A DNA stretch of 54,401 nucleotides, from contig CACKRM010000004.1 of assembly GCA_902602655.1 (NCBI GenBank), forward strand, positions 1 through 54,401, read 5' to 3'. Each line of letters opens with the position of its first letter. The first letter of the stretch is position 1. A program made the translations under genes and the position numbers. The notes under the pieces are model-generated. The model ran no database searches. It was not told the DNA's origin and saw only the letters and a list, made by a program, of their open reading frames with translations. The DNA comes from an uncultured Pelagibacteraceae bacterium. GTDB taxonomy: Bacteria; Pseudomonadota; Alphaproteobacteria; Pelagibacterales; Pelagibacteraceae. Positions 1-54,401 of the stretch are shown in pieces.

Positions 1-156
1 CGATCAAAAATATTTAAACAGTCAACTGTTGCTCAGACTCTTATAGCTAGAATTGATTGTACAATTTATAATTTAGGTGAAAAATATCTTATAAGCTGTA
101 ATAAATCTTATGAGGATTATTTTAAAGAAAGATTAATGGATTCAACTATTTATTAA
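1..156 (+). CDS. C-terminal part of an unidentified protein (cut by window start)
   Basis: An open frame runs from the first base of the window to a TAA at 154-156 and encodes 51 residues with no start codon in view, so the gene begins outside. The fragment is mixed polar/hydrophobic, ends in KERLMDSTIY and has two cysteines, with no motif I recognise. It converges on the next gene, whose stop lies only two bases away, a spacing typical of this compact genome. No function is proposed. Confidence 0.5.
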   Translation, partial: RSKIFKQSTVAQTLIARIDCTIYNLGEKYLISCNKSYEDYFKERLMDSTIY

Positions 157-158
157 TT

Positions 159-746
159 TTAAGATAGAGCTTTATTAAAGCCTGGTTCAAAATCAACTTG
201 GATGCTGTCTTTTTGTCCATCACATTTCCTTAAAAAATAATACAATTCTATTTTATCATCATTAGAGGGAACAGTGATTTCTGAAGTAAAGTGATTTTTT
301 TTATTTATACTTATTCTTTTTAATGAACTAAGATTGTTATTATTTTCATCAAAAGAATTATACATTAAATAAAATACTCTAACATTTTCAACCCCTAGCT
401 CTTTATCAACTAACCTAAATGCAGTTTCTAATTCCTCGACGAATTTATATTTATTGACCATTTCTTCATAGGTGAATAAATATTCAAAATCCCTTGATGG
501 ATTGTTTTTATAAAATACTTCATTATTACTTAAAAGAAATTCTGAAGTAGGTACCGCAGACAGTAAGCCGGCTTCTTCATCCATATCTTCTAAAGTTTCG
601 TGATAAGTATGTCCTGTTGAGGTCTGCACAGCAGCCTGAACAGGTTTACAAGAAAAAATTTTTTCTTCAGCGTTAAGATTATTGAAGGTAAGAGATGTAA
701 TAAAAACCCAATAAAGAACAAGAAAAACTATTAAAGAGATTCGCAT
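159..746 (-). CDS. Hypothetical secreted protein
   Basis: This gene encodes 195 residues. The N-terminus has a short basic start (MRIS), a hydrophobic stretch over residues 4-20 and a likely signal-peptidase site after LNA (about residue 26), so the protein is probably exported to the periplasm or envelope. The mature part is acidic and mostly soluble, with two cysteines (SCKP near the mature N-terminus and RKCDG near the end) that could form a disulfide. I do not recognise the family. It is convergent with the partial gene to its left and about 100 bases downstream of the ETF-ubiquinone oxidoreductase gene on the same strand. The gap at 747-845 shows nothing definite. Confidence 0.7.
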   Translation of the reverse strand: MRISLIVFLVLYWVFITSLTFNNLNAEEKIFSCKPVQAAVQTSTGHTYHETLEDMDEEAGLLSAVPTSEFLLSNNEVFYKNNPSRDFEYLFTYEEMVNKYKFVEELETAFRLVDKELGVENVRVFYLMYNSFDENNNNLSSLKRISINKKNHFTSEITVPSNDDKIELYYFLRKCDGQKDSIQVDFEPGFNKALS

Positions 747-845
747 AATAGAATAATTAAATAAATACTTGGCTTTATTAGGTTTGAAATATGTTCAAAA
801 ATTGATTTTAATATTTTTTTGAAACTGCTCTATTTTTATTTTTCA

Positions 846-2453
846 TTACATGTTTCCGTATTTGGGCCCACCGCCACCTTCTGGCGCGACCCAGGTTATA
901 TTTTGAGACGGTTCCTTTATATCGCATGTTTTGCAATGAATGCAGTTTTGGGAATTGATAACAAATTTTTCTTTTTGAATTTCGTATACACCTACAGGAC
1001 AATATCTTTGTGAGGGCTCATCAAACTCTTTTAATGTGTAATTTATGGGAAGGTTTTGATCCTTTAGTTTTAGATGCACAGGTTGATTTTCGGTATGATT
1101 GGTGCCGGTTAAATAAACTGAACTTGTTTTATCAAAAGTAAGCCGGCCATCTGGTTTTGGATATTCTATTTTAGGCATTACGCTTGCTGGTTTTAGAGCT
1201 TCGTGATCTGCGTGTTTATGCTGAAGTGTAAATGGCAGTTTTCCTTTAAATAAAATTTGATCAATACCAGTGAAAATAATTCCTAAAATCAAACCCCAGC
1301 TGAAGCTTGGTTTAACGTTTCTTGCTGCGTGAAGCTCTTTATACACCCAACTTTTCTTAAATAGTTCTTCATAATAAGATAGTTTTCTTTTATTTTTCAT
1401 GTGCTCTACGATAGTTTCAGCAGCAATCATTCCACTTTTCATTGCGGTATGTGTTCCTTTAATTTTTGGCATATTTAATGTACCAGCGTTACATCCAATT
1501 AATAATGCTCCGGGCATATACATTTTTGGTAAGCTTTGAAGGCCACCTTCGATCAAAGCTCTTGCACCGAAAGAAATTCTTTTTCCTCCTTCAAGCATTT
1601 TTCTAATTGCCTTATGAGTTTTAAATCTTTGAAACTCATCAAATGGTGACAAATATGGATTTTGATAATCAAGACCTATTACATATCCAATATAAATTTG
1701 TTTTTTTTCAGCGTGATAAATAAAGCTTCCGCCGTATGTTTTACTATCTAAAGGCCAGCCTGCAGTATGCATAACTAAACCCTCTTGATGTTGATCTTCA
1801 CTTACTTCCCAAATTTCTTTTAAACCAATCCCATATTGTTGCGGATTTTTACCTTCATCAAGATTAAATTTTTTAATTAATTCTTTTCCTAGATGTCCTC
1901 TACAACCTTCTGAAAAAACTGTAACTTTAGCATGCAATTCCATTCCTTCTTGGTACCCTTCTTTTTTATTTCCGTCTTTATCTAAACCCATATCTAGAGT
2001 CGCAACTCCTTTGATGGACCCATCCTCATTATAAAGAACTTCACTTGCTGGAAATCCTGGAAAAATTTCTACACCTAATTTTTCAGCTTGTTCAGCTAAC
2101 CAACGACAAAGGTTAGCAAGACTAACAATATAATTATTATGATTTTTTTGAACTGAAGGTAAAAGCCAAGTTGGCCAACTTAAAGATGATTTTTTTCCTA
2201 AAAATAAAAATTTTTCTTTTGAAACTTTTGTTTTAACAGGAGCTCCCAGCTCTCTCCAATTTGGAATTAATTCATCAAGAGCTCTGGTTTCTAAAACGTT
2301 TCCACTTAATATATGTGCTCCCACTTCTGATCCTTTTTCCAAAATACAAACATTTATTTTAGAATCGAGTTGTTTGAGTTTAATAGCCGTAGACAATCCT
2401 GCTGGTCCTGCACCAACAATAACCACATCATATTCCATTGCTTCTCTAGACAT
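846..2453 (-). CDS. etfD: Electron transfer flavoprotein-ubiquinone oxidoreductase (ETF-QO)
   Basis: ETF-QO takes electrons from reduced ETF and passes them to ubiquinone in the inner membrane. The 535 residues fit the bacterial family length. The N-terminus carries the FAD-binding Rossmann motif VVIVGAGPAGLS (about residues 10-21), and GLQSLPKMYMPGALLIGCNAG in the middle is typical of the FAD/quinone domain. The C-terminus holds the 4Fe-4S cluster cysteines: CPVGVYEI, then NCIHCKTCDIK, followed by the family ending WVAPEGGGGPKYGNM. It lies near etfA, etfB and an ETF-dependent type of dehydrogenase on the same strand, so the chain dehydrogenase to ETF to quinone is encoded together. A plus-strand island of small genes separates it from etfA. 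Identification is firm. Confidence 0.96.
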   Translation of the reverse strand: MSREAMEYDVVIVGAGPAGLSTAIKLKQLDSKINVCILEKGSEVGAHILSGNVLETRALDELIPNWRELGAPVKTKVSKEKFLFLGKKSSLSWPTWLLPSVQKNHNNYIVSLANLCRWLAEQAEKLGVEIFPGFPASEVLYNEDGSIKGVATLDMGLDKDGNKKEGYQEGMELHAKVTVFSEGCRGHLGKELIKKFNLDEGKNPQQYGIGLKEIWEVSEDQHQEGLVMHTAGWPLDSKTYGGSFIYHAEKKQIYIGYVIGLDYQNPYLSPFDEFQRFKTHKAIRKMLEGGKRISFGARALIEGGLQSLPKMYMPGALLIGCNAGTLNMPKIKGTHTAMKSGMIAAETIVEHMKNKRKLSYYEELFKKSWVYKELHAARNVKPSFSWGLILGIIFTGIDQILFKGKLPFTLQHKHADHEALKPASVMPKIEYPKPDGRLTFDKTSSVYLTGTNHTENQPVHLKLKDQNLPINYTLKEFDEPSQRYCPVGVYEIQKEKFVINSQNCIHCKTCDIKEPSQNITWVAPEGGGGPKYGNM

Positions 2454-2481
2454 GGGTTAAACTATATCATAAAATTTCGAA

Positions 2482-3060
2482 ATGAATCCAAAAAGAACAC
2501 CCTCTAAAAAAGAAGAGTGGTTAGATTTCAAAGTATTTTTATATGGTTATTTCACGATGGCTGAATTATCTATAGTATTTGTTAAATTACTTAAAGAATT
2601 TGAAAAAAAATTTAAATATGGCACAAACACTAGGCATCGTGCGTTGAAATTGCCTAACAGAAAAAGATGTTGGGCAATGTTTAATGTTGATGCAGAGAAC
2701 AAAATGATAACCGAAGAGTATGTGGATATTAAAATTACAGAAGTAAAAAAAACTATAAAACTATGTGTAAATACTGATATTTATTGGGAAACGAAAAAGA
2801 ATATATTCAAAAATATAATCAAATTAGATTTTAAAGACAAAACTGCTATGAGCGAAGAAGTTAATGAATACAATAGATCTATAACTTCTTATGTAAGAAA
2901 AGATAAATATAATAATTTAGATTTTTATTTTAATAACAAATATTATAGTAAAACCATAAATTCTTTCAATTCACAATTTAACAGAAATCTTACCAAAGAA
3001 GGAATGCTAGAGATAATGAATCTTCCAGGAATGTGGGAATTCTTTCAAGAAGTAAGGTAA
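2482..3060 (+). CDS. Hypothetical protein, 192 residues
   Basis: Divergent from the ETF-QO gene with only 28 bases between the two starts, so any promoters must overlap. The product is basic and soluble, rich in Lys, Asn and Tyr, with no membrane segment or signal peptide. It has aromatic-rich patches (WLDFKVFLYGYFTMAELS near residue 13) and a Trp-rich C-terminus (PGMWEFFQEV). I recognise no family. It is the first of six plus-strand genes that interrupt an otherwise minus-strand electron-transfer cluster, which suggests an inserted accessory segment. Base use is as AT-rich as the surroundings, so composition does not mark it as foreign. Confidence 0.6.
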   Translation: MNPKRTPSKKEEWLDFKVFLYGYFTMAELSIVFVKLLKEFEKKFKYGTNTRHRALKLPNRKRCWAMFNVDAENKMITEEYVDIKITEVKKTIKLCVNTDIYWETKKNIFKNIIKLDFKDKTAMSEEVNEYNRSITSYVRKDKYNNLDFYFNNKYYSKTINSFNSQFNRNLTKEGMLEIMNLPGMWEFFQEVR

Positions 3061-3068
3061 GTTAAAAA

Positions 3069-3128
3069 TTTGTTCTTCAAAGAACAAAAAAAAGAAAAAA
3101 ACATTCTTTAAAGAACATCTTCAAAGTT
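3069..3128. promoter_or_regulatory. Two (possibly three) repeated palindromes, candidate operator
   Basis: TTCTTCAAAGAACA at 3073-3086 lies inside a longer inverted repeat (3069-3088), and TTCTTTAAAGAACA at 3104-3117 contains a perfect 12-bp palindrome (3104-3115). Their centres are 31 bp apart, about three helical turns, so both face the same side of the DNA. A partial third copy, TCTTCAAAG, is at 3118-3126. They lie in the 134-base gap before a gene for an Arc-like ribbon-helix-helix protein, which suggests autoregulation. Either palindrome could instead act as a weak hairpin terminator for the upstream gene, although no run of T follows them on the plus strand. Confidence 0.5.
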
Positions 3129-3194
3129 TAAATATCCTCTCGTAGTCTCTATATCTCCACTTAAGCGCATAAAACTTAGAAGGAGAAGTTAGAA

Positions 3195-3371
3195 ATGAAA
3201 AAGAAAAAAAAAGTAGAAAAGAACCTACAATTAAGAGTTCTGGAGCAAGTTACAGACAAAGCTATAAAACAAGTCGAACTTGAGTCTAGAAACAACTCAA
3301 GAAATTACATAGCTGAATGGTTCAGATATGTAGAATTAGCGTCTAAACATTTACATAAATACTTAAACTAA
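3195..3371 (+). CDS. Arc-like ribbon-helix-helix protein (putative DNA-binding regulator)
   Basis: A 58-residue basic protein starting at an ATG with AGGAG at 3181-3185, nine bases upstream. After a lysine-rich start comes a strand-like segment LQLRV, a helix (about residues 16-30), a turn SRNNS and a second helix NYIAEWFRYVELAS. This layout matches Arc-family repressors, where FNLRW is followed by two helices around GRSVNSEI. Such proteins bind DNA as dimers through the strand. The paired palindromes just upstream are natural candidate sites. Its stop overlaps an ATG for the next reading frame, and the following genes are tightly coupled, so it probably heads a five-gene operon. The family call is from pattern only. 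Confidence 0.62.
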   Translation: MKKKKKVEKNLQLRVLEQVTDKAIKQVELESRNNSRNYIAEWFRYVELASKHLHKYLN

Positions 3372-3388
3372 TGAAAGGAGGTAAACTA

Positions 3389-3568
3389 ATGCTTATACAA
3401 TCTGATAAAAATAATGAAACAGAAAGCAAAAAACCAATAAGAATAACTCACTGTTTTAATTGTAAGAAAAACATTAATTCTCAGCAATGGGATGAATGTG
3501 ACTCTTGCAAAGGAATAGTTTGTAGTTGCGGATCGTGCTTTTGCAGTTGGGAGAATTATGGATCTTGA
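3389..3568 (+). CDS. Small cysteine-rich (zinc-ribbon-like) protein
   Basis: About 59 residues. I choose the ATG at 3389 over the in-frame ATG at 3371, because AAAGGAGGT (3374-3382), a near-perfect Shine-Dalgarno, lies between them and is correctly spaced for 3389. The protein has two CxxC knuckles (CFNC and CDSC) followed by a dense cluster CSCGSCFC, eight cysteines in all, suggesting one or two zinc sites or another metal cluster. Such proteins often pair with nucleic acids or other proteins, but no function can be assigned. Its end overlaps the next gene by 11 bases. Confidence 0.6.
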   Translation: MLIQSDKNNETESKKPIRITHCFNCKKNINSQQWDECDSCKGIVCSCGSCFCSWENYGS

Positions 3569-3788
3569 AGATTTTAATCCTTACAGCAAAATTAAAAGAA
3601 TGATTAGAAAAGAAGCAATTAAGAGTGTCGAAGAACAAATTGCCTATCAACAGAAAATGGTTTCTGACTATTCTGTAGATGAATTGAGAAAATTTATACT
3701 ATCTGAAGAAAAGAAGATTTTACATGGAACTGGTTGGAAAGGAGCTATCGTAGCTGTTGGAGCTATGTTTGGAATAGCTAATTTTTAG
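3558..3788 (+). CDS. Hypothetical protein with glycine-rich hydrophobic tail, 76 residues
   Basis: The first 55 residues are charged and predicted helical (for example EEQIAYQQKMVSDYSVDELR). The last 18, GWKGAIVAVGAMFGIANF, are hydrophobic and glycine-rich and could enter a membrane. It overlaps the cysteine-rich gene by 11 bases and shares one base with the next start, so it is translated as part of the same small-gene operon. The tail superficially resembles those of small membrane-active peptides, but there is no leader or export motif to support that. No family is recognised. Confidence 0.5.
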   Translation: MDLEDFNPYSKIKRMIRKEAIKSVEEQIAYQQKMVSDYSVDELRKFILSEEKKILHGTGWKGAIVAVGAMFGIANF

Positions 3789-4156
3789 TGATTAAATTTT
3801 TTGTAAAACAATTTTTGTATGGAAGGATCTTTCTTTGGTTTCAATCAAACTTGAGCAGCATATTCTTTGTAATAGTTTTAATATCTTTAACGTTTTATTC
3901 TCACAATGAATATTTGAATTATTTACAGTTTAAGCAAAAGACCGAAGGAGATTATATTGGACTATCTTTTGTTATCAAAAATTTATTTATTCTCTTAATA
4001 ACATTGTTTTATTTTTATTTTTATTTTCTTTTGAAAAAAACTGACAAATCTTTACATAAATCTGAAAAAAAGATTAAAGAATATAATGAAGTAAACCGTG
4101 TAGTGTCTTTGGATTATTTTCTTAGTGACGAAGAAATTAATAAGAAAAATAAATGA
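3788..4156 (+). CDS. Small membrane protein, two predicted transmembrane segments
   Basis: The start is a GTG whose first base is the last base of the preceding TAG stop, indicating coupled translation. The 122-residue product has two hydrophobic segments, about residues 20-35 (IFFVIVLISLTFY) and 55-78 (LFILLITLFYFYFYFLL), with a charged C-terminal tail of about 40 residues (KSEKKIKEYNEVNRV) likely in the cytoplasm. No conserved motif is recognised. It overlaps the next tiny gene by ATGA. Confidence 0.5.
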   Translation: MIKFFVKQFLYGRIFLWFQSNLSSIFFVIVLISLTFYSHNEYLNYLQFKQKTEGDYIGLSFVIKNLFILLITLFYFYFYFLLKKTDKSLHKSEKKIKEYNEVNRVVSLDYFLSDEEINKKNK

Positions 4157-4218
4157 TAGAAACTATAATAGTGATCGAAGTAACAGCTTTGTTAGTTACG
4201 TTGTATTTACTAAACTAA
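4153..4218 (+). CDS. Putative 21-residue hydrophobic microprotein
   Basis: An ATG at 4153 overlaps the preceding TGA stop (ATGA) and opens a 21-codon frame ending at TAA 4216-4218, directly against the etfA stop on the other strand. The peptide, beginning MIETIIVIEV and ending LVTLYLLN, is almost entirely hydrophobic and long enough for a single membrane span. Evidence for a real gene is the coupled overlap, the exact use of the available space and the membrane-like composition. At this length a chance frame is still possible. Confidence 0.35.
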   Translation: MIETIIVIEVTALLVTLYLLN

Positions 4219-5172
4219 TTATTTTTGGATAGTATTGAGTTTGTTTAACTCAGACAAGAATTCTGGAAGAGCTTTGAATAAATCTGCCTCTAAACCATAA
4301 TCTGCGATGCTAAAAATTGGAGCTTCTCCATCTTTATTGATTGCGACAATAATTTTACTCTCTTTCATGCCTGCTAGGTGTTGGATCGCTCCTGAAATAC
4401 CTACTGCAATATATAAATCCGGAACAACCACTTTTCCTGTTTGACCTACTTGATGATCATTGCTTATATAACCGGCATCAACTGCTGCTCGTGAGGCGCC
4501 AACTGCTGCATTCAGCTTATCCGCAATGTCAGTAATGAGTTTAAAATTTTCTCCACTTTCCAAACCTCTTCCACCAGATATAACAACTCTTGCGGTACCA
4601 AGTTCTGGTCTTTCTGATTTTGTTTCTTCTCGTTTAATAAATTTCGAAAAATTGGGAATGTCAACTGCTTCTACTTTTTCAACTTGAGCAGAGCCTCCTG
4701 TTTTAGGAGCTGGTTCAAACGATGTTGGTCTTATTGTAACACATCTTTTTTTATCATTACTTTTGACAGTTGCAAAAGCATTTCCTGCATAAATAGGTCT
4801 CACAAAAGTATCTGGTGAATTTACTTTAATCACATCACTTACTTGAGAAGAGTCTAGTGCCGCTGCAACTCTAGGCATAAAATTTTTTCCAAAGGTATTT
4901 GCCGAGGCGACAATATGATCATATTTATCAGCATTCTTTGTTACTAAAGGAGCTAAATTTTCTGGTAAATAATTTTGATAATTAGGAGAGTCGCAGTGCA
5001 AAACTTTTTTTACTAAAGGGATTGCTGCAACTTCTTTAGCCACATTTTCAGAGCCGCTACCGGCCACTAAAACATGTACCTCAGCATCAATTTTAGATGC
5101 TGCGGTAATTGCGTTAAGAGTAAATGGCTTAAGATTTTTATTATTATGCTCTGCTATTAATAATACTGACAT
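4219..5172 (-). CDS. etfA: Electron transfer flavoprotein subunit alpha
   Basis: The alpha subunit of ETF binds FAD and hands electrons from soluble flavin dehydrogenases to ETF-QO. The 317 residues match the family length. The C-terminal FAD domain is clear: [13 protein letters not shown] (about residues 194-206), [22 protein letters not shown] (about 228-249), [17 protein letters not shown] (about 255-271) and [16 protein letters not shown] near the end. The start codon shares one base with the etfB stop, so the two subunits are translationally coupled. Its own stop abuts the small-gene island on the opposite strand. Confidence 0.98.
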
Positions 5173-5921
5173 TAAATTACTTTTGCCTCATTTTTAAGTT
5201 TACTTATTAACTCAGCTACATTTGAAACCTTGATTCCTGCTTTTCTTTTTGGTGGTTCCTCTACTTTTAATTGTTGAACTCGATTAGCAATATCTACACC
5301 TAAATCTTTAGCAACCATTTGATCAATTGGCTTCTTTTTGGCTTTCATAATATTTGGAAGAGAAGCATAACGGGGTTCGTTAAGTCTTAGGTCGCATGTA
5401 ACAACAGCGGGTAAATTTACTTCTATAGTTTCCAACCCTTCGTCTATTTCTCTTACAATCTCCATGCTTTTATCTTTTAAAACGACTTTTGATGAAAATG
5501 TTGCTTGAGGCCAATTTAACATTGCTGCTAACATTTGACCTGTTTGATTACAATCATCATCGATAGCTTGTTTTCCTACAAAGACCATGTCGGGTTTTTC
5601 TTTTTCTACAACTTTTTTTAAAATTTTTGCAATTCCTAAGGGTTCTATATAACTGTCGGCTTTAACATGAATTCCTCTGTCTGCTCCAACTGCTAAAGCT
5701 TTTCGAACAGTTTCTTGTGCTTTTTCTTCTCCAATTGTAACTGCAACAACTTCTTTTACTTTTCCTGACTCTTTAAGTTTTACAGACTCTTCAACAGCAT
5801 TATCATCTGGTGGGTTAGTTGACATTTTAACATTATCAGTATGAACACCTGATCCATCCTCTTTAACTCTAATTTGAACGTTGTAATCAATAACTCTTTT
5901 AACAGCGACTAATATTTTCAT
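5172..5921 (-). CDS. etfB: Electron transfer flavoprotein subunit beta
   Basis: The beta subunit binds AMP and forms the heterodimer with EtfA. The 249 residues are the usual length. Family hallmarks are [14 protein letters not shown] at the N-terminus, [16 protein letters not shown] (about residues 36-51), [20 protein letters not shown] (about 113-132) and the recognition-loop region [25 protein letters not shown] (about 174-198), which in known ETFs docks onto partner dehydrogenases. It sits immediately downstream of the dehydrogenase gene with no gap and overlaps etfA by one base, so the three form one operon. Confidence 0.98.
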
Positions 5922-8354
5922 TTAAGCTCTTAGCAATTTATTTTCAGAGTCGTATGGTGAGTCTTCAATAATGGAAACTTCATGCATTTTACCTAATATA
6001 TCTATTTTAAGTTTTTGTCCAACCTTAGCGTATTCTGGTTTAACCATACCTAAAGCAATAGATTTTTTTAATCTAAAACCATAATCTCCTCCAGTTGCTC
6101 TACCAATAACAGAACCATTTTCATATATTGGATTGTTTCCAAGAACATCTGCGTCTGAAACCCCATGAATCTCCATAGTAACTAACTTATTTGAAAATCC
6201 CTTTGCTCTCCATTTATCTAATGCCGCACGACCAATAAAATCTCCTTTATTTGGATGAATAAACCTATCTAAGCCTGACTCATAAGGAGCATATTCAATA
6301 GAAAGCTCTGTTCCTACTAGCTTATAAGATTTTTCTACTCTAAGACTATTCATTGCTCTAATACCATAAGGCTTTAAATTAAATTCTTTTCCAGCTTCCA
6401 TAAGTTTATCAAATATGTGATTTTGATACTCAATAGGATGGTGTAGCTCCCAACCGAGTTCTCCTACGAAATTTACTCTCATAGCATTACACGGAGCTAG
6501 ACCAATGTTTATATTTTGAGCGCTTAGCCATTTAAATTTTTCATTTGAAAAATCTGATCTAGAAACTTTTTGCATTAACTGTCTTGCTTTTGGTCCTGAA
6601 ACAACAAGCACTCCCATGCTATTAGTTAAGTTTTCATACTGAACTGATCCATCTTTTGGCATCCATTTATTGATCCAATCATGATCTAATCTTTGAAAAG
6701 CTCCAGCTGATACTAAATAAAAACTATTTTGAGCTTCTCTCATTATAGTAAATTCAGAATGAACCCCTCCCTTTGTATTTAGTGCATGACAAAGATTTAT
6801 ACGTCCAATTTTTTTAGGAAGTTTATTTGCTACTAGTCTGTCTAAAAATTCTTCTGCTCCAGGACCTTTAATTCTACATTTCCCAAATGCTGTCATGTCT
6901 AACAGCCCAACATTTTCTTTCACATTTTTACATTCTTTTTCTACGCTTTTGAACCATTTCGATCTTCGGAATGACCAATCGTCTTCTTGTTTTTCCCCAT
7001 CAGTTGCAAAAAAATTTGCTCTCTCCCAGCCAAATTTGGCTCCAAATACTGCTCCTAATTTTTTTAAACGATCGTAGCATGGCGCTTGTCTTAATGGTCG
7101 ACCAGCTTCTCTTTCTTCGTCTGGGTAGTGAACCGTGAATACATTTGCATATGCTTCTTCATTTTTTTCCATTAAATAAGATTTTGTTACGTATGATCCA
7201 TATCTTCTAGGTTCAACGCCCAACATATCTATTGTTGGCTCTCCATCAATTATCCATTCAGCTAATTGCCAGCCCGCACCTCCGGCTGCAGTGATTCCGA
7301 AGCTATGTCCTTCGTTAATCCAAAAATTTTTAAGGCCCCAGGCTGGTCCTACTATTGGATTGCCGTCTGGCGTATAACAGATAGCGCCATTATAAACTTT
7401 TTTAACTCCCACCTCTGCAAATGCTGGTACTCTTTTGATCGCACCTTCTATGTGAGGTGCTAATCTATCTAAATCTTCTTGAAATAATTCGTACTCACTA
7501 TCTTTTGAAGGTCCATTGACATAACAACATGGAGCACCTTTCTCATAAGGACCCAAAAGAAACCCTCCAGCTTCTTCTCTTAAATACCATGAATTATCAC
7601 TGTCTCTAAGTACTCCCATCTCTGGTTTACCTTCTTTTTTTCTTTTTTGAATTTCTGGATGTGGTTCAGTTACAATGAATTGGTGTTCAACTGGGATAGC
7701 AGGAACGTCTAAACCAACCATCTTGCCAGTTTGTCTCGCAAAGTTTCCACTACAAGAAACAACATGCTCACAAGAAATAGCTCCTTTATCCGTTTCTACT
7801 GTCCACCCGTCTTTTGTTTGTTTGATGCCAACAACAGTAGTATTTCTATAAATTTCTGCGCCACGATTTCGTGCACCTGTTGCAAGCGCTTGAGTAAGAT
7901 CTGCTGGTTGAATATAACCATCCTCCGGGTGTTGTATAGCTCCAACTAATCCTTTAATGTTGCATAAAGGCCAAATTTCTTTCACTTGTTCTGGAGTTAA
8001 AAATTTTACATTTACTCCAATGGTTTTGGCTACTCCGGCGTACTGGTGATACTCATCCATACGATCTTTTGTTTGAGCTAAACGAATATTTGAAACAACA
8101 CTAAAACCCACTTTCTTTCCAGTTTCTTTTTCTAAAGATTTGTATAATTGAACCGCATATCTATGAAGTTGACCAACAGAATAACTCATATTAAATAGAG
8201 GTAATAAACCTGCAGCATGCCAAGTTGATCCCGAAGTTAATTCTTTTCTCTCTACCAACACAACGTCGGACCAACCTTTTTTAGCCAGATGGTATAAGGT
8301 GCTTACACCAACTGCTCCTCCACCGATAACTACAACTTTTGATTTAGATTTCAT
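5922..8354 (-). CDS. Dimethylglycine/sarcosine dehydrogenase-like FAD enzyme (DAO plus GcvT domains)
   Basis: An 810-residue two-part enzyme. The N-terminal half is a D-amino-acid-oxidase-type FAD domain with VVVIGGGAVGVSTLYHLAKK (about residues 7-26) and GSTWHAAGL, whose His46 matches the histidine that covalently binds FAD in dimethylglycine dehydrogenase. The C-terminal half is an aminomethyltransferase-like (GcvT) folate domain with GVLVVSGPKARQLMQ, NFVGELGWELHHP and GLDRFIHPNKGDFIGRAAL. The family oxidatively demethylates dimethylglycine or sarcosine, passing the one-carbon unit to tetrahydrofolate and electrons to ETF. It is immediately followed by etfB and etfA, which supports ETF as acceptor. 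Substrate (dimethylglycine, sarcosine or a related N-methyl amine) cannot be fixed from sequence. Confidence 0.9.
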   Translation of the reverse strand: MKSKSKVVVIGGGAVGVSTLYHLAKKGWSDVVLVERKELTSGSTWHAAGLLPLFNMSYSVGQLHRYAVQLYKSLEKETGKKVGFSVVSNIRLAQTKDRMDEYHQYAGVAKTIGVNVKFLTPEQVKEIWPLCNIKGLVGAIQHPEDGYIQPADLTQALATGARNRGAEIYRNTTVVGIKQTKDGWTVETDKGAISCEHVVSCSGNFARQTGKMVGLDVPAIPVEHQFIVTEPHPEIQKRKKEGKPEMGVLRDSDNSWYLREEAGGFLLGPYEKGAPCCYVNGPSKDSEYELFQEDLDRLAPHIEGAIKRVPAFAEVGVKKVYNGAICYTPDGNPIVGPAWGLKNFWINEGHSFGITAAGGAGWQLAEWIIDGEPTIDMLGVEPRRYGSYVTKSYLMEKNEEAYANVFTVHYPDEEREAGRPLRQAPCYDRLKKLGAVFGAKFGWERANFFATDGEKQEDDWSFRRSKWFKSVEKECKNVKENVGLLDMTAFGKCRIKGPGAEEFLDRLVANKLPKKIGRINLCHALNTKGGVHSEFTIMREAQNSFYLVSAGAFQRLDHDWINKWMPKDGSVQYENLTNSMGVLVVSGPKARQLMQKVSRSDFSNEKFKWLSAQNINIGLAPCNAMRVNFVGELGWELHHPIEYQNHIFDKLMEAGKEFNLKPYGIRAMNSLRVEKSYKLVGTELSIEYAPYESGLDRFIHPNKGDFIGRAALDKWRAKGFSNKLVTMEIHGVSDADVLGNNPIYENGSVIGRATGGDYGFRLKKSIALGMVKPEYAKVGQKLKIDILGKMHEVSIIEDSPYDSENKLLRA

Positions 8355-8465
8355 TAATTTCTATAGATTAATTTCTAATTATAAGAATATGATACGTCAA
8401 GTTAGTTTTGTATGGTTTGTAATTTAATCCTTTTAAGTCGCAAGTATATAGAATAAGGATAATGG

Positions 8466-9554
8466 ATGCAAAATAGTCGCTTGATTCCTCTAAATAAAGA
8501 AAATTTCAAGCAAATTTTTTCAAAAGAATTTTTTTTAGTGATCATTGTCTCAGTACCTGGCGCTATGATAGCAGAAAGCTTCAACTTACCTCTAGCGTGG
8601 TTTTTGGGTCCAATGATTTTCACATCTCTTACATCGCTTTTAGGTTTTAAAACAAAGATGCCAAATTTAGCTTTAAGTATAGTTTTAATACTTTTGGGAC
8701 TTTATATTGGGAATTATATTGATAAAAGTTTATTTTCCCAAATACATCAGTGGGTATGGACCTCACTAATAATGTTTGCCTACATAGTCGTATGTGTTTT
8801 GCTAGTTTCAAAATACTTACAAAAATTTTCAGGCTATGAAAAAAAGACATCAATTTTTTCAGCCGCGCCAGGTGCTTTAGGGCCTCTTTTAATTTTAGCT
8901 GAAAGCGAAAAGTCAGATATTAGTCAAGTTGCAACATCGCATTTAATTAGGCTTATAATTATCATTACGGTTTTCCCTTTTGTAGTTGATAATTTTTATA
9001 TTCAAGAAGCTGCTTCTTTTGAAAAAAATATTGTTGAACCTCAAAATATTCTTGATTTGTTTGTGCTTATTTTCTTATCGATAATTTTTATTTTTCTTTT
9101 TGATAAAATAAAAGTTCCAGCTGCATTATTGTCTGGAACTTTAGTTGCTAGTGGTTTTTTACAACTTACAGAAATAGCTTCTTTCGAAATGCCTGCAAAT
9201 TTAATTGACTATTGTTTACTTGTACTTGGTTCTTCAGTTGGTTGTAGGTTCGCAAATAAGTCATTTGGTGAAATAGCTAAAAATACTCTTCACAGTTTTG
9301 TGGCGACATTTTTTTTGGTTATATTTGGAATTATTGCTGCGGTAGCTGCAGGATTTGTAATAGATAAAAATTTTTTTACTTTGCTTTTATCATACTGTCC
9401 CGGAGGTATATATGAAGTTGCAGTAATAGCGATTTACTTTGATCTTGATCCAGAGTTTGTGGCGTTCCACCACATCATTAGATTATTAATGATACTATTT
9501 TTTGTACCATTGCTTTTAAGATTTTTTGCTAAAAAAAACTCCACGTATTCTTAA
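8466..9554 (+). CDS. AbrB-family (AbrB-duplication) membrane protein
   Basis: A 362-residue polytopic inner-membrane protein with about ten hydrophobic segments and an internal two-fold repeat: PGAMIAESFNLPLAWFLGPM near residue 30 corresponds to a later half around IKVPAALLSGTLVASG. The SAAPGALGPLLILAE segment and the closing YCPGGIYEVAVIAIYFDLDP are typical of the AbrB membrane-protein family, sometimes annotated as putative ammonia monooxygenase, a label without functional basis. It probably transports or exports a small molecule. It is divergent from the dehydrogenase operon (111-base gap) and overlaps the convergent glaH gene by 39 bases. Confidence 0.85.
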   Translation: MQNSRLIPLNKENFKQIFSKEFFLVIIVSVPGAMIAESFNLPLAWFLGPMIFTSLTSLLGFKTKMPNLALSIVLILLGLYIGNYIDKSLFSQIHQWVWTSLIMFAYIVVCVLLVSKYLQKFSGYEKKTSIFSAAPGALGPLLILAESEKSDISQVATSHLIRLIIIITVFPFVVDNFYIQEAASFEKNIVEPQNILDLFVLIFLSIIFIFLFDKIKVPAALLSGTLVASGFLQLTEIASFEMPANLIDYCLLVLGSSVGCRFANKSFGEIAKNTLHSFVATFFLVIFGIIAAVAAGFVIDKNFFTLLLSYCPGGIYEVAVIAIYFDLDPEFVAFHHIIRLLMILFFVPLLLRFFAKKNSTYS

Positions 9555-10421
9555 TAGTTCCCTGGACAAACTAGAATGTTCTTTGAAAGGTTTACGTCCA
9601 TGGAGCCAAAAATAATTATTTGAAAAAATTGTCGATCCAACGGGCAAAGGGAAAATTACTTTATTTTTACTTTCTTCTAACGCATCTGATAATCTTTGAA
9701 GAAATAAACCTTGTTCCATGCTTTGAGGTTCAGGAAATTGATCAATATAAGAAATAATCGTTTTACCATTTTTATCTTCTGAAAAAACAGGATGTTCAAC
9801 CTTATAGTTTACATTCTTACTCTTAGGAGAGCTCCAAACAAAATTTTGTCTGCCTACAGGATCTTTGCTAAGAGAATTTAAATGTTCCCAGTCATCTAAG
9901 TGTAAAATTACACTTTCTCCTCCACTTACATTTTTTTCTTCCATTTTTGTCATTATTAACCAGTCTGTCTTTTCTTTAACGTATGTCCCGTCAGTGTGAA
10001 GATCTAAATTGGTATAGGCTTTTCTTAGATAAGAGTCGCTTGAGTCCTGATGTTTAACAAAAAATCTTGCGTAGTATTTCTCTGACATAGAATCAAAGTT
10101 TGGAATTCCAACTAGATGGGCTAGCGCAGTGGATAATTTAACTAAAAAATCCTTATCAAATTTTTTATTTTTAATTTCAGGCTCAATAATTACTGCTCCT
10201 GTTTTCCTATCATTTAGCAATTCTTTTAATATTTTACTTAGTTCATTTTTATAAATTTCATCCAAGCTCTTAGCTAAAGTAAATCTTGAAAAAGGTTTGT
10301 ACTCTAAAGATCTGATATTAAATTTATTAAAAGGAAATATTAATTTATCTAAGTCAGTTTCTTTTATATTTATAATTTTTACTCGCTTAGATTTTTCATG
10401 ATTTTTTATTTCAAGGCTCAT
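9516..10421 (-). CDS. glaH: Glutarate 2-hydroxylase, Fe(II)/2-oxoglutarate oxygenase
   Basis: CsiD/GlaH hydroxylates glutarate to L-2-hydroxyglutarate in lysine catabolism using 2-oxoglutarate and O2. The 301 residues align with E. coli CsiD from memory along their length: LEYKPFSRFTLAKSLDEI, LAHLVGIPNFDSMSEKYYARF, SDSYLRKAYTNLDLHTDGTYV and LHLDDWEHL. The iron ligands are His and Asp in LHTDGTYV (about residue 143) and the distal His in FWLHGRKPF (about 275). The Arg that binds 2-oxoglutarate is in RELLRIRG near the end. The partner lhgO is not nearby; azlD overlaps its start by four bases, so it may share transcripts with amino-acid transport genes. Confidence 0.93.
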   Translation of the reverse strand: MSLEIKNHEKSKRVKIINIKETDLDKLIFPFNKFNIRSLEYKPFSRFTLAKSLDEIYKNELSKILKELLNDRKTGAVIIEPEIKNKKFDKDFLVKLSTALAHLVGIPNFDSMSEKYYARFFVKHQDSSDSYLRKAYTNLDLHTDGTYVKEKTDWLIMTKMEEKNVSGGESVILHLDDWEHLNSLSKDPVGRQNFVWSSPKSKNVNYKVEHPVFSEDKNGKTIISYIDQFPEPQSMEQGLFLQRLSDALEESKNKVIFPLPVGSTIFSNNYFWLHGRKPFKEHSSLSRELLRIRGVFFSKKS

Positions 10422-10744
10422 AAGCTTGTCAAAGTTGACAAAAGTATAGCAGAAAAGATCGTGGGCAAAACTAAATTTTTCTTACTCAAAATATATATAA
10501 ATATACAGACAACTAATACTAGGATTCTAATTACTAAGTCTGCACTAGCCAAAACTCCAGCAGGAAAAATGATAATTCTTCCAAGAAGTGCAGCAAGAGT
10601 TGAATAAGCTACTAAATTAAACCATTCAAAAATTTTTGATTTTGCGCTTACTTTTTCAGAAGTCATAGCTCCTAAAAGTCTTGAGATATAAGTAGCGAAA
10701 GAAGTAACTATGATTGCTAAAACAATTGTATTACTTAGATCCAT
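10418..10744 (-). CDS. azlD: AzlD-type branched-chain amino acid transport subunit
   Basis: A small four-helix membrane protein of about 108 residues, the usual partner of AzlC in an amino-acid exporter. I take the ATG at 10744 (MDLSNTIVLA) because AGAGGT lies just upstream at the right spacing; an alternative in-frame start at 10768 adds eight residues and lies deeper inside azlC. Family traits include the early AIIVTSFATYISRLLGA and GVLASADLVIRILVLVV. Overlaps with azlC at its 5' end (14 bases) and with glaH at its 3' end (4 bases) indicate one transcript. Confidence 0.85.
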   Translation of the reverse strand: MDLSNTIVLAIIVTSFATYISRLLGAMTSEKVSAKSKIFEWFNLVAYSTLAALLGRIIIFPAGVLASADLVIRILVLVVCIFIYILSKKNLVLPTIFSAILLSTLTSL

Positions 10745-11438
10745 TTTTACCTCTAAAAAAATAAGCAATTGTACCAGAAATCAGTCCAGCGAATAATATC
10801 GCCCATTCAGTTGATATAAGATAAATTGCTGGACCCATTACTGTACCTGCTATTACGGCTATTGAAATTTTTAAATTTTTCATTGCACCTATCATCATGC
10901 AAAAGAAGTAAACTGGATTAACAATTGCAAATCCAATCATTAAATCTTTATTTAAATAATCTGCTAAAGAGTAACCAATTAAAGTTGTAAAAATTGCTGT
11001 CGTCCAAGTACCAAAGCCAATTCCCATCCAAAAATCTATACGATATTTTTTTTCAATTTTTTGATAAGTGTCTTTTGCAATTAACCAGGATGAAACTGCT
11101 AAAAAGTGACAAGATAAATAATATTTCCATTTAGGCTGGGATTTATGTTTTAATAACGGAAACAATGATACTGTCATAGGATAAAGCCTAAAGTTAACCA
11201 ACCAAACAGCTATAAATATATTGAATAAAGAGGCTCCTACCAAAAGTGACTCAGCCATAACTAATTGACCGGGTAAAGCATAAGTGAAAAAGCTTGATGC
11301 AGCACTTTGTTGTAGATTAAAACCGGCGTCTTTTAGTAACGCTCCTAAAGCTATAAAACAAGCTGCTAAAGGTATTGCGGGACTTCTTGCTCCGATTAAC
11401 GATTTAAGTCCATGCAAAAAAATTTTTAAGTTGATCAT
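10731..11438 (-). CDS. azlC: AzlC-type branched-chain amino acid permease
   Basis: A 235-residue inner-membrane permease with seven to eight hydrophobic segments. Family features: PAIPLAACFIALGALLKDAGF near the N-terminus, LPGQLVMAESLLVGASLFNIFIAVWLVNFRLYPM (about residues 55-88), and AIVNPVYFFCMMIGAMKN. With AzlD it forms a branched-chain amino-acid (or related) transporter. It overlaps the upstream LivF-like gene by four bases and the downstream azlD by 14, placing the ABC genes, azlCD and glaH in one minus-strand series. Confidence 0.9.
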   Translation of the reverse strand: MINLKIFLHGLKSLIGARSPAIPLAACFIALGALLKDAGFNLQQSAASSFFTYALPGQLVMAESLLVGASLFNIFIAVWLVNFRLYPMTVSLFPLLKHKSQPKWKYYLSCHFLAVSSWLIAKDTYQKIEKKYRIDFWMGIGFGTWTTAIFTTLIGYSLADYLNKDLMIGFAIVNPVYFFCMMIGAMKNLKISIAVIAGTVMGPAIYLISTEWAILFAGLISGTIAYFFRGKNGSK

Positions 11439-12310
11439 CCGCCAAGAAACAATCTTCCAACATCAGGGTTTTTTAAAAGATCATCTCCTTTTCCTGCTAT
11501 TGCAGTTTGTCCAGAAACCAAAACATAACCTATATCAGCAAACTCAAGTCCTTTTTTTGCATTTTGTTCGACCATAATTATAGTTTTCTTTTCATTTTTT
11601 TGAAGGTCAGTAAGTATTTCAAAAACCATATTTATATATCTTGGCTCTAAACCAATTGAAGGTTCGTCTACTAAAAGGATTGAGGGTTTCATTACCAATG
11701 CTCTAGAAATTTCTAACAATCTTCTTTCACCTCCAGATAAAACTTTTGCCGGTTGATTCCTTCTATTTCTTAATCTTTCATATTTTTTAAAAATTCTTTC
11801 AGCTTCTTCGAAAGCCGAATCGTCTGCAATTTCATTATATAATTGTCTAATCCCTGCAATATAGCCACTTTGAAATTTCATTAATATTTTTAATTTATCT
11901 AAAAATGTTTTTTCTTTATTTTTTATAAATCCTCCCATTAATAAATTTTCTTCTACTGTCATGTCTGGAAAAACAGAATTGTCTTGAAGAATATATGCTA
12001 TACCAACAGAGCTTAGTTTTTGAGCTGGCGTTAAGTTTGTAATTTCTTTTCCATCTATTTCTATTTTACCTGAAAAAATATTTGTAAATCCATAAATGGA
12101 ATGAAGAATTGTAGATTTGCCGGCTCCATTAGGTCCAATTAAACATAATGATTGAGCTTTACTAACAGTTAAATCAAAATTATGTAGAATTTCCATCTTG
12201 CCATATCCAGCTGATAATCCTCTTATAGTTAAGTGAACATTGTTTGGAGATAGTTTTTTTAACTCCTCTGGCCCTGGTGCTTTTCCTAAAACTTCATATT
12301 GATTTGCCAT
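11435..12310 (-). CDS. livF: Branched-chain amino acid ABC transporter ATP-binding protein (LivF-like)
   Basis: Walker A GPNGAGKST (about residue 58), ABC signature LSGGERRLL (about 192), Walker B ILLVDEPSIGLEP and the switch region IIMVEQNAKKGLEFADIGYVL place this in the LivF branch. At 291 residues it is longer than the usual 235 or so: it has an N-terminal extension of about 25 residues and an extra helical insertion of about 30 residues (around YIAGIRQLYNEIADDSAFEEA) between the Q-loop region and the signature. Its start overlaps the end of livG by one base. The actual substrate (branched-chain amino acids, amides, urea) is not determined by the ATPase. Confidence 0.9.
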   Translation of the reverse strand: MANQYEVLGKAPGPEELKKLSPNNVHLTIRGLSAGYGKMEILHNFDLTVSKAQSLCLIGPNGAGKSTILHSIYGFTNIFSGKIEIDGKEITNLTPAQKLSSVGIAYILQDNSVFPDMTVEENLLMGGFIKNKEKTFLDKLKILMKFQSGYIAGIRQLYNEIADDSAFEEAERIFKKYERLRNRRNQPAKVLSGGERRLLEISRALVMKPSILLVDEPSIGLEPRYINMVFEILTDLQKNEKKTIIMVEQNAKKGLEFADIGYVLVSGQTAIAGKGDDLLKNPDVGRLFLGG

Positions 12311-13044
12311 TATTGCGCTCCCAAATAAGCATCAACAACACGCTTATCGTTTTTAATTTGACTAGGTGAACCTTCGGCTAAAAGTTTTCCGTGAGCTAAA
12401 CAGAAAATTCTCTGTGCTAAGCTCATAATAACTTTCATATTATGCTCTATTACTAATAAAGTTATTCCATAATCTTTATTAACTTTAATCAATCTATCAA
12501 TAATTCCGTTTATTAAAGTTGGATTAATTCCTGCAGTTGGCTCATCTAATAAAAGCATTTTCGGCTCGTTCATTAAAGCCATCGCTAATTCTAATAGTTT
12601 TTGTTGTCCAAATGATAGGTCCCCTGCTCTTAAATTTCTCTTTTGATAAAGTCCTACAAAATTTAAAATGCTTTCTGCTTTTTCAGTAAGCTCTGTAGGT
12701 ATTTTTGCAAATATAAATCCCGAGTCACTAGCCTTATGGCTAATTAACATATTTTCTACGCAATTAAGTTTAGAATAAATTCTTGTTTGCTGAAATGTTC
12801 TTAATAATCCCAGTTTGGCTACTGCAGGAACAGGCATTTCAGAAACCTCCGTATTATCAAAAACGATTGATCCTTGATCGATTGGATGAGTACCTACTAT
12901 TGAATTAAATAAAGTTGTTTTACCAGAGCCATTAGGTCCGATTAAACCAACTATAGATCCTGGTTCCACTGAAACAGAAATATCTACGTTAGCTTTTACA
13001 CCACCAAAAGATTTACTTACATTTTTAACTTCTAAAATACTCAT
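12310..13044 (-). CDS. livG: Branched-chain amino acid ABC transporter ATP-binding protein (LivG-like)
   Basis: A 244-residue ATPase of normal LivG length with Walker A GLIGPNGSGKTT (about residues 33-44), the family feature RTFQQTRIYSKLNCVENM (about 83-100), signature LSFGQQKLLELAMALM, Walker B LLLDEPTAGINPTL and LLVIEHNMKVIMSLAQRI. It overlaps livM by four bases and livF by one, the standard order livM-livG-livF. It should power import together with LivF, but the membrane subunit gene beside it is broken and no livH or periplasmic binding protein is present here. Confidence 0.94.
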   Translation of the reverse strand: MSILEVKNVSKSFGGVKANVDISVSVEPGSIVGLIGPNGSGKTTLFNSIVGTHPIDQGSIVFDNTEVSEMPVPAVAKLGLLRTFQQTRIYSKLNCVENMLISHKASDSGFIFAKIPTELTEKAESILNFVGLYQKRNLRAGDLSFGQQKLLELAMALMNEPKMLLLDEPTAGINPTLINGIIDRLIKVNKDYGITLLVIEHNMKVIMSLAQRIFCLAHGKLLAEGSPSQIKNDKRVVDAYLGAQ

Positions 13045-13343
13045 TTTAATTCCACCTGTGCTTTACGATCTTTTTCATCAACAACTTCACCAAATCTTTC
13101 AGGGTATTTTTCTCTTAGCCAGCCCATCAATCCCTCTGGGAAATAAATTACAATTACAACAATCAAAATTCCTAACGCAACATATTGCCAACCCAATATA
13201 AAAGTCCAAAGACCTTCTTTGAAGAAATGGAATAAAGTTGCACCAATAACTGGTCCCCACAAAGTTCCTTTTCCGCCAAGTATTGCCATTAAGACCATAA
13301 ACACTCCCATCTCTCTTCCATCAAGCTTTACTGTAAGGAAAAT
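13041..13343 (-). pseudogene. livM: livM permease, 3' part only (5' part missing at a junction)
   Basis: The open frame encodes the C-terminal end of a LivM permease: VFMVLMAILGGKGTLWGPVIG matches the family's conserved cytoplasmic loop and the last helices follow (LGILIVVIVIYFPEGLMGWL). A full LivM has about 300 or more residues; only about 90-100 remain. The frame can be read back to 13343, where a stop is met, and beyond that the DNA reads as ftsQ on the other strand. An ATG at 13308-13310 could start an 89-residue remnant, but it lies inside a conserved domain and is not a natural start. The cause is either a genomic rearrangement or a chimeric assembly. Confidence 0.82.
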
Positions 13344-13345
13344 TT
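13330..13345. other. Head-to-head junction between livM and ftsQ fragments
   Basis: Left of this point the minus strand reads LivM C-terminal sequence; right of it the plus strand reads FtsQ C-terminal sequence, and both genes lose their 5' parts here. The two readings overlap by only a few codons (about 13333-13343), so the breakpoint lies in or beside this short AT-rich segment. I see no inverted repeat, insertion sequence or tRNA at the site that would explain it. Confidence 0.7.
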
Positions 13346-13746
13346 ACCCAAAAACACTTAAGATTAAAATCACCGAAAAAAAACCAATTGCTATATATAT
13401 AGATAAAAAAGATAAATTTTATGTAACTATCAATGATAATTTTATAAATTTTGTAGAAATAAACGAATATAAGAATTTACCTACTATTTTTGGAAAAGAG
13501 ATAAAGTTAGATAATTTTTTTAAAAAGCTTGAAAATATAAATTTTCCTGCAGAAAAAATTAAATCTTTTCATTATTTTGAAATCGGAAGGTGGGATTTAA
13601 TACTTAAAAATGGAAGAGTTATCAAATTACCTACTGATGATTTTATAGATAAATTAGAAAACTTTATGTCTATTTCTGACAATGAAAGATTTGAAAGATA
13701 TAAGATATTTGATTATAGAATAAAAGATCAGTTAATTTTAAATTAA
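13333..13746 (+). pseudogene. ftsQ: ftsQ, 3' part only (5' part missing at a junction)
   Basis: About 137 residues from VRKIYPKTLKIKITEKKPIAIY onward correspond to the end of the POTRA domain and the beta domain of FtsQ, the bitopic division protein that links FtsB/FtsL to later steps. The cytoplasmic tail, membrane helix and most of POTRA are missing. An upstream in-frame ATG at 13219 exists only because the frame runs on through antisense livM and gives no FtsQ-like sequence. There is no plausible start after the junction. It is followed one base later by ftsA, the usual order, which supports the identification. Confidence 0.75.
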
Positions 13747-13747
13747 C

Positions 13748-14950
13748 ATGGAAATTGAAAAACCTTATCTATTCACAGAGATTAATGACAATTTTTTTAA
13801 TTTTTTAGTTGTAGAATATAACGAAGAATTAGACTTTAAAATAATTTATTCTAAATCTGTTAAATCTGAGGGTGTTTCACTTGGAAAAATTTTTAATTTA
13901 GAAACTTGTTTTGAAATAATCCAAAAAAATATTAATCAAATTGAAAAAGAAGTAAATTTTATTTTCAATAAAGTTACAGTAATATCAGATATTTTTAATC
14001 TTGAATGTCTTAATATTTCAAGTGGAAAAAAGCTAAATGGAGCTCAAGTTACCGAAGATGATATATCATATATATTAAATAATATTAAAAAACTTGTTGT
14101 TGACAACGAACCAAATAAGTCAATTTTACACTTATTTAATTCAAACTTTGTAATTGATGATGTTATCTCAAAAAAAATACCAATAGGTTTATTTGGAGAA
14201 TTTTACAATCAACATCTTACATTTTATTTGTTATCTAAAACTGATCTTAAAAACTTTAAATCAATTTTTAATAGATGCAAAATTAATATTGAAAGAATAT
14301 TTTTAAAAAACTTTGTTGAAGGTATTAATTTAATAAATAAAGAGAAAATTAATAGCAAATTTGCTCTAATAAATATCTACGGAAAAAAATCAAATATTTC
14401 TTTTTTTGATAATCTTTCACCAATTTATTCTGAAAATTTTAAGTTTGGTAGTGATATTATTATTCAAGATATTTCAAAAATCTGCTCATTTAGCTTCAAT
14501 ACAGCAAAAAAAATTATTTTTGAGAATAATTTTGATCAAATAGATAAAAACTTAAATAAAAAATATCTTCCCGAGAAATATTTTGATGAAACAAAATTCA
14601 GAAAAATTAGTTTTTCTCATATAAAAAATATTATTGACGCTAGAATAGAAGAAATTACAGACTTAATTTATGAAAATAATATAAATCTCAAAGAAATAAA
14701 AAACAAAAATGATTTAGTTTATATTTATTTTCAAGACGAAGGCATTTTCAAAAATTTGGCATTAAGTTTCAAAAAAAATTTTTCAAATTTAGAAAATTTC
14801 AAAAGTTTTAAACAAACAAAAGACGAGCTAATGAATGCTTGCATATCCTCTGCCGAATTGCTTGGAAAAGGGTGGGAGAAGGAAGCAATACCAATTACAC
14901 AATCAAAAAAGTCAATAATTTCAAGAATTTTCTCAAGTTTTTTTCAATAA
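13748..14950 (+). CDS. ftsA: Divergent FtsA-like cell division protein
   Basis: Identified by position after ftsQ and by overall pattern rather than strong identity. The 400 residues are near FtsA length, and an FtsA-like 1C region is recognisable (NGAQVTEDDISYIL, then KSILHLFNSNFVIDD, KKIPIGLFGEF). The C-terminus ends in a linker and KSIISRIFSSFFQ, an amphipathic membrane-targeting helix as in FtsA. Unusually, the actin-fold nucleotide motifs are lost: the phosphate-2 site reads ALINIYGKKSNISFF (about residues 204-218) where DxGGGTTD is expected, and the adenosine site reads YIYFQDEGIFKNL (about 324-336) without the Gly-Gly pair. It may not bind ATP normally. Confidence 0.7.
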   Translation: MEIEKPYLFTEINDNFFNFLVVEYNEELDFKIIYSKSVKSEGVSLGKIFNLETCFEIIQKNINQIEKEVNFIFNKVTVISDIFNLECLNISSGKKLNGAQVTEDDISYILNNIKKLVVDNEPNKSILHLFNSNFVIDDVISKKIPIGLFGEFYNQHLTFYLLSKTDLKNFKSIFNRCKINIERIFLKNFVEGINLINKEKINSKFALINIYGKKSNISFFDNLSPIYSENFKFGSDIIIQDISKICSFSFNTAKKIIFENNFDQIDKNLNKKYLPEKYFDETKFRKISFSHIKNIIDARIEEITDLIYENNINLKEIKNKNDLVYIYFQDEGIFKNLALSFKKNFSNLENFKSFKQTKDELMNACISSAELLGKGWEKEAIPITQSKKSIISRIFSSFFQ

Positions 14951-15013
14951 AATTAAATTATTAGCTTTGTATTTTTTTGAAACATTAGTTGTTTTCTTTA
15001 AACAAGAACTATT

Positions 15014-15940
15014 TTGTATAAATTTTTTGTGCAAAAAAATTTTCAAAAAACCTTAAACGACAAAGTCGAACTTAGCGGTATCGGGTTACATAATGGTATC
15101 AAAGTAAATCTTCGTCTTTTACCTGCGCCAGAAGATCATGGTATTGTTTTTAAAAGAATAGATATAGATAGTAACAAAATTGAAGCAAACTACCAAAATG
15201 TTAGTGCACCAGTTCTTTGTACAAAAATTAAAAACAAAGAAGGAGCAACCGTTTCAACAGTTGAGCATTTAATGGCAGCTTTCTACGGTGAAGAAATAGA
15301 CAATGTTTTAGTAGAAATCGATGCACCCGAAATTCCAATTATGGACGGTTCTGCAAATGAATTTGTCGAGGCGATAAGATCTGTGGGAACGAAAAAACAA
15401 GATACCTTAAAAAAATTTATTAAAGTTTTAAAAAAAGTGGAATTTAAAGATGGAGAAAAGTTCATTTCAATCGAACCTTTGGAAAGAGATTTGGTTATAG
15501 ATTTTGAAATTGTCTATAAAAATCCATTGATAAGAACAAGACGAAAAGAATTTAAACTTAGTACTGGTGATATCAATACTATTTATAATTCTAGGACGTT
15601 TTGTTTGTATGAAGATATTGATTATATAAAAAGTCAGGGATTAGCAAAGGGAGGTTCCCTAGATAACGCTATAGTTGTTAAAGGTAATAGAATTTTAAAT
15701 GAGGATGGCCTAAGATCAAGACATGAATTTGTAGACCATAAAATATTAGATTGTTTAGGTGATCTTATGCTATCAGGTTGCAGAATTTTTGGTCATATAA
15801 AATGTTCTCAAGGAGGGCATCAACTTACAAATAATTTTCTAAGAAAATTTTTATCAGATAAATCTAACTGGGAATTTCAAAAGTTAAATCAAGACAATAA
15901 AGGAAATGAGTATTTAAGGCCAGCAGTTGCTAACGCTTAA
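15014..15940 (+). CDS. lpxC: UDP-3-O-acyl-N-acetylglucosamine deacetylase
   Basis: LpxC is the zinc-dependent committed step of lipid A synthesis. Signature segments are KVELSGIGLHNG near the N-terminus, STVEHLMAAFYG with the first zinc His (about residue 86), PEIPIMDGSANEFVE (about 105-119), GLRSRHEFVDHKILDCLGDL with the other zinc His and Asp, and GHIKCSQGGHQLTNNFLRK with the catalytic His. The 308 residues match the family. The start is uncertain: a TTG at 15014 is the longest frame and a GTG at 15029 is an alternative; no ATG or clear Shine-Dalgarno is present. The 63-base gap after ftsA contains no ftsZ. Confidence 0.95.
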   Translation: MYKFFVQKNFQKTLNDKVELSGIGLHNGIKVNLRLLPAPEDHGIVFKRIDIDSNKIEANYQNVSAPVLCTKIKNKEGATVSTVEHLMAAFYGEEIDNVLVEIDAPEIPIMDGSANEFVEAIRSVGTKKQDTLKKFIKVLKKVEFKDGEKFISIEPLERDLVIDFEIVYKNPLIRTRRKEFKLSTGDINTIYNSRTFCLYEDIDYIKSQGLAKGGSLDNAIVVKGNRILNEDGLRSRHEFVDHKILDCLGDLMLSGCRIFGHIKCSQGGHQLTNNFLRKFLSDKSNWEFQKLNQDNKGNEYLRPAVANA

Positions 15941-15986
15941 CACAATCTAAAATTTACCTGACAGCTTTTATTTGATATGACTCATT

Positions 15987-20539
<4,553 letters not shown>

Positions 20540-20544
20540 TAAAT

Positions 20545-22581
20545 TTATTTGATTAATTTCTTTTTAAGTCTTGCCCACCCAGGACTTCGATATTCATTGT
20601 TATTTTCAAAAGACTCATCTTGGTTAAAATCAAAGTCATCAAGAGATTCTCGCATAGTTTCATGATTCTTTTCAACAGAGTCGTCAGGAATTTCTCCAAT
20701 AAATCTTGAAGGTAAACTTTCGATCCAATCTCCATGATAAGCTCTCTGCATTACGAAAGAAATATAAGCATTTTTTTTTGCTCTTGTGATACCCACATAA
20801 GCTAATCTTCTTTCCTCTTCTAAAGCAAAATCTCCTTTTTCATCTAAAGATTTTTGGTGAGGAAATAAACCCTCTTCCCACCCTGGTAAAAAAACTGTGT
20901 TAAATTCTAAACCTTTAGCCGCATGCATCGTCATTATATTTATTTTTGCATCTTCCCAATTTTGATCAATTGAAGTTGCTAAAGCGACATGTTCTAAAAA
21001 TCCTTGTAAATTTTCGTAGTCATGCATTGCTCTTAAAAGTTCTTTTAAATTTTCAATTCTATTTTCATTTTCAATATCTTTTTTATTTTTTAACATTTCT
21101 GAATAGCCCGACTCATCTAAAATAATCTTTAATAAATCATAATGCTTATTTAATTTTCTGAATTGCCTCCAGCCTTTGAGGTTATCTAAAAATTGTTTAA
21201 TGACAAATTTTATCTTTGGTTTAAAAGAATTTTCTTGTAATAATTTATGCGCAGCATCTTCTAGGCATAATTTATTTTTATTTGCACATTCATGAAGTTG
21301 ATTCATTGCCGCATCCCCTAAACCCCTTTTGGGTTTATTAATAATTCTTTCGAAGGCTAAATCATCAAATTTTTGGTTTACAATTCTTAAATAACATATC
21401 GCATCCTTTACTTCTGCTCTTTCATAAAACTTTATACCTCCAACAATTCTGTAGTTAATACCAACCTTTAAAAATCTCTCTTCAAATTCCCTTGTTTGAT
21501 AAATAGCCCTTACTAAAATCGCAATACTATTTAAATCTTCCTTTTTTTTATTTTTAGACTCTATTACATTTCCAATTTCCCCAGCCTCTTCCTTTCCATT
21601 TTTATAACAATTTAATTTTACTAATTCACCTGACTCTCCCTCTGACCACAATTTTTTTCCTATCCTATCTTTATTGAATGATATTAAATGCGATGCTGTG
21701 TTCAAAATATTTTTAGTAGATCTATAATTTTGTTCCAATCTAAAAACTTTACATTGTGGGTACACTTTATCAAAACTTAAAAAATTTTTAATTTCAGCAC
21801 CTCTCCAACTATATATGGACTGATCATCATCTCCTACACAACAGATATTTTTTTCTTTATTAACTAATAAATTGAGCCATTTATTTTGTATGAAATTTGT
21901 GTCTTGATATTCATCCACAAGAATATATTTAAAATTATTTACGTAAGTATCTCTAATGTCTGAATTTTTTTCAAATAATTTAACTGAATAAAGTAATAGA
22001 TCGCCAAAGTCGCAAGCATTTAAATCTTTGATTTTTTTTTGATAAACTTTATAAACTTTAAGTATTTCTCCCTCAAAAATATTCTTTTTTCTTAGTTGTA
22101 CCTCATTAGGCAGCAACCCTTTGTTTTTCCATTGATCTATCAATGAAAGGGTATATTGAGGAGAGATTTTTTTTGCATCAATATTTTCAGCTTTACAAAT
22201 ATTTTTAATCAATTTTTTTTGATCTTCAGTGTCTAGAATTGTGAAATTACTTGTTAGACCGATCGCTTCCGCATGTCGTCTCAAAAATTTAACACTAATA
22301 GAATGGAAAGTACCAAGCCAAGGTACTGAGAATGATTTTTTGTTTAAATAACTCAACACTCTAGTTTGCATTTCTTTTGCAGCTTTATTTGTGAAAGTCA
22401 CGCAAAGAATTTGATTGGGCCAAGCTTTTTTTTGATTTATTATGTACGCTAATCTAGTAGTTAACACCCTTGTTTTGCCTGATCCAGCTCCAGCTACAAC
22501 TAAATTGGGCCCTTCAGTGCTGAGAACAGCTTTTTTTTGTTCGTTGTTTAAATTGTTTAATAATTGATCTATAGAATCCAT
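20545..22581 (-). CDS. uvrD: UvrD/PcrA-type superfamily I DNA helicase
   Basis: A 3'-5' helicase for nucleotide-excision and mismatch repair. The 678 residues carry all main motifs: Walker A VAGAGSGKTRVL (about residue 31), CVTFTNKAAKEM, WLGTFHSI, ILVDEYQDTN (motif II, about 222), GDDDQSIYSWRGA (motif III, about 250), LEQNYRST (motif IV), IMTMHAAKGLEFNTVFL (motif V) and RRLAYVGITRAKK (motif VI). The C-terminus is shorter than that of E. coli UvrD and rich in acidic and Asn residues. It is transcribed away from the AsmA-like gene and probably with pepP. Confidence 0.96.
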   Translation of the reverse strand: MDSIDQLLNNLNNEQKKAVLSTEGPNLVVAGAGSGKTRVLTTRLAYIINQKKAWPNQILCVTFTNKAAKEMQTRVLSYLNKKSFSVPWLGTFHSISVKFLRRHAEAIGLTSNFTILDTEDQKKLIKNICKAENIDAKKISPQYTLSLIDQWKNKGLLPNEVQLRKKNIFEGEILKVYKVYQKKIKDLNACDFGDLLLYSVKLFEKNSDIRDTYVNNFKYILVDEYQDTNFIQNKWLNLLVNKEKNICCVGDDDQSIYSWRGAEIKNFLSFDKVYPQCKVFRLEQNYRSTKNILNTASHLISFNKDRIGKKLWSEGESGELVKLNCYKNGKEEAGEIGNVIESKNKKKEDLNSIAILVRAIYQTREFEERFLKVGINYRIVGGIKFYERAEVKDAICYLRIVNQKFDDLAFERIINKPKRGLGDAAMNQLHECANKNKLCLEDAAHKLLQENSFKPKIKFVIKQFLDNLKGWRQFRKLNKHYDLLKIILDESGYSEMLKNKKDIENENRIENLKELLRAMHDYENLQGFLEHVALATSIDQNWEDAKINIMTMHAAKGLEFNTVFLPGWEEGLFPHQKSLDEKGDFALEEERRLAYVGITRAKKNAYISFVMQRAYHGDWIESLPSRFIGEIPDDSVEKNHETMRESLDDFDFNQDESFENNNEYRSPGWARLKKKLIK

Positions 22582-22628
22582 AAAAAAAGTATTTATTTAA
22601 TTATACACTAGATAATAAAAATAAAAAA

Positions 22629-24044
22629 ATGATTAATAAAACTCAAAATATTTTGACCAACTTTGTAAAATTAAAAAAACAACTAAAACCTTTTTATTTT
22701 TTCATCATTGTACCATTCATATTGGGTGCGCTGTTTTTTACATATATTTCTATTCCAAAGTTTTTTGACTATGAGACAAAAGACAAAATTATTATTAAGT
22801 TTTTAAATGAAAGATATAATTTTAAAATAAGTGATATTGATAAAGTTACCTACAATATTTTTCCAAGGCCACATCTAAATCTAAGCAACTCAAAATTTAT
22901 TTTTTTAGAAGATGAAAATGAAAATACCGTAGAAAATTTAATTTTAATTCTTGGTATAAAAAGTCTATTAAATTATGATAATTTTAGTTTAAATAAAATA
23001 ATTCTAGACAAATCTTTTATAAAAATAGATGTGGATTATTTCAAAAAATTTCTAATCTATTTTAAGGAATTTGATAGAAAAATTCTTTTCAAGAATTCTA
23101 GTATTTCTTTTTATAAAAAAAATAAAAATATAATTTCATTCTCAAATTTAAAATTAAGCAATCAAAAAAAAAATCAAATAAATTTTGAAGGTTTGTTATT
23201 TGAAAAGTATTTCAAAGTAAATTTTAAATTAAAAGAAAAAAATAATAATGTACTTTTTTTTGTATTTCCAGATATCGGAACCAATTTAAAAATTATTTTT
23301 GAAAAAGGGAGTAATATAGATTTTGCAAAAGGATATGCAGAAACAAAAATTTTAAAAAATAAATTTAATTTTAATTTTGTCAAATCACAAGATTTGAAAT
23401 TATTTAATTCCTTTTTTAGAAATCAAATTTTAGAGTCCTCATTTGATAGTACTATTACATTTGATCCAAATTTTTACTTTAATACTAGTTTAAAAATTAA
23501 AAATTTTAATTATAAAAAGTTCAATAACTTTATTGAAAAAAATTACTTAAATGACAAAAAGTTAGTTAAACTTAATAAAAAATTGAATGGAAAAATATCA
23601 TTATTATTTCAAGAAAAAAAAAATTCTATTAAAAATTTAAAAGTAAATTTATTATTTAAGAATGGAGATATTCATATTAAAAATATAAATCTAAAACATT
23701 CAGATGTATCTTTATTATTTAACGGTTTAATTTCTAATAATGAAGGTTATCCAAAATTAAATTATGAATTAAAAATTATTGTTTACGATAAAAAAAATTT
23801 TTTAAATAAAATAGGTGTCAAAAATTCTTTACCTGACGAGACTTTAAATATTTTTTCAACTGGATCAATAAATCTACGATTAAGCAAAATAAGGTTTGAT
23901 GATTTAATTTTAGATAATAATAAATTAAACAATGAAGAAATAAAAATTTACAAAGAAAATTTTGAACAATATATTATAGGTGAGAGTATATTTGGTTTAT
24001 TTGATTTAGGTAATATTAAACAATTTACAAAAAGTATTAATTGA
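22629..24044 (+). CDS. AsmA-like membrane-anchored protein
   Basis: A 471-residue protein with one N-terminal membrane helix (PFYFFIIVPFILGALFFTYISIP, about residues 20-42), followed by a long periplasmic part rich in alternating beta strands, such as LSNSKFIFLEDEN, LNKIILDKSFIKID and IKNINLKHSDVSLLFNG. This is the look of AsmA-family proteins, thought to be beta-groove bridges for lipid traffic between membranes. The product is extremely rich in Lys, Asn, Phe and Ile. Sequence conservation is too low to choose a subfamily. It lies 26 bases before the methyltransferase operon and could be cotranscribed with it. Confidence 0.6.
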   Translation: MINKTQNILTNFVKLKKQLKPFYFFIIVPFILGALFFTYISIPKFFDYETKDKIIIKFLNERYNFKISDIDKVTYNIFPRPHLNLSNSKFIFLEDENENTVENLILILGIKSLLNYDNFSLNKIILDKSFIKIDVDYFKKFLIYFKEFDRKILFKNSSISFYKKNKNIISFSNLKLSNQKKNQINFEGLLFEKYFKVNFKLKEKNNNVLFFVFPDIGTNLKIIFEKGSNIDFAKGYAETKILKNKFNFNFVKSQDLKLFNSFFRNQILESSFDSTITFDPNFYFNTSLKIKNFNYKKFNNFIEKNYLNDKKLVKLNKKLNGKISLLFQEKKNSIKNLKVNLLFKNGDIHIKNINLKHSDVSLLFNGLISNNEGYPKLNYELKIIVYDKKNFLNKIGVKNSLPDETLNIFSTGSINLRLSKIRFDDLILDNNKLNNEEIKIYKENFEQYIIGESIFGLFDLGNIKQFTKSIN

Positions 24045-24070
24045 TATAAATTTTTAAATATTCACTTTTA

Positions 24071-24757
24071 ATGTCCGATATAAAAAAAAATTATAAAAAG
24101 GTCGTATCCAAGTATTGGCAAAAAACAGATAGTAAAATTAATGCAAGTGTTCCTAACGAAACATTAATTAGATTAATTGGTAATTTAAAATTTAGTTATA
24201 AAAGAAAAAAAGTGTTGGATGTAGGTATAGGAGATGGAGCGAATTTAATAGAATTTAAAAAAAGAGGCTCTTCAATATTTGGCATTGATATAAGAAAAAA
24301 AAAAATACTGGATTTTTGTAAAAAAAATCATTTACCAAGAAAAAATTTTTATGTGAGCGATTTAAATTATAATTTTCCTAAAATAAAAAAAAATTTTGAT
24401 TTAATCGTATGTAAGGATACTTTTTATTATTTAGATTACAATAGACATTTACCTTTTTTAAAATTTTGTAAAAAAATTTTAAATAAAAAAGGTCATTTTA
24501 TACTTCAGTTTATTCAGGCGGAATTGAAGGAAAAAAAGAAAAAAAAATTATTTGATTACTCTTTATCTAAAAACTTTAAAAAAGAAACTAAATATCATGA
24601 GAGAAACAATCCTATAAATATTTTAACACGTGGATACATAAACAATTTAATTCAATCATCAAAGTTTAAACTTAAAGTAAATATTTTTGATGTATCGACC
24701 CATTTAAAAGATAAAAAATTTGTTACAATAAATAGATATTTAGTTTTATCAAATTAA
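24071..24757 (+). CDS. Class I SAM-dependent methyltransferase
   Basis: The 228-residue product carries motif I VLDVGIGDGANLIEF (about residues 46-60), the acidic end of strand 2 in IFGIDIRKK (about 69-77), and a motif-II-like NFDLIVCKDTFYYLDYNRHL (about 110-129), which define a Rossmann-fold methyltransferase. The acceptor is not shown by the sequence. It is the first gene of a tightly packed operon with a MaoC-like hotdog, an AAC(3)-like acyltransferase, an adenylation enzyme and a carrier protein. A substrate linked to a carrier, or a sugar, is therefore plausible but unproven. Confidence 0.8.
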   Translation: MSDIKKNYKKVVSKYWQKTDSKINASVPNETLIRLIGNLKFSYKRKKVLDVGIGDGANLIEFKKRGSSIFGIDIRKKKILDFCKKNHLPRKNFYVSDLNYNFPKIKKNFDLIVCKDTFYYLDYNRHLPFLKFCKKILNKKGHFILQFIQAELKEKKKKKLFDYSLSKNFKKETKYHERNNPINILTRGYINNLIQSSKFKLKVNIFDVSTHLKDKKFVTINRYLVLSN

Positions 24758-24761
24758 ATTT

Positions 24762-25217
24762 ATGATTAAAATTCATGTAAATAAAAAAATAAAGACACCA
24801 GTAAATATAAAATCAATTAAAAAAAACTTTACATTAAAATTTAAAGTATTTATTTCTAAGAAAATTCATAGTGATTTTGAAAAACTATCAGGCGATAATA
24901 GCCCAATACACTCGAGCATCACATTTTGTAAAAAAAATGGTTATAAAAAAAAACTTGGGTATGGTTTTTTAATTAATTGTATTTTGTCTCAAATTTATGG
25001 AAAATTTTTCCCAGGTGGAAATGAACTTTGCTTAAGTCAAACTGGAATTTTTAAATCTCCCTATTTTATAGGTGATACCCTTACAATCATTTTAAAAGTA
25101 GATCATAAAAGTGTTGAAAATCAAATTGTTAATATAAGTACAGTTTTTTATAGACAAAACAAAATTAAAATTTTCCATGGGAACGGTATTTTAAAACTTA
25201 GTCTAAATAAAAGTTAA
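24762..25217 (+). CDS. MaoC-like hotdog-fold protein (putative acyl hydratase)
   Basis: The 151 residues include a MaoC/(R)-enoyl hydratase-like motif: DFEKLSGDNSPIHSSITFCKKNGYKKKLGYG (about residues 40-70), with Asp and His at the positions of the catalytic pair, followed by NELCLSQTGIFKSPYFIGDTLTI, the usual strand pair after the active helix. Such enzymes hydrate or dehydrate acyl chains on CoA or carrier proteins. The start follows the methyltransferase stop by four bases and the stop shares one base with the next start. Loss of catalysis cannot be excluded, since the sequence is divergent. Confidence 0.72.
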   Translation: MIKIHVNKKIKTPVNIKSIKKNFTLKFKVFISKKIHSDFEKLSGDNSPIHSSITFCKKNGYKKKLGYGFLINCILSQIYGKFFPGGNELCLSQTGIFKSPYFIGDTLTIILKVDHKSVENQIVNISTVFYRQNKIKIFHGNGILKLSLNKS

Positions 25218-26005
25218 TGAAAATTAAAAATATAAAAGAATTAAAAGGACCTCTTAAAAAATATATATCTATAAAAGACACCCTTTACATAGAGAGTGAT
25301 TTAACTAATTTGATCAAAAACACCGATATAATTTTTAAAAAAAAAAGTCTAAACGAAATTTTAAATTTATTTAAGTCATTAATTGGTCCGAAAGGCACTA
25401 TTATTTGTCCGTCATTTACTTATTCTTGGGGAAGAGATAAAAAAAAAAAATATTTTGACGTTAAAAGAACTAAAGCTCTAACAGGATCTTTTGCAGAATT
25501 TTTAAGAACTAAAAAAAATTCTTTCAGAACTCCTGATCCAATGTTTTCTTTTGTTGTTCATGGATTAAATAAGAAAAATTTTTTTGAATTAGATAATGAT
25601 AGTTTTGGAAAAAGAAGTGTTTTTTCAGAATTGTTAAAATCAAATGCAAAATTAATATCCTTTTGTTTAAATCAATTCGATCCCACATTTGTTCATTTTG
25701 TTGAACAATTTTATCACGAAAACATAAAAAAAATCGACTATAGATCAAAGGTTTCTTTGATGGGCAAGTTGAAAAATTATCAATCAAAAATTTATAGTAA
25801 AAAACAAGTTTGCTTATTAAGAAATGTAAATTCTAAGCTTTTTTTTGATGAAAAAAATATAAAAAAAACCCTTTTGAAAAAAAAGATGTTGAAAGTTATT
25901 AAATTAAAATTTACAAAAATTTATATAGTGAATGCTAAAGATTTTTTTCAAGAAGGATTAATGGGAATGATTAAAAACCCTCACTTTTTTGTATCAAAAA
26001 AATGA
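25217..26005 (+). CDS. AAC(3)-family N-acyltransferase
   Basis: The 262-residue protein has the fold signature of the aminoglycoside 3-N-acetyltransferase family: IESDLTNL at the first strand, SLIGPKGTIICPSFTYSWGRD (about residues 55-75), GSFAEFLRTK, FRTPDPMFSFVVHG (about 100-113) and a C-terminal EGLMGMIKNP. Members inside polysaccharide clusters acylate amino sugars rather than antibiotics, and here the gene is followed by an adenylation enzyme and carrier protein. I infer that it transfers an acyl or aminoacyl group to an amine. Nothing suggests antibiotic resistance. It shares a base with the MaoC-like gene and overlaps the adenylation gene by four bases. Confidence 0.8.
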   Translation: MKIKNIKELKGPLKKYISIKDTLYIESDLTNLIKNTDIIFKKKSLNEILNLFKSLIGPKGTIICPSFTYSWGRDKKKKYFDVKRTKALTGSFAEFLRTKKNSFRTPDPMFSFVVHGLNKKNFFELDNDSFGKRSVFSELLKSNAKLISFCLNQFDPTFVHFVEQFYHENIKKIDYRSKVSLMGKLKNYQSKIYSKKQVCLLRNVNSKLFFDEKNIKKTLLKKKMLKVIKLKFTKIYIVNAKDFFQEGLMGMIKNPHFFVSKK

Positions 26006-27546
26006 ATTGGAAATATAACTTAGGTTTAAAATTTAAAGATATTGCTCAAAAAAACAGTAATAAGTTAGCAATTATTATTGATAACAAAAGATATAATTAC
26101 AAATATTTAGAGAACAAATCATTTAAAGTTTCAAAATATTTTATGAATAATTTAAAACTAAGACCAGGTGATGTTGTTGCTTTAGATTCTACAAAGTGTA
26201 TAGCGACCTATATTTTTTTAATTGCTTGTCTAAGAATTGGTGTCGCGTATGTTTTTATAGACCCTGACAATCCTAAAGTAAGAATAAATAAAATTTTGAA
26301 GTCTGTGAAACCTAAATTTTTTTTTAGCAAAGAACAGAAGAAATCTAATAACTATTCAAATTTTGTAAAAACTGTTTCTTTTAAAAAAATTATAAGTTTT
26401 TTGAACAAAGGTAAACCAAACATAAAAAAAGATTTTCCATCATTCCCATCAACTAATATTGCTTATATTATGTTTACCTCCGGTTCAACTGGTGAACCAA
26501 AAGGAGCGGCTATTTCTCATAACAATCTTTTAAATTTCATTAGCTGGTCTCAAGAAGAATATGCAATAAAATCTTCAGATAAAATTAGCAATCTAAATCC
26601 ACTTCATTTTGATAATTCTGTTTTTGATATTTATGCTACTCTTTTTAATGGTGCCTGCTTGGTACCTTTTGCAAGTAACGAATTAATTGACACTAAAAAT
26701 TTATTAAAAAAAATTATTAAAAATAAAATTAATATTTGGTTTTCTGTTCCATCCCTATTAGTTTTAATATTAAATTTTAAAAGTTTTAATAAAAAATCTT
26801 TTCCGTATCTAAAAAAAATTATTTTCGGAGGAGAAGGATTTCCAAAAGCTAAGCTTAAAGAGTTGTATGATACGTGCAAAACAAAAAAAGTAGAACTTTT
26901 TAATGTATACGGGCCAACAGAATGTACATGTATTTGTTCAAGCTACAAAATAAATAGTAGGGATTTTGTCGGAAAAGAAATGAAGAGATTTGCGCCTTTT
27001 GGAAAAAAAATGACAAAAAATTTCTTTTATATTATTCATAAACCAAAAAAATATAAAAAAAATTCTATTGGTGAGCTACTTCTTGGCGGGGATAATGTAG
27101 GAAAAGGTTATTTTAACAATAAGAATGAAACTAATAAAAAATTTATTCAAAACCCCAATCACAACAATTTTAAAGACATTGTTTACTGCACAGGAGACAT
27201 GGTTTACAAAGATAAAAATAACAAAAATATCTATTTCTCAAATCGAAAAGATGATCAAATTAAATATCTAGGTCATCGTATAGAGCTTGGCGAAATACAA
27301 CAAAATTTGAACAAGATAAAAGAAATTAAGGAGAGTTTTGTTGAATTTAGAAAAAATAATATCAATTCAGGCGGGGAAATATTATGTTGGTTGTCACATT
27401 CATCATCTTTAAAAATCATAAAAAATAAAGTTTTTAAACTACTGCCGAAACACATGGTACCAGGAAAATTCATAGAGGTTTTAAAATTACCCAAGAATAA
27501 CAATGGCAAAGTTGATAGAAATAAATTAAAAAAACTAAAAATATGA
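26002..27546 (+). CDS. Stand-alone amino acid adenylation enzyme (DltA/NRPS A-domain type)
   Basis: The 514 residues form a complete ANL-family adenylation domain: A3 MFTSGSTGEPKGAAISHNNL (about residues 155-174), A4 FDNSVFDIY (about 198) retaining the Asp that usually binds a substrate alpha-amino group, A5 NVYGPTECT (about 303), A7 YCTGDMV, A8 RKDDQIKYLGHRIELGEIQ and A10 NGKVDRNKL with the catalytic Lys. It should activate an amino acid with ATP and load it on a carrier protein. The next gene, overlapping by four bases, encodes such a carrier. The organisation resembles dltA-dltC, but the other dlt genes are absent and other neighbours differ. Confidence 0.88.
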   Translation: MNWKYNLGLKFKDIAQKNSNKLAIIIDNKRYNYKYLENKSFKVSKYFMNNLKLRPGDVVALDSTKCIATYIFLIACLRIGVAYVFIDPDNPKVRINKILKSVKPKFFFSKEQKKSNNYSNFVKTVSFKKIISFLNKGKPNIKKDFPSFPSTNIAYIMFTSGSTGEPKGAAISHNNLLNFISWSQEEYAIKSSDKISNLNPLHFDNSVFDIYATLFNGACLVPFASNELIDTKNLLKKIIKNKINIWFSVPSLLVLILNFKSFNKKSFPYLKKIIFGGEGFPKAKLKELYDTCKTKKVELFNVYGPTECTCICSSYKINSRDFVGKEMKRFAPFGKKMTKNFFYIIHKPKKYKKNSIGELLLGGDNVGKGYFNNKNETNKKFIQNPNHNNFKDIVYCTGDMVYKDKNNKNIYFSNRKDDQIKYLGHRIELGEIQQNLNKIKEIKESFVEFRKNNINSGGEILCWLSHSSSLKIIKNKVFKLLPKHMVPGKFIEVLKLPKNNNGKVDRNKLKKLKI

Positions 27547-27788
27547 ATAAAAAAAAGACTTTAGAAAAAAAATTATCAAAAATTATAGAAAATAATTTAA
27601 TTATAAAAAAAAAGATAACAGAAAAAACCGACCTTATTTCAAATGGACTTTTAGATTCTGTTAATATTTTTTTGCTGATAAGTGAGTTAGAAAAGAGTTT
27701 TAAAATAAAAATTCCTATTAAAAATTTTGATATTAATAATTTTCGAAGTAAAAAGAGAATCCTTAATTTTTTAATAAAACAAATTTAA
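27543..27788 (+). CDS. Acyl/peptidyl carrier protein
   Basis: An 81-residue single-domain carrier protein. The pantetheine attachment motif is GLLDSVNIFLLISELEKSF with Ser39 as the expected attachment site, and the flanking helices fit (LIKKKITEKTDLISNG before, IPIKNFDINNFRSK after). Unlike fatty-acid ACPs it is lysine-rich rather than acidic, more like carriers of DltC or small NRPS systems. It overlaps the adenylation gene by four bases and ends the operon, 15 bases before the convergent fumC stop. Confidence 0.85.
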   Translation: MNKKKTLEKKLSKIIENNLIIKKKITEKTDLISNGLLDSVNIFLLISELEKSFKIKIPIKNFDINNFRSKKRILNFLIKQI

Positions 27789-27803
27789 ATACTTTAAAAA
27801 GCT

Positions 27804-29195
27804 TTATTTATTGGGCTTTGTCATCTTGAGAGGATTCATAATTTTATTATATTCTCCCTCAGTTAAAATACCTTTTTTTAATATTTCAGTTTTTAATGTT
27901 GTTCCGTTTTTGTAAGCATTTTTGGCAATTTTAGCAGCGTTATCATAACCGATTTTTGGCGACAAAGCTGTAACCAGCATTAAAGAGTTGTCTAAAAGGG
28001 ATTTAATTCTTTTCTTGTCAGCTTTAATGCCTTTTATACAATATTTTGCAAAACCATTTGAGGAGTCCGCCATTATATTTATTGATTGGAGTATATTATG
28101 AATAATTAATGGTTTAAAAACATTTAGTTCAAAGTGTCCATGCGATCCAGCCATAGTTATACCGTTATGATTTCCAATTACTTTTACACAAACCATTGTT
28201 ACAGCTTCACATTGTGTAGGATTAATTTTTCCAGGCATAATTGAAGAACCAGGCTCATTCTCTGGTAAAATCAATTCTCCGTAACCAGCTCTTGGTCCAG
28301 AACCTAAAAACCTTATATCATTTGCTATCTTCATTAAACAAACTGCTGTTGTGTTCATTGTTCCAGAAAAATTTACTATTGCATCATGAGCAGCTAAAGC
28401 AGCAAATTTATTTTTTGCTGGTTTAAAAGGAAGTTTAGTTATTTTTTTTATTTCTTTTACAATCTTTTTATCAAAGTTTTTTTTTGTATTTAAACCTGTA
28501 CCAACCGCTGTCCCCCCTTGCGCTAAATAATAAATCTCATTTAAGGCTCTTTCTATTCTTTCAATACATTTTTTCAATTGAGAATGATATCCAGAAAATT
28601 CTTGCCCTAATGTCAAAGGAGTAGCGTCTTGTAAATGAGTTCTTCCTAGCTTTACAATTTTACTAAATTGAGTGACCTTTTTTTTTAATTCTTTCTCAAG
28701 TAATTTAAGGGAAGGTAATAATTTTTTCCTTGCTTTTAAAGCTATAGCAATATGCATAGCGGTTGGAAAAACATCATTAGTTGATTGAGATTTGTTAACA
28801 TGGTCATTCGGGTGAACAGGTTTTTTTGTTCCCATTTTACCACGCATCATTTGTATTGCTCTATTTGATATAACCTCATTCACATTCATGTTAGTTTGAG
28901 TACCCGAACCTGTTTGCCAAACTTTCAGTGGGAAATGATCATTAAGTTTTCCTTTAATAATCTCATCAGCAGCTTTAATAATAAATTTAGCTATTCTTCT
29001 ATCGAGATCGTTATTTCTTGAGTTTACAATTGCTGCAGCTTTTTTTATTACCCCTATCGATTGAATTAAAATCGGTCTAACAAGAAAATCGCCTATATCA
29101 AAGTACTTATTAGATCTTTGTGTGGAAGCACCCCAATACTTATCACCAGGAACTTTTATTTTTCCTATAGAATCAAATTCTGTTCTATATTTCAT
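27804..29195 (-). CDS. fumC: Fumarate hydratase class II
   Basis: Interconverts fumarate and malate in the TCA cycle. The 463 residues match the family. Hallmarks: [18 protein letters not shown] (about residues 96-113), [23 protein letters not shown] (about 127-149), [20 protein letters not shown] (about 183-202), the flexible loop [19 protein letters not shown] (about 315-333) and [11 protein letters not shown]. The SS-loop sequence and the rest fit FumC rather than aspartase. It is convergent with the carrier-protein operon and divergent from the MazG-like gene, with a 65-base gap that may hold both promoters. Confidence 0.97.
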
Positions 29196-29260
29196 TTAAA
29201 TACCTAATTATATTAATCGTTATGTATTGTAAATAAATAACAAATAACTGTGGAGATTTT

Positions 29261-29632
29261 ATGACAAATTTTAATAGTGTTAAAAAATTCATGGAAGTCT
29301 TTGGCCAGGAAGTAAAGACCAAAGCAGAATTTCCATCTGAAAAAATAGCCGATCTAAGATATAGCCTTATCAAGGAAGAACTAGACGAATTTGGTCAAGC
29401 CTTAAAAGATAGAGACTTGAAAGAGGTAGCAGATGCTTTAACAGATATTTTATATGTAACTTATGGAGCAGGACATGCCTTTGGAATTGATTTGGATAAA
29501 TGTTTTGAGGAAGTCCAAAGATCTAATATGAGTAAGCTTGGTGAAGATGGGAAACCAATATATAATAATCAAGGAAAAGTAATGAAGGGACCAAACTATT
29601 TTAAACCTGATTTATCAAAATTTATTAACTAA
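29261..29632 (+). CDS. MazG-like nucleotide pyrophosphohydrolase
   Basis: A 123-residue all-alpha NTP pyrophosphohydrolase. The metal-binding signature is present: IKEELDEF (about residues 47-54, the ExxE pair) and, after a short linker, KEVADALTDILYVTYGAG (about 64-81, the ExxD pair). The C-terminal FEEVQRSNMSKL followed by DGKPIYNNQGKVMKGPNYF is typical of the phosphoribosyl-ATP pyrophosphohydrolase-like subgroup often seen in phages and marine bacteria. Likely role: hydrolysing noncanonical or excess nucleotides. Its exact substrate is not shown. Confidence 0.85.
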   Translation: MTNFNSVKKFMEVFGQEVKTKAEFPSEKIADLRYSLIKEELDEFGQALKDRDLKEVADALTDILYVTYGAGHAFGIDLDKCFEEVQRSNMSKLGEDGKPIYNNQGKVMKGPNYFKPDLSKFIN

Positions 29633-29638
29633 TTTATT

Positions 29639-29719
29639 ATGAGAGAAAATCTTTATTGGATATTAACTGGAATAGCACTAGGATTAATTATCTATTTGTC
29701 AGACAAATATTTTTTTTAA
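29639..29719 (+). CDS. Putative 26-residue single-span membrane microprotein
   Basis: An ATG six bases after the MazG-like stop opens a 26-codon frame (MRENLYWILTGIALG, then LIIYLSDKYFF) ending at TAA 29717-29719. The composition is a classic single membrane span with a charged N-terminus and a Lys near the C-terminus. It overlaps the end of the convergent pseI gene by 21 bases. No Shine-Dalgarno is visible, so translation would have to be coupled to the upstream gene. Without conservation data it may be a chance frame. Confidence 0.35.
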   Translation: MRENLYWILTGIALGLIIYLSDKYFF

Positions 29720-30724
29720 ATATGTCATCCTTAAAGGATTACCTTTGCTTAAATTTTTTGGTGACTTTTTTCCAAGGATTCTTTCATAGTATTTTGGTTC
29801 GAGACCATGTCCAGGCCTAATCCTTTTTATATTCTCTGTAGAAAATTTTTCTCCTTTTTTTATATTTTTTACAATAAAAATTGATCTTTTAAATAATTTA
29901 CTTTTCTCCTCTGACTTGTTTCTATAAAATTGTTTTTTACCTAATAAATCATATGCAATTTTTATATCGTTTTTAAATTCTTTTATTTTTTTACCCTTAA
30001 GAGAAAATTTTATATCTAAACCATTTTTTTGACCATCTAATGCAATATGTTTTTCTACTATTTCAGCTCCAGCTGCTATCGCAGTTATAGCCACTTTATT
30101 ATCAATAGAATGATCTGATAATCCTACTTTGCATTTAAATTTTTTTTTAAGAAATTTTATGTTGTTTAGGTTAAAGTCTTTTATTTCTGATGGATAATTA
30201 CTTACACAATATAATAAGGAAATATTTTTAGCTCCATTATTTTTTGCAGTTTTGTAAGTTAATTCAATTTGTTTCACAGATGCCATCCCAGTTGAAATTA
30301 TCATTGGTTTTTTTGTAGAGGCAATTTTTTTAATTAAAGGCAAGTCAGTCATTTCAAAAGAAGCAACTTTATAAAATGGGCATTTTAATTTCTCTAAAAA
30401 ATCAACTGCTGTTTCATCAAATGGAGTACTAAAGATTGTAATTCCAATTTTTTTTGCATAAGAAAAAAGTTTTTTATGCCAATCTAAAGGAGTGTGAGCC
30501 TTATTATAAAGATCCCACAAGCTATACCCTTTCCATAAACCGTTTTTAATTTTGAAATATTTTTTTTTGGATTTAATAGTCATCGTATCTGCAGTGTAAG
30601 TTTGTATCTTTACTGCATCAGCTCCATTATTTTTAGCACATCTGATTAATTTCTTTGCTAATTGATAATTACCACAGTGGTTTGCAGAAATTTCTGCTAT
30701 TAAAAATGGGGGTTTGAATTTCAT
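29699..30724 (-). CDS. pseI: Pseudaminic acid synthase (NeuB/PseI family)
   Basis: Condenses a hexose precursor with phosphoenolpyruvate to a nine-carbon nonulosonic acid. The 341 residues contain the NeuB TIM barrel (FLIAEISANHCGNYQLAKKL, GADAVKIQTYTADT, FSTPFDETAVDFLEKL, STGMASVKQIE, GLSDHSID, EKHIALDG) and a C-terminal antifreeze-like SAF domain (KGEKFSTENIKRIRPGHGLEPKYYE). FKIKNGLWKGYSLWDLYNKAHTP (about residues 56-78) is typical of PseI rather than NeuB or LegI. The precursor genes pseB, C, F, G and H are not in the window, so they must lie elsewhere. It starts the minus-strand surface-modification cluster. Confidence 0.88.
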   Translation of the reverse strand: MKFKPPFLIAEISANHCGNYQLAKKLIRCAKNNGADAVKIQTYTADTMTIKSKKKYFKIKNGLWKGYSLWDLYNKAHTPLDWHKKLFSYAKKIGITIFSTPFDETAVDFLEKLKCPFYKVASFEMTDLPLIKKIASTKKPMIISTGMASVKQIELTYKTAKNNGAKNISLLYCVSNYPSEIKDFNLNNIKFLKKKFKCKVGLSDHSIDNKVAITAIAAGAEIVEKHIALDGQKNGLDIKFSLKGKKIKEFKNDIKIAYDLLGKKQFYRNKSEEKSKLFKRSIFIVKNIKKGEKFSTENIKRIRPGHGLEPKYYERILGKKSPKNLSKGNPLRMTYLKKIFV

Positions 30725-30744
30725 ATAATATATTTATCTAATTT

Positions 30745-31680
30745 TTAATATTTTGGATAGTTATTTTTAATTAACTCTAAGCTTTCTTTGGAAATTTTAT
30801 TTACCGTCTTAAAACTTGGGTAAAAAGAACTAAATTTAAATACTAATAAAAAAAAACGTTTTAAAAAACTCGGACAAGCTTTACTTAAGAAATTAAAAAA
30901 AATATTTTTTTGAGAAAATTGAACTTGAGACGTGTAATGACCCTCAACCTTAGGTGTAACCCTAACTTCTTTTTTCATAATAGAAAAATAATTTTCATTT
31001 TCTTTAATATCAAAGTATTTAATAAGAGATTTGATAAAATTTTCCTTGTTATTTTTTAATTCATTAAATTCAAAATAGGTAATTTTATTTGAAAAGTTTT
31101 TAGAAATAAAATTTGAAATCTTACTATAATCATACATTTCATAAAAAAGAGATATTTTATTGTTACCGTCTTTATTTTTGATCATATTCTCCACGAAAAA
31201 ATTAATGTCGTTCATTTTAAAACCAAAAATCTTTGTTATTCTGTAATGTACAGTAGAAAAAAAAGAGGGCACAGCTTCAGTTTGATCTCTTTTTACCGCA
31301 AAATAAAAAATTTGAGCATCTAATTGATGAAAAATTTTATTTAATCTTTTTAGTTTTTCCCAAAAATTAGATATAAAAATTTTGTGTGTATCTTTATCAA
31401 CATTTGTAGGCTGTAACCAATTTTCATTTGATATAAGTATTTTATTATTTTGATCTAACAAATTTGTTAGGAGTTTGTGGATTTCATTTAGACTTTGAGC
31501 ATTATCATTCTCACCTAGTTCGACAAATCTATCAATTTTTTCAAACAAAGGGCTTGAGTCACTATTATCATACGACCTCCCAATATATTTAATATCTTGA
31601 ATTATCGGGAACAATTTTGATTGAAGTAAAGTAGAACCTGTTTTCGGAACACCTAAGTGGATAAAGACCTTTTTTTTCAA
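30745..31680 (-). CDS. Sulfotransferase-like protein
   Basis: The 311-residue product begins with a PAPS-binding loop, FIHLGVPKTGSTLLQSKLF (about residues 5-23), matching the PKTGTT-type 5'-phosphosulfate motif, and a second region ISNENWLQP followed by YFAVKRDQTEAVPSFFSTVHYR resembles the 3'-phosphate-binding segment with its Arg and Ser. Members sulfate carbohydrates or proteins. Its neighbours include an APS-kinase-like protein, which could supply PAPS, and pseudaminic acid synthase, so a surface glycan is a reasonable but unproven acceptor. The gene is four bases from the nucleotidyltransferase upstream. Confidence 0.75.
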   Translation of the reverse strand: MKKKVFIHLGVPKTGSTLLQSKLFPIIQDIKYIGRSYDNSDSSPLFEKIDRFVELGENDNAQSLNEIHKLLTNLLDQNNKILISNENWLQPTNVDKDTHKIFISNFWEKLKRLNKIFHQLDAQIFYFAVKRDQTEAVPSFFSTVHYRITKIFGFKMNDINFFVENMIKNKDGNNKISLFYEMYDYSKISNFISKNFSNKITYFEFNELKNNKENFIKSLIKYFDIKENENYFSIMKKEVRVTPKVEGHYTSQVQFSQKNIFFNFLSKACPSFLKRFFLLVFKFSSFYPSFKTVNKISKESLELIKNNYPKY

Positions 31681-31684
31681 AATA

Positions 31685-32056
31685 TTATAGCTTTCCCTCT
31701 TTCCTCATTTTTGCACGGATTTTAGTGGCTGAAATCTTTTGAATTTCCTCAGGTAAAACTATTTCCTCAATTTTATAACCAACTCCTCTTCCATAACATA
31801 TATTGGTTATATTTGGGACCAGCATTACTTTAAATCTCCCCCGGTGTTTTGGGTTTAACTTTTCCTCAATGTTTTTTTTTACAGTTTCAAAATCGAAAGG
31901 GTTGTCATCAACTCCTTGGACGTCTCTTATTTGAATACAAACTTGACCTGTTTTTTTTACTATTTCCTCAAATAACGCAAAGTGACCATCATGAAAAGGC
32001 TGCCATCTACCTAACATTTGTGCTGTTGGTTTTTTATTATCCCACTTATAACTCAT
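31685..32056 (-). CDS. Small HxGH-type nucleotidyltransferase
   Basis: The 123-residue protein carries GRWQPFHDGHFALFEEI (about residues 17-33), the HxGH signature of the nucleotidylyltransferase superfamily, and KISATKIRAKMR near its end, matching the ISxTxIR nucleotide-binding motif. This pattern is seen in NMN, pantetheine-phosphate and glycerol-phosphate nucleotidyltransferases; ATP sulfurylase has a related fold. It overlaps the APS-kinase-like gene by four bases and precedes the sulfotransferase, so a sulfate-activating role is tempting. The short length and NMNAT-like motif make that only a hypothesis. Confidence 0.75.
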   Translation of the reverse strand: MSYKWDNKKPTAQMLGRWQPFHDGHFALFEEIVKKTGQVCIQIRDVQGVDDNPFDFETVKKNIEEKLNPKHRGRFKVMLVPNITNICYGRGVGYKIEEIVLPEEIQKISATKIRAKMRKEGKL

Positions 32057-32460
32057 TTTAAATCTTCTTTAATCTTTTGAGCCCAAACTTTAGCATCTTG
32101 TGATGTAACATGAAAATTATATTTTTCAGGTTTTACAAACATTTGATTTGTATCTTCAAATCTACCTGATTTTATGGTGTCTACCCAAATTACGTAATCT
32201 GCTGGAAATAGTTTTCTAGCTGCTGGAGTAGGGCATATAAAATCTGCAATTACATTGTTTCCCTCTTTTTTAAGCTTTATAGCATTATCAGCCATTCTTT
32301 TTGATTGTCTCTTTCTACCTTCCTCTGAGAAGTCCCAATCGTTTGCTGCTTTTCGAATTTCATCAGCATTAAGTCTTTTTGCATTCATTAGAGGCGCCAA
32401 CTCATCTGCCAAAGTTGTTTTACCAGCCCCAGGTAAACCCATTATTAAAATTATTTTCAT
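32053..32460 (-). CDS. Adenylylsulfate-kinase-like P-loop kinase
   Basis: The 135-residue product has Walker A MGLPGAGKTTLADEL (about residues 6-20), then LNADEIRKAANDWDFSEEGRKRQS (about 30-53) and NNVIADFICPTPAARKLF (about 68-85). These match the DGDNxR, FSxxDR and ISP segments of CysC APS kinases, which make PAPS from APS. It is shorter than the usual 200 residues and lacks part of the C-terminal lid. Its overlap with the nucleotidyltransferase gene and closeness to a sulfotransferase suggest PAPS supply. It could equally phosphorylate another small molecule. Confidence 0.75.
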   Translation of the reverse strand: MKIILIMGLPGAGKTTLADELAPLMNAKRLNADEIRKAANDWDFSEEGRKRQSKRMADNAIKLKKEGNNVIADFICPTPAARKLFPADYVIWVDTIKSGRFEDTNQMFVKPEKYNFHVTSQDAKVWAQKIKEDLK

Positions 32461-32463
32461 TAA

Positions 32464-33768
32464 TTAGAGAATTAGCTTATTGCGTTTTAATACATTATAT
32501 ATTTTTTTTGTTGAATTTAAATTAATTTTAATCAAATTAGAAATATCTTCTATATCATTTTTTCCATCTGCATATTGTAAGAAATCCATATAGAATTTAG
32601 TATTTTCATTTTGTTTTTTTGTAGATAAAGTTGGATAAAGACCCCTTTTACTCATGTGAGGCTCACATAATACTAAGTTCTTAGGAACTAATTTTTTATT
32701 TAGTATTATGATACTTTCTTTAGCAACTTTAAAACCTCCATTTACTCCTTTTATCGTGACCAGTTTAAAATTATCTAGGGACGTATGATACTCAGGAAAT
32801 TTTCCATATTTAGTTCGAAAAATTGAAGTTATAGGCAAATCAATCCCCGGTGAGTTGTACTGTCTTTCGTCAGATCCTCTCTCTAAAAAAGAGTATTTTT
32901 TATACTTTATTTTTAATTTCTTGTAGGATTCTATTAATGCCTTGTCAGAAATAGCATTACCATATTTTGTTAACATACATGAATGTTGTCTTTCGTCACC
33001 TATACAAGATAAATTATATCCCCCTATAAGATTCTTTTTAAGGTAATTTAAATTTTTTTCTAAAAAAGTAATAGAGCCAATAGTTTCTGGGATAAATATA
33101 AATCTCAAAGTTTTGTCTAATTTTTTAAATTTTCTAAAATAATTAATCAGGCTCATAGAGACTATCGGTCCGGACAGTTCATTATTTGCCATAGAGGGGT
33201 GGCAGATATAAGTAGAAATTAAAATTTCTTGTTTAGACTTGCCTTTTATAATTAGTTCTCCATAGTTTAAAAAACCTTTAGGGTTAAATTTTGATTTTAT
33301 TACTACTTTAAATCTATCAGAGGATTTATATTTTTTTTTAATTTTTAACTTTTCTTTATGTGATACACAAAATCCCCAGTATTTTTTATAATATGAAGTT
33401 ATATAAGGAATAGCATTTTGTTGTCTTGGCAGAGAGTGCAAACGTTTTAAAATCTTTTCTTTTTTGAGATAAGTATTTATCGGTGAAGAATAACCAACTA
33501 AATGAAGATTATTTTTTTTAAAATTTACAATCTTGTTATTGTTTTTATCTAAAATATATGCGTCAGCCACATTCCATTCACTAGGGATTTGCCAGTCAAA
33601 TATTTTTCTTCCAGATTTTACTTTGTGAATTTTTAGTTTAGGAAACTCTTTTTTAATAATATGCAAAGTTTTTCTGACTCCATTTCCAGTCAAACTTCTA
33701 CAGATGGGGAAAAGGTAATTTTTAGCTAAATTATAATATTTATTTACAGCCATTTTAGTAATAATCAA
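32464..33768 (-). CDS. DUF4910-type aminopeptidase-like protein with C-terminal winged helix
   Basis: The 434 residues show the layout of DUF4910 proteins found in surface polysaccharide clusters: an N-terminal LFPICRSLTGNGVRKTL and FDWQIPSEWNVADAYI, then a zinc-peptidase-like core with STYICHPSMANNELSGP (about residues 190-206), FIFIPETIGSITFL (about 224-237), ERGSDERQYNSPGIDLP and EYHTSLD, and a C-terminal helix-turn-helix-like segment (DGKNDIEDISNLIK). The core has His, Glu and Asp residues placed like metallopeptidase ligands. What it acts on is unknown. An ATG at 33753 (MAVNKYY) is an alternative start. Confidence 0.75.
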   Translation of the reverse strand: MIITKMAVNKYYNLAKNYLFPICRSLTGNGVRKTLHIIKKEFPKLKIHKVKSGRKIFDWQIPSEWNVADAYILDKNNNKIVNFKKNNLHLVGYSSPINTYLKKEKILKRLHSLPRQQNAIPYITSYYKKYWGFCVSHKEKLKIKKKYKSSDRFKVVIKSKFNPKGFLNYGELIIKGKSKQEILISTYICHPSMANNELSGPIVSMSLINYFRKFKKLDKTLRFIFIPETIGSITFLEKNLNYLKKNLIGGYNLSCIGDERQHSCMLTKYGNAISDKALIESYKKLKIKYKKYSFLERGSDERQYNSPGIDLPITSIFRTKYGKFPEYHTSLDNFKLVTIKGVNGGFKVAKESIIILNKKLVPKNLVLCEPHMSKRGLYPTLSTKKQNENTKFYMDFLQYADGKNDIEDISNLIKINLNSTKKIYNVLKRNKLIL

Positions 33769-33859
33769 TAAATCTAATAAAGAGTTTATATATTTTTTTT
33801 CCTTATTTTGGTATTCTTTTATACTTGCTCAATATGTTCTAAATTTGTTAGATATATAT

Positions 33860-34750
33860 ATGAACTATTCAGAAATAATTAAAAACAAAATTAATTCTCA
33901 TAAATTAAACTGGGAAACTAAGCCATTTCCTCATGCAGTAATAGATGACTTTTTACCAAAAGAGATTTTTGAAAAAATAGTATCTGCTCTTAATAATTCA
34001 GAAGACTTTAAAGACGTAAAAAAAAGATTTTCTTCTAATGTTGAATTAAATAAGAAAGTCTATGGAGACAATGATTTGAATGAAATTCTTAAATTACCTG
34101 TAAATATTTTAGGCGGTGTTAATTTTAAAAAACTTTTTGAAAATTATTTAGATGGACAAAAAATGGTTTCAATGTGTGATTGGCCGGAGTATGGTGGAGC
34201 CTATCCTTTTCATCAAATGACCAACAATGGAATGTTAGGGTCCCATGTTGATCACTCTCATTCACAGTCTGGTGATTTACATGTCGCAAACTCAATTTAT
34301 TACGTTTCACCAAAATGGAACTCTAATTGGGGAGGAGAAACAATTTTATTTAGTAAAGCTGGATTAAAAATTGAAAAAAAGATTGAACCAAAACCTAATA
34401 GAGTAATTTTATTTATTCACTCTTCGTCTTCTTTTCATGGAGTTAATAAGATCACTTCACCAAACGGCACAAAAAGAAGCACATATTACATGGATTATTA
34501 TATTAACGACAAAGACTTGCCCCACATGAAAAAAACACTTGGAAGCAAGGGGTGTAAAAAACTTAATTATTCATGTCATACTACTTCCTTTGTTCCCTTT
34601 TTTCCATTGGGTTTGAAAAGTTTCAAGTTTGAGTCCCTTTTCAAGAAAAGTTCATATCCTTATCTTAAAGTTTTTTTTACATATCTTCTTACTAGATTTT
34701 TATTAAGTTATGAGTTGGCAAAAAAAATCAGAAAGAAGAATTTTAATTAA
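33860..34750 (+). CDS. 2-oxoglutarate/Fe(II)-dependent oxygenase (prolyl-4-hydroxylase-like)
   Basis: I choose the ATG at 33860 (MNYSEI); the frame opens at a TTG at 33845. About 296 residues. PFPHAVIDDFLPKEIFEKI near the N-terminus is the usual opening of this family, and the double-stranded beta-helix core has the facial triad: His and Asp in LGSHVDHSHS (about residue 130) and the distal His in SSSFHGVNKI (about 195), with the 2-oxoglutarate Arg in KRSTYYMDYY. WGGETILFSKAG is also typical. The substrate is unknown. A hydrophobic C-terminal segment (VFFTYLLTRFLLSYEL) is unusual and may tether it to the membrane. It lies six bases before the acyltransferase gene. Confidence 0.82.
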   Translation: MNYSEIIKNKINSHKLNWETKPFPHAVIDDFLPKEIFEKIVSALNNSEDFKDVKKRFSSNVELNKKVYGDNDLNEILKLPVNILGGVNFKKLFENYLDGQKMVSMCDWPEYGGAYPFHQMTNNGMLGSHVDHSHSQSGDLHVANSIYYVSPKWNSNWGGETILFSKAGLKIEKKIEPKPNRVILFIHSSSSFHGVNKITSPNGTKRSTYYMDYYINDKDLPHMKKTLGSKGCKKLNYSCHTTSFVPFFPLGLKSFKFESLFKKSSYPYLKVFFTYLLTRFLLSYELAKKIRKKNFN

Positions 34751-34756
34751 AAATAA

Positions 34757-36769
34757 ATGAAAATATCTTACCGACCTGAGATTGACGGTCTAAGAGCAAT
34801 TGCAGTTCTCGCAGTTGTCTTTTACCATGCTGAGTTAAATTTTTTTGATATAAAGCCTTTTGAAGGTGGATTTATAGGGGTGGATATTTTTTTTGTTATA
34901 TCTGGTTATTTAATAACCTCAATTATTCTAAAAGAAATTAAAACTACTGGGTCTTTTTCCTTTTCATACTTTTACGAAAGAAGAGCAAGAAGAATTTTAC
35001 CAGCACTTTTTTTAGTTATATTATTTTCAATACCTTTTGCCTGGTCTTTTTTATTACCATTAAACTTTATTGAGTTCTCAAAATCTATACTTTACTCTCT
35101 AGGATTTAGTTCTAATTTTTACTTTTATCACTCGGGGATACAATATGCTGCAGAAGACAGTTTACTTATTCCTCTTTTGCATATTTGGTCTTTATCAGTT
35201 GAAGAACAATATTATATTTTTTTTCCAGCGGTATTAATTATAGTTTATAAATATTTTAAAAAATATTTACTTTATGTTTTAATTTTAGGTTTTTTACTCA
35301 GTTTATTTCTAGCTCAGTGGGGGTCACTTAGATATCCTTCATTAAATTTTTATATGTTACCAACTAGAGGATGGGAGTTGTTAGCAGGCTCTATTCTTTC
35401 CTTTTTAGAAATTAAAAGAGACTTTAGATCTGATAATTTAAAAATTAACAATTTTCTATCTATTTCAGGCTTAATATTAATTCTTCATTCAATATTTTTC
35501 TTTAATGATGGAATGTTTCACCCTTCTTTTTACACTCTCTCTCCAATTTTAGGTGTTTCACTTATTATTTGGTTTACAGATAAAAAAGAAATTTTAACAA
35601 AGATATTATCAAGTAAACTGTTAGTAGGAATAGGTCTAATTTCATACTCTTTATATCTTTGGCATTACCCAGTTTTTGCTTTTGCTAGAATTAAATATAT
35701 TTCTTTATCTTTTCAGGGAAAAATCGGGCTTATTTTTTTATGTTTGTTATTATCAGTAATAAGTTATTTTTTGGTAGAAAAAACATTTAGAAATAAATTA
35801 AAGATATCTTTTAAAACTTTAACACTGTATTTGGCTTCTTTTTTAATCATTATAACTTCACTATCAGTTTTGACGATAAAAACTGAGGGTTTTAATGAAA
35901 GATTTCCATCGATTTTACAAAGTCAAAATTATAAAGAGAAAAAATTTTTAAATAATTTTTTTGAATATTCGACTGACAAAGATTCAAAAAAAGTTATGCT
36001 AATAGGTGATAGCCATATGGCCACCCTTAGCTTTGATCTTAAAAATAAACTTAATAAGCAAAACTTCAATTATATGCAATCTATTAAAGTTGGTTGTCAG
36101 TTTATTCTTAACTTAAATAGAGTAAATAAAAAAACTTTAAGAAAAGGAGAATGTAATAAAGAATTTCAAGAGAAAAGATTGAATTTTATAAAAAATTTAG
36201 AAAGTTCGATAATTATTTTAGGCGGACGATTACCCCCGTTACTTGAAGAGGAAATGTTTGATAACGGTCAAGGTGGCAGAGTTGGACGAATGAGAGATTT
36301 TCTTCAATATCAAAATAATGAATTAAACACTTTAGAACAAAGAAACAAAGCAATAGCAAAAGAATATAATGATACAATAAATAAAATAGTATCAATGGGT
36401 CACAAAGTAATTTTAATATACCCAATACCAGAGGTTGGATGGCATGTGCCAAAAAAAATTTATAGGAATCTCCCAAGGCCTTTTGATGAAAATAAAACAA
36501 AAAAATATTTAAACAAATTAAATATTACAACTGATTATGAACTTTTTAAAAAAAGAACTTTTAAAAGCTTTCAATTATTGGACACAATAAATTCAGAAAA
36601 TGTTTATAGAGTCTATCCACATGAATTATTTTGTAACTCAGTCGTTAATGAAAGATGTATAACCCATAACAAAAATGACATACTTTATTCCGATGATGAT
36701 CATCCTTCAAAAGTTGGTGCTGCAATGATCAATGAACTTTTAATTAATAAGATAAAAGAAATAAATTAA
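34757..36769 (+). CDS. OafA-type membrane acyltransferase with SGNH domain
   Basis: A 670-residue two-part protein. The N-terminal acyltransferase-3 domain has about ten membrane helices and the motifs YRPEIDGLRAIAVLAVVFYH (about residues 4-23, catalytic His), GGFIGVDIFFVISGYLIT and FYERRARRILPALF. The C-terminal SGNH hydrolase-like domain has the Ser block IGDSHMATL (about 416) and the Asp-His block DDDHPSKVGA near the end. Such proteins O-acetylate surface polysaccharides, with the SGNH domain in the periplasm. It probably shares a transcript with the preceding oxygenase and overlaps the convergent LysE gene by 26 bases. Confidence 0.93.
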   Translation: MKISYRPEIDGLRAIAVLAVVFYHAELNFFDIKPFEGGFIGVDIFFVISGYLITSIILKEIKTTGSFSFSYFYERRARRILPALFLVILFSIPFAWSFLLPLNFIEFSKSILYSLGFSSNFYFYHSGIQYAAEDSLLIPLLHIWSLSVEEQYYIFFPAVLIIVYKYFKKYLLYVLILGFLLSLFLAQWGSLRYPSLNFYMLPTRGWELLAGSILSFLEIKRDFRSDNLKINNFLSISGLILILHSIFFFNDGMFHPSFYTLSPILGVSLIIWFTDKKEILTKILSSKLLVGIGLISYSLYLWHYPVFAFARIKYISLSFQGKIGLIFLCLLLSVISYFLVEKTFRNKLKISFKTLTLYLASFLIIITSLSVLTIKTEGFNERFPSILQSQNYKEKKFLNNFFEYSTDKDSKKVMLIGDSHMATLSFDLKNKLNKQNFNYMQSIKVGCQFILNLNRVNKKTLRKGECNKEFQEKRLNFIKNLESSIIILGGRLPPLLEEEMFDNGQGGRVGRMRDFLQYQNNELNTLEQRNKAIAKEYNDTINKIVSMGHKVILIYPIPEVGWHVPKKIYRNLPRPFDENKTKKYLNKLNITTDYELFKKRTFKSFQLLDTINSENVYRVYPHELFCNSVVNERCITHNKNDILYSDDDHPSKVGAAMINELLINKIKEIN

Positions 36770-37367
36770 AAGTATAATTTGTAATATAAATAATTAAGAT
36801 AGTCATAAATCCTATAATAAAAATATTTATGTACTGCCAAGTTTTTTGTTTTTTTATAAAATTAGCAAATAAACTAGACATATATCCCAAAAAAAAGAAA
36901 AATATTATTGATGCAAAAGAAGCTCCCAAAGCAAAATAAAATTTACCAACTAATTCAAAATTTTTTGATAAATTCCCTAAAATAAAAATTGTATCAGAAT
37001 AAACATGTGGGTTTAAATAAGTAAAACCAAGAGTTTTGAAAATAACATCTTTAAGGTTTTGAGATTTTCTAAGATTTTTAATATTGTATTTTTTTTTGTA
37101 ATCTTGAATTTTTTCATAAATAAATCTCAACAAAAATAAAATTAGAATAATATTTAAAAAAAATTCTATTTTATAAGAAATAAAATCAAAAATATGATAG
37201 ATAAAAACGCCCAGATAAATCAAAAGAATATCAGATGCCGCGCAAATAGTGGTTATAGTAAAGACAAACTTTTTTTTTAATCCTTGTTCAATTACATATA
37301 TATTTTGGGGTCCCAAAGCTAAAATTAAACTTCCACCTGTCAAAAAACCAAAAATTAAATTTTCCAT
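36744..37367 (-). CDS. LysE/ArgO-family amino acid exporter
   Basis: A 207-residue inner-membrane protein with six hydrophobic segments. The N-terminal FGFLTGGSLILALGPQNIYVIEQGLKKKF (about residues 6-34) carries the GPQN motif of LysE/ArgO exporters, and FTYLNPHVYSDTIFILGNLS (about 115-134) matches the conserved NPHVYLDT segment of the arginine/lysine branch. It likely exports basic amino acids. It is convergent with the acyltransferase gene and lies 17 bases downstream of the SET-domain gene on the same strand. Confidence 0.9.
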   Translation of the reverse strand: MENLIFGFLTGGSLILALGPQNIYVIEQGLKKKFVFTITTICAASDILLIYLGVFIYHIFDFISYKIEFFLNIILILFLLRFIYEKIQDYKKKYNIKNLRKSQNLKDVIFKTLGFTYLNPHVYSDTIFILGNLSKNFELVGKFYFALGASFASIIFFFFLGYMSSLFANFIKKQKTWQYINIFIIGFMTILIIYITNYTFNLFLLSY

Positions 37368-37384
37368 TAATTTAAATTATTAAA

Positions 37385-37855
37385 TTAGTAGTTTTTTAGG
37401 TATTTTCTATTTAATCGCCATCTTGAACCTTCTCTGACAATAAAGCCCACACAGTTTTCTGCTCCACATTTGCAAACATGATCCTTATAATCGCAGTCAT
37501 AACTAAAGCCATAGTCGTAAGATAATTCTTCATTTTTTTTTATATCTCTCATTGCGGAAATCCATATAGCTGATTTGTATTCATCAAGGACTTCACAATT
37601 AGGATTACAAGAATGATTTATCAGTCTAGCCGTATTATATTTAAAATCCCCATCTAAAAGATATTTTTTATTAAGAGTGAATAAATAAGTAATATCATAT
37701 CCGTATTTAGAATTTACATCAGCTTGTTTATGAGTAATTTTTTTGCCCTTATATTCAATTATTTTTTCACCTTTTTTTATATCTCTAGCCGCGCAAAGGC
37801 CTCTTCGATGGATATTTGATTTGATAACTTTATAGGCTTTCTTAATTTTTTTCAT
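37385..37855 (-). CDS. SET-domain lysine methyltransferase-like protein
   Basis: A 156-residue SET domain with a post-SET zinc site. Motifs: RRGLCAARDIKKGEKIIEYKG (about residues 17-37), the catalytic knot ARLINHSCNPNCE (about 76-88), NEELSYDYGFSYD (about 108-120) and post-SET CKCGAENCVGFI (about 128-139). Together with the upstream Cys of the NHSC block these would bind zinc, as in eukaryotic histone methyltransferases. In bacteria such proteins methylate lysines of ribosomal or nucleoid proteins or are effectors; the target here is unknown. It lies just beyond the outermost, decayed copy of the tmRNA-derived repeat. Confidence 0.9.
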   Translation of the reverse strand: MKKIKKAYKVIKSNIHRRGLCAARDIKKGEKIIEYKGKKITHKQADVNSKYGYDITYLFTLNKKYLLDGDFKYNTARLINHSCNPNCEVLDEYKSAIWISAMRDIKKNEELSYDYGFSYDCDYKDHVCKCGAENCVGFIVREGSRWRLNRKYLKNY

Positions 37856-37888
37856 AAACTTAAAAAGAGATTTTTGTATATAACAAAG

Positions 37889-37908
37889 GACGCTATGTTG
37901 CTAGGTGA
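37889..37908 (+). repeat. Decayed copy (E) of the tmRNA 3'-end repeat
   Basis: GACGCTATGTTGCTAGGTG and the G before it match the inner 20 bases of the intact copies at 17 positions. The flanking GGGG and CCCC arms of the hairpin are lost. It sits between the SET-domain gene and the pseudoazurin gene, in the same orientation as the other copies, and is the farthest from the tmRNA. Confidence 0.6.
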
Positions 37909-37924
37909 ATAAGTTTAAATAAAC

Positions 37925-38353
37925 TTATAAAGAATTAATTAAATCTTCTGCAATTTTTTTTGATTTACCGTAAAATTTAATTTTTTTAATTGCCTCTAGA
38001 TTGGATTTATCGTTACCTACTACTACAAAACCTATCATTCCCATGCTTTTATGTGGTGTACACCAATACGCATAAATTCCGGGAGTTTTAAAAGTATATT
38101 GGGTGTCTTTGCTGTATGAAGATTTAAATTTTTCTACTCCAGTTGGAATCCCACCTTTTATAAATTCTACATTGTGACCTGGGTTTATTGATTTCCAAAA
38201 AACAGTATCACCCACATCTACATTTACAACTTTTTTCGAGTAAACATTAATTTCTTTTCCAGACTTATTGAGCATGTCAACATTTTGATCCGCGCCAAAA
38301 GCTGGGCTAAGAAAAAACGAGATTAATACTACATTTAATAATAAATTTCTCAT
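37925..38353 (-). CDS. Pseudoazurin-like periplasmic cupredoxin
   Basis: A 142-residue exported blue copper protein. A signal peptide (LLLNVVLISFFLSPAFG, cleavage near residue 20) precedes a cupredoxin domain. Type-1 copper ligands are visible: His in NPGHNVEFIKG (about residue 60), Cys and His in YWCTPHKSMGMIGFVVV (about 97-113) and Met in the same segment, the C-x4-H/M spacing of pseudoazurin. It would shuttle electrons in the periplasm. It lies between repeat copies E and D, so it looks like the cargo of the outermost unit of the tmRNA-linked array. Confidence 0.9.
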   Translation of the reverse strand: MRNLLLNVVLISFFLSPAFGADQNVDMLNKSGKEINVYSKKVVNVDVGDTVFWKSINPGHNVEFIKGGIPTGVEKFKSSYSKDTQYTFKTPGIYAYWCTPHKSMGMIGFVVVGNDKSNLEAIKKIKFYGKSKKIAEDLINSL

Positions 38354-38438
38354 GATCTACAGGTAATCTAAAAATTTAATAATTTAACTCTTAAGATTGT
38401 CACTGCGACTAAAAACCATTCAAGAGACCTTTTTCTAA

Positions 38439-38463
38439 GGGGCGTTCTGTTGCTAGGTGCCCC
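38439..38463 (+). repeat. Copy D of the tmRNA 3'-end repeat
   Basis: A 25-base sequence identical to the tmRNA 3' end except for one C-to-T change (GTTGCTAG for GTTGCCAG). GGGGC and GCCCC arms form a 5-bp stem. Upstream at 38400-38410 is TCACTGCGACT, which also occurs beside the tmRNA copy (40453-40463), and AACCCC plus a later AATTAAC are shared downstream, so homology extends beyond the core. Confidence 0.88.
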
Positions 38464-38481
38464 TAACCCCAAAAACAACAT

Positions 38482-38538
38482 TCAATTAACTATTGCGTAG
38501 ATTACTGCGACAACAATTAAAATTTCCCATCCACTCAT
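38482..38538 (-). CDS. 18-residue membrane microprotein
   Basis: On the minus strand an ATG at 38538 opens the frame MSGWEILIVVAVIYAIVN followed by TGA. It has a strong Shine-Dalgarno (AAAGGAG, five bases before the ATG) and a perfect TATAAT box upstream at 38562-38567. The peptide is a short hydrophobic helix with a Trp-Glu start, consistent with a membrane-associated microprotein. The combination of promoter, ribosome site and hydrophobic composition in a stretch otherwise empty of genes (38354-38648) makes chance unlikely. Function unknown; it lies in the same array unit as the 262-residue membrane protein. Confidence 0.6.
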   Translation of the reverse strand: MSGWEILIVVAVIYAIVN

Positions 38539-38561
38539 TTCGACTCCTTTCGTTAACAGTC

Positions 38562-38567
38562 ATTATA
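38562..38567 (-). promoter_or_regulatory. -10 box of the microprotein promoter
   Basis: TATAAT on the minus strand, 23 bases upstream of the microprotein start. A weak -35 candidate (TTAAAT) lies 17 bases farther upstream. The distance to the Shine-Dalgarno allows a leader of about 10-20 bases. Confidence 0.5.
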
Positions 38568-38648
38568 CTAGAAATTGTGGATTTATTTAATAATAAAGGG
38601 ATTAAAAAGTGTTAATACAAATTTAAAGGGGCCATTCTAAAGCCAACT

Positions 38649-39437
38649 TCACTTTCTTCTTGCTAGAGAGAGAATTCCTAAAAAAAGAGAGTTTAAGAAC
38701 CAAAGTATTGTGAATGAAACATAAACAATAATTGGGAAAGCTATGCCAGTAAACAAGAAACCAATACCAGACATAAAAAATTCTACATTTTGAGTTACTA
38801 GGTTAGTTAACAAATAAACATTTCCCAAAACAATTAATATAGTCGATATTATTTTTTCAAAAAACACTGTTGATTTTAAGTTTAGTGAAAATAGAGCAAT
38901 AAAATCTTCACCAGACGTACTTTTTTTTGTTATTTCAATATTTAAAAGAGATGGGTTAAATTGTGTACCTGCATTAATAAATAACAATAGAGAGGCAAGT
39001 AAAGAGAAAACTGTTCCTTTTAATGATCCTTCAAATATTGCCAAAATCCCGACTCCAAAAAACACAACAGATAGAATTAAAGACGTTACTGCACCAAATT
39101 TTAATATTGCGTTATTACCTAGTGAAGTAGTATTTGATTTTATAAGATCTGAACAAGCTTCATGAAAATCGTTAGCAAGATATGCAACGAAAAGAATTAG
39201 AATTGGCCCAAATATTGAAAGTGGTAACATCCAACTCAACGATGTTTTGGAGTAAACTATTAATCCAACTATCGCAATAATTCCACAACTTATAATTAGT
39301 GCCGAGGAATGTATTTTTTCTGCAAATTTTTCTAGTCTTTTTATTATTTCAACTCTCGTAATTTTTTTGAAATAAAATATAATTTTATTAAATATCTTAT
39401 AAACAGAATTTAGTGCTTTATCGAAAATTTTCATCAT
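38649..39437 (-). CDS. Hypothetical polytopic membrane protein
   Basis: The 262-residue product has five to six hydrophobic segments: about residues 42-62 (SALIISCGIIAIVGLIVYS), 68-88 (MLPLSIFGPILILFVAYL), 110-160 (two helices), 195-235 (two helices) and a final IVYVSFTILWFLNSLFLGIL. The N-terminal 40 residues are basic and amphipathic. A soluble loop (TKKSTSGEDFIALFSLN) lies in the middle. I recognise no family. It is the main cargo between repeat copies D and C and is transcribed on the same strand as the pseudoazurin and the microprotein. Confidence 0.65.
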   Translation of the reverse strand: MMKIFDKALNSVYKIFNKIIFYFKKITRVEIIKRLEKFAEKIHSSALIISCGIIAIVGLIVYSKTSLSWMLPLSIFGPILILFVAYLANDFHEACSDLIKSNTTSLGNNAILKFGAVTSLILSVVFFGVGILAIFEGSLKGTVFSLLASLLLFINAGTQFNPSLLNIEITKKSTSGEDFIALFSLNLKSTVFFEKIISTILIVLGNVYLLTNLVTQNVEFFMSGIGFLFTGIAFPIIVYVSFTILWFLNSLFLGILSLARRK

Positions 39438-39478
39438 TTACACCATAAAGAATACTTTATGTAATGTCCATATTTGCA

Positions 39479-39503
39479 GGGGAGTTCTGTTGCCAGGTGC
39501 CCC
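39479..39503 (+). repeat. Copy C of the tmRNA 3'-end repeat
   Basis: Differs from the tmRNA copy at one base (GGGGA for GGGGC at the fifth position), which weakens the hairpin by one pair. Same orientation as all other copies. It is followed by GGACTTTG rather than AAACCCCG, so flanking similarity is lost on this side. Confidence 0.85.
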
Positions 39504-39560
39504 GGACTTTGTACCATTATTCGCGAATAATTTGAATTGAAAAGGTGGATTTTACACTAG

Positions 39561-39581
39561 TAGTGCGATCGTAGTGCGATC
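39561..39581 (+). repeat. Tandem 10-base direct repeat
   Basis: TAGTGCGATC occurs at 39561-39570 and again at 39572-39581, separated by a single G, giving an 11-base period. It lies just upstream of the small membrane-protein gene. A related TTGCGATCAC is found just past the other end of that gene, near 40090. The function is unknown; a protein-binding site or a recombination mark are both possible. Confidence 0.5.
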
Positions 39582-39608
39582 AGATTATTTGTGCTAGGAT
39601 CGTGGATT

Positions 39609-40085
39609 ATGTTTGTCAAAAAGCTTAAAGAAATATTTTTTAAATTACCAGGTTGGCTTCAAGGTGTATTAGGTGTCATTGTTATTTTTGCATTAGTAAT
39701 TTTTTGGGAACTTGTAATTTATCCAAGAATTGAATGGCTCAAGGGACCAATTGGCTATATTCTTGGAATAATCATATATGGCGGAATAGCATCATACAGC
39801 GGTTACTGGATTGTTAAAGTTACAATTGGCGCTTTGCTATCCATACCTTCGAAGTTTGGAGAAGTAAAAATGAAGGAAGTGCCAAGATTATTTGGTTATT
39901 TATTTATTTATTTAATATGGCTGTTTTTTACTTTAACTTTTCTAGGAGCAGCAATTAATATACTGCTTGATCCGTTTGATATGTCTTTGCAATCTTTAGG
40001 TATATTACCACATATGTATCCTGGTTATTTTTTGGATAATCCAGTTTATATTTTTGGATATAAGATTATCCCGATATTTGATTAA
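39609..40085 (+). CDS. Hypothetical membrane protein
   Basis: I choose the ATG at 39609 (MFVKKLKEIF), which has AGGA at 39596-39599 at good spacing, over the in-frame GTG at 39591. About 158 residues with three to four hydrophobic segments: WLQGVLGVIVIFALVIFWELV (about residues 15-35), IGYILGIIIYGGIASYSGYW (about 47-66) and LFGYLFIYLIWLFFTLTFLGAAI (about 95-117). The rest is short loops. No family recognised. It is the only plus-strand gene of the array and sits between copies C and B. Confidence 0.6.
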   Translation: MFVKKLKEIFFKLPGWLQGVLGVIVIFALVIFWELVIYPRIEWLKGPIGYILGIIIYGGIASYSGYWIVKVTIGALLSIPSKFGEVKMKEVPRLFGYLFIYLIWLFFTLTFLGAAINILLDPFDMSLQSLGILPHMYPGYFLDNPVYIFGYKIIPIFD

Positions 40086-40153
40086 TGCATTGCGATCACA
40101 GAGCGATAAGAAATAAATTTAGCTGAATAATTGTTACAAATATTAGATGCTAA

Positions 40154-40178
40154 GGGGCGTTCTGTTGCCAGGTGCCCC
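40154..40178 (+). repeat. Copy B of the tmRNA 3'-end repeat
   Basis: Identical to the tmRNA copy over all 25 bases. Homology continues downstream: AAACCTCGTT and, one base displaced, CTAATTAAC, against AAACCCCGTT and TTAATTAAC in the tmRNA gene. So about 45 bases of the tmRNA 3' part, reaching nearly to the tag stop codon, are duplicated here. This is the copy nearest to the tmRNA and the best preserved. Confidence 0.92.
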
Positions 40179-40194
40179 AAACCTCGTTATCTAA

Positions 40195-40401
40195 TTAACT
40201 TTTAAAAAGATCAAGAGCTTTGTTTAAAAGTTCTTCTGATTTTCCATGATTCCCATCAGAATGTGCTTTCATACCAGCCTCATGAAGTTTTTGAGCTTGT
40301 TCAATCTTTGATTTAACTTTTCCAGCCATCATTGGACAAGAACCAGCGAAAGCAGAAGTTGAAAAAATCATCAAAGTTAATGCTACTAAAATATTTTTCA
40401 T
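40195..40401 (-). CDS. Small secreted helical protein
   Basis: A 68-residue protein with a clear signal peptide (ILVALTLMIFSTSAFA, cleavage after residue 19) and a mature part GSCPMMAGKVKSKIEQAQKL and onward, forming two amphipathic helices. The segment AGMKAHSDGNHGKSEELLNKALDLF resembles a tetratricopeptide-like helix pair. The single Cys sits at the mature N-terminus in SCPMM, close to a metal- or heme-binding look, but no CxxC is present. AAAGGA precedes the ATG. It lies between repeat copies B and A, the unit nearest to the tmRNA. No family recognised. Confidence 0.7.
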   Translation of the reverse strand: MKNILVALTLMIFSTSAFAGSCPMMAGKVKSKIEQAQKLHEAGMKAHSDGNHGKSEELLNKALDLFKS

Positions 40402-40475
40402 GTTTATTCCTTTCTTTTTGATTTTTAATAGATAAAGATAAGTTTACTAAAATCACTGCGACTTTTTTTACAAAA

Positions 40476-40500
40476 GGGGCGTTCTGTTGCCAGGTGCCCC
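40476..40500 (-). terminator. Copy A of the repeat: 3' hairpin of the tmRNA gene
   Basis: On the minus strand GGGGC, a 15-base loop (ACCTGGCAACAGAAC) and GCCCC are followed by TTTT, a short terminator-like hairpin at the end of the tmRNA coding piece. In tmRNA this area may also take part in a pseudoknot. It is the presumed parent of copies B-E. AAGTCGCAGTGA lies just downstream and its complement recurs beside copy D. Confidence 0.65.
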
Positions 40501-40735
40501 AAACCCCGTTTACTTAATTAACATTGTTAATTAAGCAGCAAGTGCAAATTTATTATTTGCATTTATAATTAGCCCGTTACGTCGGAACTATCTCGAACGA
40601 AAGAATAGCTTTTAGACACTCGTCGATCCTAATTCACCCCCATAAGTTGTAAATGGTGGAGGTGGTGGGTACTGCCCCCACGTCCGCAATGTTTATTACG
40701 AAATTCGTTTATCGTCATAGTTGGAAAACCAACGG
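40476..40735 (-). ncRNA. ssrA: Transfer-messenger RNA, circularly permuted two-piece form
   Basis: On the minus strand the acceptor piece comes first. A T-arm with 5-bp stem GTGGG/CCCAC and 7-base loop GGCAGTA (40681-40665) is followed by CACCTCC and ACCA, ending at 40654. After only 12 bases the coding piece starts at 40641 with GGGGGTG, which pairs with CACCTCC to make the 7-bp acceptor stem, including a G3-U70 pair and A73, the alanine identity elements. GGATCGACGAG follows as the D-loop analogue. The tag frame at 40560-40531 reads ANNKFALAA then TAA. The 3' end is the GGGGC...GCCCC hairpin at 40500-40476. The outer 5' end near 40735 is estimated from the promoter. The RNA rescues stalled ribosomes with SmpB. 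Confidence 0.94.
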
Positions 40736-40739
40736 TAAT

Positions 40740-40767
40740 AATATAAAACTTGTTTTTATAGATTCAA
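40740..40767 (-). promoter_or_regulatory. Probable tmRNA promoter
   Basis: On the minus strand TTGAAT (40767-40762) and TATATT (40745-40740) are separated by 16 bases, good matches to -35 and -10 boxes. Transcription would start near 40733, just before the acceptor piece. The region also overlaps the leader of the divergent thyX gene. Confidence 0.5.
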
Positions 40768-40780
40768 TATTATTATTCAT

Positions 40781-41728
40781 ATGAAACTTACAAAAGAGCA
40801 AAAAAAGGAAATTGAAGAGCAACAATCTCAAAAAAACTCAACGAAAAGGGTAACTTCTCCTGAACTAGAAAAAATTTTATATGAGGCTCTTCCTGTTCTA
40901 GATCATGGATTTGTTAGAGTTGTAGATTATATGGGTGACGACACTTCTATAGTTCAGTCAGCTAGAGTTTCTTATGGAAAAGGCACAAAGAAAGTTTCTA
41001 CTGACAGCGGATTAATTAAATATTTAATGAGGCATAGACACAGCACGCCCTTTGAAATGTGTGAAATAAAATATCATGTAAAGTTACCAATCTTTATAGC
41101 AAGACAATGGATTCGACACAGAACTGCAAATGTAAATGAATATTCAGCAAGATACTCAGTGTTAGACAAAGAATTCTATATTCCATCAAAAGAAAATCTA
41201 GCAGCTCAATCAACAAATAATCGTCAAGGCAGGGGAAATTTAATCAACGGATCTCAAGCGGATGAAATATTAAATTTATTAAAAGATGATGCTGAAAGAA
41301 ATTATAAAAATTATGAAAAAATGTTAAATGAGAAATATGATGGCTCCACTATTGATGAATCAAAACAAGGCTTAGCAAGGGAATTAGCAAGAATGAATTT
41401 AACATTAAACGCCTACACCCAATGGTACTGGAAAACTGATCTATTAAATTTATTAAACTTTTTATCTTTGAGAGCAGACAATCATGCTCAATATGAAATA
41501 AGAGCTTACGCAAATGTAATGATAGACACTTTGAAAAAATGGGTTCCTATTACCTACGAAGCATTCATGGATTATAGAGTAGGAGCTACCGAAGTTTCTT
41601 CTAAAGGAAAACATGTAATTAAAAAAATGCTTAAGGGTGAAAAATGTGATTTTGAAAATTCACAACTTTCAAAAAGAGAGTGGAATGAGTTAATGACTTC
41701 TTTTGGTTTTAACGAAAAAATTATTTAA
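40781..41728 (+). CDS. thyX: FAD-dependent thymidylate synthase
   Basis: ThyX makes dTMP from dUMP using methylene-tetrahydrofolate and NADPH through FAD. The 315 residues carry [22 protein letters not shown] (about residues 86-107) and the ThyX motif [19 protein letters not shown] (about 112-130). In that motif the usual RHRxxS reads RHRTAN, with Asn in place of the first Ser; the later ExSxR part is intact. [20 protein letters not shown] and [14 protein letters not shown] complete the active site. The N-terminal [15 protein letters not shown] extension is charged. Divergent from the tmRNA gene and convergent with mrp. Confidence 0.96.
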
Positions 41729-42537
41729 TCTTTATTAAAAGAGCTATTTATTTTTTTAGCAATATTTTCAAAAATTAAAGAAATTTCATTTTTTGGATCT
41801 TTGTGTGTAAGGGGTTGCCCCTGATCAGCTGACTCTCTCAACTTATTATTTAAAGGTATTTTACCTAAAAATTCTTTTTTAAATTCATTAGCAGTTTTTT
41901 GAACACCACCTTCTCCAAAAATATTATAAATTTTACCATCATCTCCTTTAAAAAAACTCATGTTATCAACAAGACCTAAAATTTTAATTCCTGTCTTATC
42001 AAACATTTGTATACCTCTTTTAACATCAGCTAGAGCGAGATCTTGGGGGGTTGAGATTATTATTGCTCCATCGACTTTAATTTCTTGTGCAAAAGTTAAT
42101 TGTGAATCACCGGTGCCAGGGGGCATATCGATAATTAAAAAATCTAAATCTTTCCATAAAACTTTTTGAGTCAAAGTTTTAATTGCGCTTATGACCATTG
42201 GCCCACGCCAAATCATTGGAGTATTTTCATCAACTAAAAAACCTATTGAGATGCATTGAGCTCCAAATTTTTCTAATGGGACTAAAAATTTACCACCTTC
42301 ATTTTTTGGTTTTTCATTCAGACCTAAAATTTTAGGAAGTGATGGGCCATATATATCTGCATCTAAAATACCAACTTTCTTTCCAATATTTTGAAGAGCG
42401 AAAGCTAAATTAACAGCAAATGTTGATTTTCCAACTCCGCCCTTGGCGCTCGAAATCATTAGGGTACATTTTGTCCCTTTAATTGGATTTTTTACAAATT
42501 TTTTAGGTGCAAATTTATTTTTGATTTCTTCGCTCAT
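41725..42537 (-). CDS. mrp: Mrp/NBP35-type iron-sulfur cluster carrier ATPase
   Basis: A 270-residue P-loop ATPase that carries or inserts 4Fe-4S clusters. It has the deviant Walker [18 protein letters not shown] (about residues 29-45), [18 protein letters not shown] (about 55-72), [35 protein letters not shown] and [20 protein letters not shown]. It lacks the N-terminal DUF59 domain of longer Mrp proteins. The usual C-terminal CxxC cluster motif is not evident: the segment after [12 protein letters not shown] reads [13 protein letters not shown], without cysteines. That is worth noting for a presumed cluster carrier. Overlaps thyX by four bases. Confidence 0.92.
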
Positions 42538-42638
42538 TTTCTTTCTATTCTGCTAATTTGACACAATAATAACACTTAACTTACCTTGTTTTTATAATAT
42601 AAGACATTATATAAAAGATATATTAAAATTAACTTTTT

Positions 42639-43757
42639 ATGGTAAACGAAAACAACATATTTAAAAACCAATCCCCGTGGGGTTCAAATCCTGGATCAGG
42701 TAATGATCGAGGAAATGGCAATAATGGATCAGGAACGGGTAGAGAACCTCCAAATATCGACGATGTTATAAAAAATTTTCAAAAACTAATAAATAAATTT
42801 TTACCAGGTGGTAAATCGGGAGGTGGAAAACCAATTATTTTAGGTCTTTTGATAATTTCATTGGTTTGGGTTTTTAGTGGACTTTATAGGGTTCTTCCCG
42901 ACGAACAAGGTATTGTATTGAGATTTGGTAAATATGTAAAAACTACTCAACCAGGATTGAACTACCATATTCCATTTCCTATTGAGAGAGTTCTCACTCC
43001 TAAAGTTACAAAAGTAAATCGTATTGATGTTGGATTTAGAGGAACGAGTGACTCTGGTAGAAGCTCTGGAGTTGGAGAAGTTCCTGAAGAGAGCTTGATG
43101 CTTACTGGAGACGAAAATATTGTTGATATTAACTATTCTGTTTTTTGGGTAATTAAAGATGCTAAAAAATTCTTGTTTAATATTCAAAGTCCAATTGAAA
43201 CAATTAAAGCAGCTTCAGAAACTGCGATGAGAGAAGTGATTGCCAAAAGTAGGATTCAATCAATCTTAACAGAAGGCAGATCAAAAATTGAGGTCGAAGT
43301 TCAAGAAATTACTCAACAAATTTTAGATGAATATGGTTCGGGAATTCAAATCACACAAGTTCAAACACAGAAGGCAGATCCACCTAGTCAAGTAATTGAT
43401 GCATTTAGAGATGTTCAAGCGGCTAGAGCTGATAGAGAGAGAGCAAAAAACGAAGCAGAGGCATATGCAAATGATGTTATACCTAGAGCTAGAGGAGATG
43501 CAGAAAAAATTCTACAAGAGGCTGAAGCTTACAAAAAACAAGTTGTGGCAGCGGCTGAAGGTGAAGCTAGTAGATTTTTGGCAATTTACAATGAGTACAA
43601 ATTAGCAAAACAAGTCACTCAAGAAAGAATGTATTTAGAGACAATGGAAAAAGTATTAGCCGATATTGATAAAGTTATTATAGACAAAAATTCTGGCCAA
43701 GGTGTTGTTCCTTATTTACCTCTTCCTGAATTAAAAAAACCAAAGGCAGGTAGTTAA
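42639..43757 (+). CDS. hflK: HflK, FtsH-modulating membrane protease accessory protein
   Basis: The 372 residues have the HflK layout: a Gly/Asn-rich cytoplasmic start (NPGSGNDRGNGNNGSGTG), one membrane helix (ILGLLIISLVWVFSGLY, about residues 67-84), then an SPFH/band-7 domain (LPDEQGIVLRFGKYVKTTQPGLNYHIPFP) and a long coiled coil rich in Ala, Glu and Arg (FRDVQAARADRERAKNEAEAY). With HflC it forms a large periplasmic cage around FtsH. Its stop overlaps the hflC start (TAATG). A TTGACA at 42558 and a TATAAT at 42593 lie upstream but are 29 bases apart, so they are not a standard pair. Confidence 0.96.
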   Translation: MVNENNIFKNQSPWGSNPGSGNDRGNGNNGSGTGREPPNIDDVIKNFQKLINKFLPGGKSGGGKPIILGLLIISLVWVFSGLYRVLPDEQGIVLRFGKYVKTTQPGLNYHIPFPIERVLTPKVTKVNRIDVGFRGTSDSGRSSGVGEVPEESLMLTGDENIVDINYSVFWVIKDAKKFLFNIQSPIETIKAASETAMREVIAKSRIQSILTEGRSKIEVEVQEITQQILDEYGSGIQITQVQTQKADPPSQVIDAFRDVQAARADRERAKNEAEAYANDVIPRARGDAEKILQEAEAYKKQVVAAAEGEASRFLAIYNEYKLAKQVTQERMYLETMEKVLADIDKVIIDKNSGQGVVPYLPLPELKKPKAGS

Positions 43758-44629
43758 TGAAAGCTAATAAATTTTTACTTCCATTTATAATTGTTTTAGG
43801 TATCGCCGCTTACCAGTCTATTTTTGTAGTTCAAGAAATTAATCAAGCAATTGTTTTACAGTTTGGTGACCCAAAAAAAATTGTTACAAAATCAGGTTTA
43901 AACTTTAAGCTTCCTTTTATACAAAACGTGGCTTACTTAGATAAAAGAGTTTTAAATTTAGATAATCCACCAGAGGAAGTAATTGCAGCAGATCAAAAAA
44001 GATTAATTGTAGATGCTTTTGCTAGATTTAGAATAGTTGATCCACTTAAGTTTTATATTTCAGTTGGAAATGAGAGAGTCGCTAGACAAAGATTAGCAAC
44101 TATTATCAATTCTAGAATAAGAGGTGTTTTAGGTAAACAAGAATTAGCAACTTTATTATCTAAAGACAGAGCGAAGCAAATGTCCATTATTCAAAATGAT
44201 GTAAATAACGAAGCCAAAAACTTTGGTATAAATATCGTAGACGTGAGAATTAAAAGAGCAGATCTTCCTCAAGCTAACAGTGAAGCAATTTACGCAAGGA
44301 TGCAAACAGAAAGACAGAGAGAAGCTAAAGAATTTCGAGCTCAAGGTGCGGAAGCAGCAACTAAAATAAAATCTACAGCAGATAAAGAAGTTACAGTCAT
44401 TTTAGCTAACGCTAATAGAACATCAGAGATAATGAAAGGTGAAGGAGACGGCGAGAGAAATAAAATTTTTGCAGGCGCTTTCGGCAGAGATCCTCAATTC
44501 TTTGCTTTCTACAGAGCCATGCAATCGTATGAAAAAGCACTTATTGGTGGTGACACTTCCTTGATTCTTTCACCTGATAGTGACTTTTTCAAATTTTTTG
44601 GAAAGAGTGGAGTTATAAAGAAACAGTAA
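43757..44629 (+). CDS. hflC: HflC, partner of HflK
   Basis: A 290-residue SPFH-domain protein with an N-terminal membrane anchor (FLLPFIIVLGIAAYQSIFVV, about residues 6-25), the band-7 start QEINQAIVLQFGDPKKIVTKSGLNFKLPFIQNV, LDNPPEEVIAADQKRLIVDAFARFRI and the coiled-coil helix ARMQTERQREAKEFRAQGAEAA. The C-terminal DFFKFFGKSGV is usual for HflC. It forms the HflKC complex that restrains the FtsH protease. One-base overlap with hflK and six bases before the DUF2065 gene indicate one operon. Confidence 0.96.
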   Translation: MKANKFLLPFIIVLGIAAYQSIFVVQEINQAIVLQFGDPKKIVTKSGLNFKLPFIQNVAYLDKRVLNLDNPPEEVIAADQKRLIVDAFARFRIVDPLKFYISVGNERVARQRLATIINSRIRGVLGKQELATLLSKDRAKQMSIIQNDVNNEAKNFGINIVDVRIKRADLPQANSEAIYARMQTERQREAKEFRAQGAEAATKIKSTADKEVTVILANANRTSEIMKGEGDGERNKIFAGAFGRDPQFFAFYRAMQSYEKALIGGDTSLILSPDSDFFKFFGKSGVIKKQ

Positions 44630-44635
44630 GAGTTA

Positions 44636-44821
44636 ATGAAAGATCTTATAACCGCTATAGGATTACTCTTTTTTATTGAAGGATTAATAATTGCCATGTT
44701 TCCGTCAAGAATCAAGAATATCGTTAAATTTATTGAACACACACCAATAAAAAAACTTAGATTATATGGTGTGTTTTTTTTAGCTTTAGGTTTTTTAATT
44801 GTTTGGTATGTAAAGAACTGA
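44636..44821 (+). CDS. DUF2065 family small membrane protein
   Basis: The 61-residue protein has two hydrophobic segments, LITAIGLLFFIEGLIIAMFP (about residues 4-23) and LYGVFFLALGFLIVWYV (about 43-59), separated by a basic loop (SRIKNIVKFIEHTPIKKLR). This is the pattern of DUF2065 (YjeT-like) proteins, which are typically encoded beside hflC. Its function is unknown. Its TGA stop overlaps the ATG of the degP gene, so translation of the protease is coupled to it. Confidence 0.88.
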   Translation: MKDLITAIGLLFFIEGLIIAMFPSRIKNIVKFIEHTPIKKLRLYGVFFLALGFLIVWYVKN

Positions 44822-46215
44822 TGAATAATTTTAAAAAAATTTTTATTTTATTTTTAATAACCTTTTCCCTTAGTGGATCTAAGGCCAATAGTGTACCTGA
44901 TTCATTTGCCGATTTAGCTGATAGATTAATGCCTTCAGTTGTAAATATTTCAACTACACAAATTATAAAAACAAGACCAAATCAATTTCCCTTTCAATTT
45001 CCTCCAGGTTCACCTTTTGAGGAAATGTTCAGAGATTTTCAAAGACCTACTGAAAGAAAAGCTTCTTCTTTAGGATCAGGATTTATAATTGATAAAAAAG
45101 GTATAGTTATTACTAATAATCACGTTATTGATAAAGCAGAAGATATTTTAGTAAAAGTAAATTCAAAAGAGTTTAAAGCGAAAGTAATTGGAGCAGATCC
45201 TTATGCGGATTTAGCCGTATTAAAAATTGAGTCAAAAGAAAATTTTGTCCCTGTAAAATTTGGTGACTCGGATAAAGCTAGAGTAGGAGAGTGGGTGGTA
45301 GCAATTGGAAATCCTTTTGGTCTAGGAGGAACGGTCACATCAGGTATTATTTCAGCTAGGAACAGAGATATTGGTATGACTCGCTATGATGACTTTATAC
45401 AAACTGACGCTTCAATTAACCAAGGAAATTCTGGTGGACCATTATTTAATTTAAACGGGGAAGTAATTGGGATTAACACAGCAATTATAGCGCCGGGACA
45501 GTCAGGATCTATCGGGATAGGTTTTGCTATACCCTCAAACGCAGCTTCTATCGTTATTGATCAATTAATTAAATTTGGAGAAACAAGAAGAGGATGGTTA
45601 GGCGTAAGAATTCAAGAAGTTACAAAAGAAATCGCTGACGTTGAAAAACTTAAAAAACCTTCGGGTGCATTGGTTGCGAGTGTTTCAGAAAAAAGTCCAG
45701 CAGATAAAGCTGGTTTAAAAGCGGGAGATATAATCTTAAAATTTGACGGCACAAAAATTACCACAATGAGAAAACTTCCAAAAGTTGTAGCTAACACTGA
45801 AGTTGGAAAAAAAGTCGAGCTAGAAATTTGGAGAGATAAAAAATTAATTAAAAAAAGATTAACTCTTGGAAGATTAGAGTCATCAGCAGATTTTAAGGCA
45901 GCAGATGAACCAAAAGAATTCTCAATAGAAAGTTTAAAAATATTAGTTAGAGGACTTACTCAAACCGACATTAAACAAAGAGAGCTTCCTGCTAATACAA
46001 AAGGAGCTTTAGTTATTGATTTAAAAGATAAAAGCCCACTCCAAGGGTTCGTAGATGTTAATGAGATTATTCTTGAAGTTCAAAAGAAACCAATAACCCC
46101 AAGCACCCTAAATAAGTCAGTTGAAAGGATTGTAAAAAGTGGAGAAAAAACTTTACTATTAACAATTATAAACAATAATAACAGAAGAAGATATATTGGT
46201 GTGAAAATTAATTAA
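44821..46215 (+). CDS. degP: DegP/DegQ-type periplasmic serine protease (Do family)
   Basis: I place the start at the ATG overlapping the upstream stop (TGATG at 44819-44823), giving 464 residues with a signal peptide (IFILFLITFSLSGSKA, cut near residue 22). The trypsin-like domain shows the catalytic triad: His in TNNHVIDKAED (about residue 102), Asp in DPYADLAVLKIE (about 132) and Ser in NQGNSGGPLFN (about 207). Two PDZ domains follow (GWLGVRIQEV onward and a more divergent C-terminal one). It degrades or refolds misfolded envelope proteins. An in-frame ATG at 44803 is less likely because it lies inside the previous gene. Confidence 0.95.
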   Translation: MNNFKKIFILFLITFSLSGSKANSVPDSFADLADRLMPSVVNISTTQIIKTRPNQFPFQFPPGSPFEEMFRDFQRPTERKASSLGSGFIIDKKGIVITNNHVIDKAEDILVKVNSKEFKAKVIGADPYADLAVLKIESKENFVPVKFGDSDKARVGEWVVAIGNPFGLGGTVTSGIISARNRDIGMTRYDDFIQTDASINQGNSGGPLFNLNGEVIGINTAIIAPGQSGSIGIGFAIPSNAASIVIDQLIKFGETRRGWLGVRIQEVTKEIADVEKLKKPSGALVASVSEKSPADKAGLKAGDIILKFDGTKITTMRKLPKVVANTEVGKKVELEIWRDKKLIKKRLTLGRLESSADFKAADEPKEFSIESLKILVRGLTQTDIKQRELPANTKGALVIDLKDKSPLQGFVDVNEIILEVQKKPITPSTLNKSVERIVKSGEKTLLLTIINNNNRRRYIGVKIN

Positions 46216-46225
46216 TTTTCGCCAC

Positions 46226-47134
46226 ATGAAAAAAATCATACTATTATTTGGCCCCACTGCATCAGGTAAATCAGAAATTGCTATTGATATCTCTAGAAAA
46301 CTCAATGGAGAAATTTTAAATGCAGATAGTATGCAGGTTTATAAAGAAATAAAGATTCTTTCTGCGAGACCAAATAAAAGTAATGTTAAACATCACTTTT
46401 ATGGATTTTTATCAGCAAAAAAATCTTTCTCGGTGGGTGAATGGTATAAGTTAGCGGCAAAAAGAATAAAAGAAATTCAAAAAAGAAAAAAAGTTCCTGT
46501 AGTAGTAGGTGGTACAGGATTATACTTTAAAGCCCTAACCGATGGTTTGGTTAATATACCTAAAGTAGAAAAAAAGGACTTTTCTCATTTAAATCCTCTT
46601 GGACGTTGGATGATGGGCAATCATTATCATAAAAAAAACTCAACAATTTTTGATGGAGTTAACATGAACGATATTCAAAGAGTTTCTAGAGCAATTTCAG
46701 TTTATGAAGGAACCGGCTTAACCCTTAAAGAATGGCAGAGTAAAAAAAACAAAAAATATTTTAAGTCTAAAGATTTTATAAAGTTGTGTCTTTCGCCGCC
46801 TAAAGATGCTTTGGAAAAAAAAATAAAAAAAAGATTCAATCAAATGTTAAAAAAAGGAGCTTTAAATGAAGTTAGTAAATATAAAAAAAAATTTTTAGTA
46901 CCAGCGTCCTATATTTCAGCTAATTCAATAATTGGTATTTACGAAATTGATTTATACCAACAAAAATCAATAAATTTGAATGAGCTAAAAGATAGGGTTT
47001 TAATAAGAACTCGACAATATGCTAAAAGGCAATATACCTGGCAAAGAGGCCAGATGAAGGATTGGAAGCAATTTACAGATACTAATTATCTTGATTTAAG
47101 AAAAAAAGTTCTAAGTTATTTATCTAAACCTTGA
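46226..47134 (+). CDS. miaA: tRNA dimethylallyltransferase
   Basis: MiaA adds the isopentenyl group to A37 of tRNAs that read codons starting with U. The 302 residues show the P-loop ILLFGPTASGKSEIAIDIS (about residues 4-22), NADSMQVYKEIKILSARPN (about 32-50), KVPVVVGGTGLYFKALTDGL (about 90-109), NDIQRVSRAISVYEGTG and the C-terminal RVLIRTRQYAKRQYTW. It follows the protease gene by ten bases and probably shares its transcript. Confidence 0.96.
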   Translation: MKKIILLFGPTASGKSEIAIDISRKLNGEILNADSMQVYKEIKILSARPNKSNVKHHFYGFLSAKKSFSVGEWYKLAAKRIKEIQKRKKVPVVVGGTGLYFKALTDGLVNIPKVEKKDFSHLNPLGRWMMGNHYHKKNSTIFDGVNMNDIQRVSRAISVYEGTGLTLKEWQSKKNKKYFKSKDFIKLCLSPPKDALEKKIKKRFNQMLKKGALNEVSKYKKKFLVPASYISANSIIGIYEIDLYQQKSINLNELKDRVLIRTRQYAKRQYTWQRGQMKDWKQFTDTNYLDLRKKVLSYLSKP

Positions 47135-47164
47135 CCCAAATCAATTCTCCGCTAGATTGTATAA

Positions 47165-48928
47165 ATGTCAAAATTATTTACAGGGGCAGAAATTGTTTTT
47201 AAATGTTTAGAGGATCAAAAGGTTGAATATATTTTTGGTTACCCAGGAGGAGCTGTTCTTCCAATTTATGACGAATTAAAAAATCATAAATCAATAAAAC
47301 ATATTTTAGTAAGACATGAACAAGGTGCTGGTCATGCTGCTGAAGGTTATGCCCGATCTTCGGGTAAACCTGGAGTTTTATTAGTTACATCAGGACCTGG
47401 AGCAACAAATGCAGTTACCGCATTAACAGATGCTTATATGGACTCTGTTCCTTTAGTTTGTATTTCCGGCCAAGTTCCAACCCACCTTATTGGAACTGAT
47501 GCATTCCAAGAATGTGACACTACTGGAATAACTAGGCCTTGCACAAAGCATAATTGGTTAGTGAAAGATGTAAATGAACTTTCGAAAGTTATTCATCAAG
47601 CTTTTAAAGTAGCTACAACAGGAAGGCCTGGTCCAGTTTTAGTTGATATTCCAAAAGATATTCAATTTAAAAAAGGAAAATATATCTTTAAAGATTCTAA
47701 ACAAAAATTAAATGGAATTAAAAATAAAAAGTTAAATATTAAAGAAATTGATCAATTAATAAAAATGATAAAAAATTCTTCTAAACCAATATTTTATACT
47801 GGTGGAGGAGTAATTAATTCTGGTCCAGAGGCAAGTAAATTGTTGAGGGAACTTGTTTCACTTACTGGTTTTCCAATAACTTCAACTTTACAAGGTCTAG
47901 GAGCTTATCCAGGAGACGACCCTCAATTTTTAGGAATGCTTGGGATGCATGGAACTTACGAAGCCAATAATGCAATGCACGATTGCGATTTAATGATTAA
48001 TATTGGAGCTAGGTTTGATGATAGGATAACAGGTAAAGTTGATGAGTTTTCTCCTAAGTCAAAAAAAATTCATATCGATATAGATCCTTCGTCTGTAGGA
48101 AAAAATATTAAAGTTGATTTAGCTGTAATAAGTGATGTTTCTCATTTATTAAAAGCTTTAATAAAAAGGTTTAAAGAAAAAAATAAAGATTTTTTATCCT
48201 CTAATAAACAAAAAACTTCGAAATGGTGGAGCCAAATTGAAAAATGGAGAGAAAAAAAATCTTTAAAATTTAAAAATAGTGAGACAATAATTAAACCGCA
48301 GTATGCAGTTCAAAGACTTTATGAACTAACAAAAAACAAGGATACATATATCACTACAGAAGTAGGCCAACATCAAATGTGGGCTGCTCAACATTATAAA
48401 TTTAACAAACCTAACAGGTGGATGACTTCTGGCGGATTAGGCACTATGGGCTACGGTTTGCCAGCTGCTGTAGGAGTTCAAGTAGCAAATCCAGGGAAAT
48501 TAGTTATCGATATTGCTGGAGAAGCTTCGGTCCTAATGACAATGCAAGAAATGTCTACTGCAGCACAATATAAATTGCCTATAAAGATTTTTATTTTAAA
48601 TAATCAATACATGGGTATGGTTAGACAGTGGCAAGAAATCTTACATGAAAAAAACTATTCTGAGAGTTACACAGCAGCTCTTCCTGACTTTGTAAAATTA
48701 GCCGAAGCTTATGGTTGTGTAGGAATAAGAGCTACAAAACCGAGCGAACTGGATCAAAAAATAAATGAGATGATAAGTGTAGATAAACCAGTCATTTTTG
48801 ACTGTGTTGTAGATAAGAACGAAAATTGCTTCCCAATGATCCCTTCAGGGAAACCTCATAACCAAATGCTTTTGGGTGAGGACGATGAGGAAGAAGAAAT
48901 TTCAGAGGAAGGAAAAATATTAGTATAA
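47165..48928 (+). CDS. ilvB: Acetolactate synthase large subunit
   Basis: A TPP-dependent enzyme catalysing the first common step of valine, leucine and isoleucine synthesis. The 587 residues include GYPGGAVLPIYDEL (about residues 20-33), the TPP-activating Glu in VRHEQGAGHAAEGYARSSGKPGV (about 49-71), the FAD-domain segment RFDDRITGKVDEF, TEVGQHQMWAAQHY, and the TPP/Mg motif region GEASVLMTMQEMSTAAQYKLPIKIFILNNQYMGMVRQWQ (about 457-495). At the Mg site GDASF is read as GEASV, a visible departure. The acidic tail GEDDEEEEISEEG is also unusual. It overlaps ilvH by one base. Confidence 0.97.
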   Translation: MSKLFTGAEIVFKCLEDQKVEYIFGYPGGAVLPIYDELKNHKSIKHILVRHEQGAGHAAEGYARSSGKPGVLLVTSGPGATNAVTALTDAYMDSVPLVCISGQVPTHLIGTDAFQECDTTGITRPCTKHNWLVKDVNELSKVIHQAFKVATTGRPGPVLVDIPKDIQFKKGKYIFKDSKQKLNGIKNKKLNIKEIDQLIKMIKNSSKPIFYTGGGVINSGPEASKLLRELVSLTGFPITSTLQGLGAYPGDDPQFLGMLGMHGTYEANNAMHDCDLMINIGARFDDRITGKVDEFSPKSKKIHIDIDPSSVGKNIKVDLAVISDVSHLLKALIKRFKEKNKDFLSSNKQKTSKWWSQIEKWREKKSLKFKNSETIIKPQYAVQRLYELTKNKDTYITTEVGQHQMWAAQHYKFNKPNRWMTSGGLGTMGYGLPAAVGVQVANPGKLVIDIAGEASVLMTMQEMSTAAQYKLPIKIFILNNQYMGMVRQWQEILHEKNYSESYTAALPDFVKLAEAYGCVGIRATKPSELDQKINEMISVDKPVIFDCVVDKNENCFPMIPSGKPHNQMLLGEDDEEEEISEEGKILV

Positions 48929-49476
48929 TGAAGAGCTCTAAATCAGCTTATAGCGAACCAGGAAAAATTGGAAAAATAGACCATCATATAATTGTGGTTT
49001 GGGTTGATAATGAGGCCGGTGTTTTAGCAAGAGTTGTTGGTTTGTTTTCAGGAAGAGGTTATAATATCGAGTCATTAGCAGTTGCAGAAGTAGATAAAAG
49101 AAAACATCTTTCGAGAATAACCATCGTTACCTCTGGAACTCCCCAGGTAATAGAACAAATTAAATTACAACTTAAAAAACTTATTCCAGTCCATAAAGTA
49201 GCTGATTTTTCAAGAAATGATCCAAAAATTTTATTTCAAGAGCTAGCATTATTAAAAGTAGTATCTACAAAGAAAAATCAACAAAAAGTAAAAAAAATGT
49301 GTAAAAAATACAATCCTATAATATTGGACAGGTCAAAAAAGTCTTTTGTTATACAAGTAACTGCATTAAGAAGGGAAATTGACAGACTGATTGAAAATCT
49401 AAGACCTTTAGGTTTAGTAAGTGCTTCTAGAACTGGCGCTGTAGCAATGACCAAAGGTGCTGAAGTTTTCAAATAA
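48928..49476 (+). CDS. ilvH: Acetolactate synthase small (regulatory) subunit
   Basis: The 182-residue regulatory subunit carries an ACT domain for feedback by valine: [31 protein letters not shown] (about residues 23-53), with [30 protein letters not shown] following, and a C-terminal half with ELALLKV and [26 protein letters not shown]. Length and motifs match IlvH/IlvN. Its start shares one base with the ilvB stop, and ilvC follows after 16 bases, giving the order ilvB-ilvH-ilvC. Confidence 0.97.
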
Positions 49477-49492
49477 ATTTAGGAGAATTAAA

Positions 49493-50512
49493 ATGAAAAT
49501 GTTTTATGAAAAAGACGCTAAAGTAGACTTAATCAAAAATAAAAAAATAGCAATATTTGGTTATGGTAGTCAAGGTCATGCACATGCTTTAAATTTAAAA
49601 GATAGCGGAGTAAAAGAAGTAGTAGTTGCTTTAAGAGAGGGCTCATCGAGTATTAAAAAAGCTGAGAGCGAAGGTTTAAAAGTTATGTCTTTATCCGACG
49701 CCGCTGCATGGGCTGACGTAGTGATGATGTTAACGCCTGATGAATTACAACAAGAGATTTATAAAAATCATATAGAACAAAGAATGAAAGAAGGAACAAG
49801 TTTGGCCTTTGCTCATGGACTTAATATTCATTTTGATTTGATTAATGCAAGGAAAGATTTAGATGTTTTTATGGTTGCTCCAAAAGGCCCAGGTCACTTG
49901 GTAAGAAGCGAATATCAAAAAGGTGGTGGCGTTCCATGTTTAATGGCAGTTCATAAAAATAGTTCAGGAAAAGCAAGAGAGCTCGCAATGTCCTACGCTT
50001 CAGCAATTGGAGGAGGTAAGTCGGGTATTATTGAAACAACTTTTAAAGATGAATGTGAAACAGATTTATTTGGTGAACAAACAGTATTATGTGGTGGATT
50101 AGTAGAGTTAATTAAAAATGGATATGAAACTTTGGTAGAAGCTGGTTACCCACCGGAGATGGCTTATTTCGAATGCCTTCATGAAGTAAAACTAATTGTA
50201 GATTTAATTTACGAAGGAGGAATAGCAAATATGAATTATTCCATTTCAAATACAGCTGAATACGGAGAGTATATTTCAGGAAGAAAAATAGTTGATAGTA
50301 AAACCAAGGAGAAGATGAAAGAAGTTTTAAAAGACATTCAGTCAGGCAAGTTTACAAAACAATGGATGGATGAGTGTAAATCTGGACAAAAAAATTTCAA
50401 GAAAATGCGGAGTGATTTAGCCAATCACTCAATTGAAAAGGTAGGGAAGAAACTTAGAGACCTTATGCCTTGGATCGGAAAGAACAAACTGGTAGATAAA
50501 TCTAAGAATTAA
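49493..50512 (+). CDS. ilvC: Ketol-acid reductoisomerase
   Basis: I start the gene at the ATG at 49493 because AGGAGA at 49481-49486 is a good ribosome site and the resulting 339 residues match class I enzymes. The longer frame from 49457 lies inside ilvH. Motifs: [36 protein letters not shown] (NADPH-binding Rossmann, about residues 3-38), [33 protein letters not shown], and metal-binding [17 protein letters not shown] and [17 protein letters not shown]. It converts acetolactate to dihydroxy-isovalerate and acetohydroxybutyrate likewise. Confidence 0.97.
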
Positions 50513-50634
50513 CCCAAACTGATCAAAAATTATTTATAATCAGCAAAAATATTTTGCAAATTATCGTAATAATTGTATTATGAAATGCTTTACAAATTTC
50601 GTAAAACGACTTTACGCGATTTTAAAATAAAACT
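50513..50634 (+). promoter_or_regulatory. leuA leader region with short inverted repeat
   Basis: This 122-base gap contains CGTAAA at 50601-50606 and TTTACG at 50612-50617, a 6-bp inverted repeat with a 5-base loop about 18 bases before the leuA start. A 16-codon frame beginning at the ATG at 50580 (MKCFTNFVKRLYAILK) runs through it, but has few leucine codons, so it does not look like a classic attenuator leader. No clear Shine-Dalgarno precedes leuA. Confidence 0.3.
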
Positions 50635-53251
<2,617 letters not shown>

Positions 53252-53265
53252 TTATTTAGAATTAA

Positions 53266-54120
53266 ATGTCTACGAGTCGAGATGATTTTGCAATAGCTAT
53301 TAGATCAGCTCTTTTGCAAAGAGGAGCTAGGCAAAAGTTTTCACTATTTTTTTTAATTTGTTTTTCTATTTTAATTTTCTTCTTAGATAGTTTTCCTAGC
53401 AAGTTTATGGACGGGCTCAGAGCAACTTTAAACGATGCCATCTATAGAGTTTCATCTGTTTCAACTTCACCTATAAGATTTTTTTCTTTAGCTAGTAATA
53501 AAATAAAAACACATATTTCAATATATAATGAAAATGAACTTTTAAGAACAGAAGTAGAGGCATTGAGAAATAAAAATTTTAATTTGGAATTTTTGACGAA
53601 TGAAAACAAAAAACTTCAACAAATAGTAGAATCAGAAATAAGTGAAGTTGAAAATATAATTTTAGCTAAAGTTTTATTAGATAAAAAGAGTCCATTTTTA
53701 AAATCTATAATTGTTAACAAAGGAAGTAAATCAGGAGTTAAAAAAGGAATGCCTGTAATAGAACAAAGCTCCTTAGTTGGAAGAGTTGTTGAAACTAATT
53801 TTTTTTCCTCAAGAATTTTATTATTAAACGATCTTAACAGCAGAATACCCGTTGTTATAGAAGGATCTGACGCTCAAGCAATTTTGATGGGGACTGGAAA
53901 AAATTTCCCAATTTTAGAATACCTGCCTGAATTCTTTGAACCAAAGATGGACGAAACAGTGTTTACTTCAGGAAAGGACGGCATATTTCCTCCAGGCATC
54001 CCTGTAGGAAAAGTGTTTCAATCAGAAAATTTAGTTAAAGTAAAATTGTTTTCAGATTCAAACCAACTTTCGTTTATTAATATAATCTTAATTAAAATGG
54101 AAAAAGAAAGAGATTTTTAA
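53266..54120 (+). CDS. mreC: Rod shape-determining protein MreC
   Basis: MreC links MreB to periplasmic cell-wall enzymes. The 284-residue protein has one N-terminal membrane helix (FSLFFLICFSILIFFLDSF, about residues 25-43), a coiled coil (ENELLRTEVEALRNKNFNLEFLTNENKKL, about 89-117) and the MreC beta-domain with VNKGSKSGVKKGMPVIEQSSLVGRVVE and VFTSGKDGIFPPGIPVGKV. The order mreB-mreC-mreD is conserved. Its stop is one base before the mreD start. Confidence 0.95.
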   Translation: MSTSRDDFAIAIRSALLQRGARQKFSLFFLICFSILIFFLDSFPSKFMDGLRATLNDAIYRVSSVSTSPIRFFSLASNKIKTHISIYNENELLRTEVEALRNKNFNLEFLTNENKKLQQIVESEISEVENIILAKVLLDKKSPFLKSIIVNKGSKSGVKKGMPVIEQSSLVGRVVETNFFSSRILLLNDLNSRIPVVIEGSDAQAILMGTGKNFPILEYLPEFFEPKMDETVFTSGKDGIFPPGIPVGKVFQSENLVKVKLFSDSNQLSFINIILIKMEKERDF

Positions 54121-54121
54121 A

Positions 54122-54401
54122 ATGGCAATTATTTACAAAAAGTTTAGATCTCAGATTATTTATCTATTCCCAATAATTTTGTTATACTTTTTATCTATTA
54201 CAGAAATAGATACTCAATTCAGTAATCATTTCGAAATTTTATCATTTAATTTACAGCTCATAATTGTTTATTTTTGGACGTTAAAAAATATGAATGTTTT
54301 AGGAAACGGCCATGTTTTTTTTGCTGGAATAATTAATGATGTAATTATGGGATTGCCAATGGGGACAAGCGCAATGACATATCTCAGTGCTTCATTTGTT
54401 G
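54122..54401 (+). CDS. mreD: Rod shape-determining protein MreD, N-terminal part (cut by window end)
   Basis: An ATG one base after the mreC stop opens a frame that runs to the window end (93 residues). Several hydrophobic segments are present (IIYLFPIILLYFLSI, LQLIIVYFWTL) and HVFFAGIINDVIMGLPMGTSAMTY matches the MreD signature of a glycine-rich helix with Asp before a G-x-P-x-G turn. Position after mreC supports the call. The C-terminal half lies beyond the window. Confidence 0.85.
   Translation, partial: MAIIYKKFRSQIIYLFPIILLYFLSITEIDTQFSNHFEILSFNLQLIIVYFWTLKNMNVLGNGHVFFAGIINDVIMGLPMGTSAMTYLSASFV

What the first reader, a model, noticed from the sequence alone, without database searches (positions are those of the whole stretch)
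24071..27788. Minimal adenylation/carrier-protein pathway with acyltransferase, hotdog and methyltransferase
Five overlapping genes include a full amino-acid adenylation domain (A3-A10 motifs, amino-group Asp and A10 Lys present), a carrier with the pantetheine Ser, and an AAC(3)-like transferase of the type seen in sugar modification. No condensation or thioesterase domain is present. The simplest reading is: activate an amino acid, load it on the carrier, modify it (methylation, hydration or dehydration), and transfer it to an amine. Surface-glycan genes follow nearby, including pseudaminic acid synthase. I know of no named pathway with this exact set.
Basis: partly seen in the sequence, partly recalled or inferred. 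Interest (0 to 1): 0.72.

Follow-up and report, generated by a model that had tools for sequence, protein, structure and literature searches.

The report
Amino-acid cassette for surface sugars
A marine SAR11-type bacterium carries a compact five-gene cassette that probably activates an amino acid, alters it on a carrier protein and attaches it to a surface sugar; related cassettes with other loading enzymes occur in unrelated bacteria beside the same putative sugar-deacylating gene.

Summary
Five coupled genes (24071-27788, +) encode a methyltransferase, a MaoC-type hotdog with its Asp/His pair, an AAC(3)-fold acyltransferase, an amino-acid-type adenylation domain and a carrier protein. Comparison adds three things. 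(1) AAC-adenylation-carrier is a conserved core: a genome outside the class has the same order, also overlapping, and an identical ten-residue pocket code; methyltransferase and MaoC are accessory. (2) AAC(3)-like genes go with DUF4910, the Cj1295 family: of 150 relatives 17 have AAC, 21 DUF4910, 13 both; AAC lies near DUF4910 in 42 of 80 fetched loci from several phyla. Carriers there sit beside three kinds of charging enzyme: AMP-forming ligase, FkbH or KAS III. The window has pseudaminic acid synthase 2 kb and DUF4910 5 kb away. (3) Cj1295 is required for the dimethylglyceroyl group on N5 of Campylobacter pseudaminic acid (published). Best reading: a carrier-dependent acyl-exchange system putting a tailored aminoacyl group on an amino sugar, probably a nonulosonic acid. 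No biochemistry was done; amino acid, acceptor, deacylation and both tailoring steps are inferred. DUF4910 beside ACP and N-acetyltransferase genes was tabulated in 2014: new variant of a known kind.

The parts
24071..24757 (+). SAM-dependent methyltransferase, tailoring enzyme of unknown target
   Evidence: Methyltransf_25 E 2.4e-10, Methyltransf_11 E 2.9e-10; no NCBIfam model above its cut-off; weak hits to solved methyltransferases, best 6mro E 5e-7
24762..25217 (+). MaoC-type hotdog, (R)-enoyl-thioester hydratase/dehydratase-like, Asp and His of the PhaJ pair kept (GDNSPIH)
   Evidence: phmmer 1iq6 E 1.1e-9, 5cpg E 1.8e-9; MaoC Pfam 20.1 bits, under cut-off
25217..26005 (+). AAC(3)-like (Antibiotic_NAT) N-acyltransferase with His160 and Glu163
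   Evidence: PF02522 72.2 bits; His160 in 38 of 39 and Glu163 in 39 of 39 DUF4910-linked relatives of 230-320 aa; AlphaFold pLDDT 94.1, AAC-IIIb 6mb6 TM 0.76
26002..27546 (+). stand-alone amino-acid-type adenylation enzyme, pocket code DNFSIGVCIK
   Evidence: TIGR01733 301.2 bits, DltA NF003417 281.6 bits; code by profile alignment
27543..27788 (+). carrier protein with phosphopantetheine Ser (LDSVN)
   Evidence: DltC NF003464 E 2.4e-8; PF00550 17.1 bits, under cut-off; a carrier at the same place in G544
29699..30724 (-). pseudaminic acid synthase-type NeuB (PseI), probable source of the acceptor sugar
   Evidence: TIGR03586 448.1 bits, above cut-off; 72% identical to the PseI that overlaps DUF4910 in L119
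32464..33768 (-). DUF2172/DUF4910/HTH_47 protein, Cj1295 family, proposed remover of the resident N-acyl group
   Evidence: PF16254 287.3, PF09940 99.6, PF16221 60.4 bits; PDB 3k9t E 2e-90; co-occurrence with AAC
30745..32460 (-). three genes between PseI and DUF4910 (311 aa and 123 aa without Pfam match; 135 aa APS_kinase/AAA_33-type P-loop protein)
   Evidence: membership in the pathway not tested

Best explanation
The cassette builds a carrier-bound, tailored aminoacyl group and hands it to the amino group of a surface sugar. Steps: (1) the A-domain adenylates an amino acid and loads it on the carrier thiol; (2) the methyltransferase (N- or O-methylation) and the MaoC protein (hydration or dehydration at C2-C3) tailor the acyl group on the carrier; (3) the AAC(3)-like enzyme moves it from the pantetheine arm to a sugar amine through its His/Glu pair. 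The sugar is probably a pseudaminic-type nonulosonic acid or precursor made with the nearby PseI, and the amine is probably freed by the DUF4910 protein, which would remove the resident acetyl. Shown: gene content, coupling, families, conserved residues, a conserved core in a genome outside the class, and the association of DUF4910, AAC, carrier and charging genes in loci from several phyla. Inferred: amino acid identity, both tailoring reactions, acyl transfer, the deacylation step and the acceptor.
For: Core conserved: G544 (outside the class) has AAC 8022-8843, A-domain 8843-10411, carrier 10408-10665 on one strand; its A-domain is 36% identical yet the code DNFSIGVCIK is the same at ten of ten positions. 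Four of the five parts recur in SAR11 single cell AG-447-N18 (L119): A-domain-AAC-methyltransferase-carrier in one run, about 4 kb from a PseI that overlaps DUF4910. Amino-type A-domain, carrier, AAC and DUF4910 also in AH-324-G08 (L112, with formyltransferase and VOC-type protein) and G401 (L100). AAC and DUF4910: 17 and 21 of 150 genomes, 13 shared, odds ratio 51, Fisher p 2e-10; 16, 20 and 12 of 149 without the own genome, p 1e-9. In 80 DUF4910 loci 42 have AAC, 29 of these within 300 bp; a carrier is found in 24 of 42 AAC loci against 4 of 38 others, p 1.5e-5. Function of the family: Cj1295 (DUF2172, M28-like) is required for the 5-N-dimethylglyceroyl form of pseudaminic acid, and its authors propose that it cleaves the C5 acetamido group.
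Against: No step is biochemically tested. The cassette is separated from PseI and DUF4910 by fumC and a small gene with weak MazG-like hits. G544 has neither NeuB nor DUF4910 within the 20 kb read, so the acceptor need not be a nonulosonic acid. A-domains with nearly the same code occur without a detected AAC in G483 and G622. No PseC above cut-off and no phosphopantetheinyl transferase match (PF01648) in the own genome, which is 62% complete. The DUF4910 has Asn196 where CA_C2195 has the zinc ligand Asp195, and Das et al. note the loss of M28 catalytic residues. 29 of 80 DUF4910 loci show none of the partners and 9 of 38 without AAC still have a charging gene; many contigs are short.
Confidence: 0.55

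Rival explanations
1. The triad decorates a different amino sugar (for example a 4-amino-4,6-dideoxyhexose) of an exopolysaccharide or O-antigen, and the nearby PseI/DUF4910 belong to a separate pathway in the same glycan island.
For: G544's triad has no NeuB or DUF4910 in 20 kb and lies near genes that look like galE and polysaccharide export (by eye); G483's A-domain and carrier lie with genes that look like dTDP-sugar genes (by eye).
Against: Among SAR11 relatives and in loci from other phyla AAC goes with DUF4910, and L119 has nearly the same set beside PseI-DUF4910. NeuB lies in 38 of 80 DUF4910 loci, so not in all.
Confidence: 0.25
2. Dlt-like system: the amino acid is passed from the carrier to a polymer or lipid as an ester, or is released as a small metabolite; the AAC(3)-like protein is not the terminal transferase.
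For: Among NCBIfam equivalogs and subfamilies DltA is second to TIGR01733 for the A-domain, and DltC is first for the carrier; G622 pairs a related A-domain (code DNFAMGCCIK) with a 492-aa protein and a carrier, which may be a Dlt-like set (not checked by family search).
Against: No DltB or DltD-like gene in the cassette; the AAC gene overlaps the A-domain gene in window and G544; scores are far under the DltA/DltC cut-offs (281.6 of 476; 33.9 of 68).
Confidence: 0.12
3. The AAC(3)-like protein is a simple acetyl-CoA-dependent sugar N-acetyltransferase (or antibiotic-resistance enzyme) that happens to sit by an A-domain/carrier pair.
For: Fold matches AAC-IIIb and BA2930, solved with CoA or acetyl-CoA; 14 of 42 AAC loci show no carrier or charging gene in the flanks read.
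Against: 12-16% identity to the solved enzymes listed; carriers in 24 of 42 AAC loci against 4 of 38 without AAC, three kinds of charging enzyme, and the same order with the A-domain in G544.
Confidence: 0.08

Closest known systems
Campylobacter jejuni Cj1295-dependent 5-N-(2,3-di-O-methylglyceroyl) pseudaminic acid on flagellin (Hitchen et al. 2010, PMC3068675, passages read)
   Same: Cj1295 is a DUF2172, M28-like protein (PMC6321876, passages), as is the window protein; Table 1 of Hitchen lists an N-acetyltransferase, Cj1296/7; an unusual methylated N-acyl group stands at C5 of pseudaminic acid. That carrier and FkbH genes follow Cj1295 is recalled and was not tested here.
   Different: The acyl group is glyceric acid, so no amino-acid A-domain is needed; the SAR11 cassette has A-domain, MaoC and one methyltransferase; no flagellin target is shown here.
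Clostridium acetobutylicum CA_C2195 (DUF4910) neighbourhood, Das et al. 2014 (PMC4000134; outline, passages, sections 6 and 10 read)
   Same: DUF4910 near a NeuB-type synthase, 'aminosugar N-acetyltransferase', acpA and an 'N-acetyltransferase + HAD phosphatase' gene; transacylation or deacylation of a sugar amide suggested.
   Different: The sections read do not set out a carrier-dependent acyl exchange or exchangeable charging modules, and Table 2 has no A-domain.
DltA/DltC D-alanylation
   Same: Stand-alone A-domain plus small carrier; among the nearest models.
   Different: No DltB/DltD in the cassette, scores under cut-off, Gly276 where DltA has a Cys (DltA residue recalled), AAC(3)-type partner instead.
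Enterobacterial flagellin glycosylation islands with ACP, LuxE, LuxC, CaiC ligase, FabG, FabZ (PMC4875605, passages and section 9 read)
   Same: Acyl-carrier enzymes inside sugar-modification islands; resembles the SAR11 AAC-ligase variant of G076 (L053).
   Different: Read there as a liposugar component; ligases of acyl type, no amino-acid A-domain named.

Membership tests
Amino-acid adenylation domain (TIGR01733) | Score above the curated cut-off of 317.4 bits | tested here: not met
   301.2 bits over positions 2-409 of 409; best model in the library
Amino-acid adenylation domain (TIGR01733) | Amino-group-binding Asp and A10 Lys, core motifs A3-A10 | tested here: met
   Asp204, Lys503 and motifs by reading and alignment
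AAC(3)/Antibiotic_NAT (PF02522) | Score above cut-off; fold; His/Glu pair | tested here: met
   72.2 of 25 bits; AAC-IIIb TM 0.76; His160, Glu163
AAC(3) equivalog NF033082 (drug resistance) | Score above cut-off 270 | tested here: not met
   22.3 bits
DltA/DltC | Model cut-offs (476 / 68) and DltB/DltD partners | tested here: not met
   281.6 and 33.9 bits; no such partners in the cassette
Carrier protein (PF00550) | Pfam cut-off 20.8 bits | tested here: not met
   17.1 bits; Ser in DSV present; named a carrier from context and weak hits
MaoC/PhaJ hydratase | Asp/His catalytic pair | tested here: met
   Alignment to 1iq6; role of these residues recalled; Pfam score under cut-off
NRPS assembly line | Condensation and thioesterase domains | tested here: not met
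   None among the five genes
Cj1295-type N-acyl exchange on pseudaminic acid | DUF2172/DUF4910 protein and pseudaminic acid synthase in the locus | tested here: met
   287.3 bits; PseI 448.1 over 340.25
Cj1295-type N-acyl exchange on pseudaminic acid | Full pseudaminic acid pathway (PseC) in the genome | tested here: inconclusive
   Best 183.5 bits, cut-off 423.5; genome 62% complete; other Pse enzymes not searched
Cj1295-type N-acyl exchange on pseudaminic acid | Acyl group found on the sugar | not testable with these tools
   needs mass spectrometry
Zinc site of DUF4910 as in CA_C2195 | His189, Asp195, His324 | tested here: not met
   His190 and His328 kept, Asn196 in place of Asp195; Asn there in 78 of 81 aligned, but the scan used CHPS[ML]ANN as one of two patterns

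The most novel reading that the evidence does not exclude
DUF4910 plus AAC(3)-like plus carrier is a general, modular acyl-exchange machine: it strips the resident N-acyl from a nonulosonic acid and replaces it with a designer acyl group made on a carrier, with interchangeable charging modules (amino-acid A-domain, acyl ligase, FkbH glyceryl loading, KAS III chain building). In SAR11 it gives aminoacylated, methylated nonulosonic acids, a surface chemistry I know of no report for in this group.
Probability: 0.45. Interest if true: 0.78.

Novelty: new variant of a known kind. Interest (0 to 1): 0.62.

Why it matters
Some bacterial nonulosonic acids carry odd N-acyl groups, and for the dimethylglyceroyl case the papers I read name only one gene. 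A shared gene set with an acyltransferase and exchangeable carrier-charging modules offers a candidate for each step and may let the N-acyl group be predicted from the charging gene. In SAR11 it would be a compact way to change surface sugars without remaking the sugar pathway, plausibly under phage pressure (speculation).

Tried and rejected
Substrate from the pocket code: DNFSIGVCIK matches no code I recall; no amino acid is claimed. Viral contigs with the A-domain: 19 pattern matches, none a relative. Plasmids: no match at E 1e-60. Phage records: 27 with a match at E 1e-20; the 15 rows shown have 26-32% identity; not pursued. Methyltransferases near FkbH: a three-sequence profile found none within 6 kb in 9 of 9 FkbH-AAC loci; the profile is too weak to mean absence, but the glyceroyl model gets no support from it. 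Pfam gave no match for the carriers of L112, L126 and G401 and NCBIfam none at E 1e-10 for those of L119 and L112; these rest on my own carrier profile. Resistance-enzyme and NRPS-fragment readings were set aside (see rivals and membership). Genus-wide search: only G000 and G083 of 169 have an A-domain at E 1e-28 or better, and G083's is an acyl-ligase type (TIGR03098 466.7 bits, under its cut-off 592), so not the same enzyme. Of 15 ligases over 300 aa in the 80 loci 5 have Asp at the first pocket position; one of these (L138, the same locus as G083) is the acyl type and one (L149) lies in a 1417-aa protein. The 183-aa ligase hit of L134 was left out of that count. Two further papers (PMC13130089, PMC13317340) and PMC3765264 were only searched for terms and gave nothing used here.

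The local profiles were built partly from hits in the same loci. Fisher tests ignore shared descent.
Full report
WHAT IS THERE. The five genes are real and at the stated coordinates. They look translationally coupled: gap 4 bp, then overlaps of 1, 4 and 4 bp. Families: SAM methyltransferase; MaoC-type hotdog; PF02522 (Antibiotic_NAT) acyltransferase; AMP-binding enzyme whose best models are TIGR01733 (301.2 bits, cut-off 317.4) and DltA (281.6, cut-off 476); carrier protein nearest DltC. Hotdog and carrier miss their Pfam cut-offs (20.1 of 27, 17.1 of 20.8). The hotdog aligns to PhaJ 1iq6 (E 1.1e-9) with an Asp and a His in the places of the catalytic pair (role of the PhaJ residues recalled). 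The AAC model is confident (pLDDT 94.1, 39 sequences) and its best solved matches are AAC(3) enzymes: 6mb6 E 6e-15, TM 0.76; BA2930, YokD and FrbF also match.

SITE. The cassette sits between an AsmA-like gene (22629-24044; name by eye, no Pfam match) and fumC (27804-29195). In G074 (L070) the aligned ends of these two lie 12 bp apart, and in G007 (L066) fumC is followed by uvrD after 57 bp: empty sites. In G007, G074 and L109 a DUF4910 gene lies about 2 kb beyond the MazG-like gene on the other side of fumC; in the window it is 2.8 kb beyond. Cassette G+C is 23.3% against 29.5% for the window; the neighbouring AsmA-like gene is 17.9%, so composition proves nothing.

A CONSERVED CORE. The A-domain pocket code by profile alignment is DNFSIGVCIK. 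Of 385 genomes of the class 21, the own included, have an A-domain at E 1e-40 or better, best other G483 (36%); of 398 of the phylum 4 at 1e-55: the own, G544 (36%), G622 (32%) and G595 (29%). G544 has AAC-A-domain-carrier in the window's order with overlaps of 1 and 4 bp, an identical code, and the AAC with the highest score to the window's among those compared. L174 (single cell AG-426-G09) has the identical code at 41.7% identity and DUF4910 next to it, on a 4.5-kb contig that shows no AAC. G483 has DNFSVGVCIK with a carrier and SDR and acetyltransferase-like genes (by eye); G622 has DNFAMGCCIK with a 492-aa protein and a carrier. So the pocket is kept across distant hosts; the AAC partner is not always there.

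THE LINK TO DUF4910. Among 150 genomes (own included) PF02522 occurs in 17 and PF16254 in 21, both in 13 (2.4 expected); odds ratio 51, Fisher p 2e-10, and p 1e-9 with the own genome left out. In 9 of the 13 both lie on one contig within 10 kb; in 4 (G004, G012, G074, G076) they are on different contigs. With local profiles 42 of 80 have an AAC within the flanks. These split: AAC+carrier+AMP ligase 11, AAC+carrier+FkbH 8, AAC+carrier+KAS III 4, AAC+carrier 1, AAC+FkbH 1, AAC+KAS III 1, AAC+ligase 1, AAC+MaoC 1, AAC only 14. Of the 38 without AAC, 29 have no partner, 4 a ligase, 3 carrier+FkbH, 1 carrier+KAS III, 1 FkbH+MaoC. Where both genes were seen (41 loci) 29 are within 300 bp, 28 of them on one strand; NeuB lies in 38 of 80. 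Of the 41 loci longer than 20 kb 20 have AAC. Carriers: 24 of 42 with AAC, 4 of 38 without (p 1.5e-5); chargers 26 of 42 against 9 of 38 (p 7e-4). Pfam confirmed a sample: AAC of L125, L126, L188, L100, L112, L119, L150; FkbH_N in L126; KAS III in L164. Of four carriers sent two had PF00550 just under its cut-off (L125, L188) and two no match. Hosts with AAC include Vibrio coralliilyticus, Aneurinibacillus, Brevibacillus, Lysinibacillus, Clostridium, Cloacimonadota and Chloroflexi records.

AMINO-ACID VERSIONS. 10 of 15 long ligases in these loci lack the Asp, and the three of them sent to NCBIfam fit acyl-CoA ligase models best (L125, L131, L139). Amino-type A-domain plus carrier plus AAC plus DUF4910 occurs in the window, in L112 (AH-324-G08: AAC, formyltransferase, A-domain, VOC/glyoxalase-type protein, carrier, then DUF4910), in L119 (AG-447-N18: A-domain, AAC, methyltransferase, carrier) and in G401 (L100). 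In L119 a PseI 72% identical to the window's overlaps DUF4910 by 4 bp. Thus four of the five window parts, and both sugar genes, recur together; only MaoC is missing. MaoC-type genes occur by AAC and DUF4910 or FkbH elsewhere: L150 (Chloroflexi, E 8e-14 to the window's; PF01575 75.3 bits), G110, and as a MaoC-SDR protein in G004 and G012.

FUNCTION. Hitchen et al. 2010 (PMC3068675, passages) show that Cj1295 is needed for the di-O-methylglyceroyl derivative of Pse5Ac7Ac on C. jejuni flagellin, at the C5 nitrogen, and propose that Cj1295 cleaves the C5 acetamido group so that it can be replaced. Cj1295 is listed as a DUF2172, M28-like protein (PMC6321876, passages); the window protein has DUF2172, DUF4910 and HTH_47 and matches CA_C2195 (PDB 3k9t, E 2e-90). 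For CA_C2195 Das et al. 2014 (PMC4000134, sections 6 and 10; conclusions passage) tabulate a NeuB-type synthase, 'aminosugar N-acetyltransferase', acpA and an N-acetyltransferase-HAD gene, name Campylobacter among holders, and suggest transacylation or deacylation. That FkbH proteins load glyceryl groups on carriers is recalled. Putting these together, FkbH loci would make glyceryl groups, KAS III loci 3-oxo/hydroxyacyl groups and A-domain loci aminoacyl groups, each passed on by AAC. This joint model is my inference.

LIMITS. Nothing was tested in vitro. The acceptor is inferred: G544 lacks NeuB and DUF4910 in the 20 kb read. The own genome shows no PseC above cut-off and no phosphopantetheinyl transferase match but is 62% complete. 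The DUF4910 has Asn at one zinc-ligand position, as do 78 of 81 aligned proteins including it (one scan pattern contained this Asn), so deacylation by this subfamily is uncertain. Targets and order of the methyltransferase and MaoC steps are unknown. Statistics ignore phylogeny, and the two samples overlap.

NOVELTY. Ten searches of the held papers (three gave no paper) showed me, in listings and passages, no description of an A-domain-carrier-AAC(3) set acting on nonulosonic acids. Only open-licence papers are held, so this is weak evidence of absence. The DUF4910-ACP-acyltransferase neighbourhood itself was in print in 2014, and acyl-carrier enzymes in flagellin islands in 2016 (PMC4875605, section 9). 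Hence: new variant of a known kind, with a bolder general model that the evidence allows.

Noticed in passing
L053 (G076) 1027-9655, also L064 (G036) and L055 (G068): A ten-gene AAC cassette with an AMP ligase, LuxE-like and LuxC-like proteins, FabA/FabZ-like hotdog, radical SAM enzyme, SDR, split transketolase and carrier (names by eye except ligase, AAC and carrier); L064 and L055 show similar gene sizes. Recalls the ACP/LuxE/LuxC/CaiC sets of enterobacterial flagellin islands.
   Followed up: partly
L112 (AH-324-G08) 6142-9922: Formyltransferase (PF00551, 58.5 bits) and a VOC/glyoxalase-type protein sit with the amino-acid A-domain, carrier and AAC, suggesting an N-formyl-aminoacyl group.
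   Followed up: partly
L056/L164 (G142, AG-898-E04): AAC-KAS III-SDR (by eye)-carrier next to DUF4910: perhaps a 3-hydroxyacyl group built on the carrier.
   Followed up: partly
L119 4721-6671: Pair resembling acylating acetaldehyde dehydrogenase and 4-hydroxy-2-oxovalerate aldolase (by eye), divergent from the A-domain cassette.
   Followed up: no
L063 (G041) 3130-4434 and 9233-10633: Two DUF4910 genes in one locus; the second is a divergent copy (107.8 bits) with HPYQANDGI where the others have HPSMANNEL, so it keeps the zinc-ligand Asp.
   Followed up: no
window 33845-36769: 2OG-Fe(II) oxygenase followed by an acyltransferase-3/SGNH fusion, perhaps further surface-glycan tailoring genes.
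   Followed up: no
window 37385-37855: A SET-domain protein (PF00856, E 7e-27), unexpected to me in a small bacterial genome.
   Followed up: no
window 18842-29632 against L066, L070, L109: A stretch of peptidase-like gene (by eye), uvrD, fumC and MazG-like gene borders DUF4910-bearing islands in four genomes, in addition to the islands by the 23S rRNA in G083 and G003 (rRNA judged by spurious ORFs, by eye).
   Followed up: partly
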